Below are positions 1-41,073 of a stretch of DNA of 41,073 nt, piece after piece. This DNA comes from an uncultured Lachnospiraceae bacterium (GTDB taxonomy: Bacteria; Bacillota; Clostridia; Lachnospirales; Lachnospiraceae). Where the stretch lies: contig CANQPM010000027.1 of the NCBI GenBank assembly GCA_947625775.1, positions 1-41,073 of the forward strand, read 5' to 3'. Within the stretch, counting starts at the first letter, position 1. The number at the start of each line of letters is the position of its first letter. The notes beneath the pieces were generated by a model. That model was not told the origin of the DNA and ran no database searches. It saw only the letters and a program-made list of their open reading frames with translations. The translations under genes and the position numbers were made by a program.

Positions 1-689
1 GAAAAGATTGATTCCTTGCTTACGCGGGTGATGCCTGTCATTATGCCGCGTTCAAGCCATGGGTTTGTCTTGAATGTAGAATTGAACAGGCTTCTGGTAA
101 ATGAGACAAATTCGTTCCAGTAGCCATCTACATATGCTTCCTGCATTGGCGTATCGTACTCGTCCAAAAGGATTATTACCTTTTTGCCATAGTAACGCCA
201 CAAAAATTCAGACATTTGATTGATCGCGGCAGTTGCGGTATCTTCATCCATATCTATAGACACCATATCAAACATATGCCTGTCAGACTCCGTCATAAAG
301 CTGCAATCCCTGATAAATGCATACTGGACATAAAGCCTTGTAATCAATCTGCGGATTTCATTCTTAGCCGATTTGCAGCTTTTCTTTTTTATATTTGCAA
401 ATGACAGGCTTATGACAGGATATGTCCCCTGCATCTGGCGGTATTTCTCGTCCTGCCATATGGAAAGCCCTTCAAACAAGTCGCCGCGTCCTGCATATTT
501 TGTGGAAAAAAAACATTCCATCATGCTCATGGTGAGCGTCTTGCCGAAACGGCGCGGACGCGTTATAAGTGTCACATCATCATTTTTTTCCCACCATTCC
601 CTTATAAAATCTGTCTTGTCTACATAAAAACACCCTGCCTCGCGCAGCTTGCAAAAATCCTGTATCCCTATGCTGACCTTCCTCGCCAT
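1..689 (-). CDS. AAA-ATPase_like protein, 3' part outside window
   Basis: This is the first 229 residues of a protein of the AAA-ATPase_like (PF09820) family, whose members usually carry a C-terminal PD-(D/E)XK nuclease domain and are often annotated as hypothetical AAA proteins. Visible motifs are the family N-terminus with VDKT at about residues 23-26, the P-loop variant RPRRFGKT at 44-51, the Walker B-like LLDEYDTP at 175-182 and the family motif GITRVSK at 220-226. The ATG at 687-689 was chosen because GGAGG (698-702) sits 8 bases upstream; another in-frame ATG at 704 lacks a ribosome binding site. The nuclease half lies beyond the left edge, so intactness cannot be judged. The cellular role of the family is not established; these genes are multicopy in Clostridia and Bacteroidetes. 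Confidence 0.9.
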   Translation of the reverse strand, partial: MARKVSIGIQDFCKLREAGCFYVDKTDFIREWWEKNDDVTLITRPRRFGKTLTMSMMECFFSTKYAGRGDLFEGLSIWQDEKYRQMQGTYPVISLSFANIKKKSCKSAKNEIRRLITRLYVQYAFIRDCSFMTESDRHMFDMVSIDMDEDTATAAINQMSEFLWRYYGKKVIILLDEYDTPMQEAYVDGYWNEFVSFTRSLFNSTFKTNPWLERGIMTGITRVSKESIF

Positions 690-868
690 GCCTATGCCCT
701 CCATTGAACGTGCTTTAAATGTATTATCCAAGCAACATACTATATCATTTACACTCCAGCAAACGCCTTCCGCAGCCCGCTGTATATGCTACAATATTAG
801 CACAAATAACACGCGAATAAAAGCGGTTTCTGATATAAAGTATGGAATTTTCAAGGTGCGTGGGAAAT

Positions 869-3487
869 CTATTCCACTATAACAAACCCATCTTCCTGAA
901 GGTTTTGCACTGTCCTGCTTAAACTGGAATCGAAACGCCAAGTTAGCTCGGCAGCTACTTTTACAGCTTCAGGCGTGTCAAACGTTATATTCATAAAATA
1001 CGCATTGCCATCCATACCGTTGCTGTATTCAATCCCATCTATACCCTGAAAGCGTGACAGCGTATATTCCCTGTCATCCTCCACATGGTCTTCTTCCAGA
1101 AACTCTGCTTCTGTTATGCCCTCCGAAGCAAGAATTTCAAGCCCGTAAGGCGAAACAACAATCTTCTCATTATATTGCACCTGCTGCAGATTGTCCCCAT
1201 CGGCTATCAGCGTTATGTCATAATAAGCAATCTGGCACAAATGCTCCTCGCCGTCCACTACATATAAATCAAATTCTTCTTCGCCATGAAGCGTAACAGT
1301 CTGCTTATCCTGCCTATCCTGCCTATCCTGCTGACTCTGCCCTGCCTGTGCTTCCTGCTTATCCTGCTTATCCTGCCTCTCCTGCTGGCTCTGCCCTGCC
1401 TGTGCTTCCTGTCCATCTCCCCCGTCTATTATAACGTATCCATTTGACTGCATCCCGCTGACAGACGCTTCCAGCGAAAGAATAGCGGCATTTCCTTCTA
1501 CCTCCATAAGTCCTTGGCTTGCAAGCTCTTTCACCGCGCCGCCTGTACAATCAACTATGAGATTAAACGTATATGTTTCATCTGTAATTTCCCTTGTGGC
1601 TTCCACTCCGTCTACCGCATTATACTGTGCAATAACATCATCATAAAGACCACATAGCTGTTTTCGTGTACTCTCATCATAATCGGCAATGTAAAATTCG
1701 CTCGTTTCTATCCATTTTTTCACAAAGTCGTCCTTTGATTTGAGCGTTATGGTGTCAAGCATCGTTATTCCGCCTATGTCCAATGTCGCCTGCAGGGTAA
1801 CGCTGTCCCAATCCTGCTCATCCTGCTTCTCCCGCTCTGCCTGTGTACCTGTTTCCTCCGTCTGCTGTTCGGAGGATTCGTTTTGATCCGATTGTATTTC
1901 CTGCTCTTTTTGTTTTGTATTATCTTTTTCACCATTTATGACATCACTGTCAGAATTGTCGGACGTTTTCTTCTCATCCGCCTTATCTTCCTCCGCGTAT
2001 TCTCCGCTGTCATTTTTAGTGCTAAAGGTTTCAACAGCATTATATATGCCGATTGCCAAAAGCAGTACGCATATTCCCGCTGCTGCGCCTATCAGAATGC
2101 CTATTATTGCCTTTTTTCTTGGACTCCAAGAGCCATTTCCCCTTAATTTAGCCGCCTTATGTCTGCCGCCATTTTGGCTTGCGCCGCACACAGGGCAGAA
2201 CGCTGTGCCTATGCTGATCGGGCTTTTGCATTTTTGGCATAGCACTTTTACATCCGAGGCATTTTCAGGCTGCGGCACACCATACCCATAGCCCTGCTGA
2301 CCCGCTGCCGTGCTTCCATCATACGGCGGCTGCGGCATTTCACCACGCAGTGTCTCCGTAGCTCCTGTCGCATCACCACGCAGCACCTCCGTAGCTCCTG
2401 TCACATCATCACGCAGTACCTCTGTAGCCTTTGTTTCATCCGCAATGCCGCCGCTCATGCCGCCACTGCCCGAAAACGAATGTGCCGTACTTCCAGCCCG
2501 CTCCTCATACACCATGATCCGCTCATCCGCCGCGTCCTCACTGGGATCAAGCAGTATCGCTTCAAGCTCCTGCCTCATTATTACTGGGCTTGAATAACGC
2601 TCCTCGGGGCGGTAAGCGCACGCTTTCAGCACGATCTCCGTGAGTCGGCTTTTTCCTGCCTGTGCAGGCTTTGGGAATTTTTCCCCGCTCATGCGTAGCA
2701 TCATCGCATGGTCGCGTGCATCAAGGCTTATCGGCTCAGGATAGTCGGGCAGGAACGGGGCGCGGTTGTTGTTCAGCAGACGGTAGAGTACAATACCGAG
2801 CGAATATATGTCCACTGCCGATGTATATGTCTGCCCTTTATACACCTCGGGCGCCATGTGCGTAAATGTCCCTTTTTTGGAAAGCTCCGCGTCCTTGCGC
2901 TCTATGATCCTCGCTATTCCGAAATCGCCGAGCTTAAACTCGCCGTTTTTGGAAATGAAAATATTGTCCGCCTTTATGTCACGGTGGATTATATTGTATT
3001 TCTGGCATGTCTCCAAGGCACGGCACATATCTATCCCAAGCTTTACGATATCGCGCTTTAAGAGCTGCCCGCGCTGCAGACGTATATAGCTGCTAAGCGG
3101 AGTGAGCAGCTCCATTTTGATCAAAATGTCCCAGCCCATGCCGTCGCTATGCCTTACGACCTCGTGATCCTCGTAGCCGACAATATTCCAGCTTCCCTTG
3201 AGCTTATACATAAGCTGTATTTCCTTTACGGTGTCCTCGACTATCCCGTAAAGGCTCGCCATTATATCGTCCTCGCTCATGCCCTCATTCTGCATCGCCT
3301 GTATTTCCGACCTTGTCTTTGCGACTGTGATGATTTTCAACGCCGATACATACTCAGTGCCGAAGTCATTCCTAGCTATCTCAAACACCTTGGCAAAGCC
3401 GCCCTCGCCGATAAAGCTCTTAATGTACCAGCTTTTGAAAAACGGTTCGTATTTTTTGTATTTTGCGATTATTTCGCTGTCGTTCAT
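869..3487 (-). CDS. Transmembrane Ser/Thr protein kinase with zinc ribbon and duplicated ectodomain
   Basis: This is a Hanks-type kinase and the last gene of the operon. The kinase domain spans about residues 20-310: glycine loop GEGGFAKVF (27-35), ATP lysine K51, catalytic HRDIKADN (168-175), DFG (188-190) and APE (212-214), all intact, so activity is expected. A juxtamembrane region carries three 11-residue repeats with ATEVLR or ATETLR (354-382), then a CxxC...CxxC zinc ribbon (417-434). One membrane helix (about 459-482) follows. The extracellular part has an acidic/Gln-rich linker and two similar domains, one ending near the middle (with VDGVEATREI) and one at the C-terminus (with IDGIEYSNGM), separated by two 18-residue Gln/Asp/Lys repeats. 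The PP2C gene ends 15 bases upstream, giving a writer/eraser pair. The domain layout parallels PrkC-type sensors but without PASTA domains; the ligand is unknown. Confidence 0.93.
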   Translation of the reverse strand: MNDSEIIAKYKKYEPFFKSWYIKSFIGEGGFAKVFEIARNDFGTEYVSALKIITVAKTRSEIQAMQNEGMSEDDIMASLYGIVEDTVKEIQLMYKLKGSWNIVGYEDHEVVRHSDGMGWDILIKMELLTPLSSYIRLQRGQLLKRDIVKLGIDMCRALETCQKYNIIHRDIKADNIFISKNGEFKLGDFGIARIIERKDAELSKKGTFTHMAPEVYKGQTYTSAVDIYSLGIVLYRLLNNNRAPFLPDYPEPISLDARDHAMMLRMSGEKFPKPAQAGKSRLTEIVLKACAYRPEERYSSPVIMRQELEAILLDPSEDAADERIMVYEERAGSTAHSFSGSGGMSGGIADETKATEVLRDDVTGATEVLRGDATGATETLRGEMPQPPYDGSTAAGQQGYGYGVPQPENASDVKVLCQKCKSPISIGTAFCPVCGASQNGGRHKAAKLRGNGSWSPRKKAIIGILIGAAAGICVLLLAIGIYNAVETFSTKNDSGEYAEEDKADEKKTSDNSDSDVINGEKDNTKQKEQEIQSDQNESSEQQTEETGTQAEREKQDEQDWDSVTLQATLDIGGITMLDTITLKSKDDFVKKWIETSEFYIADYDESTRKQLCGLYDDVIAQYNAVDGVEATREITDETYTFNLIVDCTGGAVKELASQGLMEVEGNAAILSLEASVSGMQSNGYVIIDGGDGQEAQAGQSQQERQDKQDKQEAQAGQSQQDRQDRQDKQTVTLHGEEEFDLYVVDGEEHLCQIAYYDITLIADGDNLQQVQYNEKIVVSPYGLEILASEGITEAEFLEEDHVEDDREYTLSRFQGIDGIEYSNGMDGNAYFMNITFDTPEAVKVAAELTWRFDSSLSRTVQNLQEDGFVIVE
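1301..1408 (-). repeat. Two 54-bp tandem repeats inside kinase gene
   Basis: Two adjacent 54-bp units (1301-1354 and 1355-1408) are nearly identical. Each encodes 18 residues beginning QEAQAGQSQQ and continuing with RQDKQDK-like residues. They form the hydrophilic linker between the two ectodomain copies of the kinase. The unit length is a multiple of three, so copy-number changes keep the frame. Confidence 0.85.
2340..2438 (-). repeat. Three 33-bp tandem repeats encoding ATEVLR motifs
   Basis: Three 33-bp units (2340-2372, 2373-2405, 2406-2438) encode 11-residue repeats of the form ATE(V/T)LR followed by (G/D)(D/E) and a short spacer. They lie in the cytoplasmic juxtamembrane segment of the kinase. 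A threonine with an aliphatic residue at +3 fits an FHA-binding phosphothreonine site; that function is inferred. Confidence 0.85.
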
Positions 3488-3502
3488 AATTGACTTCCCT
3501 TC

Positions 3503-4303
3503 CTATTTCCCAAACAGCCTTCCTATCAGTGACTTTTTCTCCTCACAGCACAGCACCATCACCGTCGTATTATCCCTTCCGCCGTTTTCAAGCGCTTTGT
3601 CGACAAGGCAGTTTACGATATGCTCGCTGCCGCCATCCGCCATTATCCGCTCTATCTCGTCCTCGGCAACCATTCCGGTCAGCCCGTCGCTGCACAGCAA
3701 AAGCTTATCACCTTCATTCAGTTCAATATCAACCACTATATTCGGATTAAGCTCAGGACTTCTAATGCCTAAATATTTAGTGAGCCTGTTTTTCTTGATG
3801 CCGCTGCTGTCAAAATTCATGTCGGCTAAATTCATATCCTTTGCGCGCTGCAGCTCATTGTGGTCTTTGCTTATCTTGCGCAGATGACCGCCAGAGCAGA
3901 GAAAAATCGGACTGTCGCCGAGATTACAGATTTGCGCCACGCCCTTATGCACAAGCACGATCGCCGCCGTGCTGCCCATATTGCAGCCGCCGTTTGTCTT
4001 CGCATACTCGTTTATCCTGCGGTTCATATCATTTATGAGGAAATTCCAGTCGCCGTCGGGCAGATGCGCGTCAAATGCCGCCATTGTCTTTGCCGCGATA
4101 AACGATGCCATCTCGCCGTTTTTCTCGCCTCCGATGCCGTCAAAAATGCCCGCCAGAATATCGCGGCTTCCGCCAAACGAAAGCTGATCACTGTCCGCAT
4201 CCTTTGCCTTGAAATACCTGTTGACGCAGAAATTATCTTCATTAATCGGGCGTATCCTGCCCTTGTCAGTCCTGACATATCCATTAACTACAATCATTGC
4301 CAT
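3503..4303 (-). CDS. PP2C-family Ser/Thr protein phosphatase
   Basis: This is a PPM/PP2C phosphatase expected to remove phosphate from Ser/Thr residues, probably reversing the adjacent kinase. Metal-binding motifs are present: RPINEDN (18-24, with E22 and D23), GIFDGIGG (52-59, D55), LLCSDGLTG in the second half and GGRDNTTVMVL near the C-terminus. The length (about 266 residues) is normal for bacterial PrpC/Stp enzymes, and no membrane segment is seen. The start is uncertain: TTG at 4309, ATG at 4303 and ATG at 4297 are all in frame and none has a strong ribosome binding site; I use 4303. The gene lies 40 bases after the YjiH-like gene and 15 bases before the kinase gene, which points to cotranscription. 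Confidence 0.92.
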   Translation of the reverse strand: MAMIVVNGYVRTDKGRIRPINEDNFCVNRYFKAKDADSDQLSFGGSRDILAGIFDGIGGEKNGEMASFIAAKTMAAFDAHLPDGDWNFLINDMNRRINEYAKTNGGCNMGSTAAIVLVHKGVAQICNLGDSPIFLCSGGHLRKISKDHNELQRAKDMNLADMNFDSSGIKKNRLTKYLGIRSPELNPNIVVDIELNEGDKLLLCSDGLTGMVAEDEIERIMADGGSEHIVNCLVDKALENGGRDNTTVMVLCCEEKKSLIGRLFGK

Positions 4304-4343
4304 ATCCAATCTGCCCGATTAATACGGGCGCTTTAACTTTGAG

Positions 4344-5651
4344 TTATCCAAAAAATCCCATAAGCTGCAGCAGCTTTGCTATTATGCCCGTAATCATTAT
4401 GCCTGCCGCCACCCGTTCCACCCATATGATCAAAAGCTCATGCATCCTGCACTGTATTCTGCATCTCCACAGGCTCGGTACAAAGCCCGCAAAAAATATC
4501 ACTGCCGAATACGGGACTACTGCCGCAATCCACTTTGCCGCCACCGAAGACAGAGCGCCCTCGCTTATCACTCCCGCAAGCACAGGCTCGAGGATGCTTA
4601 TGCCCAAAGCGCCCGCGCACTGCACAGCTTCCGAGCCGCCTATGCCAAACATATACAGCAGCGGGCGGAAAATACTGCCGATTATCCCAAAGATGCCTGT
4701 GTATTCGGCGAGGAACATTCCTAGCGGAATGACAAACACGCTTGTGCCTGTGATCTCGCACAGGACGGGAAACATCCTGCGCAGGATATTAATTACATTT
4801 TTCCACAGGGGCGCTGCTTGCGACGCTTTCAGCACTCCTGTCCTGAAAGCGCCATGCCTTGGTTCGGGTTCAGGGGATGCACCTTTTACGTACTCATTTC
4901 GCTTTTTGCACACGGGATATATCCGCGCCGTGAGCATGGTGGTGAGAAATGTCGACAAAAGCACAGTGGCGACATACGCCTCCCAATACTGCATAAGCCC
5001 CATGTAATTGACAAGATTTATCATAAGCCCTATCGAACACGTGGAAAAACCTGTCGCGACTATCACACATTCCTTTTCAGTAAAGCGCCCCTCCTCGTAC
5101 ATCTGTCTTGAGATAATATGCCCCATGGAATAATTGCCGAGGAATGCGCTCACTCCTATTACCGCGCTCGAACCAGGTGTGAGAAAAAGCTTCCTCATAA
5201 ACGGTCTGCACAGCACGCCCGCAAAATCCACAAGCCCGTATTCTGTCAGAAAAGGTATAAAAAGCGCCGTGATAAATATCGCGCACAGTATATTCCCTGT
5301 CGCGTTCACCGCCGATTCAGTCATTGCCGCAAGGTTTTGGGGCAGAACCCCAAAGACTTTGAGCAGACACAGAAAAAGTCCCAGAACCGCCTGTGTGAGA
5401 AAGAAAATATCAGTCGCGGTCCTGTCCTTATTTTTCAACATTCCCGTCACGCGTTTTATCACTGAATATGCCGTCAGCGCCATTATTATATACAGGTAGT
5501 CCGCCTTTAGCGCGTTCTTTAGAAGCGATATCAGGTGGTCTGCAAAAATGCTGCTGTTGCCGCCGATATTGACGCGCACAAAGAATACAAAAACGCCTAT
5601 GCCGCTGAATATGATAAAACGCAGCAACGGTATGTATTTTTTTATTTTCAT
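4344..5651 (-). CDS. YjiH-like GATE-domain membrane protein
   Basis: This is a polytopic membrane protein of about 435 residues resembling the YjiH family (nucleoside-recognition GATE domain). The recognisable block is around residues 160-215, with SAFLGNYSMGHIISRQMYEE and, after it, ATGFSTCSIG; GATE domains occur in nucleoside transporters and spore maturation proteins. Hydrophobic helices are spread over the whole length and a second GATE-like region lies near the C-terminus. The start ATG overlaps the stop of the preceding lipoprotein gene by four bases (ATGA), suggesting translational coupling. No transported molecule is known for YjiH proteins. Its place in a kinase/phosphatase operon is unusual and suggests that transport or membrane traffic is under phosphorylation control (inference). 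Confidence 0.8.
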   Translation of the reverse strand: MKIKKYIPLLRFIIFSGIGVFVFFVRVNIGGNSSIFADHLISLLKNALKADYLYIIMALTAYSVIKRVTGMLKNKDRTATDIFFLTQAVLGLFLCLLKVFGVLPQNLAAMTESAVNATGNILCAIFITALFIPFLTEYGLVDFAGVLCRPFMRKLFLTPGSSAVIGVSAFLGNYSMGHIISRQMYEEGRFTEKECVIVATGFSTCSIGLMINLVNYMGLMQYWEAYVATVLLSTFLTTMLTARIYPVCKKRNEYVKGASPEPEPRHGAFRTGVLKASQAAPLWKNVINILRRMFPVLCEITGTSVFVIPLGMFLAEYTGIFGIIGSIFRPLLYMFGIGGSEAVQCAGALGISILEPVLAGVISEGALSSVAAKWIAAVVPYSAVIFFAGFVPSLWRCRIQCRMHELLIIWVERVAAGIMITGIIAKLLQLMGFFG

Positions 5652-6481
5652 TCGGGTATTACCACCTCAACGGCTGTACCAGGATTCTGTATTTCCATAT
5701 TGAGGTCAATGTTCAGGTCAAATGTCTCATCGCTGCCCGACGTCACGTATTCCGCGGGAACTGTGACAGTGGTATAGCCCTTGTACTCTATCGCGTATAA
5801 ATATCCGTCGCTGTTTTCCTTTGCAACGCACCCAAAATCCTTTAATGCGTCAAAGGACAATGCCGTGCCTGAGCCGTCTGTCTGCTCCGCTATCATGGCA
5901 TTGAGCAGCGTCTTTAAAAATTCGTCAGGAAATGTCATCGTGTACACGGTATCTGAACCGCTCTTACTGCTTGTTATCTCGCTTATGTACTTCTGCGGTA
6001 TGGGATCAAGTACGCCCATCTCTTTGATTTTTCCCGCCTCAAGCATTCCCGAAAATTCCTCCAAAAACTTTTCGGAATTAAATCCTGTGCTGTCTGTCTT
6101 TTCGTTTGATTCGCCCGCATTATCCGCGTCAGGCTTCTGCACGCCTTTGTCCTTGTCGTTTGTAGAGGCAAGCTGCTCCTCCCCGTCAACGATCGTATGC
6201 ACCTGTCCGTCCTTGACATACTGCACTATGTCCCTGCCGTTTATTGTCATTTCATAGTACACCTCATTGCTTGAGTTCATCTTCATATCGCCGCTTGAAT
6301 TGACTGTCTGCGATCCGTCGTCAACCGCAAGTGCAAATTTCACGTCAAGCGAGCCTGTCTCGGACATTTTCTTATACGCGCTGCTGTAGTCTGAATACGC
6401 ACTCTTTCCTCCGCATGCGCCAAGCGTCAGCACGCAGACGCCCGCGATACCCATTGTGCAAAGTTTCCTTAATGCTTTCAT
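5648..6481 (-). CDS. Lipoprotein of unknown function
   Basis: The N-terminus is a clear lipoprotein signal: positively charged MKALRKL, a hydrophobic core, then lipobox LGAC with the lipidated Cys at residue 23. The remaining ~250 residues are soluble, predicted extracytoplasmic, with an alternating beta-strand look (for example EVYYEMTINGRD, a DGQVHTIVDGEEQL segment and the C-terminal YTTVTVPAEYV). The pattern recalls LppX/LolA-like or DUF6612-like lipoproteins, but I cannot assign the family. The ribosome binding site AGGAGG sits about 9 bases before the ATG. The gene lies 44 bases after the FHA-ABC gene and its stop overlaps the YjiH-like start, so it probably works with that membrane protein or the exporter. 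Confidence 0.85.
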   Translation of the reverse strand: MKALRKLCTMGIAGVCVLTLGACGGKSAYSDYSSAYKKMSETGSLDVKFALAVDDGSQTVNSSGDMKMNSSNEVYYEMTINGRDIVQYVKDGQVHTIVDGEEQLASTNDKDKGVQKPDADNAGESNEKTDSTGFNSEKFLEEFSGMLEAGKIKEMGVLDPIPQKYISEITSSKSGSDTVYTMTFPDEFLKTLLNAMIAEQTDGSGTALSFDALKDFGCVAKENSDGYLYAIEYKGYTTVTVPAEYVTSGSDETFDLNIDLNMEIQNPGTAVEVVIPE

Positions 6482-6525
6482 AATTTTTTTCCTCCTGATT
6501 TCATTTAAAATAAATTATTATATTA

Positions 6526-8844
6526 TCAGCCCCTGCCTTTACCTTTTAACGCTATTACCGTAAAGACAATGGCAGCAAGGCTCAAAGCCGCCAGCGCAAG
6601 CCACCCGTCCGCGATTGGATTTATCATGCCTTCCGAATATGAATAAATGCTGTTTATTATCACAGCCTCCTGCTCCTCCAGCCCCAGCGCCGTCTGCGTA
6701 AAGCCGCTTGGCAGATTGTTGATGTCCGCCGTGGTACAGTATGCGACACAGGCATATCGGCACGATATGATATACGACACAGCATCCACTATCCCTTGCA
6801 GATCCACGATTATCCCCGAAAAAAGTATCTGTGGGATAAGCAGGATGGGCGCAAACGATATCGCCTGATCCGAATTATTTACCAGCGCGGAGACGACAAG
6901 GCCAAGGCACGTAGCGCTCAGCATTGTCAGATATGTGGTGAGCCATATTTCCATATACGGCGCACCGCTCCACTGCATGCCCTGCTCAGGCATACCAAGC
7001 AGGACTGCCACAGTTCCCGTAAGCAGGAATGTCTGCACCAGATCAAACACGCCATTCACGATAAGCTTAGAGCCTACATAGGGCACAAGCTTTAAATCTG
7101 CCATCCTCTCGCGCTTATATATCTGGCTTTCCTTGCATATTTCCTGAATAGAGTTGAAAAGCCCTATCCAAAAAGCGCAGCATGCAAGCGTAAGGGCAAG
7201 CTTCTGCGTATCGTACGATGCCTCAAACGGATATCCGTCGCTAAACGCCGCATACAGCAGCACGCCAAGCCCTGGCGCCATCAGCAGCTGTATCAGCAGC
7301 CTCTTGGCATCATGCAGCTGCAGCTCCACATATCTTCTCACAAGAATTATTATCTGCCTCAGTGACGAGGCCTTCTTCTTTCTCCTGTTTACCCCCTGCT
7401 CAATACGGATATTCGGCGCATATGCAGTCTCCGCGCTGTTTGCCCTGCTCTTTTCAAAGCCGTCCGCCCAGCTTGCCGCGTTTGAATTTATCAGGTCATA
7501 GATATCCACCAAATTATCAACCCCGAAAAATTCAAGCGCACCAGACGGCGTGCCAAAATAACACAATCTTCCGCCCGTCCCCATCACTGCTATCTTGTCG
7601 CACAGATTCAGGTTAAGCGGCGTATGCGTCACAAGCACTACCGTCTTCCCGCCGCTTGCCATCTCTTTAAGCGTGAGCATCAGATTGCGCTCCGTGCCAG
7701 GGTCAAGCCCCGATGTCGGCTCGTCAAGGAAAAAGAGCTTGGGGTCTGAAAGCAGCTCTACGGCAATGCTCGCCCTCTTTTTCTGCCCTCCGCTAAAGCT
7801 TCTTATCATTACGTCCTTTTTGTCGCTCAGCTTTACCATGGCAAGCGCCTGCTCAATGCCTGCCTGTATCTCCTCCTGTCCCGAATCGCGCGGCGCTCTC
7901 AGCTTCGCCGTAAAGTAAAGCATCCTCTCAAGCGTCAGGTTGTCATACACTATATCCTGCTGCGGCACGTAGCCTATCATGTTTTTCAGGCTGCTGTAGT
8001 TTGCCGCCAAATCCTCGCCGCCTATGGTGACATTGCCCTCGGATATGCTGCTGCACCCGCAAAGACAGTTCAGCAGAGTAGATTTGCCCGCGCCCGAGCC
8101 TCCGATTATCGCGACAAATTCGCCCGCGTTCACGGAAAAGTTTATGTCGCTGTTTATCCTCTTTTTATTCTTACCCCTGCCTACGTCTTTTGACAGATGC
8201 GACACTTCAAAGCTAAGCCCCTCGGCTATCTTAATATAATGCAGCACGCCGCCCTGGTATATGAACTGTGTATCGCCAATCATAAACCTGTCCATGTCAA
8301 ACAGCTTCTGCCGCGATTTCATGTCCTCGCCATTGTACTGAATCTGTGCGTCAGACGACATGCGTTCGAGATAATATCCGCCGCTCTCCAAAACAATCCT
8401 GCAGTGCTGCTTGAATACGGACGGATAAGAAAGGCATATGCCGCATCCCGCGTCGCGCCCTATCGTCACTGTATTCTTGCCCGCAAGCTGATATTTACGG
8501 TACACGTTCTGAGGGCTTGTGTCTGAAAAGAGAAACGCTACCTTATTGCCAGTCGTCTCATACCCGATCAAAAGCTTGTCGCCCCCGACAAGGCGTTTCT
8601 GCGGTATCTTTTCCCTGTTCCAGAATATGCCGTTGGTGCTGTGATCGTCATATACCACCCAGCTTTCGCCATTAAAGCAGAACCGTCCATGTCTTTTTGA
8701 TACAAGGCTGCTCGTCAATATGATGTCATTGTCATGACCGCGCCCAAACGTGACCTCCTCCTTTTGGAATGAAGCAAGATTCACTATCATGTCCCTGTCC
8801 GCGCCGTCAAGAATCGTGATGTAAAATTCCCTTATGCCCGCCAT
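6526..8844 (-). CDS. FHA-FHA-ABC-type exporter, ATPase fused to ABC-2 membrane domain
   Basis: This is a single-chain half-transporter of the ABCG-like layout (ATPase first, membrane domain second) preceded by two FHA domains. The first FHA (about 10-105) has FGRGHDND, SKRHGRF and STNG, the full phosphothreonine-binding set. The second (about 120-200) has IGRDAGCG but weaker binding residues. The ATPase has Walker A GGSGAGKST (about 248), signature SFSGGQKKRA (about 349), Walker B LFFLDEP (about 371) and the H-loop VTHT. Six or so membrane helices fill the C-terminal ~270 residues. ATG 8844 was chosen over GTG 8850 because GGAGG lies 7 bases before it. The FHA domains probably dock a phosphorylated partner, the kinase at 869-3487 being the obvious candidate. 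The substrate is unknown. Confidence 0.92.
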   Translation of the reverse strand: MAGIREFYITILDGADRDMIVNLASFQKEEVTFGRGHDNDIILTSSLVSKRHGRFCFNGESWVVYDDHSTNGIFWNREKIPQKRLVGGDKLLIGYETTGNKVAFLFSDTSPQNVYRKYQLAGKNTVTIGRDAGCGICLSYPSVFKQHCRIVLESGGYYLERMSSDAQIQYNGEDMKSRQKLFDMDRFMIGDTQFIYQGGVLHYIKIAEGLSFEVSHLSKDVGRGKNKKRINSDINFSVNAGEFVAIIGGSGAGKSTLLNCLCGCSSISEGNVTIGGEDLAANYSSLKNMIGYVPQQDIVYDNLTLERMLYFTAKLRAPRDSGQEEIQAGIEQALAMVKLSDKKDVMIRSFSGGQKKRASIAVELLSDPKLFFLDEPTSGLDPGTERNLMLTLKEMASGGKTVVLVTHTPLNLNLCDKIAVMGTGGRLCYFGTPSGALEFFGVDNLVDIYDLINSNAASWADGFEKSRANSAETAYAPNIRIEQGVNRRKKKASSLRQIIILVRRYVELQLHDAKRLLIQLLMAPGLGVLLYAAFSDGYPFEASYDTQKLALTLACCAFWIGLFNSIQEICKESQIYKRERMADLKLVPYVGSKLIVNGVFDLVQTFLLTGTVAVLLGMPEQGMQWSGAPYMEIWLTTYLTMLSATCLGLVVSALVNNSDQAISFAPILLIPQILFSGIIVDLQGIVDAVSYIISCRYACVAYCTTADINNLPSGFTQTALGLEEQEAVIINSIYSYSEGMINPIADGWLALAALSLAAIVFTVIALKGKGRG

Positions 8845-8846
8845 GC

Positions 8847-10874
8847 TCACACCTCCACGCGAAACGTCAGAATATACCTCTGCGGCACAAACTGCTTTAT
8901 CTCCTCCAGCCTGAAGCCGTAATAACTAAGCTGCGCGATAATAAGCTCCTTGGCAATCCCCGGTCCGAAATACGCGGGGGCGTCCTTAGCCGTTATGTCA
9001 TTGTCCACGACTATCAGTCTGCCGCCGCGGCGCAGCGCCTTTTTGAGGCTTTCTATAAATTCATCCTTCACATATTCCAGATTGGCGATATACACGGCAT
9101 GGTACATTGAACACATAAATATAGTGTCCACGCTGTTCCCGGGCAGGCACGCGTCATTCAGCCTGCCGACGACAGGGGTTATGTTCAGGCTGTTTTTCTC
9201 AATAAGCTTTTTTAGGTAGGCGAGCGCGTCCTCATTTGTTTCAGTCGCATACACCCTGCCGTCCATCCCGGCGCTTTTGCTGAAAAAATATGAGAAATAC
9301 CCGCTGCCGCAGCCTATGTCCGCTACAGCCTCTCCTTCCTGTATGTTTATGTAGGATAACATTTCATTTGTCTTTTCCCAGAGATAACGGTTGGGATTGT
9401 TGAAGGTCATATATTCGCTCCACTCGTTCAAAATCCCTGTTTCCACATCGCCCTCGGCGCGTTCATGCACGCTGCTGTCATCATGCTCCGGCAGTGGCGT
9501 GATGAAGTCGTATTTGTTACGAAGATATTTTTTAAGTATGTCGTGATCATTATCCGCAAAAAAATGATAATAGTCCGCATAAAGCGGAACATTTAAGTCA
9601 TCCCTTTTCTCTCCCGCATATAGCTGGCAGAACCACAAAAGCGCCGTATAATCATCACCTATCCTCTCCTTAGTCATAGCTGCCTTTAGGTCCTGCGCCG
9701 CCTCATCAATGAGCGCCGCATTATTTTTTTCAAGCCCCTCATAGAGCTTCAGCGCAATGCGTTTTCCCCTGTGCGTATAGCCTGATGTAGATGTGCCGAT
9801 AATGCGGTATCGGACAAGCGAAGACGATGACGTAACATTTATCATAGTATGGCTGCCCTCGGCAAACTCCGCGTGATGGCTTTTGTCGGACTTAGGTATT
9901 TCATCCAGCTTTTTGAAAATAAGTACATATCTCTGCACCGTAAAGCGGAACTGCTCCGTCAGCTCAAAGCCGTAGTAATGAAGCTGGCTTATAAGCAAAT
10001 CCCGCGACACATGAGGCCCGTGGTACGGAAGCTCGTCGTCCTCCACCATATCGTTATCCACAAGGATAAATACGCCGTCGGGATTGAGCGCCCTGCGTAT
10101 GCTGCCTACAAATTTGTCGCGCTCCTCATCCGTAAACGCCGCATAAACATTGTGGTAAAGCGAACACATATATACGGCATCCACGCGCACATCAGGGGCA
10201 AGCCCTATGCCCTCAAAGCTGCTCTCCACAGCCTCCACATTCGTGATATTATATTTTTTGATGTATTTATTCAAAAAATCGAGGTGGCGCGGGTTGGTCT
10301 CTATAGCATATACCTTGCCGCCCTCTCCCACTATGTCGCCAAACTTAAAGCTGAAATACCCAGGTCCCGCCCCTACGTCAGCTATTGACATTCCCTTGCG
10401 CAGCGGAAGCTTGGGGATATTTTCCTCAGTTTTCTCCCATCTGATGCGGTCGGGATTATTAAACAGTATAAAGTCCTCTAGGAAGCGCAGAAACTCCTTT
10501 GATTTGGTGTCTTTCCTGTCTATCTCAATAAAGTGGTATTTGCGGTTCAAGTACCATTTGAGATTGTAAAAATCATCCTTTGCCAGCATCTCATAAAAGC
10601 TTTCTACCATCGGCACGGACATAAATTCTCGCTTCACGCCGTCAGGCGCAAGCCAGTATTTGCACAGCCAGTCAAGCGCGGTATATTCCCCGCCGAAATT
10701 CTCATTTGGGATCAGCTCATCATATATGTGCCTTGCTTCCTTTAAAAGCTCCGCATTGCCTGTATCAAGATAGCCTAGAATTTTTCGCCCGCCTTCCTTG
10801 CCTCCCTCGGTTATGTCAAAGGAGTCAAGGCTTCCAAGATGGATAAATGAATGTTTTGAATTGATATTAAGCAT
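8847..10874 (-). CDS. Tandem-duplicated SAM-dependent methyltransferase
   Basis: This 675-residue protein holds two homologous halves (about 14-325 and 350-675), each an N-terminal helical segment followed by a class I SAM methyltransferase domain. Motif I is IADVGAGPGYFSF (164-176) in the first and VADIGCGSGYFSY (517-529) in the second; later motifs also match, for example VYMCSLYHNVY with IFMCSMYHAVY and ILVDNDM with IVVDNDI. Both SAM sites look intact. The helical parts match too (EYTALDWLCKYW and DYTALLWFCQLY). The gene overlaps the radical SAM gene upstream by eight bases, and its stop lies just before the ABC gene start, so the three are coupled. A substrate cannot be named; a small molecule or peptide handled with the radical SAM protein is plausible. 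Confidence 0.9.
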   Translation of the reverse strand: MLNINSKHSFIHLGSLDSFDITEGGKEGGRKILGYLDTGNAELLKEARHIYDELIPNENFGGEYTALDWLCKYWLAPDGVKREFMSVPMVESFYEMLAKDDFYNLKWYLNRKYHFIEIDRKDTKSKEFLRFLEDFILFNNPDRIRWEKTEENIPKLPLRKGMSIADVGAGPGYFSFKFGDIVGEGGKVYAIETNPRHLDFLNKYIKKYNITNVEAVESSFEGIGLAPDVRVDAVYMCSLYHNVYAAFTDEERDKFVGSIRRALNPDGVFILVDNDMVEDDELPYHGPHVSRDLLISQLHYYGFELTEQFRFTVQRYVLIFKKLDEIPKSDKSHHAEFAEGSHTMINVTSSSSLVRYRIIGTSTSGYTHRGKRIALKLYEGLEKNNAALIDEAAQDLKAAMTKERIGDDYTALLWFCQLYAGEKRDDLNVPLYADYYHFFADNDHDILKKYLRNKYDFITPLPEHDDSSVHERAEGDVETGILNEWSEYMTFNNPNRYLWEKTNEMLSYINIQEGEAVADIGCGSGYFSYFFSKSAGMDGRVYATETNEDALAYLKKLIEKNSLNITPVVGRLNDACLPGNSVDTIFMCSMYHAVYIANLEYVKDEFIESLKKALRRGGRLIVVDNDITAKDAPAYFGPGIAKELIIAQLSYYGFRLEEIKQFVPQRYILTFRVEV

Positions 10875-12327
10875 CTCCTATTGCATCCTCCGTCGTATTA
10901 TTTAAGTATGGATTTAACTCGCCTTCCGCATAGTTGCTCCTTGGAAACGGCAGAAACTCAACGGAATTAAACTCCTCCGCCACCTCATCCGCAAGGAATT
11001 TGCCAAGCGGCGTAAGCCCCACTGTCCTTTCGTCCTCATAGATAAGACCGTTACGCTTTAGGCGCTCTACCTTCTTTTTGAAAACATCATCAAATTCAAA
11101 GCCTGTAATGCGCCTGTAGTCCGCCTTGCGCACATCGCGGTTTTTAATCGGAAGGATTATCGCCCACCTCGCCTGCTGCTCCTTGTCCCGCTTATAGCCT
11201 CTGTTTACGGGCAGCATATTGTTGTCTATTTTGGCGTAATACTCCTCAAAGCTTTGCGTGTTGAGTGCAAACCTGTCCCTGTAGCTGCTGAACGCCGTAA
11301 GCCCAAAGCCTATCTGGTCGTACAGATTGCAGCACTGGTTGTACGCATAATGTGAGAATATTTTCCTTTGCTTTGAGAATACGCGCCTCAAATTCTCGTG
11401 ATAGCCGCTCTCCTCCAGAATGTCGTATGATATCTGTTTCATCATCATGGTTTCCTTAAAATCAGGTATCGGCACGGCGCTGCGGTTCGTCCTGTTGTTG
11501 ATTATCGCCCCCTGCCCGTCGCCGTATGCCTGAACTTTAAGCCTGTAAAACTGCAGCTCATGCGCGGGCAGCGTGACCGCCTTGTCCATGACTTCAATCC
11601 AGTTTTCAAGCGTCTGCCCGGGGTGTCCGTATATAAATTCCGCGTTTACCTCAAAGCCCATATCCATTGAGCGCTCCACAGCCCTCACAGCGCGATCCGC
11701 ATCATGGGCGCGGTTCATAAGCTTCAGCACCTCGTCATTCAGCGACTGCACCCCTATGGTAAGACGGGTCACGCCGTATTCCTTCATAATCTCCATGCGC
11801 CGCTGTCCGTCCTCGTCCATAATTGAATTTGGATCAAGGTCTACATTGAACTGTGCGCATGAAGACATGTCAATCCTGTCAGTCAGGAATTTGAGGAAAT
11901 ATTCAAGCTGCTCGGGTGTAAGGTAAGTCGGCGTGCCTCCGCCCAAAAGTATAGACCTCGGCTTTATCTTCTCAAGCCCCAAAACATCTAAGTAAATGTC
12001 CATTTCCTTTTTAAGGTAAGACAGATATTTGTCCTTCTCCTCCTGCTGTCTGCCCAGCTTTCCCGGATAATGGCAGAACAGGCATCTTTTCTCACAGAAC
12101 GGAATGTGTACATAGACATCTATTTTTCCGTCCGCGGGGACTGTGTAATCACCCAGTATAAAATCCTGTGTGACCTCGGGATACTGCGTAATAGGCGGGT
12201 AATGCACAGACGGCACGAAATCGCCGTCAAGGCAGACCAGCCCCTTTTGCTGCAGCTCTTGTACAATATTGAATTTTTCCTCTGCCTTTGCCAGCAGATG
12301 TGCATATCTGTCCTGTTTTTCGCTCAT
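10867..12327 (-). CDS. HemN/HemW-like radical SAM protein
   Basis: This radical SAM enzyme has the HemN-type motif YVHIPFCEKRCLFC (about 72-85, cluster cysteines C78, C82, C85), followed by the GGGTPTYL glycine motif and the C-terminal HemN-like winged-helix region. True HemN makes protoporphyrinogen IX, whereas HemW and class C methylases share the fold. No other haem gene is nearby, and the partner is a double methyltransferase, so a special modification reaction is more likely than haem synthesis (inference). ATG 12327 was chosen because GGAGG (12334-12338) is 6 bases upstream; the longer reading frame to 12504 encodes a Lys/Thr/Gln repeat and is probably leader. First gene of the seven-gene operon. 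Confidence 0.88.
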   Translation of the reverse strand: MSEKQDRYAHLLAKAEEKFNIVQELQQKGLVCLDGDFVPSVHYPPITQYPEVTQDFILGDYTVPADGKIDVYVHIPFCEKRCLFCHYPGKLGRQQEEKDKYLSYLKKEMDIYLDVLGLEKIKPRSILLGGGTPTYLTPEQLEYFLKFLTDRIDMSSCAQFNVDLDPNSIMDEDGQRRMEIMKEYGVTRLTIGVQSLNDEVLKLMNRAHDADRAVRAVERSMDMGFEVNAEFIYGHPGQTLENWIEVMDKAVTLPAHELQFYRLKVQAYGDGQGAIINNRTNRSAVPIPDFKETMMMKQISYDILEESGYHENLRRVFSKQRKIFSHYAYNQCCNLYDQIGFGLTAFSSYRDRFALNTQSFEEYYAKIDNNMLPVNRGYKRDKEQQARWAIILPIKNRDVRKADYRRITGFEFDDVFKKKVERLKRNGLIYEDERTVGLTPLGKFLADEVAEEFNSVEFLPFPRSNYAEGELNPYLNNTTEDAIGDA

Positions 12328-12403
12328 TATGCTCCTCCATTGTGAAAAACGCCGCGCATGCGCCTGTGACGTTCCTGCGTTTTTGTGTTTTTGCGCTTTT
12401 TGC

Positions 12404-12450
12404 GTCTTGCGTTTTTGTGTCTTGCGCTTTTGCGTCTTGCGCTTTTGCGT
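12404..12450. repeat. 15-bp tandem repeat in operon leader
   Basis: Three copies of a 15-bp unit (gtcttgcgcttttgc; first copy with two changes) run 12404-12418, 12419-12433 and 12434-12448, with a 2-base remainder. They lie in the 5' leader between the promoter and the start codon of the radical SAM gene. Read in frame on the minus strand they would encode Lys-Thr-Gln-Lys-Arg repeats. Confidence 0.85.
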
Positions 12451-12506
12451 AAAATTTAAGGTTGCTTCATAGGATATCACCTTTTTATATGTGCTGCATA
12501 ACAAAG

Positions 12507-12535
12507 ATTATAGCGTATTTACGTTATTATTGCAA
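12507..12535 (-). promoter_or_regulatory. Sigma-A promoter of the radical SAM/kinase operon
   Basis: On the minus strand TTGCAA (12530-12535) is followed after exactly 17 bases by TATAAT (12507-12512), a near-consensus housekeeping promoter. Transcription would start near 12500, giving a leader of roughly 170 bases that contains the 15-bp repeats. No other promoter of this quality was seen further down the seven genes. Confidence 0.75.
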
Positions 12536-12639
12536 TGTTTTTACGACATTGTTATTGAATTTTATGTCGGATAAACGCCATAATTTTGTTTTTAGGACAT
12601 ATTAAAAGCTTTAAAACGAATTATAATACGGGGATTTTC

Positions 12640-12905
12640 CTGCTTCTGAAACTTTTTTCCGAATTTTTCTGAATTTTTTCCGATTGTTCTAAATTAATGA
12701 AATATATTAATTTTTACATTTCAGCTGCTATTTTCGCTCAAATGCATGCCAACCACGATTTTAGATGCTATAGTACATACAAATGAAACAAATCAATCTA
12801 TCACCAAAAGTTCTTTACGCTTAGACAGTTAAAAAGTTCTTTAATTTTCAGTTGATTTCCATTTTACAAAAATTCCGAATTATACTATACTAAAAGGGAG
12901 AAAGT
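12640..12905 (+). repeat. Upstream region shared with second Rpn copy
   Basis: This AT-rich stretch in front of the Rpn gene aligns with 25505-25728 in front of the broken copy. Shared stretches include tttttacatttcag, gctatagtaca versus gatatagtaca, aatgaaacaaatcaat and the final ctaaaagggagaaag. It also holds two direct repeats aaaagttcttta (12806-12817 and 12832-12843), possible regulatory sites. The rest of the divergent region 12536-12640 shows nothing I can name. Confidence 0.75.
12863..12891 (+). promoter_or_regulatory. Promoter of the Rpn gene
   Basis: TTTACA (12863-12868), a 17-base spacer and TATACT (12886-12891). The same boxes and spacing are kept at 25686-25714 in the second copy although the spacer sequence has diverged, which supports function. 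The predicted start site falls close to the ggga ribosome binding site, so the leader would be only about 8 bases long. Confidence 0.65.
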
Positions 12906-13856
12906 ATGAAAACAGAAAAACTTAATATCACCAAAATATTCAGGCGTCTGCCGATAGCCAGAAAACACAAGGATCGGCTGTTTCAGAGGGTATTCGCGGA
13001 CAAAAGGGATTTGCTTGACCTGTACAACGCAGTAAACCACACAAACTATACAAACCCAGACGAGCTTGAAATCACGACGCTTGAGGATGTCATCTATATG
13101 TCGATGAAAAATGATATGTCTTTCATAATCTCGTCAACGCTGAACCTGTACGAGCATCAGTCAACCTTCAACCCAAATATGCCAGTCCGCGGGCTGATGT
13201 ATTTTTCAAGACTGTATGAGGGATATATCAAACAGCATAATCTTGACATATACGGCAAAAGCCTTGTCAAACTGCCAACGCCACAGTTTATCATATTTTA
13301 TAACGGCAGGGATGAGTACCCTGATGAATTGGTTTTGCAATTATCAGACGCGTTTACTCCGACATTGTCCGCCGAGCCTGTGCTTGAATGCAGGGCAACA
13401 ATGCTGAATATAAATTACGGGCATAACAGCACGCTGCTTAACAGCTGCAAACGGCTGCATGATTATTCTTACTTTATAGCGAAAGTAAATGAATATATCG
13501 ACAGCAAATACACTATGCATGATGCGATAGGCATGGCGATTGATGAGTGCATAAAAGATGATGTTTTGGCGGATATTTTAATCAAATGCAAGAGTGAGGT
13601 GACGAGTATGCTGCTTACTGAATTTGATGAGAAATTACACAAAAAGACTGTATATAATGAAGGCTACGAGGACGGACATAAAAATGGCATAAGAGAAGGC
13701 TTTGACAAAGCCCGTGAAGATGATATCATTCGTAGCATATCTATGCTGCGCAGCATTGGAATGTCTGACGACAGGATAGTCTGCCTGATTGCTGAAAACT
13801 ATGATGTTTCAAAAAAATATATAACACAAAAATTGAGTACACTCAAAGACTTATAA
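12906..13856 (+). CDS. Rpn-family PD-(D/E)XK nuclease (transposase-like)
   Basis: This 316-residue protein resembles the Rpn/PDDEXK_2 family (recombination-promoting nucleases, often labelled PD-(D/E)XK family transposase). The active-site region is NDMSFIISSTLNLYEHQST (about 60-78), where D and the E-Q pair fit the D...ExK/Q pattern of the fold. It is followed by a conserved helix (GLMYFSRLYEGYI) and the strand LPTPQFIIFYNG. The C-terminal part is a charged helix with one copy of a GHKNGIREGFD-type segment that is expanded in the second copy. The ribosome binding site is GGGAG, 5-6 bases before the ATG. Such genes are multicopy and mobile in Firmicutes. The gene is an isolated plus-strand insertion among minus-strand genes. 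Confidence 0.88.
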   Translation: MKTEKLNITKIFRRLPIARKHKDRLFQRVFADKRDLLDLYNAVNHTNYTNPDELEITTLEDVIYMSMKNDMSFIISSTLNLYEHQSTFNPNMPVRGLMYFSRLYEGYIKQHNLDIYGKSLVKLPTPQFIIFYNGRDEYPDELVLQLSDAFTPTLSAEPVLECRATMLNINYGHNSTLLNSCKRLHDYSYFIAKVNEYIDSKYTMHDAIGMAIDECIKDDVLADILIKCKSEVTSMLLTEFDEKLHKKTVYNEGYEDGHKNGIREGFDKAREDDIIRSISMLRSIGMSDDRIVCLIAENYDVSKKYITQKLSTLKDL

Positions 13857-13883
13857 AAATTCTTCAATAGCCTCAATAACATA

Positions 13884-14064
13884 GAATTTAGTCAAAATAT
13901 ATATAATAAGCGGTGTCTTGCGGAGCGTTTATGGGGCTGTCGCAATAAGAATTAGACATACAAAATATAGTACAATAGTCAGCTAAATGATGCTATATTT
14001 TGCACTTATATTCATTAATGCGACAGCTTCATTGACGCGATTTTTATATATTTTGACTAAATTC
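13884..14064. repeat. Nested palindromic element (MITE-like)
   Basis: Outer arms of 20 bp (13884-13903 and 14045-14064) are perfect inverted copies beginning gaatttagtc. Inside lie a second perfect pair gctgtcgca/tgcgacagc (13936-13944 and 14019-14027) and a third pair caaaatatag/ctatattttg (13961-13970 and 13993-14002). The GGGGCTGTCGCA end (13933-13944) resembles terminal inverted repeats of several insertion sequences. No reading frame is enclosed. It fits a short non-autonomous element inserted in, or grown around, an existing hairpin downstream of the Rpn gene. The rest of 13857-14181 shows no gene. Confidence 0.75.
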
Positions 14065-14181
14065 AGACGGTTTAGAACACGTTTCACAATTCCTTATTCT
14101 TATATAACCACCATATGTAACCATTCCGCCACACATGCGTGATTTTTGCTAAGCCTGACAGCCGTACCCGTTTTAATCCTA

Positions 14182-14961
14182 TCAGTAATTTCCCTCCTTC
14201 ATCTGGTTAAGCTCATCCCACTCTTCCCCCACATAAGCCGCCCACTCATCATACAACTTCTCAAGCTCATCCAAATACCCATTCATAACCGCCTCCACCT
14301 CATCACGGCTGTCACTCCACAAAAACCCCTCCGTCGAAAACGACTCAAGCTTTTCAAAAATTTCCTGCCCGATATACTCTTTTTCCGCATCCCCCCATCC
14401 CGCAAACCAGTAATTAATTCCCGCATAATTATATTCCCGCATAAGCTCCTGCTCATCAGACATCAAATCATACACTGATTTCAAATCATCCATAGCCCAT
14501 TCCGCCTCATCCGCATACGAAAGATATTCCCCCAGATATTCCAAATCCTGAATGTAGTCCTGCACATATGTATAGCGCGAATCCGCATTCATCTGATATT
14601 CCGCGCGGCTTATCTGGTTATCCTCAAGCATCTGCTCAAGCTCGTCCGAAATCTCAATAGGCTCGCACTCTTTGCTGTCCGCCTCCATCTGTTCCGTAAT
14701 ATTCTGTATTGTCTGCAAAGCTGCCATTTTCTTCGCCTGTGACGAATCCTCTATATATGCTCCTGCAGCCTCCAAAGCCTTGTCATAATTGGCGCTGTCC
14801 TTGTCCTGCAAAAGAATGATTTTTGCATAATCGTCAATTATAGCCTTTCTCTGCTCCATCTCAGCGCCGTCTTTTTGAGATGCGCAGCCAGCCGCGCCCA
14901 TTATCACAGCCGCCCCTATTATTATATTCATGCATTTTATTTTACTCATCATCTTACTCAT
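14182..14961 (-). CDS. Lipoprotein of unknown function
   Basis: A hydrophobic leader ends in lipobox GAAGC with the Cys at residue 26, so this is a membrane-anchored extracytoplasmic lipoprotein. The mature part is about 230 residues, highly acidic and predicted almost entirely helical (for example SSQAKKMAALQTIQNITEQM and DELEQMLEDNQISRAEYQMN), with no family I recognise. ATG 14961 was chosen because GGAG precedes it by 6 bases; it starts one base after the kinase stop, so it is the last gene of the HTH-like/kinase/lipoprotein operon. The kinase has its own helical C-terminal part outside the membrane, so the lipoprotein may be its sensor partner (inference). Confidence 0.85.
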   Translation of the reverse strand: MSKMMSKIKCMNIIIGAAVIMGAAGCASQKDGAEMEQRKAIIDDYAKIILLQDKDSANYDKALEAAGAYIEDSSQAKKMAALQTIQNITEQMEADSKECEPIEISDELEQMLEDNQISRAEYQMNADSRYTYVQDYIQDLEYLGEYLSYADEAEWAMDDLKSVYDLMSDEQELMREYNYAGINYWFAGWGDAEKEYIGQEIFEKLESFSTEGFLWSDSRDEVEAVMNGYLDELEKLYDEWAAYVGEEWDELNQMKEGNY

Positions 14962-14962
14962 A

Positions 14963-16702
14963 TCAATCTCCATTCCAGCTTTCCGCGCTGATCACATAAT
15001 TCCTGCTCCGCATATCATTCATGCACTGTTTCATACGCGCCTTTGCGGTGCTAAGCTCCGCCTCAAGCTGCCTAACGCTTTTTCCTTCATACGGGCATAT
15101 GCTGATGTAATCCTTCAAAACTGACACTTGCGTCATAATATCCAGTATCTCCTCCGCCGTTTCGTCGTCAAGCCGTGCCATCACAAGGCACATTTCCCGA
15201 TACGCCGCCTCCGCATACGCATCCAGATAATCGCGGTAAAAGGCGGCAACCTCCTGCCTGTCCGTATATGACAGAGATGTCATTTTAAATTCATCCTCCA
15301 GATGGGCAAGCCCCTCCTCCATAATGACATCCATGTCATATGTCTTGTCAAGCAGCTCCTCCAATATGTCAACAGGCACGTCAGCCCTCGGTATGTCCAA
15401 GCTTTCCAAAACACTCTTGTCCGCGCTGCGCTCAAAGCTGTAATGCCCTGCCTCGCGCCTTTTATAATCAAGCATTTCATAGAACCTGTTTAGGGCATCC
15501 TTATCGCCTTCCAAAACCTCCTTTTGCAGCGCACATTCAAGTATCTGCTGCTGTATGTCAAGCTGCATGCCCAGTGCCGCCAAATTCCTCGTGACCTGAT
15601 ACATCGCTTCCTTGAGCTGATAACGCTCCTGTGCATTCAGCTGATATGGCTGCTGCGCACGCCACACGCATGCACACCCTGCCAGCAAAAGCATGATAAG
15701 CGCCAGCGCTGCCCTCGTTTTCCTGCGGTTCTGCCAGGCAAGCAAAGCCGCCTTACTTTCATCCATCAGCTTTATCAGCTGCCGTATATCCTCGCGCAGC
15801 CCATCAACGCTTTCATAGCGCTTGCGCGCCAGAAGATGAAGGCCTTTTGTGGCGATCTGCACGGTTTTGCCGACTGCGCTTTCCGATTCACCGCGAAAAA
15901 TTTCCAAATCCTGCCCAAGGCTTTTTCTAAGGCGGTTTTCCACGATATCCTCATATGCAAGGCTGCGTCCTGTCAGCATGCGAAACCACACTGCGCAGAC
16001 TGAATATATGTCAGTCGCCTGTCCGATATTTTTCCATTCCCTCAGCCGCACTTCTGGCGCGGAATAGCCTGGCTTTTCACTGAAATAATACTCTCCGCCG
16101 TCCTGTCCGCCTATTATCCAGACACTGTTGTAATCTATCAGAAACGCCTGCTCGGGCAGCATCAGTATGTTGTCGGGGCTGATGTCAAGATGAAGTATTC
16201 CGCTGTCATGAAAACATTCCACTGCCTCCAGTATTTTTAAGATTATCTCGGCTGTTTCCTTTAAACTCCACGGCTTCTGCCTGTCCTCTAAAATCTTACC
16301 AAGGCTCCTCCCGCCATGAATTGACAGCACAGAATAGAATGTCCCATATGCGCTGTAGGAATTGATGTTGCCTGAAACTCTTTCGGGCGATTTCTCCAAA
16401 AGCCTGAGATTTGCCTGATTTCCGCGGTAAAAGCTCTGCATGTGCCGCTCCATGATGCCTGCCCCGTCGCCGCGGCAGCATATTTCGCCTGACGCGCCAC
16501 GGTAAATGTCGCCCTTGGGATGGTATGGGAACAGTTCTTTTATCAGAACATAATGGCGACATTCATGATTGAGGCGATCTTCATAAGAGGCGCGGTAAAC
16601 TACAGAGCTTCCTCCGCAGCCCTCCACCGACTCCACTCTGTAATCCGTCCCGCCAAGCAAAAGTATGTCTCCTGCACCTAATAGCTTGCGCTTATCGCCC
16701 AT
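14963..16702 (-). CDS. Atypical transmembrane Ser/Thr kinase
   Basis: The kinase-like domain spans about residues 18-310: glycine loop GCGGSSVVYRA (28-38), lysine K55 in VLIKELFPY, catalytic HLDISPDN (171-178), DYN in place of DFG (190-192) and APE (215-217). The catalytic Asp, Asn and ATP lysine are present, so it may be active, but DYN and the absent HRD arginine make it atypical. One membrane helix (about 331-348) is followed by ~230 mostly helical, acidic residues that would lie outside the cell. Its kinase domain is most like that of the STAND protein at 22097-25291 (shared GGSS(V/I)VY and KE(L/C)(F/Y)PY). The HTH-like gene lies 80 bases upstream and the lipoprotein 1 base downstream. 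Confidence 0.87.
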   Translation of the reverse strand: MGDKRKLLGAGDILLLGGTDYRVESVEGCGGSSVVYRASYEDRLNHECRHYVLIKELFPYHPKGDIYRGASGEICCRGDGAGIMERHMQSFYRGNQANLRLLEKSPERVSGNINSYSAYGTFYSVLSIHGGRSLGKILEDRQKPWSLKETAEIILKILEAVECFHDSGILHLDISPDNILMLPEQAFLIDYNSVWIIGGQDGGEYYFSEKPGYSAPEVRLREWKNIGQATDIYSVCAVWFRMLTGRSLAYEDIVENRLRKSLGQDLEIFRGESESAVGKTVQIATKGLHLLARKRYESVDGLREDIRQLIKLMDESKAALLAWQNRRKTRAALALIMLLLAGCACVWRAQQPYQLNAQERYQLKEAMYQVTRNLAALGMQLDIQQQILECALQKEVLEGDKDALNRFYEMLDYKRREAGHYSFERSADKSVLESLDIPRADVPVDILEELLDKTYDMDVIMEEGLAHLEDEFKMTSLSYTDRQEVAAFYRDYLDAYAEAAYREMCLVMARLDDETAEEILDIMTQVSVLKDYISICPYEGKSVRQLEAELSTAKARMKQCMNDMRSRNYVISAESWNGD

Positions 16703-16782
16703 CTGTCACCGCCTCCCCTGATGCGCCTATTTTATCATATGCCCGCTCTGTTTTATGCAACTTTTTTCGTCCGCAGCATCAA

Positions 16783-17892
16783 TCAAGGCGTTTCAAACAG
16801 CGCATCCAAAACAGCGCCCATCCTGTCGCTCACGCACTCCCCGCCCTGAGTCCTCATAGCATAAAGCACAAGCAAATCAAACTGGTTTGCCGCATCGAGC
16901 AGATTCATACCGTACCTGTCCAGAAACAGGTTCATCTTTTCCAGCCGTATTTCAAGCACAGTGTCGGCATCCTCTTTTTCCATGTCATAAAGACTGTCCT
17001 CCTCGTCGTCAAACGCCTCCGTGACAAGGTAAAGCAGAATCATCACCTTTCGGCTAACATCTTCTTTTCGGTTTTTCATATTCAGAAGCCCGCTCTCGCT
17101 CGGCCAGTATTTTTTTATGACCTTCTGCAGCAGCGTATAATTCCCCGTTTTCTTTGTCTCAGGCACGTGCATGCGCATATAGGTTTCCATTACCTCGTCA
17201 ACCGTATATCTGCGCTCCTTTGCGCCGTTTATTCCATCAGGCTGCTGCAGCAGCTCCATAAGCTCAGTGAATTTGCGGTAGGCGGTTTCGTGAAACATTC
17301 CCAGATCATCTATGTACTCGTCAAAGAACTCCATAAGCTCATCGACATTCGCCACATATGAAAACGCGTCCCGCACCTGCCTTGTATAGACAGCCTTTTC
17401 CTCCTTGTCCGCCAGCCCTTTGCCCTGCCCTATCGGGTACAGCTTTTTCACCTTCTGCATGAGCGCTAAGGTCTCCGCATAGCTAAGTCCTGTCCGCAAA
17501 CAAAAGGCATATACAAGCTCGTCCCTGTTTCTATAGTGAATCCCCGTCTCCGATGCCGCCCCCAAAAGCTTAGAGGCGCTATACTCATCAAGCCCCAGCA
17601 CAAAGCAAATCTGAAACAGGGTTTCCCTGTTTTTAGGAACGTTTCGCCCTTTCAGCCAGTTCTGCACAGTCCTTGCGGCATTGGAAACCGTATCGTTTCT
17701 TATTTCCGCAATTCCTTCCGTAAGTCTTTCCTCCAAATCTTCATTTGGGTATGCCTGCCTTAACGCCTGTGCAAAGCTTCCAAACATTGCTTCATTCTTC
17801 AAAAATTCTATCAGCTCGGCTGGCGTTTTTTCGCCGTTTGACAAAAACTTCATATTGTTTTTTGAAATCTCTGTCATGTCGTCCTTATCCAT
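16783..17892 (-). CDS. HTH-like helical protein paired with atypical kinase
   Basis: I do not recognise a named family. The protein (369 residues) is all-helical with no membrane segment. Residues about 70-112 (TVQNWLKGRNVPKNRETLFQ is the core) look like a helix-turn-helix of the XRE type. This is followed by a motif RNRDELVYAFCLRTGLSYAE that matches SIEELIYCYCIRRGYSYQRA in the protein at 26301-27500, so the two are paralogues. ATG 17892 is preceded by GGGAGG at 7 bases; an upstream in-frame ATG at 17916 lacks a site. A consensus-like promoter lies at 17955-17983. It is the first gene of the operon with the kinase and lipoprotein. A role as DNA-binding or adaptor output of the kinase is inference. 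Confidence 0.82.
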   Translation of the reverse strand: MDKDDMTEISKNNMKFLSNGEKTPAELIEFLKNEAMFGSFAQALRQAYPNEDLEERLTEGIAEIRNDTVSNAARTVQNWLKGRNVPKNRETLFQICFVLGLDEYSASKLLGAASETGIHYRNRDELVYAFCLRTGLSYAETLALMQKVKKLYPIGQGKGLADKEEKAVYTRQVRDAFSYVANVDELMEFFDEYIDDLGMFHETAYRKFTELMELLQQPDGINGAKERRYTVDEVMETYMRMHVPETKKTGNYTLLQKVIKKYWPSESGLLNMKNRKEDVSRKVMILLYLVTEAFDDEEDSLYDMEKEDADTVLEIRLEKMNLFLDRYGMNLLDAANQFDLLVLYAMRTQGGECVSDRMGAVLDALFETP

Positions 17893-17954
17893 ATGAAATC
17901 CTCCCGCAGCCCACATTTTTAAGGCTTATGCGCTGCCCTTTGTACATTACAATT

Positions 17955-17983
17955 ATTATTGCTGATAGATTTGCTTATGTCAA
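17955..17983 (-). promoter_or_regulatory. Sigma-A promoter of HTH-like/kinase operon
   Basis: On the minus strand a perfect TTGACA (17978-17983) is followed after 17 bases by AATAAT (17955-17960). It would give a leader of about 55 bases before the start codon at 17892. Confidence 0.7.
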
Positions 17984-18129
17984 TTAAATTATATATCATA
18001 AAAACTCATTTCCATATTCACAGCAAAGGGTGCTGAACAAACACGTCCGTGCGATCTCTCTTTTCCTGCATAATACAATCCGTGCCACTTCCTTCACTAC
18101 ACTCTTACGAAAAAACTGGATGCAAAAGA

Positions 18130-18173
18130 AAAACCCATACAAAAACCTGTTACAGTTTTTATATGGGGGTTTT
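18130..18173 (-). terminator. Rho-independent terminator of coiled-coil gene
   Basis: A long hairpin with arms about 18130-18149 and 18153-18173 (aaaaccc...gggtttt, few mismatches, 3-4 base loop) immediately follows and overlaps the stop codon of the coiled-coil gene. It is followed on the minus strand by a T-rich run. Confidence 0.75.
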
Positions 18174-18591
18174 AAGAAATTTTCTGAAGCTTCTTACTGT
18201 GTTCCTCGACTACCTTCTTTAACAGCTCTGTATCATCAAAATTGGCTTCCATTCTTTCAGCATAGTTTTTATATCGGTCGTATGTACTTGTGTAGCAGGC
18301 TTCAATCGTATTTAAACGCGGCAAAATAACATTTTCCTGAAACAGCTTTACATTGTGCAGCTCGCCTTTTAGGGTTGTTACTTCGTTATTTAAATTTGAT
18401 ACGTTGCTTTTTAAAACTGATACATCATTTTTCAGTTCTGACACATCGCTCTTTAAGCCTGATACGTCGCTCTTTAGCTCTGATACATCACCCTTTAATG
18501 ATTTAATATCATTTTCTATTGGCTTTAGCCTTGAATCCAATTTCTTATCCATCATATTGGAAATAGCCAGCAATAATTCGTTATCTGTCAT
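18172..18591 (-). CDS. Coiled-coil protein with heptad repeats
   Basis: This small soluble protein of 139 residues has a central segment (about 33-79) of successive heptads of the form DVSxLKS (for example DVSELKSDVSGLKSDVSELK), a textbook parallel coiled coil. The repeats are visible in DNA as 21-bp units between about 18355 and 18495. No signal peptide or membrane helix is present. Its function is unknown; similar short DVSxLK proteins are common in Lachnospiraceae. The ribosome binding site AGGAG is 8 bases upstream, a good promoter lies at 18637-18665 and a terminator follows, so it is a single-gene unit unrelated to its neighbours. Confidence 0.85.
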   Translation of the reverse strand: MTDNELLLAISNMMDKKLDSRLKPIENDIKSLKGDVSELKSDVSGLKSDVSELKNDVSVLKSNVSNLNNEVTTLKGELHNVKLFQENVILPRLNTIEACYTSTYDRYKNYAERMEANFDDTELLKKVVEEHSKKLQKIS

Positions 18592-18636
18592 ATATTCCGC
18601 TCCTTTTATTCGTGCTGTGTCCCTCGTGTGTGAATC

Positions 18637-18665
18637 ATTATAGCAGACATCTTATTTGATGTAAA
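18637..18665 (-). promoter_or_regulatory. Sigma-A promoter of coiled-coil gene
   Basis: On the minus strand TTTACA (18660-18665), exactly 17 bases, then TATAAT (18637-18642). The gene starts about 45 bases downstream of the -10 box. Confidence 0.78.
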
Positions 18666-18688
18666 GCATTTATTTTCATACTCCAAAA

Positions 18689-19327
18689 CTAATCCACCAT
18701 AATCGCATTGGGATAAATCTTTTTCATTCTCTCATCTCCAAAGCTATCGTCAATTGCAGCCTGAAGCGCATTTTGCGGCGCTATGCCGTGACTCCTTTGG
18801 CTGCAGCGCAAAAGCGCCATTGATGATATGACAATATCAGCAAGCATAAACAGCGCAAAAATCCACGCCAGTATCTTCCCTGCACGCGCGGGCAGCTTTT
18901 CAAATATTTTCAGAATAACAGGATAAAGAAGCTTTATCCATATAACAGCCGCCGCTCCCCAAAACAGGCAAAACAGGAAATTTATCCTCCCATTAAAATT
19001 AAGCGGTATATGGCTGTAATCCCAGAAAACCGCGCCAAACACAAGCTCCGTGAATACACTGCACGCATATTCATATATGCCGCCAAGCATTGTACCCGCG
19101 ATAAAAATAAATGCTGGCGAACGTCTGCTGTACTTTTGCATAAACAATGTAAGCCCCGCCGCGCCAAGCCCCCATACTATGCTGAAATCCCCCCACACTA
19201 CGCTGCTCCTGCTCATCCAGACACCGTCAGTAATACGGCAGAAAACCATCTCTATAATGTCCCCCAAAAACGCCGCTATAATAAACAGAAGTATAAATTC
19301 ATATAATTTGTCTATCTTTAACTTCAT
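18689..19327 (-). CDS. CmpB-type putative ABC transporter permease
   Basis: This 212-residue membrane protein matches the pattern of the ABC_trans_CmpB (PF06541) family. It has an N-terminal helix with LGDIIEMVFCRITDG, then SSVVWGDFSIVWGLGAAGLT, then GTMLGGIYEYACSVFTELVFG and WDYSHIPLNFNGRINF, all typical family blocks. About five to six membrane helices are visible. The family is named as a putative permease but no transport substrate is established. ATG 19327 was chosen because AGGAGGGAG lies about 6 bases upstream; the longer frame to 19378 has no such site. It stands alone between a coiled-coil gene and a divergent radical SAM gene. Confidence 0.85.
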   Translation of the reverse strand: MKLKIDKLYEFILLFIIAAFLGDIIEMVFCRITDGVWMSRSSVVWGDFSIVWGLGAAGLTLFMQKYSRRSPAFIFIAGTMLGGIYEYACSVFTELVFGAVFWDYSHIPLNFNGRINFLFCLFWGAAAVIWIKLLYPVILKIFEKLPARAGKILAWIFALFMLADIVISSMALLRCSQRSHGIAPQNALQAAIDDSFGDERMKKIYPNAIMVD

Positions 19328-19509
19328 AAAACTCCCTCCTACTGATGCGCTGTGTAAATTTATGGCGTTAAAAATCAAAAGACATAAACCTTAAGCAATA
19401 AGGCTTTCAGCATATACGCCACAGGCTGCCACGGTCTTTTTAAGCTTTTAGCTAAAGACAAAACCCAAATTTACTACCGCACGGCTCAAATATGTGATAA
19501 AATTAGTTT

Positions 19510-21279
19510 ATGGAAAATTTCAATGTATTATTAATAGGAATAAATGCAAAATATATCCACTCAAATCCCGCCATATACAGCTTAAAGGCATATGCCGACA
19601 AGTATTATGCTCATGCAAGCAGGCCACAGGGCTGCCGCATTGATATTGCTGAATATACTATCAATCAGCCATATACTGAAATAATTGCCGACATATACGT
19701 GCGCAGACCGCGTATCGCCGCCTTTTCATGCTATATATGGAATTGGAACGTGGTGCGTGACATTCTGGCGGAGCTGCCAAAGCTTCTCCCCGATACGGAT
19801 ATCTGGCTTGGAGGACCAGAGGTATCATATAATGCGGACAGGCTTGTCGGCGGCGCTGTGACTGGCGTTATGATTGGCGAAGGCGAGGAAACCTTTACAG
19901 AGCTTCTACGCCACTATTGGGAGGGCGTGCCTGATTTAGCCGACATAAAGGGGCTTTTTATCAACAGCGGATTTACAGGGGAAAGAGCGCCCACCGATAT
20001 TAACAGGCTTCCGTTTATTTATGACAGTCTTGTCACATTTAAGAACAGGATTATTTACTATGAGTCGCAGAGGGGCTGTCCGTTCAGATGCGCGTACTGC
20101 CTTTCTTCCATAGATAAGAGTGTGCGCCTCCGCGATATAGAAACGGTAAAAAAAGAGTTACAGTTCTTCCTTGACAATAATGTCAGGCAGGTTAAGTTTA
20201 TCGACAGGACTTTCAACTGCAATGCTGAACACGCGCTTTCCATATGGAAATATTTGAGTGGAAATGACAATGGTGTCACAAATTTTCATTTTGAGATTGC
20301 CGCCGACCTGCTTACCGACGCGCAGCTTGAGGTTATGCGCGGCATGCGCAAGGGGCTTATACAGCTTGAAATAGGCGTACAGTCTACAAATCCTGATACG
20401 CTCAGGGCAGTCTGCCGCCATACGGACATTCTGGCTTTGAAAAATAATGTGTCTGTAGTGCGCGGCTTTGGAAATATCCACCAGCACCTCGACTTAATCG
20501 CGGGGCTTCCGTATGAGAATTATGACACATTTGTCAGTTCTTTTAATGAGGTTTACGATATGAAACCTAATCAGCTGCAACTCGGATTTTTGAAGGTGCT
20601 TAAAGGCTCGCCTATGGAGCAGTCAGCGGCTGATTACGGCATCGCATACAGCTCTAATCCGCCTTATGAGGTACTTTATACGAAATGGCTCGGCTTTGAC
20701 GATATTCTTCGGCTGAAGGGCGTGGAGGAAATGGTGGAGCTTTACTACAACAGCGGACAGTTTGAGCATACTATTTCTGTCCTTGCGGGCGAATTTAGTT
20801 CACCGTTTGAAATGTATTCAAGCTTGGCAGATTACTACAAGAAAAATGGGTTTATGACAAATGCACCATCCCGTGCATACCGCTATCAGGCGCTCTTGGA
20901 TTTTGCAGTTTCCTATGCGCCTGAAAGGAAACAGCTTTATGCGCAGCTGCTTGTGTTTGATATGTATTTGAGGGAAAATTTGAAAAGCAGGCCTGTGTTT
21001 GCAGCTGACGCTGGTGCAGACAAGGCTGCGCTGCGAAGATTTTATGAACGTGAAGCGGAGGAACATATTTATTTGAGCGGTTATGACAGTTTTTCATCAG
21101 CCCAGCTTGCGAAAATGACGCATATTGAGGGATTTGTTTATCCTGTATGGGAAAACTCCCTTGAAAAATGCCAGTCACGGCTTTCAAAGACTGCATATAT
21201 ACTTTTTGACTATGCGCACAGAGATGTATTGACAAATAACGCTGCGTGGCAGATAGTCAGCATTGCAGACTGTATTTGA
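19510..21279 (+). CDS. B12-binding radical SAM protein (DUF4080 type)
   Basis: The N-terminal ~130 residues form a cobalamin-binding-like domain (VLLIGINAKYIHSNPAIYSL, AAFSCYIWNWN, WLGGPEVSYNA). The radical SAM domain follows with cluster motif RGCPFRCAYC (C190, C194, C197). The C-terminal ~200 residues correspond to DUF4080. The length of 589 is normal for this group. Members are widespread in Clostridia, but the reaction is unknown; cobalamin-dependent radical SAM enzymes usually methylate unactivated carbons or, in some cases, rearrange substrates. The gene is on the plus strand alone. Upstream there is only a weak promoter-like GATAAAAT (19496-19503) and no evident ribosome binding site before the ATG at 19510. 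Confidence 0.9.
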   Translation: MENFNVLLIGINAKYIHSNPAIYSLKAYADKYYAHASRPQGCRIDIAEYTINQPYTEIIADIYVRRPRIAAFSCYIWNWNVVRDILAELPKLLPDTDIWLGGPEVSYNADRLVGGAVTGVMIGEGEETFTELLRHYWEGVPDLADIKGLFINSGFTGERAPTDINRLPFIYDSLVTFKNRIIYYESQRGCPFRCAYCLSSIDKSVRLRDIETVKKELQFFLDNNVRQVKFIDRTFNCNAEHALSIWKYLSGNDNGVTNFHFEIAADLLTDAQLEVMRGMRKGLIQLEIGVQSTNPDTLRAVCRHTDILALKNNVSVVRGFGNIHQHLDLIAGLPYENYDTFVSSFNEVYDMKPNQLQLGFLKVLKGSPMEQSAADYGIAYSSNPPYEVLYTKWLGFDDILRLKGVEEMVELYYNSGQFEHTISVLAGEFSSPFEMYSSLADYYKKNGFMTNAPSRAYRYQALLDFAVSYAPERKQLYAQLLVFDMYLRENLKSRPVFAADAGADKAALRRFYEREAEEHIYLSGYDSFSSAQLAKMTHIEGFVYPVWENSLEKCQSRLSKTAYILFDYAHRDVLTNNAAWQIVSIADCI

Positions 21280-21913
21280 TGCCGCTGACACATTATCCTG
21301 TGCATGCTGGTTCGCAAGAGGACTGTCAAACTAAGCAAAATATATAAAATATTAATCATTTAACAGGAGACAAAGCTTAAATATTTATGCATCCCTTACA
21401 GAGGTAAACTGCAAAAAGAAATTAGGAACAGCATTAGATTTTTGAATAAAAATAATATCGAAAAACATTAAGAAAAATCATAAGTTCAACATAATCGCTT
21501 AGTATTTTCCATATGGAACAAACAGTGACTACGACAAAACTATGGAACATGGTGTCTTCAATTATTAATTGAAAGCGGAAACAGGAAAATCTGGAAGGAC
21601 ATGTTCTATAAATATAAAAATTCAGTCAGACATTGGGCAGAAATAATATAAACTCAACATTAGATGAATATGGCAATTCTCCATGCATAAAATATCGTAT
21701 GATCTCTTGAAATCATGAGCAATAATGCCAGCAAAACTCTGGCATTGTTCTTTGAAAAGTAAATATTATTCTTAAATGCAAAAATAAGCACAGAAAATAA
21801 ACATAACTGTCGCTATGTTAAAAAAATGAAGTATAATAATCTGCAGGATTATGCTGCATCCAAATCAACTTTCTGTATATGCATTTTTAGATAAATAAAA
21901 TAAATATCCATCA
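21280..21913. other. Gene-free stretch with one hairpin
   Basis: No convincing coding region was found. Several short open stretches of 25-35 codons exist on the plus strand, for example starting near 21367 and 21570, but none has a ribosome binding site or a recognised similarity. An 8-bp stem hairpin aatgccag/ctggcatt (21724-21731 and 21739-21746) with a weak T run could be a terminator. The region may hold decayed mobile DNA. Confidence 0.5.
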
Positions 21914-21953
21914 AAAACGCACAATCCAAGCCATTAGCTGGTCTGTGCGTTTT
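21914..21953 (-). terminator. Terminator downstream of the STAND kinase gene
   Basis: Arms aaaacgcaca (21914-21923) and tgtgcgtttt (21944-21953) form a perfect 10-bp stem with a 20-base loop that can pair further. On the minus strand it ends in five T. It would end transcription of 22097-25291 and lies just after the small gene remnant. Confidence 0.6.
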
Positions 21954-21964
21954 CCGTCCTTTTA

Positions 21965-22089
21965 CTATTTATTATTTTTTATGCTTCTGTTTATCACATA
22001 CATCTGCTTACTACTGTTAGGTTTATCTGGAATAGTCATAACCAATTCTCCCGCTTCTAATAACGGTTTTAAATATTTATCTGCAAAGC
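21965..22089 (-). pseudogene. C-terminal remnant of an AlbA_2/Fic-like protein
   Basis: An open stretch of about 40 codons without a start ends at TAG 21965-21967. It contains FADKYLKPLLEAGELVMTIP followed by DKPNSSKQMYV. This is the recognisable C-terminal signature of a large group of Firmicute proteins (RecG-like AlbA_2 ATP-binding proteins and Fic-type proteins). No body of such a gene is present. The remnant lies directly after, and in the same reading frame as, the stop codon of the STAND kinase gene. I recall this motif from family experience, so the family name is moderate. Confidence 0.6.
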
Positions 22090-22096
22090 TCCTCCA

Positions 22097-25000
22097 CTAT
22101 ATAATTCGGCACAGCTTTTTAATCCCAAACTCCCTATACTCCTCATTCATGCGCTCAATGTTCCGCACCATCTCCCTGCACTTGTCAAGTTCACCTGCCT
22201 CATAATACACATCAAACAAATATCCAGTCAAATCAAGCCGTTTTCTCATGTATGTAACGACCTGCGGATGCCTGTCACATATCTCAATGCCTCTTCCCAG
22301 CACGCGGGCGGATTTTTCATATTTTCGCAGCGTGCGAAGTATATCCGCATACGGAATAATTATGCTGTTTATTTCATTAATGTCATAAATGCGCAAATTT
22401 TCATATGCAAGCCTTGTATCTGATACAGCCGCATCCCCATTATTGTCAGCATCACAGGCATCTGTATCCTTATAAGTTGCACTAATCTCCCTGTATGCCA
22501 ATCTGACACATCTGTCAGTTTTTTCGCAATTTTTCAAAGCCACAGCGGCATACAACGCACAAGTCATATAATAGTCCTTTGCCAGTTCATGGCTAATCTT
22601 ATGTTCACTACTGCGCCTGGGTTTCTGCCCGCGGTATTCATCACAACGGGATTTCCCCATATGGTTAATCAGCTTTGCTGTCTCTTTCAGCAGCCTCTCA
22701 ATTTGGGCTTTTCTGACCGTGTTAACTCTCATAAGCAAAGTCGCCTTTGAAAGTAGGCATTGAATAAGCCTGGTCTTGTCCTCATACTTTGACTTTTTCA
22801 AATAAATGATTGCCATGTCAAGCGACTTCATAAGCCGCCGCAAATACTGTGCGCCTTTTCCGCTTGTCACCCCATACGCGCCGCCCAATGCCTCATCATA
22901 AAAGCACAAAAGCAGGTAATAATACTGTCCCGTGATATAATCATCACGGCATTTTTTCACCAGACTTTTGATACGGATAAGCTCGCCTTTTGCCTTGCGC
23001 AGATTGCCTTTCGTCTCGTAAACAGTAAGCAGCATATCATATGCCTCCATAAGCTCCCTTGTCCCTACCCCCGATATCGATGCATCATTTACAAGCCTGC
23101 TGCCCCATTCCTCTATAAAGTCCTCCCTGTCAAGCGGCATTGCAATTATTGTTTCATACAGCAGCCTTCCGTATTCGCGTGAACAGTAAAGCGCCTTATC
23201 CCTTTGGGCGGCTTTAAGCATATTTTCCGAATAGCCCAGATATTTTGCACGCATGGAAAATTCTTCTGCGCCCGCCAAAGCATGTATCTTTTCACACACG
23301 CTCTCCATCGCATTAAATGCGGCGGCGTTTATGCCGTCTGCAGTCCATGATTGTACGACCTGCGCGACTATCGGATGCACGGACAAAATGCCAGCCCCGC
23401 GGTCGCCTGAAATCCAACCCATTTCCATAAGCTCATTTACGCAGTCAAGCGATTTTATCCCGCTCATTCGGGCAAAGCTGCGGGCATCTGCTCCCGCTGT
23501 TCCAAACAGCGCCAGAGCCTTTAAAATCGAGCGTTTTAAATCATTCATATCCGCCGTTTCAAACAGCGCGCCTATGATATTTTCTATCGCTGCGTAATAT
23601 TCTTTATAATCCTTTGAAAACCTCACCTTTTCCGCGCTTATTTTGGAAAAGCCGTGCCTTTGTACCAGCGCGGCGGCTTCCTCAAGTGGCAGAAAGCTGC
23701 GCGCAAGCTGCCTTGCCGTCAGCTCAAGAGCAAGCGTATGCCCGCCTGTCTTTTCAATGATAATGTCCGCATATTCCCGCTCCTTGCCCTCAAGGCGTCT
23801 GCCGAGATAATGTTCAAACATTTCATAAATATGTTTTTTATCGCCTATTTCACCGACTTTCAGAATATCATACGGCGCCGCCTCACACTCATTTCTTGTA
23901 ATCAGGATAATTTTCCAGCCAAGTTCCGCCAGCATTTTTACATCTTCGTCAAGCTCCCCGATGAAATTGTCAATGATAAGCAGCGCCTCCTCATCTGCTG
24001 CTATGAGACGCAGTACCCTCATCTTGCGCAGGAAATAATCGTCTATGCTCTCCTCCCCTTGGCGCACAGTGAGATTGACGCTTAGCTGCCAGTCGTCTGT
24101 TATCGTCTGCCTGATACTGTTTTTAAAGTCTAGGTACAGGATTGTGCCAAGCTTTTCCCGATTCTGCCAGACATACGAGCGCACGAGCGAGCTTTTTCCG
24201 ATTCCGCCCATTCCAGACACAATAAGGCATCTGCTGTCCTTGTCGCTCCGCCACGCTTCCATATGCGCCAGCTCCCTCTCGCGCCCGAAAATCAGCTTTT
24301 TATCAGGCTTATATGCAGAATATATATACGGCACAGTGATATCCGCCGCTTTTTCAAGGCTCGACAGCTTTTCCACGACCGTTTCCATATCTTTGTACCT
24401 GTCCGCGTAATAATCGGGCAGCGTATGATGAAAAAACTCCGTCAGCAGAAAATACAGGCTGTCACGGTAATTTATTCCCGCATACGCAAAGCTGCCGTAA
24501 TCGTACACAGCCGCCGCGCTTCTTTCCGCCGCCTTCGGCGTCCTGCCATAAAGCATATAAAACAGCAGCGCTCCTATTCCGAAAACGTCCGTATGCCTTC
24601 CCAGCTTATGCAGCTCGCCCAGCTGAAGCTCCAGCGCCGCAAAGCCCTTTGTATATGAAATTTTATATTCTGACATATCTTCCGCGCCATTCTCACATAT
24701 GGGAAAAAGAGAGTCAAAATCAAAAAGCTGTACCTGCCCTGCAGTATTCCCTAAAACAAAAATATTTTCAGGCTTGATGTCCAGATAAAGCCAGCCCGCC
24801 CTGTGTACCGCGCTTACCGCCCGCGCCGCGCCCTTTACTATGGAAACCGCTTTCTGCAGCGGAATATCCCCTATTTCAGACACAGTGTCTCCCTGTATGT
24901 ATGAAGACACTATATATACGGTATTTGATGCCTCATATATGTCTATGGCGTTTGACACGGAATTTGTCAGGGCATCTATGTCAAAAAGCCTGTTGGAGGC

Positions 25001-25291
25001 ATCAAACGCGCTTTTAAATTTGTCTTTAAATTCTTCAAATCTACTTTCCTCTGCGCCCTCCGCATGCAGGCAGCCGTTCTTTTCCCTGATGATGTTGAGC
25101 CTATATGGATAGCACTCCTTTATCCGCACTTTTTTATCCACGCCTGAATTATTTACATACACGGCATCATACACGATAGACGAGCCGCCGCGCGCAAGCT
25201 CCTTTTTTATCGTGTATGTCGTCTTTCCGCCTTCGCGGTTTGTAAAAACCAGCCGTTCCCCGCCAGACAGCGCGGTTCTTTTATCGTTCAT
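22097..25291 (-). CDS. STAND (NB-ARC-like) ATPase with N-terminal kinase domain
   Basis: This large soluble protein of 1064 residues has three parts. The first is a kinase-like domain (about 25-312): RGGSSIVYDA glycine loop (34-43), lysine K58 in RIKECYPY, LYLDIKPEN (168-176) with catalytic D171, and DFD in place of DFG (191-193). The second is an NB-ARC/AP-ATPase-like STAND domain (about 333-540): GRERE lead-in, P-loop GMGGIGKSS (360-368), Walker B LLIIDNF (437-443), sensor ILITRNE (462-468) and the GLPL-like GGHTLALEL (516-524). The third is ~450 residues of helical repeats, TPR-like. This is the layout of NLR-type sensors, some of which act in phage defence; a defence or sensing role is inference. 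The promoter is at 25427-25454. Confidence 0.92.
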   Translation of the reverse strand: MNDKRTALSGGERLVFTNREGGKTTYTIKKELARGGSSIVYDAVYVNNSGVDKKVRIKECYPYRLNIIREKNGCLHAEGAEESRFEEFKDKFKSAFDASNRLFDIDALTNSVSNAIDIYEASNTVYIVSSYIQGDTVSEIGDIPLQKAVSIVKGAARAVSAVHRAGWLYLDIKPENIFVLGNTAGQVQLFDFDSLFPICENGAEDMSEYKISYTKGFAALELQLGELHKLGRHTDVFGIGALLFYMLYGRTPKAAERSAAAVYDYGSFAYAGINYRDSLYFLLTEFFHHTLPDYYADRYKDMETVVEKLSSLEKAADITVPYIYSAYKPDKKLIFGRERELAHMEAWRSDKDSRCLIVSGMGGIGKSSLVRSYVWQNREKLGTILYLDFKNSIRQTITDDWQLSVNLTVRQGEESIDDYFLRKMRVLRLIAADEEALLIIDNFIGELDEDVKMLAELGWKIILITRNECEAAPYDILKVGEIGDKKHIYEMFEHYLGRRLEGKEREYADIIIEKTGGHTLALELTARQLARSFLPLEEAAALVQRHGFSKISAEKVRFSKDYKEYYAAIENIIGALFETADMNDLKRSILKALALFGTAGADARSFARMSGIKSLDCVNELMEMGWISGDRGAGILSVHPIVAQVVQSWTADGINAAAFNAMESVCEKIHALAGAEEFSMRAKYLGYSENMLKAAQRDKALYCSREYGRLLYETIIAMPLDREDFIEEWGSRLVNDASISGVGTRELMEAYDMLLTVYETKGNLRKAKGELIRIKSLVKKCRDDYITGQYYYLLLCFYDEALGGAYGVTSGKGAQYLRRLMKSLDMAIIYLKKSKYEDKTRLIQCLLSKATLLMRVNTVRKAQIERLLKETAKLINHMGKSRCDEYRGQKPRRSSEHKISHELAKDYYMTCALYAAVALKNCEKTDRCVRLAYREISATYKDTDACDADNNGDAAVSDTRLAYENLRIYDINEINSIIIPYADILRTLRKYEKSARVLGRGIEICDRHPQVVTYMRKRLDLTGYLFDVYYEAGELDKCREMVRNIERMNEEYREFGIKKLCRII

Positions 25292-25426
25292 CAGTCCGCC
25301 TCCTCATCTCAGGCATATTTCTTTCCATAGGAATATTTTAACACCCTGCTTTTGCAATATGGATTTTCAGCCGCATACGGCGCATATGTTCCTTGTGACG
25401 CCTGTTTGGTTCTATATAATTACATT

Positions 25427-25454
25427 AGTATATCAGCTTGGGAAGAATTTTCAA
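25427..25454 (-). promoter_or_regulatory. Promoter of STAND kinase gene
   Basis: On the minus strand TTGAAA (25449-25454), 16 bases, TATACT (25427-25432). It gives a leader of about 130 bases before the start codon at 25291. Confidence 0.6.
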
Positions 25455-25504
25455 TATTGCTGAAATGAAATAATATTTTTTATATTTGGGGCAGTTTTTA
25501 AAAG

Positions 25505-25728
25505 TAGCCAGTTTCAGAAAAGTTTTTCAAATTTTTGTACGATTTTTTACATTTCAGGCACTATTTTTCCATAAAGGCTTGCCAGCTTTAAGCATTGATG
25601 ATATAGTACAGTCTAATGAAACAAATCAATTTATCCTTAAAGTATCTTTATTTCAAAAGTTCTTTATTTTCTGATTGATTTCCGTTTTACAAAACACTTA
25701 AACTATAATATACTAAAAGGGAGAAAGC
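25505..25728 (+). repeat. Upstream region shared with intact Rpn gene
   Basis: This region aligns with 12640-12905 over most of its length, including the block ending ctaaaagggagaaag directly before the start codon. It marks the left part of a second copy of the same mobile gene unit, inserted between the STAND kinase gene and the HTH-like gene. Confidence 0.75.
25686..25714 (+). promoter_or_regulatory. Promoter of broken Rpn copy
   Basis: TTTACA (25686-25691), 17 bases, TATACT (25709-25714), the same arrangement as at 12863-12891. It probably still drives transcription although the gene is broken. Confidence 0.6.
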
Positions 25729-26270
25729 ATGAAAAAAGAAAAACTTAATATTGCCAAAATATTCAGACGCTTTGCAGTAAACAGGGCGCATAAGGACAGG
25801 CTGTCGACAGCCAGCATACAATAGAGTACGCTATAGGCAAGGCGATAGACTATTGCATAGAGAATGATATTTTGGCGGATATTTTAATCAAATGCAAGAG
25901 CGAGGTGACAAGTATGCTGCTTACGGAATTTGATGAAAAGCTGTATAAAAAGACTGTCTACAGAGAGGGCTACGAAGACGGCGTGAACGAAGGGTTTGAG
26001 CGCGGGCATAAGAGCGGAGTCAGCGAGGGCTTTGAACGCGGACATAAGAGCGGAATCAGTGAAGGCTTTGAACGAGGACATAAGAACGGAATCAGCGAGG
26101 CTCGCGAGCAGGACATAAAAAACAGCATAGGAATGCTTCGGCATCTAGGCTTGCCTGATGAAAAAATAGTCAGCCTGATTGCCGAAAATTACGCCGTTTC
26201 AAAAGAAGATGTCATAAATCAAATAAATAAAAACCTGCAGAAAATTAATGATTTTACCGATAAAATCTAA
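25729..26270 (+). pseudogene. Rpn-family nuclease, internal deletion and frameshift
   Basis: The first 25 codons (MKKEKLNIAKIFRRF...) match the start of the intact gene at 12906. Near 25803 the sequence jumps to the part corresponding to 13499 onward in the intact gene, so about 517 bp, including the whole nuclease active site, are missing. The junction is out of frame and reaches TAG within eight codons. The downstream frame is open to TAA 26268-26270 and still encodes the C-terminal helix (ADILIKCKSEVTSMLLTEFD) plus an expanded 12-residue repeat. A short frame from 25872 is open but lacks any catalytic region. It lies between the STAND kinase and the HTH-like gene. Confidence 0.88.
25980..26087 (+). 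repeat. Three 36-bp tandem repeats in Rpn remnant
   Basis: Units 25980-26015, 26016-26051 and 26052-26087 each encode 12 residues of the form G(V/I)(N/S)EGFERGHK(S/N); a partial fourth follows to about 26099. The intact gene at 12906 has only about one unit (GHKNGIREGFD), so the array grew in this copy. Confidence 0.85.
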
Positions 26271-26300
26271 TCGCGGCAAAGCTACAGAAAATTAATGCCA

Positions 26301-27500
26301 TTATGGGTTAAGAGTCTTATATTGCCAAAATATCTCCCGCATAATCTCCCTAAACGTAACCAGCGGATAATCATCTTTTGACGCAAACAAAAAAATCCAG
26401 TCATACGGGTTTCCATAATACAGCACTGGATAACCGATATCTGCCATATGCCCGTTGATATACGCAAGACATCTTCCGCTGTCGCCGTACTCCGCTTTAT
26501 ATGTCTGCCTTTTTAACGCAAGCTTAACCCAATATTCATAAAACAGCAGCAAAATCATCATTTTTCTGACACGCTCGTCAGATATATGCTCGCCGTTCAA
26601 AATCTTGTTCAGCCCGTCTCTGTCGGGGAATGCCTTTTCCGCCAGCGGGTTCAGCAGCCTGCTGTCACGCAGCATCGGCTTTATTGTGCGCGCTGCGTCA
26701 ATCTGTGAAAACTCATCGCCGTACAAGCCAAGTATCTGCTTATATACACTCCACAGCGATGCCTTTGCGCCGTCTGCTGCCCTGTCCTCTATATCGGCGG
26801 CATCATACAGGCTTTTCCTTTCCCTGCGCGCCAATCCCCCCTCATCAGATGCCCCTTCCTCTGAAATTCCATTCCACAGTTTTCTTATGAGCATGACCGC
26901 GGACACATTGTTATAGCCAAACTGTTCCTTATTTTTATCCAGAAAATCAAGCAGCTCGCTGTCATTTCTAAATCCCTTTACTTCATCCTCTATCACAAAA
27001 GTATATAGCAAATCGCCGCCAAAGCTTATTTTATCCGCCTTTGCCTTGGGTGCTTTCTGGATAAGCTCCTGCGCTCTCTGGTAACTATAACCTCTGCGTA
27101 TGCAGTAGCAGTATATCAGCTCCTCTATGCTATGGCAGTCAAAGCAGCGCTGCAGCATGACTCGCCTGAAAAAATCCTCCGTCTCCTCCAAATTGAGCCT
27201 GAATGCAAAACAGAGCGAAAACGCAGTCCCACGCTCAAACGACTTATGTTCCGAATACCATTTTTTAATATTTCGCGGTATGTCTATCTTCTCAGCCTTA
27301 TACTTCTGCTTAATATAATTTATTTTCCCGTCAGTGTCCGCAGTTTCCCCGCCGTATCCGTGTTCCAGAAGGAACGCGTCAAGCGCCTCGTCAAAGCAGC
27401 GAAACCCCGCAGCTGCTTTTTCCAGCTCATCTATATAATCGTCATCATCAGTGCTTATCACATAGCTCTTTTCTTCCAAAGAATCCGTATATTTTCCCAT
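26301..27500 (-). CDS. HTH-like helical protein, paralogue of 16783-17892
   Basis: This 399-residue, mainly helical soluble protein is of an unnamed family. Residues about 78-150 align with the other copy: IKKWYSEHKSFERGTAFSLC with VQNWLKGRNVPKNRETLFQI, and SIEELIYCYCIRRGYSYQRA with RNRDELVYAFCLRTGLSYAE. The HTH part is more diverged here, and the N-terminal ~60 residues are acidic and different. ATG 27500 was chosen because AGGAG is 7 bases upstream; the longer frame to 27629 runs back through the neighbouring terminator and is unlikely. It probably belongs functionally to the STAND kinase at 22097-25291, from which it is separated only by the Rpn remnant (inference from the parallel pair at 14963-17892). 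Confidence 0.82.
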   Translation of the reverse strand: MGKYTDSLEEKSYVISTDDDDYIDELEKAAAGFRCFDEALDAFLLEHGYGGETADTDGKINYIKQKYKAEKIDIPRNIKKWYSEHKSFERGTAFSLCFAFRLNLEETEDFFRRVMLQRCFDCHSIEELIYCYCIRRGYSYQRAQELIQKAPKAKADKISFGGDLLYTFVIEDEVKGFRNDSELLDFLDKNKEQFGYNNVSAVMLIRKLWNGISEEGASDEGGLARRERKSLYDAADIEDRAADGAKASLWSVYKQILGLYGDEFSQIDAARTIKPMLRDSRLLNPLAEKAFPDRDGLNKILNGEHISDERVRKMMILLLFYEYWVKLALKRQTYKAEYGDSGRCLAYINGHMADIGYPVLYYGNPYDWIFLFASKDDYPLVTFREIMREIFWQYKTLNP

Positions 27501-27531
27501 ATATTTTCTCCTGAATGTTTTATCTGAACCA

Positions 27532-27563
27532 AAAAACCGCTGTCCAAAAAAACAGCGGTTTTT
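27532..27563 (-). terminator. Terminator of HD-GYP/Hpt operon
   Basis: Perfect 11-bp arms aaaaaccgctg (27532-27542) and cagcggttttt (27553-27563) with a 10-base loop, flanked by T on both strands. It lies about 100 bases after the stop of the HD-GYP gene and just upstream of the HTH-like gene. Confidence 0.82.
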
Positions 27564-27662
27564 CGCTAACTTATTATAAACCAGACTTTTCTTTGCAGGC
27601 AGCAGCATTCCAATCCTGCCACACCGCAAATCAAACCGTGCGCATGCGCCGCGTTTCCAGCC

Positions 27663-28754
27663 TTACGCCTCTATGCTGTCCGCAAACGAAAACTTATTCT
27701 CCGTCGCGGCAAAAAGCTCAGCCTTAGCAAGCTCAAAGCAGTCAAGCATCTCGGGCGAAAATATGCCGCACTCGCCGTCTTTAATCATGCGCGCCGCTTC
27801 CTCCACGTCATAAGGACTCTTGTAAACCCTCTCGCTTACAAGCGCATCATACACGTCTACTATCGAAACCACCTGCGCCCAGATAGGTATCTCGTCGCCT
27901 TTAAGCCTGTCGGGATAACCGCGCCCGTCATATCTCTCATGATGATACCTGCATATATCATAGCAATAACGGTAAAACTCATTATCCTCCTGCTTGAATT
28001 TCTCCAGAAGCTCGCAGCCGTATATCGTATGCTTTTTCATCTCCTCAAACTCCTCCGCCGTGAGTCTGCCAGGCTTCAAGAGTATGCTGTCTGGAATGGC
28101 GATTTTTCCGAGGTCATGGAGCGCCGCGGCGTTTACTATAAGCGCTGCCGACTCCTTCGTGATATTGTACTTAGGATAAAACTCGCGTAGGTATTTCAAA
28201 AACAGCTTAGTGAAATACTTAACTCTATGGATATGTTCGCCTGATTCAAGGCTCCTGAACTCCACAACTGAACTCAGCGCGTTTACAAGGAAATCATTGC
28301 TCTGCTCGAGCTTCCTGCGGCTGTCCCTCAGCTCTCTTGTACGCTCGTCAAGCTCCTGCTCAATGTTTATCCTGTACTCAAAAAGCTCCATAATGTTCTT
28401 CGCACGGCGCATAACGACATTCGGCGCAAACGGCTTGTAGATAATATCCGACGCGCCGTATTCATACGCCTTTTCGTCGCTCTCGTCCGTCGATTCGCCA
28501 GTAATCATTATCACGGGTATATACTTGATGTAGCTGTTGAGGTTCATAAAATGCAGCACATCAAGCCCCGACTTTTTCGGCATAAGCAAATCAAGGAAAA
28601 TAAGGCAGAGGTCTTCCCCTCTTTCATTTATAAGGTCGATTGCCTGCTGCCCGTCTTCCGCCTCAAGCACATTGTACTGCTCCTCAAATATAAATTTAAT
28701 CATCTCACGGTTAAGCTCTGCGTCATCAACAATCAGTATCGTGTCTCTTGCCAT
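27663..28754 (-). CDS. Response regulator with HD-GYP phosphodiesterase domain
   Basis: An N-terminal receiver domain (about 4-122) has the acidic pocket DD (10-11), phosphoacceptor D55 in FLDLLMP, T85 and K107. A coiled linker (about 125-160) leads to an HD-GYP domain with the HD pair in HDLGKIAIPDS (213-214) and the motif HHERYDGRGYP (271-281). HD-GYP proteins hydrolyse cyclic di-GMP (RpfG type) or related cyclic dinucleotides, so this is a phosphorylation-controlled nucleotide phosphodiesterase in the cytoplasm. All metal-binding positions that can be seen are intact. The Hpt gene lies 24 bases upstream in the same operon, but no histidine kinase gene is in the window. Confidence 0.93.
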   Translation of the reverse strand: MARDTILIVDDAELNREMIKFIFEEQYNVLEAEDGQQAIDLINERGEDLCLIFLDLLMPKKSGLDVLHFMNLNSYIKYIPVIMITGESTDESDEKAYEYGASDIIYKPFAPNVVMRRAKNIMELFEYRINIEQELDERTRELRDSRRKLEQSNDFLVNALSSVVEFRSLESGEHIHRVKYFTKLFLKYLREFYPKYNITKESAALIVNAAALHDLGKIAIPDSILLKPGRLTAEEFEEMKKHTIYGCELLEKFKQEDNEFYRYCYDICRYHHERYDGRGYPDRLKGDEIPIWAQVVSIVDVYDALVSERVYKSPYDVEEAARMIKDGECGIFSPEMLDCFELAKAELFAATENKFSFADSIEA

Positions 28755-28778
28755 AATGTTTATCTCCCTCTCTGAATT

Positions 28779-29129
28779 TTAACCTATAAGCGCCTTTACG
28801 CCCTCTAAAGTACGCTGATAATCTTCTGTCACTTTTTCCAGAAGCTTATCCGCCTTCTCCATGTCACCTTCGCGCAGCGCCTCCGTAATATCATAGCTCG
28901 ACTTAAAAAGCGCGGTAAACGACAAATTCTGGCACACGCCCTTTAAAGTATGCGCCGCACGGAACGCTTCCTCCTGATTTCTGTCCTTCAAGGTCTGCAC
29001 CAAAGTATTGTAGCTCTGCTCCTTTAAAAACATCCCCGCAAATTTCCTGATGCGTTCCTCCGTGCGCAGCCTAGACATTATCTCATTGTAATCTCCACCT
29101 ATCTGCTCATAACATTCCTGTACAGTCAT
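28779..29129 (-). CDS. Hpt-domain phosphotransfer protein
   Basis: This 116-residue protein is composed essentially of one Hpt four-helix domain. The phosphoacceptor His is in AAHTLKGVCQN (about 61-71), and the usual helices before and after it are present (FLKEQSYNTLVQTLKDRNQE upstream). It should shuttle phosphate between a hybrid histidine kinase elsewhere and a receiver, most likely the REC domain of the next gene. ATG 29129 was chosen because AGGAGGGGG lies 5 bases upstream; the frame open to 29153 has no better site. It is driven by the promoter at 29161-29189. Confidence 0.88.
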   Translation of the reverse strand: MTVQECYEQIGGDYNEIMSRLRTEERIRKFAGMFLKEQSYNTLVQTLKDRNQEEAFRAAHTLKGVCQNLSFTALFKSSYDITEALREGDMEKADKLLEKVTEDYQRTLEGVKALIG

Positions 29130-29160
29130 AAGAACCCCCTCCTCATATTCCATTGACTAA

Positions 29161-29189
29161 ATTATAACCTAAGTTTTTGCATAATTCAA
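29161..29189 (-). promoter_or_regulatory. Sigma-A promoter of Hpt/HD-GYP operon
   Basis: On the minus strand TTGAAT (29184-29189), 17 bases, TATAAT (29161-29166). The leader is about 25 bases. It is divergent from, and within 20 bases of, the promoter at 29208-29236. Confidence 0.75.
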
Positions 29190-29207
29190 CGACTTTCTTT
29201 TATTATA

Positions 29208-29236
29208 TTGAATACGCTCGGAAAAAGTTGTACAAT
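29208..29236 (+). promoter_or_regulatory. Promoter of DUF402 gene
   Basis: TTGAAT (29208-29213), 17 bases, TACAAT (29231-29236), with TG near the extended -10 position. The start codon follows about 60 bases later. Confidence 0.65.
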
Positions 29237-29297
29237 ATCAAAAACAGACGAAAAAAATCAATGCAAAGCAGACATCAGCGGCAAAGGAGGCGCGCCC

Positions 29298-29768
29298 ATG
29301 CAGATTTACAGGAAAAGACTTATTCCCGACGAATGTATTCTCTTAAAAGATGATGAAATTCTCGAAATTGACGAAGACTACATAATCACCAAATGGAAAA
29401 CGCTAAAACCACGCCGTGATTTCAGCCACGGCTACTCCTGCTATTTCCTAAAACTCGGCTTTAAAATAAGCAAATTCTTCCGCGAAGACAACTCGCTCTT
29501 ATACTGGTACTGCGACATCGTCGATTATTCCCTAGACGAAAAAACAGACACCCTCACAGTGACCGACCTCCTCGCAGACATAGTAATCTACCCCGACGGC
29601 TACGCCAAAGTCCTCGACCTCGACGAACTCGCCCTAGCCCTCGAAAAAAGCCTGTGCGCCCCCTCCACCGTCACATTGGCGCTCAAACGGCTCAATACCC
29701 TCCTAAACATAATTTACGACGACAAACTAGACGCCCTCTCAGGCAAACTCGACAAGTGGATTAATTAA
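29298..29768 (+). CDS. DUF402 domain protein
   Basis: This 156-residue soluble protein resembles the DUF402 family, whose members include nucleoside di- and triphosphatase-like and RNA-associated proteins. Visible family features are the WKTLKPRRDFSHGYSCYFL segment, the conserved WYCDIVDYSLDE core and DLLADIVIYPDG with acidic metal-binding-like residues. ATG 29298 has a strong AAAGGAGG site 8 bases upstream; the frame is open further to 29208 but that start would overlap the promoter. The codon mix in the 3' half is richer in C-ending codons (ctc, gac) than most of the window, a mild sign of a different history. Confidence 0.72.
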   Translation: MQIYRKRLIPDECILLKDDEILEIDEDYIITKWKTLKPRRDFSHGYSCYFLKLGFKISKFFREDNSLLYWYCDIVDYSLDEKTDTLTVTDLLADIVIYPDGYAKVLDLDELALALEKSLCAPSTVTLALKRLNTLLNIIYDDKLDALSGKLDKWIN

Positions 29769-29850
29769 CCATCACCAAAAGCCTAACCAGTACAAACTTA
29801 CATACCAATAACTGGCAAGCACTATCTAACAGCGGATACCAAAAGCCTAG

Positions 29851-30015
29851 CCAGAGCAGTGTTATACACCCCACGAAGACCTTTGGGGAGCGTCGGCACT
29901 TAGCGAAGCAAGCTGTAAAAGCGTAGCTCCTTTTACAGCGCCGCTGAGCTTAGTGTCCGCTACGCTTCCCACTAAGCGCAAGCGGGTCTGAGTGGGGTGT
30001 ATAACACTGCTCTGG
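29851..30015. repeat. Palindromic element with perfect 24-bp ends
   Basis: Arms 29851-29874 and 29992-30015 are perfect inverted copies (begin ccagagcagtgttatac). Inside is another hairpin, gctgtaaaag/cttttacagc (29909-29940 region), and several short matches of the type cacttag/ctaagcg. The element fills the gap between convergent genes and can fold into one branched stem of about 165 bases. Just upstream are two near-identical 17-bp direct repeats (29774-29790 and 29838-29854). No reading frame is inside. It may be a MITE-like or REP-like repeat and may also block read-through in both directions. Confidence 0.78.
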
Positions 30016-30050
30016 CGACCTCTCAAACCATCCCCCCACCCCCATTCAAC

Positions 30051-30692
30051 CTATTTCTTCATCACCGCAAACAACTCCTCCCGTCTCCCCACCCCCACCT
30101 TCTCAAATATATTCGACACATGCTTCTTAACCGTCGTCTCAGAAATAAACAACTCCTCCCCAATCTCCTTATTCGACTTCCCCTCCAAAATAAGCCCCAC
30201 AATCTCCTCCTCACGCCTAGTCAGCCCAAAGCTTTTCAAATCAGCCCCATTCCCAAGCCACACATCCTCCTCACACTTTTCATCATTCCCCCGACGCCTC
30301 ACCTGTTTCCCCACGTCAAAATCCATATCCTCAGCCCTCTCCCGTCTCTCAGACAAGAAAACCCAGAATACAAACCCATAAAGCATCGGCCGAAAACACA
30401 TCGCTATATCATACAAAAGCCCCGCATACCCCTTTTCACCCTGCAGCCTTGCAAACAGCATAAGCACAGTCTGTATAAATCCCGCCTCAATCGACTTTTG
30501 ACCAAATACATACCCCAGCTCCCTTACACCCATACCCTTTTCATAATACGGCAACGTAAGTATAAGCGTTCCAAACACGACAAGCAAGGCAATCTTTGGA
30601 GCAAACAGCTTTATTATGTCAAAGTCAAGCGCTATCGCCAGAATAATCACATACATAATTATCGAAACCAGTATCTGCCATCTTCTTTTCAT
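30051..30692 (-). CDS. Membrane-anchored LuxR-type regulator
   Basis: The C-terminal ~65 residues are a GerE/LuxR helix-turn-helix (FGLTRREEEIVGLILEGKSN, then KEIGEELFISETTVKKHVSN and IFEKVGVG). The N-terminal ~120 residues carry about three to four hydrophobic helices (IMYVIILAIALDF, FAPKIALLVVFGTLIL, MLYGFVFWVFL), so the regulator sits in the membrane with its DNA-binding domain in the cytoplasm. There is no receiver domain. The start has GGAGG 6 bases upstream, and the MotA-like gene ends 12 bases before it, so the two form an operon. The membrane partner may transmit the signal. The direct target is unknown; a 10-bp palindrome at 31354-31382 upstream of the pair could be its operator. Confidence 0.87.
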   Translation of the reverse strand: MKRRWQILVSIIMYVIILAIALDFDIIKLFAPKIALLVVFGTLILTLPYYEKGMGVRELGYVFGQKSIEAGFIQTVLMLFARLQGEKGYAGLLYDIAMCFRPMLYGFVFWVFLSERRERAEDMDFDVGKQVRRRGNDEKCEEDVWLGNGADLKSFGLTRREEEIVGLILEGKSNKEIGEELFISETTVKKHVSNIFEKVGVGRREELFAVMKK

Positions 30693-30704
30693 ATACGACC
30701 TCCG

Positions 30705-31241
30705 CTAAATATCCATGCCAGCCTGATTTTCCGTATTTTCATCATTGCCTTTTTCAATAATTTCCTTATCGCTCTCCCCGCCATTCTCCGCCTGCTCCCC
30801 AATATCACAGATACGAAGCTCAAGACGCATTTTTATCGGCAGAAGCAGCAGGTTAAAAAACGCCGCATAGAGAATCGGCAGCACCCCTATCCCTATATAT
30901 GGCATTAAATACTCTACCGATATATCTTTGCTTGTATAGCTGCAGGACACCGAAAGCACAGCCACAAATATTCCTGCCGCCCACAAAAGCTTTATCATAA
31001 ATCCCACTGCCATACGGGCGCGCATAAGTGTTTTTTTGTCCACCGCCTTCCTTGTCTTCACGGCATACTTAAATGCATTGTTTAAATCCCTTATCTGCCC
31101 TGTACTTGCCAAAATAGGAATACATATGAGCACAATACACAAAAAACAGGCAGGGTCAACAATTGCAAGCACAGACGAATTTAATGTAACCGCCATCGCC
31201 GCACTGATTAAAATTAGAATGAGAACTGATATTATATACAT
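30705..31241 (-). CDS. MotA-like four-helix membrane protein
   Basis: This 178-residue membrane protein has helices at about 1-20, 25-48, 83-105 and 120-145. The segment following helix 2 (ASTGQIRDLNNAFKYAVKTR) and the C-terminal LPILYAAFFNLLLLPIKMRL resemble short MotA/ExbB-like proteins that in Clostridia are often paired with a small membrane LuxR-type regulator. It is too short to be a flagellar stator subunit, and no flagellar gene is nearby. ATG 31241 was chosen because TTGGAGG lies 7 bases upstream; a TTG in the site itself extends the frame to 31256. The acidic C-terminal tail (about 150-178) is probably cytoplasmic. A regulatory role with the LuxR protein is inference. Confidence 0.75.
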   Translation of the reverse strand: MYIISVLILILISAAMAVTLNSSVLAIVDPACFLCIVLICIPILASTGQIRDLNNAFKYAVKTRKAVDKKTLMRARMAVGFMIKLLWAAGIFVAVLSVSCSYTSKDISVEYLMPYIGIGVLPILYAAFFNLLLLPIKMRLELRICDIGEQAENGGESDKEIIEKGNDENTENQAGMDI

Positions 31242-31649
31242 AATAATTTCCTCCAATCTGACAATGTTTAATTTTTTGAAAAATACATCCAGCTGAATAT
31301 ATGCTTATTTTTGCACACAATACGGCATTTGCATATACTCCGACAGTAGCATATGCGGTAGTATTATAGTAGTACTACCGCAGCCACCGTTGCAGCATCA
31401 TAATACAGCACCAATACATCGCCAATCAACGCACTGCAGCCTTTATAGATAATTAACTGGATTTGCCTATGCCAAAATATAAGGCAACTGGTTATCAGTC
31501 TATCCTAATGCTTTGCAACAGATTTATCTATATCATATGGGCAAATTTAACTATATATTTAAGTTGACCACGTACCATGTTAGATTTATTTTTACTCCAG
31601 TACGCAACAAACCAGCTTTTATTGCCACAGAACAATGCCGAGTTTCCTT
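31242..31649. other. Non-coding stretch upstream of MotA-like/LuxR pair
   Basis: No gene is visible. The stretch contains a palindrome (31354-31382) and AT-rich DNA. No convincing promoter boxes with 16-18 base spacing were found for the operon at 31241. Confidence 0.5.
31354..31382. promoter_or_regulatory. 10-bp palindrome, possible operator
   Basis: Arms tgcggtagta (31354-31363) and tactaccgca (31373-31382) are a perfect inverted pair with a 9-base AT-rich centre. No T run follows, so a terminator is unlikely. It sits about 110-140 bases upstream of the MotA-like gene and may bind a dimeric regulator such as the LuxR protein of that operon. Confidence 0.45.
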
Positions 31650-32162
31650 TTACGCCAGCCGATTTGCACTGTCATGAGTGTACGTTATATCCTGTATCAG
31701 CATAAATTTAATTGTTTCAAGCGGGAGCGTCTGCTCATATTCCTGCGTAAAGTCCTGCTCTGGCATTTGATTTTCAGGCAGAGGCACGGTTTCCATGCAA
31801 AAATCCAACGCTTTTGTCGCTTCACTTTTACCAATATCTACTGGCAAAGCCACCGTTTCTGCTGCCGCCATTTTCAATGCCTCCGTTTTCAATGCCTCCG
31901 TTTTCAACGCCGCCGTTTTAGCTGCCTCCGTTTTAGCTGCCGCCGTTTTTGATGCCTCCGTTTTCAATGCCTCCGTTTTCACCGCCAGTTCTTTCGCTGT
32001 TGGCGCTTTAACAGCGGCACTCTGCGGATTGGCGGCTGATTTTAATATTTTATAAATACGCCGTATGTCAAACTTAAAAAACATCACTACCGCCGCCACC
32101 AAAAACACCACCGCTGCAGCAAACAATATACATGAAACAAACATTAAATCCCCGATACTCAT
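31650..32162 (-). CDS. Small membrane protein with Lys-Thr-Ala repeats
   Basis: This 170-residue protein has an N-terminal membrane helix (about 6-30) and no cleavable signal. A cytoplasmic or exposed low-complexity segment (about 60-100) is made of eight 5-residue units of the type KT(E/A)A(L/A/S/K). The C-terminal ~65 residues are acidic with Pro (METVPLPENQMPEQDFTQEY). No family is recognised. GGAGG lies a few bases before the ATG. The gene comes 151 bases after the kinase gene at the end of the long minus-strand run, so it may be cotranscribed. Several Thr residues, including TLPLETI near the end, could be kinase targets (inference). Confidence 0.75.
   Translation of the reverse strand: MSIGDLMFVSCILFAAAVVFLVAAVVMFFKFDIRRIYKILKSAANPQSAAVKAPTAKELAVKTEALKTEASKTAAAKTEAAKTAALKTEALKTEALKMAAAETVALPVDIGKSEATKALDFCMETVPLPENQMPEQDFTQEYEQTLPLETIKFMLIQDITYTHDSANRLA
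31861..31980 (-). repeat. Eight 15-bp tandem repeats
   Basis: Eight consecutive 15-bp units with consensus aatgcctccgttttc run without gaps. They encode the KT(E/A)A(L/A/S/K) pentapeptides of the small membrane protein. The unit is a multiple of three, so expansion or loss keeps the frame. Confidence 0.88.
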
Positions 32163-32313
32163 TATCTTCCTCCATCTTCAAACAATATCATTATTTCCAC
32201 CCTTAATCAGCATACCTTCTCATTCAGCGCAGGGTAAACCAAAGCCAATTCCGCCCGCCGCATGCTTAATCCGCAGCCCTTCCATTCAATGCAACCCAAA
32301 CATTACAGCAGCG

Positions 32314-33999
32314 CTAATCATAAAACGCGCTCGCCCTTTTCCGCGCAGCATACAAGCCTTTTTTAATGTCCGACACAGCCACCCGCTGCATTTCATCATC
32401 GGCTGTGAAATTCTCCACTTCACTTTCAATTTTATCCAGCATGCCAAAAAGCTCCCCGACCGAAACCCCGTCACCGCTGAAATATCCCGCATATTCAGTT
32501 ATGCACGATATAAGCTCTCTGTCTATGTCAAGCGTTACATACGCGTTTTCAGGCTTTTGGGTATCAAGCGCCTTTATCTTTGCAAGGCTGTCCCAATACC
32601 TCTGGTACATTCCTTCATCGTTTCCCTCTATCTGCAATGCCGCCGCCTTCTGCGCAAGCTCCTCTGACTCTATGTAGGCAAGGCATTTATTGTACTCCGC
32701 CTCATACGATTTGTCATTCCCATAGCATAAAGCGGCAGTCTCAAACCATGGCAGGGCGTTACTTTTGCCGCTCCGACCTGTGCCCTCGTCAAAGTAATGA
32801 CGATAAAGCTTTCCTATCTCATAGCAGAAGTCAGCATACCCCTTTTTGTCGTTCTTTTTAAATTTCTCAAGATACTTTCCGTCGCTTGCGTTTATGTCAA
32901 GCAGAATCCTCTCCTCCGCGGGCGTAAATACGCCGTCATATGCCGCGGCATCACAAAAAATACGGTATGCCTGCGCACGCTGCGGCGCAAGCCTTACCGC
33001 CTCCAGGCAAAGCCCGCATTGTGCGCTTTCACTTCCCGCGCTGGTAATGGCTTTTTCCAAAAGCGCCCTGTATTCGGCGTTTAATTCCAGCTTTGCCGCT
33101 ATACAAAAGCCTGCCGCCGCCAAAGCGCAGGCTGCCGCCGCGCATGACAATGCCGCAAATATTGAAAGCTTTCTCTTAAAGCTTTTCTGAATGTCCGTCT
33201 CAAACGCCGTATAATTTTTCAGCGCATATGCAAGCTCATCTATGCTCTGATATCTGTTGTCGGGATTTTTCTGCGTGCATTTCAGTATTATTTTTTCAAG
33301 CCCGTCAGAAAGCTCAGGCTTCCATTTGGTAATGGGGTACATTTCATAGGGGGGTTCAGAAGGATTGTGAGCAGTGAGAAGATGATACATAGTAGCGCCA
33401 AGACAGTATATATCAGTCCGCGCGTCTGTCTGTCCCATGCCGCCGAACTGTTCGGGCGCGGCATAGCCCCTTGTCCCAAGATAAGCGGTATCCGCGCCGC
33501 CCGTGTCCTTATATTCCCGCGCCGTGCCGAAATCTATAAGCATTATGCTGCCGTCGGCTTTTAGCATTATGTTTGAAGGCTTCATATCGCGGTAGATGAC
33601 AGGAACAGCCTGCGAATGAAGATAGCCCAGCACGTCGCACAGCTGCAGCGCCCAGTCAACCACCTTATTCTGCGGCTGCGCTCCCTCGTCTTCGATAAGG
33701 CGTTCGAGAGTGTTGCCGTCTATGTAATCCATCACTATGAGAAAGTCTTCGTCATTGTCAATAATGTCAACTACCCGCGGCAGATTTGGGTGGCTTAACC
33801 GCTTTAGGAGATTTGTTTCCACTATCATGCTTTGCCGCAGCGTTTCAAAGTGTCTGTTGTTTTTCCTTCGTATTTCTTTTACAGCCCATGATTTATTTGC
33901 TTTTTCGTTTATGGCAAGATAGACCGTGCTCATTCCGCCGTGTCCTATTTCGTTTAAAATCTTGTATTTTCCGTCAATTACTGTGCCTGTTTTTAACAT
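32314..33999 (-). CDS. PrkC-like transmembrane Ser/Thr kinase
   Basis: This is a complete Hanks kinase domain: glycine loop GHGGMSTVY (19-27), K41 in WAVKEI, catalytic YRDMKPSN (136-143), DFG (156-158), APE (181-183) and an activation loop with Thr residues. It should be active. One membrane helix (about 279-302) follows, then ~255 helical residues outside the membrane instead of the PASTA repeats of PrkC. The extracellular part looks TPR/Sel1-like (YADFCYEIGKLYRHYFDEG is one helix pair). The gene follows the PP2C and FHA genes at 19-20 base gaps, a classic kinase/phosphatase/FHA set. The start has GAGGAAAA directly before the ATG. Confidence 0.93.
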   Translation of the reverse strand: MLKTGTVIDGKYKILNEIGHGGMSTVYLAINEKANKSWAVKEIRRKNNRHFETLRQSMIVETNLLKRLSHPNLPRVVDIIDNDEDFLIVMDYIDGNTLERLIEDEGAQPQNKVVDWALQLCDVLGYLHSQAVPVIYRDMKPSNIMLKADGSIMLIDFGTAREYKDTGGADTAYLGTRGYAAPEQFGGMGQTDARTDIYCLGATMYHLLTAHNPSEPPYEMYPITKWKPELSDGLEKIILKCTQKNPDNRYQSIDELAYALKNYTAFETDIQKSFKRKLSIFAALSCAAAACALAAAGFCIAAKLELNAEYRALLEKAITSAGSESAQCGLCLEAVRLAPQRAQAYRIFCDAAAYDGVFTPAEERILLDINASDGKYLEKFKKNDKKGYADFCYEIGKLYRHYFDEGTGRSGKSNALPWFETAALCYGNDKSYEAEYNKCLAYIESEELAQKAAALQIEGNDEGMYQRYWDSLAKIKALDTQKPENAYVTLDIDRELISCITEYAGYFSGDGVSVGELFGMLDKIESEVENFTADDEMQRVAVSDIKKGLYAARKRASAFYD

Positions 34000-34018
34000 T
34001 TTTCCTCAATCCGCATCA

Positions 34019-34828
34019 TTATCTGTCCATTATTTTTACAAACGCCGCCGATATGTTGTCCTTTTCACCGCGCTGCTTGTTCATTTCTATAAGCTCGCGG
34101 AATACCCTGTTCATTGTGCGCGAGTTTTCCTGCCGCTTTTCCACACGCCATTCAAGCTCAAGCGGCTCACGCTGACAGTATTCGTATATTTCCTCGTCCG
34201 TAAGCTCATGGCGGAAGCCGTCTGAGCAGAGCACAAAGCTGTCGCCGACCTCAACCACGCCGCTGATAAATTCAGGGCTTATCGGCTTTCCCATGCCTAT
34301 GCACTGCAAAAGCACATTCCTGCGCGAATCATTCCTTGCCTGCGCTGGCGTCATATGCCCAAGCGCTACCTCCCTTGCCGTATATGTATGATCCGTCGTA
34401 AGCTGTGAAATGCTGCCGCCCAGCCTGTATGCCCTGCTGTCGCCTATATGCGATATATAATAAGCGCCGTCAAACAGCAGCAGCGCCGTAAGCGTCGTGC
34501 CCATTGATGTATGACGCTCCCTGCTGTAATCATATATGCGCGAGTTGCAGTCCTGCAGAATGTTGCCCCACGTTTTTTCAAGCGCCTTAACATCAAGCCC
34601 TGATATGGCAATGGGTGAAAAGTCCCTTAAAAACCACTGTTCAAAAGCCCTCACCACCACGGCGCTTGCCACCTCGCCCTGTTCAAGCCCGCCCATTCCG
34701 TCGCACAGCACCAAAAGGGCAGCCTCCCCGTTTGGCGTATTTGCCACCTTTACGGTAAGGCTGTCCTGATTAACTCCCTTTGTCGTGCCGATATCGGTCT
34801 GAGCCGCTACTGTGTAATGTAAACTCAT
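34019..34828 (-). CDS. PP2C-family Ser/Thr protein phosphatase
   Basis: This 269-residue PPM phosphatase has its metal sites in GVNQDS (18-23, D22) and LVLCDGMGGLEQGE (39-52, D43), plus the central IGDSRAYRL, CSDGFRHELT and C-terminal GEKDNISAAFVKI. All acidic ligands are present, so it should be active. There is no membrane segment. It sits between the FHA gene (20 bases upstream) and the kinase gene (19 bases downstream) and most likely dephosphorylates the kinase and its FHA-bound targets. It is clearly a different lineage from the PP2C at 3503-4303 (sequence similarity is limited to motifs). Confidence 0.94.
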   Translation of the reverse strand: MSLHYTVAAQTDIGTTKGVNQDSLTVKVANTPNGEAALLVLCDGMGGLEQGEVASAVVVRAFEQWFLRDFSPIAISGLDVKALEKTWGNILQDCNSRIYDYSRERHTSMGTTLTALLLFDGAYYISHIGDSRAYRLGGSISQLTTDHTYTAREVALGHMTPAQARNDSRRNVLLQCIGMGKPISPEFISGVVEVGDSFVLCSDGFRHELTDEEIYEYCQREPLELEWRVEKRQENSRTMNRVFRELIEMNKQRGEKDNISAAFVKIMDR

Positions 34829-34848
34829 ATTAAAATTTCCTTTGTGCG

Positions 34849-36132
34849 CTATACAAACCTAAATTCAAAAACCTCGTCGGCAATCTGCAGCAAATCACCG
34901 TCTGCAAGCTTAACATACTGCTTTTCCTCAAGCCGTTTCCCGTTTACAAAGGTGTGGTTGAGCGAGCCCTTATCTACAGCATAATAGCCGTCTGCCTTTT
35001 TCACTACATCAGCGTGGTTCCTGCTCACTGTAGGATTGTCATTTATGCAATAGTCAACGTAATCCGTGTCTTTTCCCAGCTTAAATATGTCGCGGTTTAT
35101 CATTATTTTCTCGTTTGTCCGCTTTCTTACAAGGCATGGCGTCTGCTTTGCGTCATTAAGCTTTGCCGTCTGCTTTTTCGCGCGCACGCTGTCGTCTGCT
35201 GCCTCCTGCAGCTCGTCAAGCGCATTTGTCCCCTCGTCATCGGCATCTTCTATGGCTATCATAAGATCCTCGCACACGGAAATTATCTCCTCAAGCTGTT
35301 CATATATACCGCGCTCCTTATTTTCCTCCATGTCAAACGGATAGTATAAAAGCGACACGCCAAGCGTCTTCCTGTCCACGAAAATCTCGTCAGCCCTCAT
35401 GATAAGCTTCTGCCAGTCAAGCATATATTCGTCAAGGCTGCCCATAGCGCTGACAATGTTTGAGAAAATCTGGACAAGCTTTGCCTTCCCTTCCGCGCTG
35501 TCGTTTTTCGTGACAAAATATGTGAGCGGCCACTTTCCAGTTACTTCATAGTAAAGCTTTCCTTTCTTTCTTGAAAAGCCCGCGATTCCCTGTATGCTGT
35601 TGTTTTCAAGCATTCCTGCTTCCAAATCATTTGGTTCTCCCAAGTCGGCGGCTGAATAGTCAAGCACGCTGTAAACCTTTTCCCCTATGCGCTCCCTGGA
35701 AAATTCAAGCTCGTCAAAGCGACCTTGAACATATTCGTCTTCCTGTTCTTCCTGCATATCATCTGTTTCAGCATCAGTCTCATCATGCTGTGGCTGGTTC
35801 TGAAATTCAGGAGCCCTGCTGCCGCAAATTTCCATTATCTGCCTGTAAATTTCCTCTAAACGCTGGTATTTAAGGATTTGCGGCTGCCTGTCCTCAGACG
35901 CCTTTGATACCAGATAAATCTTTTTTACTTTTGACAGGGATTTTTCATCGGCAGACTTAAAATCATCGCATATTAAAACCGCATCATATTTTACGCCGCC
36001 AAAATCAAGTCCCCCTGCGCCCTCCGCGCTCCAATCCGCTATAAGGCTGTCACTGTAATGGCTGTCCAAAAAGTCGGCAAGCCGCTTTATATATGCGGTA
36101 TCTTTACCTAAAATTCCTATCCTGCAGCTCAT
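34849..36132 (-). CDS. Receiver-like/DUF6382/FHA protein
   Basis: This protein of 427 residues has three parts. The N-terminal ~105 residues look like a receiver-type alpha/beta fold (IGILGKDTAYIKRLADFL, AVLICDDF, KIYLVSK), but a clear phosphoacceptor set is not evident. After an acidic linker (about 110-145) comes a region I associate with DUF6382 (IAGFSRKKGKLYYEVTGKWP core, about 180-300). The C-terminal ~90 residues are an FHA domain with KLGKDTDYVD, SRNHA and HTFVNG; the usual GR is GK here, otherwise binding residues look intact. It should bind phosphothreonine on the neighbouring kinase or its targets. It precedes the PP2C and kinase genes at 20-base spacing. Confidence 0.85.
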   Translation of the reverse strand: MSCRIGILGKDTAYIKRLADFLDSHYSDSLIADWSAEGAGGLDFGGVKYDAVLICDDFKSADEKSLSKVKKIYLVSKASEDRQPQILKYQRLEEIYRQIMEICGSRAPEFQNQPQHDETDAETDDMQEEQEDEYVQGRFDELEFSRERIGEKVYSVLDYSAADLGEPNDLEAGMLENNSIQGIAGFSRKKGKLYYEVTGKWPLTYFVTKNDSAEGKAKLVQIFSNIVSAMGSLDEYMLDWQKLIMRADEIFVDRKTLGVSLLYYPFDMEENKERGIYEQLEEIISVCEDLMIAIEDADDEGTNALDELQEAADDSVRAKKQTAKLNDAKQTPCLVRKRTNEKIMINRDIFKLGKDTDYVDYCINDNPTVSRNHADVVKKADGYYAVDKGSLNHTFVNGKRLEEKQYVKLADGDLLQIADEVFEFRFV

Positions 36133-36163
36133 TGTATATCAAATCCCTTCCTGTCTTACTGTT

Positions 36164-37336
36164 TTAATAGAATATATGTCCGCCTATCCTTATGCCCTCA
36201 AGACCTGGTATAGGCGTCCTAAAATATACGCACTGGCCTACGTTTGTAACTCCGCTCATCGCCTCATCGGCCGCCTTGTAACAGTTTGCCGTGGCGGAAT
36301 CATTTGCAAGCGCAAGCGCGAGGCGCCCACTCGCCACAGGCGAAAACTGCTTATTTTGGTAAATAACTCCCACAACTGTATCGGGATAACGCGAGCTCAG
36401 CACACGGTTGATTACAACCGCGCCAACCGCCACCTGCCCCGTGTACGGCTCTGCGCCCGCCTCACAATAAATCAGATTGGCAAGCAGCTTTCTGTCGCCC
36501 TCCTCAAACGTGACGCTCGATATATCGCGCCATGCAGACTGCGCCGCAAGGCGTGAGAGCGCAAGCTCCTCCTCATACTGCTTTTGGAGCGCCGCAATGC
36601 TTGCCTCCTGCGCGTCAATCATGTCCTCAAGCGTGTCAATCGTCGCCTCGGCATCAGCTATCTGCGACTTGTAATCCGCCACGCTGTCCGAGGTCTTTTT
36701 TACAAGCCCTGCTACGCGCCTCTGCTCCGTCGCCGCATCCTCTTTTAGCCCGTTAAGCTCTGTAAGCTCTGTTTCAAGCCGCGCCTTAGTTTCCTCGACT
36801 GCCTTTCGGCTTTCCTCATACTGTGAGAGCATTTTTTGGTCGTATTCATTTATCTGCGCTATGTACTCGCTTCTGTTCAAAAAATCGGAAAAGCTCTTTG
36901 CGGATAACAGTATATCCCAGTCGCCCCCGTTTAGGCTGCGCTCGTACATCATTTTTACCCGAAGCTTCATATTGGCATACTGTGTTTCCTCTTTTTCAAT
37001 CGCCTGCTCAAGCTCGGACTGCGTTTTTGCAATCTCCTGCTCCTTGCTGTCTATGTCCGCTTCTATGAGTTCAAGGTTCGTACTCACATTTGCAAGCTCG
37101 TCATTTAAGCTGCTAAGCTCACCCAAAAGCGAATCCTGCGCTATTTTCAGCGAATCCCTGTGTCCTTGCGTGCTTTCCATAGCGTCCTCGGTCTTTTCCT
37201 TTTCCTCCTTTGCCCTCTGCAGGCGTTCAAGCGTAGTTTCCGCGCGGGCGTCAAGAGGAAAAGCGCCCGCAATCGCGCATAGAAGTACAGCTGTCGTCAT
37301 AAGCAAGGCTAAAAGCCGCTTACAAACCGCCCTCAT
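36164..37336 (-). CDS. Secreted cell-wall hydrolase, coiled coil plus SleB domain
   Basis: A signal peptide (about 1-32, ending DARA before ET) is followed by a long coiled coil (about 33-265) of the PcsB/CwlO type, then a C-terminal Hydrolase_2/SleB domain (about 275-390) with LIYCEAGAEPYTGQVAVGAV, catalytic Glu in CEA, and GQCVYFRTP. It should cut peptidoglycan, with the coiled coil serving for regulation or membrane docking, as in FtsEX-controlled hydrolases. SleB itself is a germination lytic enzyme, but this one is probably vegetative. The start has AGGGGG 8 bases before the ATG. The gene lies 15 bases after upp and 31 bases before the FHA gene. Confidence 0.88.
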   Translation of the reverse strand: MRAVCKRLLALLMTTAVLLCAIAGAFPLDARAETTLERLQRAKEEKEKTEDAMESTQGHRDSLKIAQDSLLGELSSLNDELANVSTNLELIEADIDSKEQEIAKTQSELEQAIEKEETQYANMKLRVKMMYERSLNGGDWDILLSAKSFSDFLNRSEYIAQINEYDQKMLSQYEESRKAVEETKARLETELTELNGLKEDAATEQRRVAGLVKKTSDSVADYKSQIADAEATIDTLEDMIDAQEASIAALQKQYEEELALSRLAAQSAWRDISSVTFEEGDRKLLANLIYCEAGAEPYTGQVAVGAVVINRVLSSRYPDTVVGVIYQNKQFSPVASGRLALALANDSATANCYKAADEAMSGVTNVGQCVYFRTPIPGLEGIRIGGHIFY

Positions 37337-37351
37337 AAGTTAATCCCCCTA

Positions 37352-37981
37352 TTACTTTGTCCCGAATATCCTGTCTCCCGCGTCGCCAAGCCCTGGCACA
37401 ATATATCCGTGGTCGTTGAGCTTTTCGTCAAGCGCGCCGATATATATGTCCACGTCGGGATGATCCTTCTGCATACGCGCAATCCCCTCTGGCGCCGCTA
37501 TAATGCACATAAAATGTATGCTTTTGCAGCCCTTTTCCTTTAACATTCGGATTGCCGCCGATGATGAGCCGCCAGTCGCAAGCATCGGATCTACCACAAA
37601 TACCTCGCGCTGGTCGCAATCCTCGGGAAGCTTACAATAGTATTCCACAGGCTCCAGCGTCTTAGGATCGCGGTATAGACCGATATGCCCTACCTTTGCC
37701 GCAGGGATAAGCTGCAGCATGCCGTCCACCATGCCAAGCCCCGCGCGCAAAATCGGCACTACCGCAAGCTTTTTGCCCGCAAGCTCCTTGACTGTGGTTT
37801 TGCATATGGGCGTTTCTATTTCTACGTCCGAAAGCTTTAAATCCCTTGTCGCCTCATAGCATATAAGGCTTGCTATCTCGCTTATCGTCTGCCTGAAATC
37901 CTTTGTGCCCGTGTCCATACGCCTGATATAGCCGATTTTGTGCTGTATCAGCGGATGATCCATTATTACTACCTTTGCCAT
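37352..37981 (-). CDS. upp: Uracil phosphoribosyltransferase
   Basis: Converts uracil and PRPP to UMP in pyrimidine salvage. The 209-residue sequence is typical: N-terminal [34 protein letters not shown], the PRPP loop [12 protein letters not shown] (about 128-139) and the uracil-binding end [22 protein letters not shown] 37981 was chosen over the in-frame TTG at 37990; AAGGG lies about 9 bases upstream. It follows rpiB by 57 bases, a gap that contains a GC-rich hairpin, and precedes the hydrolase gene by 15 bases. Confidence 0.97.
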
Positions 37982-38006
37982 AAACACCAACCCTTCTTGC
38001 CGCCTT

Positions 38007-38039
38007 GCGCGGCTCCAATCAGCGCAAAACGCGCCGCGC
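38007..38039 (-). promoter_or_regulatory. GC-rich hairpin between rpiB and upp
   Basis: Arms gcgcggc (38007-38013) and gccgcgc (38033-38039) with an inner gcgc/gcgc stem (38022-38025 and 38031-38034) span the rpiB/upp gap. No T run follows on the minus strand, so it is more likely an RNA processing, pausing or attenuation element than a terminator. Confidence 0.4.
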
Positions 38040-38470
38040 TACTCTGCGTCCAATAGATTAACGCGCCTTATATGCTTCTCCTCGCCCGAAAATTCAGTGT
38101 TTAAAAATGTTTCCACTATGTCGATTGCAAGGTTGCCGCCTACTATCTCGCCGCCCAGCGCAAGCACGTTGGCGTCATTGTGAAGCCTTGTCATTTTTGC
38201 CGAATATGTATCGCCGCACAGAGCGCATCTTACACCCTTTACCTTGTTTGCGGCCATGGATATGCCAATGCCTGTGGTGCAGACGACAATGCCCTTCTCA
38301 CATTCACCTTTTGCGACTGCCTTTGCGACCGCCTTGCCAAATACGGGATAGTCGCAGGAATCCTTTGAGTAACAGCCGAAATCTTTATATTCAATATTAT
38401 TTTGCTTTAGGTACCCAATTACCCTCATTTTCAAATCATATCCGCCGTGGTCGCTGCCTACAGCTATCAT
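38039..38470 (-). CDS. rpiB: Ribose 5-phosphate isomerase B
   Basis: Interconverts ribose 5-phosphate and ribulose 5-phosphate in the pentose phosphate pathway. The sequence (143 residues) shows the family start IAVGSDHGGYDLK, the active-site loop VVCTTGIGISMAANKVKGVR with its catalytic Cys, and the NDANVLALGGEIVG segment. ATG 38470 was chosen because GGAGGG lies 7 bases upstream; the frame is open to 38485. It sits 27 bases after tsaC in the same operon. Confidence 0.96.
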   Translation of the reverse strand: MIAVGSDHGGYDLKMRVIGYLKQNNIEYKDFGCYSKDSCDYPVFGKAVAKAVAKGECEKGIVVCTTGIGISMAANKVKGVRCALCGDTYSAKMTRLHNDANVLALGGEIVGGNLAIDIVETFLNTEFSGEEKHIRRVNLLDAE

Positions 38471-38497
38471 ATCCAGTCCCTCCATTTTTATATATCT

Positions 38498-39562
38498 TTA
38501 TACCTTTATGATTTTGTGACCTGCCGCTTTAAGCAGGCGGTTCATAATCGCCTGTTCAAGCCCGTCATTTTTAAAAGCCTCTGAGTAGATAAATTCTACA
38601 TTTTCATCATCAAATTCACGCAGGAACGTGTAAAGCCTGTTTGCTGCCGTAAGCGGCTCATTTCTGCTGCCTGCGTTTTTTATTACGTCCGCATTGTATT
38701 TTGTGACAAGAGTGTCAGTTGCTATGACGCCTGTTTTCTCTCCTCTTTCTTTGTGCAGCTGCGTCTGGCGGTTTATGTATGCCGCCACCTTTTCAGGTTC
38801 TCCCTCTACAAGCGCAAGCTCGCCTTTAGGCGCATAGTGCCGATATTTCATTCCTGGCGCTTTGGGAGCCTTGTCCGAAGCCGCGTCAAAAATTGTGACA
38901 TCTATGTCAGTTTCTCCTATCTCGCGTGAAATCATCGCCTGTGTGATATAGCCTGGGCGGAGTATTGCGGGTATGTCCGTAGTCATGTCTACTATGGTAG
39001 ATTCAAGCCCTATCACGCCTTCGCTGTCGTCAGCCGCAATTATCATATCTATCCTGCCGTTCATATCCTGTATCACGTATTTTGCCGTGGTGGGACTGGG
39101 TTTGCCTGAAAGATTGGCGCTCGGAGCGGCTACATATCCTCCCGCCTGCTTTATAAACTCAAGTGCAACCGGGTGCGAGGGCATCCTTACCGCTACCGTG
39201 CCAAGTCCTCCTGTAGTCTGCAAAGGGACTATGTCTGATTTATTCATTATCATTGTAAGCGGTCCTGGCCAGAATGCCTGCGCAAGCTTTTTCGCCTTGT
39301 CGGGTATGCTGCTCACAAGCTTGTTAAGGCTGCTTATCTGCGCTATATGGACTATGAGCGGATTGTCGCTCGGCCTGCCCTTTGCCGCGTATATTTTTTG
39401 CGCCGCATCGGGATTTAGCGCGTCGCCACCCAGTCCATATACTGTTTCTGTGGGAAACGCTACAAGTCCGCCGCGCTTTATGATTCTGCCTGCCCAAGAA
39501 AGCTTGTCAAGAACAGCTGCGGGGGGCTCTGATTTGTTTATGGTGATTATTTGGGTTTCCAT
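38498..39562 (-). CDS. tsaC: Threonylcarbamoyl-AMP synthase (Sua5 type)
   Basis: Makes threonylcarbamoyl-AMP from threonine, bicarbonate and ATP for the t6A modification of ANN-decoding tRNAs. The N-terminal YrdC domain (about 20-210) has AFPTETVYGLGG, KGRPSDNPLIVHI and SANLSGKPSPTT; the C-terminal ~110 residues are the Sua5 domain (PGMKYRHYAPKGEL start). The length of 354 is typical for Sua5/YwlC. GGAG lies about 10 bases before the ATG. It is the first gene of the long run and is driven by the promoter at 39635-39663. Confidence 0.96.
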   Translation of the reverse strand: METQIITINKSEPPAAVLDKLSWAGRIIKRGGLVAFPTETVYGLGGDALNPDAAQKIYAAKGRPSDNPLIVHIAQISSLNKLVSSIPDKAKKLAQAFWPGPLTMIMNKSDIVPLQTTGGLGTVAVRMPSHPVALEFIKQAGGYVAAPSANLSGKPSPTTAKYVIQDMNGRIDMIIAADDSEGVIGLESTIVDMTTDIPAILRPGYITQAMISREIGETDIDVTIFDAASDKAPKAPGMKYRHYAPKGELALVEGEPEKVAAYINRQTQLHKERGEKTGVIATDTLVTKYNADVIKNAGSRNEPLTAANRLYTFLREFDDENVEFIYSEAFKNDGLEQAIMNRLLKAAGHKIIKV

Positions 39563-39634
39563 TGGGGGCTGCTCCGTTTTATTTGATTAGTTTATTTGCC
39601 TTATTTAGCTGTGGACATCTGCATAATTTAGTCT

Positions 39635-39663
39635 ATTGTAGCACAAATGACTGGTTTAATAAA
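39635..39663 (-). promoter_or_regulatory. Promoter of tsaC operon
   Basis: On the minus strand TTTATT (39658-39663), 17 bases, TACAAT (39635-39640) with an extended-10 TG two bases before the box. It lies 70 bases upstream of the start codon, in the gap after the integrase gene. Confidence 0.6.
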
Positions 39664-39671
39664 GAGTTTTT

Positions 39672-40895
39672 TTAATCCATTTCCGCTATCATTGCCATCT
39701 CCTCCTTTAGAGTGTCTTCAAGCACGTGGCAGTATAAGTCCATTGTCATCTGGAGCGAATTATGACCGAGCAGCTTTTGCAGGGTTTTGGGGCGCATGCC
39801 CTTGGCTATGCAGTTTGTGGCGAAGGTGTGGCGGAGACAGTGAGGGGTGAATGGTTTAAAATTGATTTCAGGATTCTGCTTATTGATTTTTTTAATTAAA
39901 AATTTAATGGAGTCTTGTATGTTTGCCGCGTGCAGCGGGCGATTGGTTTTGCTGGTGAATACAAGCTTTTCAAAGCCTTTCAGCGGCGTTATGCCTGATA
40001 TATTGCCGCTCTGCCATTTTCTCTGCTCCTGCAGCGCTTCTTTTGCCTGTTTTGTCATCGGAATCACTCTCCTCCCTGCCTTGGTTTTTGGCGGGTGAAA
40101 CTCATATATGCCGTTTCCGTTGTTTGGAAGGTAGCATAAGGTTTTTTCAACTTTAATTATGCTGTTTTCAAAATCCACGCAGTCCCAAGTCAAGCCGATT
40201 ATTTCGCCTATACGCATACCCGTGTTTAGCGCAACCGCAAAAAATGGATACAGCCTGTCATTTCTTGATGTTTTGTATAAGAGCTGTATTTCTTCTTCCG
40301 TTAAAACTCTTTTTTCAGGTTTATCTATATTGTCAATTTTGGTTTTTATGTTAAGCGCGGGATTTTTGGCTATCAGATCAGCCTCCATTGCGCAATTTAA
40401 TATGTCCACAAGGAGCTTCTTGCAGGCATTTCTTGACGCGTCGCTTTTTAAATTGTTGAATACTGTCTGCAGCAATATAGGATTTAGGCTTGGCAGGCTC
40501 AAAGCGCCTATGGTATCGCGCAGACGGTTATACTGAAGGGAATATGTTCTCAGCGTTGTATCCCTGCAGTTCTTTTTGCAGGTATTTATCCAAATTTCAT
40601 ACCAGTCATTCAATGTGATGTCCTGCGCTGAAAAGGCCTTGGCTTGTACGGCTTGAATTAATGCTGACAGTGATTTATCAGGCTGGCTCTCTGGCGGCTG
40701 CGCTTCTGAGGGCTGCTCAGGTGACGGATTGGCGGGCGAAGTTTGGTCTTCTATGGTCTGAAGTATTTCTTTGTATGTTTTGGCGTAGATAGTCTTTGTC
40801 TTTCCAGAGCTGTCCGTAAAGCGCGCCTGGTAAAGCTTATCCTTCCGCTGGGTTATGCCCCTGCCTAGTTCTTTTCCTTTTAATGATTTTCCCAT
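39672..40895 (-). CDS. Tyrosine-type site-specific recombinase (integrase)
   Basis: This is a phage/ICE-type integrase of 407 residues. It has an arm-binding N-terminus (about 1-50, QRKDKLYQARFTDSSGKTK), a core-binding domain (about 90-185) and a catalytic domain (about 195-400) with R228 (NTGMRIGEI), H352-R355 (HCLRHT), H378 (LLGHNS) and Y388 (MDLYCHV), so it should be active. Between arm and core domains lies an unusual Pro/Gln/Ser-rich linker (about 53-75). It indicates a mobile element with one end nearby, but no excision gene or attachment site was recognised. The start follows GGAG by about 7 bases. It is not preceded by a tRNA gene in the window. Confidence 0.93.
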   Translation of the reverse strand: MGKSLKGKELGRGITQRKDKLYQARFTDSSGKTKTIYAKTYKEILQTIEDQTSPANPSPEQPSEAQPPESQPDKSLSALIQAVQAKAFSAQDITLNDWYEIWINTCKKNCRDTTLRTYSLQYNRLRDTIGALSLPSLNPILLQTVFNNLKSDASRNACKKLLVDILNCAMEADLIAKNPALNIKTKIDNIDKPEKRVLTEEEIQLLYKTSRNDRLYPFFAVALNTGMRIGEIIGLTWDCVDFENSIIKVEKTLCYLPNNGNGIYEFHPPKTKAGRRVIPMTKQAKEALQEQRKWQSGNISGITPLKGFEKLVFTSKTNRPLHAANIQDSIKFLIKKINKQNPEINFKPFTPHCLRHTFATNCIAKGMRPKTLQKLLGHNSLQMTMDLYCHVLEDTLKEEMAMIAEMD

Positions 40896-40953
40896 GTGCT
40901 TTTCTCTCCTTTTTGCTTTGTTTTAGCTGACAAATGTTATTTTTTACATATTT

Positions 40954-40962
40954 ATTATAGCA
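40954..40962 (-). promoter_or_regulatory. Extended -10 promoter of the integrase gene
   Basis: On the minus strand TGCTATAAT (40954-40962) is a perfect extended -10 element. The -35 position holds only A-rich sequence. It would start transcription about 50 bases upstream of the integrase gene. The rest of 40896-41073 shows no gene; a short palindrome tgtcc/ggaca is near the right edge (41047-41062). Confidence 0.55.
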
Positions 40963-41073
40963 TTTTGTTTATTGTTTTTTGTGGAAATGACCTTTTTATT
41001 TGCAGGGAATTTTTTATTTTGTATATGTGAAAAGCTCGGGATTACAAGTGTCCCCGTGAGGACAAACCCTGAG

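Follow-up and report, generated by a model that had tools for sequence, protein, structure and literature searches.

A recurring radical SAM and tandem methyltransferase cassette with a kinase-associated FHA-FHA-ABC exporter in a Lachnospiraceae operon

Layout and genes of the operon

The window, i.e. the entire stretch of 41,073 nucleotides analysed here, from an uncultured Lachnospiraceae bacterium, carries seven closely packed minus-strand genes, all of which were recovered as open reading frames. From the radical SAM gene to the kinase gene, the junctions calculated from the coordinates are -8, -4, +44, -4, +40 and +15 bases, in agreement with the original prediction of overlaps or gaps below 45 bases. 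The domain names given in it also match the Pfam and NCBIfam domain calls; the lipoprotein has no family match in either collection at the limits used.

A promoter-like site, TTGCAA-17-TATAAT (12507..12535, minus strand, read from 12535 to 12507), matches 10 of 12 positions and is the top minus-strand site of an 801-base stretch, in which 7 such sites were counted on both strands, against 2.5 (sd 1.6) in shuffles. The "one strong promoter" postulated earlier is thus retained as a candidate site, but one plus-strand site ties its score. Within 600-12400, both promoter-like sites (18 vs 16.4) and terminator-like sites (11 vs 10.3) occur at chance level. One transcript for all seven genes is plausible. 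An imperfect 15-base tandem repeat (12376..12450) lies between the promoter-like site and the radical SAM start; none was seen 5' of the radical SAM gene of locus L037.

The first gene (10867..12327, minus strand) encodes a HemN-like radical SAM protein of 486 aa, with CxxxCxxC at residues 78-85. Its start is an ATG preceded by GGAGG, and a longer TTG-started frame also exists. The protein matches HemN (1olt) at 1.5e-42 and NocN (9p2u) at 3.6e-27. Profile positions 43-456 align to HemN, including the HemN-type core and the C-terminal region (HemN_C match of 25.7 bits, cut-off 24), and the alignment to NocN spans the radical SAM domain only. Going by the accessible parts of the papers on the class C radical SAM methylases NosN and NocN, the family resembles them in its HemN kinship, its CxxxCxxC motif and the invariance of the Tyr stacking on the second SAM (Y72, 13 of 13 proteins) and of an Arg contacting the second-SAM methionine (R188). 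It differs in two other such contacts, Asp196 being replaced by Glu (E230) and Tyr96 by Leu; class C chemistry is therefore not a given. The residue pairs, the Arg included, were counted by hand on one alignment. Some relatives contain a HydE-like radical SAM domain (L060, 235.9; L051, 229.4); these scores fall below the NCBIfam HydE cut-off of 254.6, and the domains were not taken as HydE proper. A HydE-like enzyme acting in trans was also considered and rejected: the genome of the window yielded only one match at 35% and a second at 25%, 0.4 kb further, which are presumably the hydrogenase maturases HydE and HydG.

The next gene (8847..10874, minus strand) encodes a tandem methyltransferase of 675 aa, hereafter dMT, made up of two homologous units, each with a helical and a class I domain. 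Its best NCBIfam match is CbiT, below the CbiT cut-off. A tetrapyrrole pathway was considered and rejected, since the HemN-like enzyme, the sub-threshold CbiT match and a gene with a URO-D domain in L038 amount to suggestive names only.

The third gene (6526..8850, minus strand) encodes an exporter-like protein of 774 aa with FHA-FHA-ABC-ABC2 organization. The FHA residues compared are those which matter for binding: the motif is intact in FHA1, and FHA2 is degenerate, with Phe in place of Ser and Ala-Gln in place of Asn-Gly. Two relatives also have a degenerate FHA2.

The lipoprotein (277 aa, 5648..6481, minus strand) is distantly related in sequence to clostridial DUF6612 proteins; the lipobox Cys is missing in two of nine aligned members (L038 and L060). 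Structure prediction (mean pLDDT 74.9), followed by comparison with VIA-align, assigned it an LppX/LprG/LolA fold, the structure-based identity to the lipid carriers LppX, LprG and LprF being 7-11%. It is followed by a Gate-domain membrane protein (435 aa, 4344..5651, minus strand), earlier called "YjiH-like", by a PP2C phosphatase (266 aa, 3503..4303, minus strand) in which the DG, GD, SDG and DN aspartates are present, and by a Hanks kinase (872 aa, 869..3487, minus strand) with HRD, DFG and APE motifs and one hydrophobic segment (457-490). The Gate-domain gene was matched only in the clade of the window (L036, L037) and is not a core component.

Recurrence of the cassette

The operon exemplifies a cassette that is found repeatedly. 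Public loci encoding the dMT were collected among contigs of at least 3 kb, by requiring the presence of one of six short peptides from the dMT of the window; 27 were obtained, reduced to 26 by removal of L062 (27% over 162 residues). The set includes some redundancy: L046 corresponds to G079, L036 and the window are 98% identical, L043 and L044 are near copies, and L053/L059 and L055/L061 are contig pairs, each from one bin. Carriers of the cassette include records named Lachnospiraceae bacterium AC3007 and AC2031. Four proteins flanking the L051 locus gave no family match indicative of its host. The same HemN-like radical SAM gene is found in 23 of the 26 loci, and the contigs of the other three end too early. 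This co-occurrence establishes linkage, not joint catalysis. Both the radical SAM protein and the lipoprotein follow the dMT in their distribution. For the Mantel test, the window was combined with 18 loci in which the two proteins are nearly complete.

The lipoprotein is present in 14 of the 22 loci in which it could be tested, 13 of which also encode the FHA-FHA-ABC protein. The remaining eight (six type B loci, L040 and L051) have neither within the fetched stretch, hence these parts are not obligatory. Similarly, no kinase or FHA-ABC match was found in the fetched stretch of the same eight loci, or among the listed genes of L113, a Bradyrhizobium plasmid locus where the radical SAM and methyltransferase enzymes, the latter with a single unit, accompany another exporter. 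Control by phosphorylation is thus an add-on. A different radical SAM gene lies beside the dMT in L106.

Of 398 genomes drawn from across the phylum, one encodes the dMT, namely that of the window. A plasmid search matched it in 16 records, four at 80% coverage or more, all from Bradyrhizobium; among the listed genes of L114, a weaker plasmid match, there is no radical SAM gene. Phages gave only two weak matches, at 25%. Two bins, one assigned to an archaeon and one to a planctomycete, contain the enzyme pair as well, provided that the binning is right. Searches of the open-access literature yielded no paper describing this gene set.

The FHA-FHA-ABC protein without the dMT is commoner: the exporter is present in 17 of 397 genomes of the family, 15 of which lack the dMT. 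In 11 of the 15 corresponding loci it adjoins a kinase or other FHA/PP2C genes, three of them identified by a match of 79-106 residues only; the association of FHA-ABC genes with kinase, FHA and PP2C genes is thus real. In the exporter tree, 13 of the 14 dMT-linked FHA-ABC proteins form a branch of their own. The tree excludes L076, L078 and L079, partial or interrupted, which leaves 12 of the 15 rows without dMT, as well as the later-found loci L105, L107 and L110.

The seven genes had been expected to sit together, rare co-localization being named as the finding that would speak against a single system. The dMT, the radical SAM gene and the lipoprotein do recur together, with the FHA-FHA-ABC gene in 13 of the 22 testable loci, but 15 of 17 exporter genomes lack the dMT, so that for the exporter this contrary finding was half made. 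These data also bear on the idea that two independent modules are merely neighbours, one made up of kinase, PP2C and FHA-ABC protein, the other an unrelated radical SAM-dMT pathway. Each is found alone, as in the exporter genomes just mentioned and in the type B loci, L040, L051 and L113, where no FHA-FHA-ABC gene was seen. The separate exporter branch, accompanied by its own lipoprotein, argues against it, as does the reappearance of the link in L105 and L107 and, as radical SAM, FHA-ABC and kinase, in L110; such independence is considered quite unlikely.

In 16 of the 26 dMT loci, though not in the window, a degenerate relative of PP2C, the C3 protein, is encoded. Its homology to PP2C was scored at 96.4%, the copy in L107 (7.7e-6) being below the cut-off. 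The metal-site aspartates of PP2C are those of DG, SDG and DN. Among 15 aligned C3 proteins (the copy in L044 was left out as a near copy), those of SDG and DN are kept in none, the GD Asp is kept in two, and eight have Asp at the DG site, without the Gly. On these residues, the C3 protein does not qualify as a PP2C phosphatase.

Possible function and rival readings

The lipid-carrier-like fold of the lipoprotein suggests a hydrophobic cargo, and not the help in sensing which had been proposed for it together with the Gate-domain protein. RseB and MucB, both sensors, are also among the structural matches; a LolA-like fold serves sensors too, and function is not readable from a predicted fold. 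The lipoprotein might be an RseB/MucB-type envelope sensor feeding the kinase, the enzymes altering the envelope lipid which is monitored, in a role in homeostasis and not in secretion. We regard this as distinctly unlikely. Sensing of a ligand by the kinase ectodomain, also proposed earlier, found no support: the C-terminal regions of the five kinases scanned differ, being DUF1307-like in the window (27.3 bits, just under the cut-off of 28.3), YARHG in two, PASTA in one and leucine-rich in one, which argues against one common ligand.

The enzymes might instead modify a protein or peptide (an exporter, a lipoprotein or a ribosomal peptide whose gene lies elsewhere), and not a free small molecule. 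HemN-like radical SAM enzymes act in RiPP pathways, according to the available part of one report (PMC12871812), and the RiPP methyltransferases LahSb and CypM are two among the 50 folds listed by VIA-align for the dMT. However, comparison of 413 small ORFs from the window and the loci revealed groups shared by at least three loci only within type B, and no RiPP precursor common to the cassettes; the gaps of the window operon do not exceed 44 bases. In addition, the enzymes are retained alongside different types of exporter, which argues against the exporter as target. A protein or peptide target, including a peptide encoded elsewhere, is rated as rather improbable. The type B groups include an acyl carrier protein and a short membrane protein.

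A MADS-type anti-phage defence system was suggested by PADLOC, which matched mad2 to the dMT (159 bits, two units), mad3 to the exporter (107) and mad6 to the kinase (164). The matches failed in controls: two control methyltransferases are also matched by mad2 (one unit each, at 61 and 64 bits), three further ABC ATPases by mad3 (66-102) and a different kinase in the window by mad6 (187), and the operon kinase scores 84.7 bits with NCBIfam MAD6, the cut-off being 460. Nothing to the point was found among the best 8 of 150 literature matches. This reading was rejected as extremely unlikely.

The reading retained as best is that a small molecule is modified and exported. On this view, to which we assign a probability of about 0.5, the cassette would be an autonomous unit that produces a modified hydrophobic small molecule and exports it under the control of Ser/Thr phosphorylation. 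The radical SAM protein probably uses two SAM molecules, and would transfer a one-carbon unit to a cellular substrate or activate it in some other way. The dMT, with its two sites, may complete the modification by methylation, or by ring closure as in C10P/C10Q. The product would be exported by the dimerized FHA-FHA-ABC half transporter and taken up outside the membrane by the LppX-like lipoprotein. Kinase and PP2C would determine whether a partner, or the transporter itself, is phosphorylated, a state read by FHA1, so that transport may be switched on or off. This last element had been postulated earlier as kinase control of the exporter. Kinase genes are frequent in the window, which has four, and also lie near FHA-ABC genes without dMT, which tells against the reading. 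The combined reading, in which a dedicated kinase, phosphatase and pseudophosphatase act via FHA domains as the switch for product export in Clostridia, is proposed as tentative, being well short of even odds.

Among the closest known counterparts is Rv1747/PknF of Mycobacterium tuberculosis, a two-FHA, single-polypeptide ABC exporter that shares its operon with a Hanks kinase, and whose substrate was called unknown in 2013 in the accessible part of the source (PMC3908365). Both exporters combine FHA-FHA-ABC-ABC2 in one protein, with a same-strand and closely spaced kinase gene. Rv1747/PknF is a two-gene operon, with no radical SAM or dMT mentioned in that part, whereas the window exporter comes with two biosynthetic enzymes, a PP2C and a lipoprotein of its own; moreover, FHA2 being degenerate, it would work in an Rv1747-like manner through at most one FHA domain. 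The two-component cyclopropanase C10P/C10Q, as far as the available text describes it, has a methyltransferase gene of ~0.7 kb in the pathway of an antitumour antibiotic, in contrast to the fused tandem dMT of the window, whose cassette is devoid of a scaffold-building enzyme.

As a simple two-gene signature, the enzyme pair marks a radical SAM pathway of which no description was found, and which Clostridia share with a Bradyrhizobium plasmid. Neither the cargoes of FHA-ABC exporters nor the targets of Hanks kinases are easily identified; here such an exporter shares its operon with specific enzymes and with a putative carrier from which the cargo may be retrieved, so that both questions become testable outside mycobacteria.

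Organization of the operon and flanking genes

All seven genes of the minus-strand set that the original prediction had described are present in the window. Neighboring genes are separated by -8 to +44 bases, and a TTGCAA-17-TATAAT site precedes the set. They encode a HemN-like radical SAM protein (rSAM), a tandem methyltransferase (dMT), an exporter-like protein with two FHA domains (FHA-FHA-ABC), a lipoprotein of predicted LppX/LprG/LolA fold, a Gate-domain membrane protein, a PP2C and a Hanks kinase. The rSAM start is most likely the ATG at 12327, which has a GGAGG ahead of it. Within the leader, a 15-base tandem repeat (12376-12450) is in frame with rSAM and open, giving TQKRK repeats; none was seen in L037, a locus of the same clade.

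The dMT is an internal duplication, in which about 320 residues align between the N and C halves, and the SAM and C-S-x-Y-H motifs are retained by both. Similarly, the DG, GD, SDG and DN aspartates are all retained in the PP2C, and the HRD, DFG and APE motifs in the kinase (869-3487). In the exporter FHA1 is canonical, while FHA2 lacks both the Ser and the Asn-Gly, as in L037 and L038; both are present in the other six aligned exporters.

Further Hanks kinase genes lie at 14963-16702, 22097-25291 and 32314-33999, and one of the three carries an NB-ARC/AAA NTPase part. The region 32314-37336 forms a second kinase/PP2C/DUF6382-FHA group, including a cell-wall hydrolase. A gene divergent from the operon (12906-13856) has a weak Rpn-family match; the same-strand gene downstream (1 to about 692) may belong to an AAA-ATPase-like family. 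Matches to the PADLOC-DB models mad2, mad3 and mad6 (PDLC04134, PDLC04135, PDLC04138) on their own do not identify a MADS system, since these models also pick up unrelated methyltransferases and ABC ATPases, as well as another kinase, well below 1e-5.

Distribution of the cassette

GTDB species genomes were scanned with dMT, yielding 27 loci, 26 of which contain close relatives (49-98% identity). An rSAM of the same family is found in 23 of the 26, on the opposite strand in L057, and the remaining three contigs (L038, L053, L055) stop before any rSAM would be visible. The lipoprotein is found in 14 loci and a full FHA-FHA-ABC in 13; both are missing from the fetched stretch in 8 loci, and 4 more contigs are cut on that side. 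Within the fetched stretches, a Hanks kinase occurs in 13 loci (a partial match in L053) and a PP2C in 12, and a match to the window Gate gene only in L036 and L037, both of the window's clade. The sample includes many metagenome bins, several loci are not independent, and host phylogeny accounts for part of the Mantel correlation, which was computed from the window and 18 loci.

As a control, 397 evenly drawn Lachnospiraceae genomes were analyzed. Full-length dMT was detected in two, the window genome and G079, with short matches in 102 others, and full-length lipoprotein in the same two; 16 further genomes gave distant partial lipoprotein matches, of which the two proteins scanned are DUF6612. 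FHA-FHA-ABC was found at 1e-100 in 17 genomes, being partial or interrupted in 3. The family rSAM was absent from all 15 FHA-ABC genomes without dMT, where the best match scored 127 bits; two tested genomes with dMT gave 788 and 936. For 11 of these 15 exporters, a match to a kinase, FHA or PP2C protein lies no more than about 1.4 kb away; in three cases it spans only 79-106 residues. rSAM and lipoprotein thus go with dMT, and FHA-ABC is commoner than dMT: the kinase and FHA-ABC form a wider association, the rSAM-dMT enzyme pair the special one.

An order-level search with a dMT profile matched 5 of 392 genomes and added three to those already known; these loci were picked by dMT alone and do not make a formal blind test. 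L105 contains FHA-ABC, lipoprotein, kinase, rSAM and dMT. L106 has lipoprotein and dMT, with a different rSAM (best model ChuW/HutW, far under cut-off); the family rSAM of that genome is on a second contig, adjoining FHA-ABC and kinase. In a phylum-level draw, dMT was found in 1 of 398 genomes, the window's own, so that the cassette is rare and patchy.

Variant loci

In the six type B loci (L042-L045, L054, L058) the FHA-FHA-ABC set is replaced by an ABC exporter pair, of which the one protein scanned is of ABC_membrane type, plus a Tubulin_2 protein. The latter lies ahead of the exporters, and an FtsX/ABC pair downstream of rSAM (L043:3837-6380, L043:17616-17873 and kin); an acyl carrier protein gene follows rSAM in four of the six. 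L107, from the order-level search, bridges both locus types: it contains FHA-ABC, lipoprotein, PP2C, dMT, C3 and rSAM, a symporter scoring as DASS-like under the NCBIfam cut-off, and two ABC proteins comparable in size to the type B exporters. A similar ABC pair is found in L106, on the opposite strand. DASS-like anion symporter genes lie within the cassette at two loci (L041:12031-13446, L107:1541-3040); as a guess, the window Gate protein may fill their slot.

C3 is a protein of 214-260 residues, located between dMT and rSAM in 16 loci, which profile comparison links to PP2C with 96.4% probability. The SDG and DN aspartates are missing in all 15 aligned C3 proteins, and an Asp persists at the aligned DG site in eight. 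The L107 C3 matches the NCBIfam Stp1 PP2C model at 7.7e-6, below the model cut-off.

A HydE-like radical SAM gene, scoring slightly under the curated HydE cut-off, adjoins rSAM or dMT in L060 and L051. In L105 a HydE-like domain, 60% identical to that of L060, is fused to the family rSAM, and in the fusion of L110 (genome G444; L110:7908-10394) the HydE-like half lacks the CxxxCxxC motif and is a pseudo-enzyme domain. No close HydE-like copy was found in the window's genome.

Two metagenome bins would extend the range beyond Clostridia if they are binned correctly: L051, assigned to Methanoculleus, and L057, assigned to Planctomycetota. In Bradyrhizobium sp. ISRA443 the enzyme genes reside on a conjugative 317-kb plasmid, encoding a family rSAM (52% over 466 residues), a HydE-like protein (34% to that of L060) and a single-unit dMT relative, which is 42% identical to the N half of dMT and 35% identical to its C half. 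By eye, this methyltransferase (L113:11866-13137) has a signal-peptide-like N-terminal start (MNRRAVFVGLSILVLLYASPWPAHS), odd in a SAM-dependent enzyme. Neighbors include an FtsX-type ABC transporter, an amino-acid importer and a HlyD protein. The gene table for this stretch, which is incomplete, lists 25 features and no kinase. The enzymes thus travel with differing exporters.

Proposed function

PMC12871812 describes contacts to the second SAM in HemN/NocN, stacking by a Tyr and binding by an Arg. Both residues are unchanged across all 13 family rSAM members compared; relative to NocN, an Asp is changed to Glu and another Tyr to Leu. A two-SAM reaction is thus plausible. Precedents appear in PMC6050322, for a working pair of HemN-like enzyme and methyltransferase, and in PMC3908365, for FHA-ABC with a kinase, and PMC8427324 reports that LppX and LprG handle lipids. 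Taken together, they would fit a scheme in which the enzymes make a hydrophobic product, FHA-ABC exports it under control of the kinase and PP2C, and the lipoprotein acts as its receiver. The C-terminal regions vary among the five kinases scanned, which suggests that each host feeds a signal of its own into a common output.
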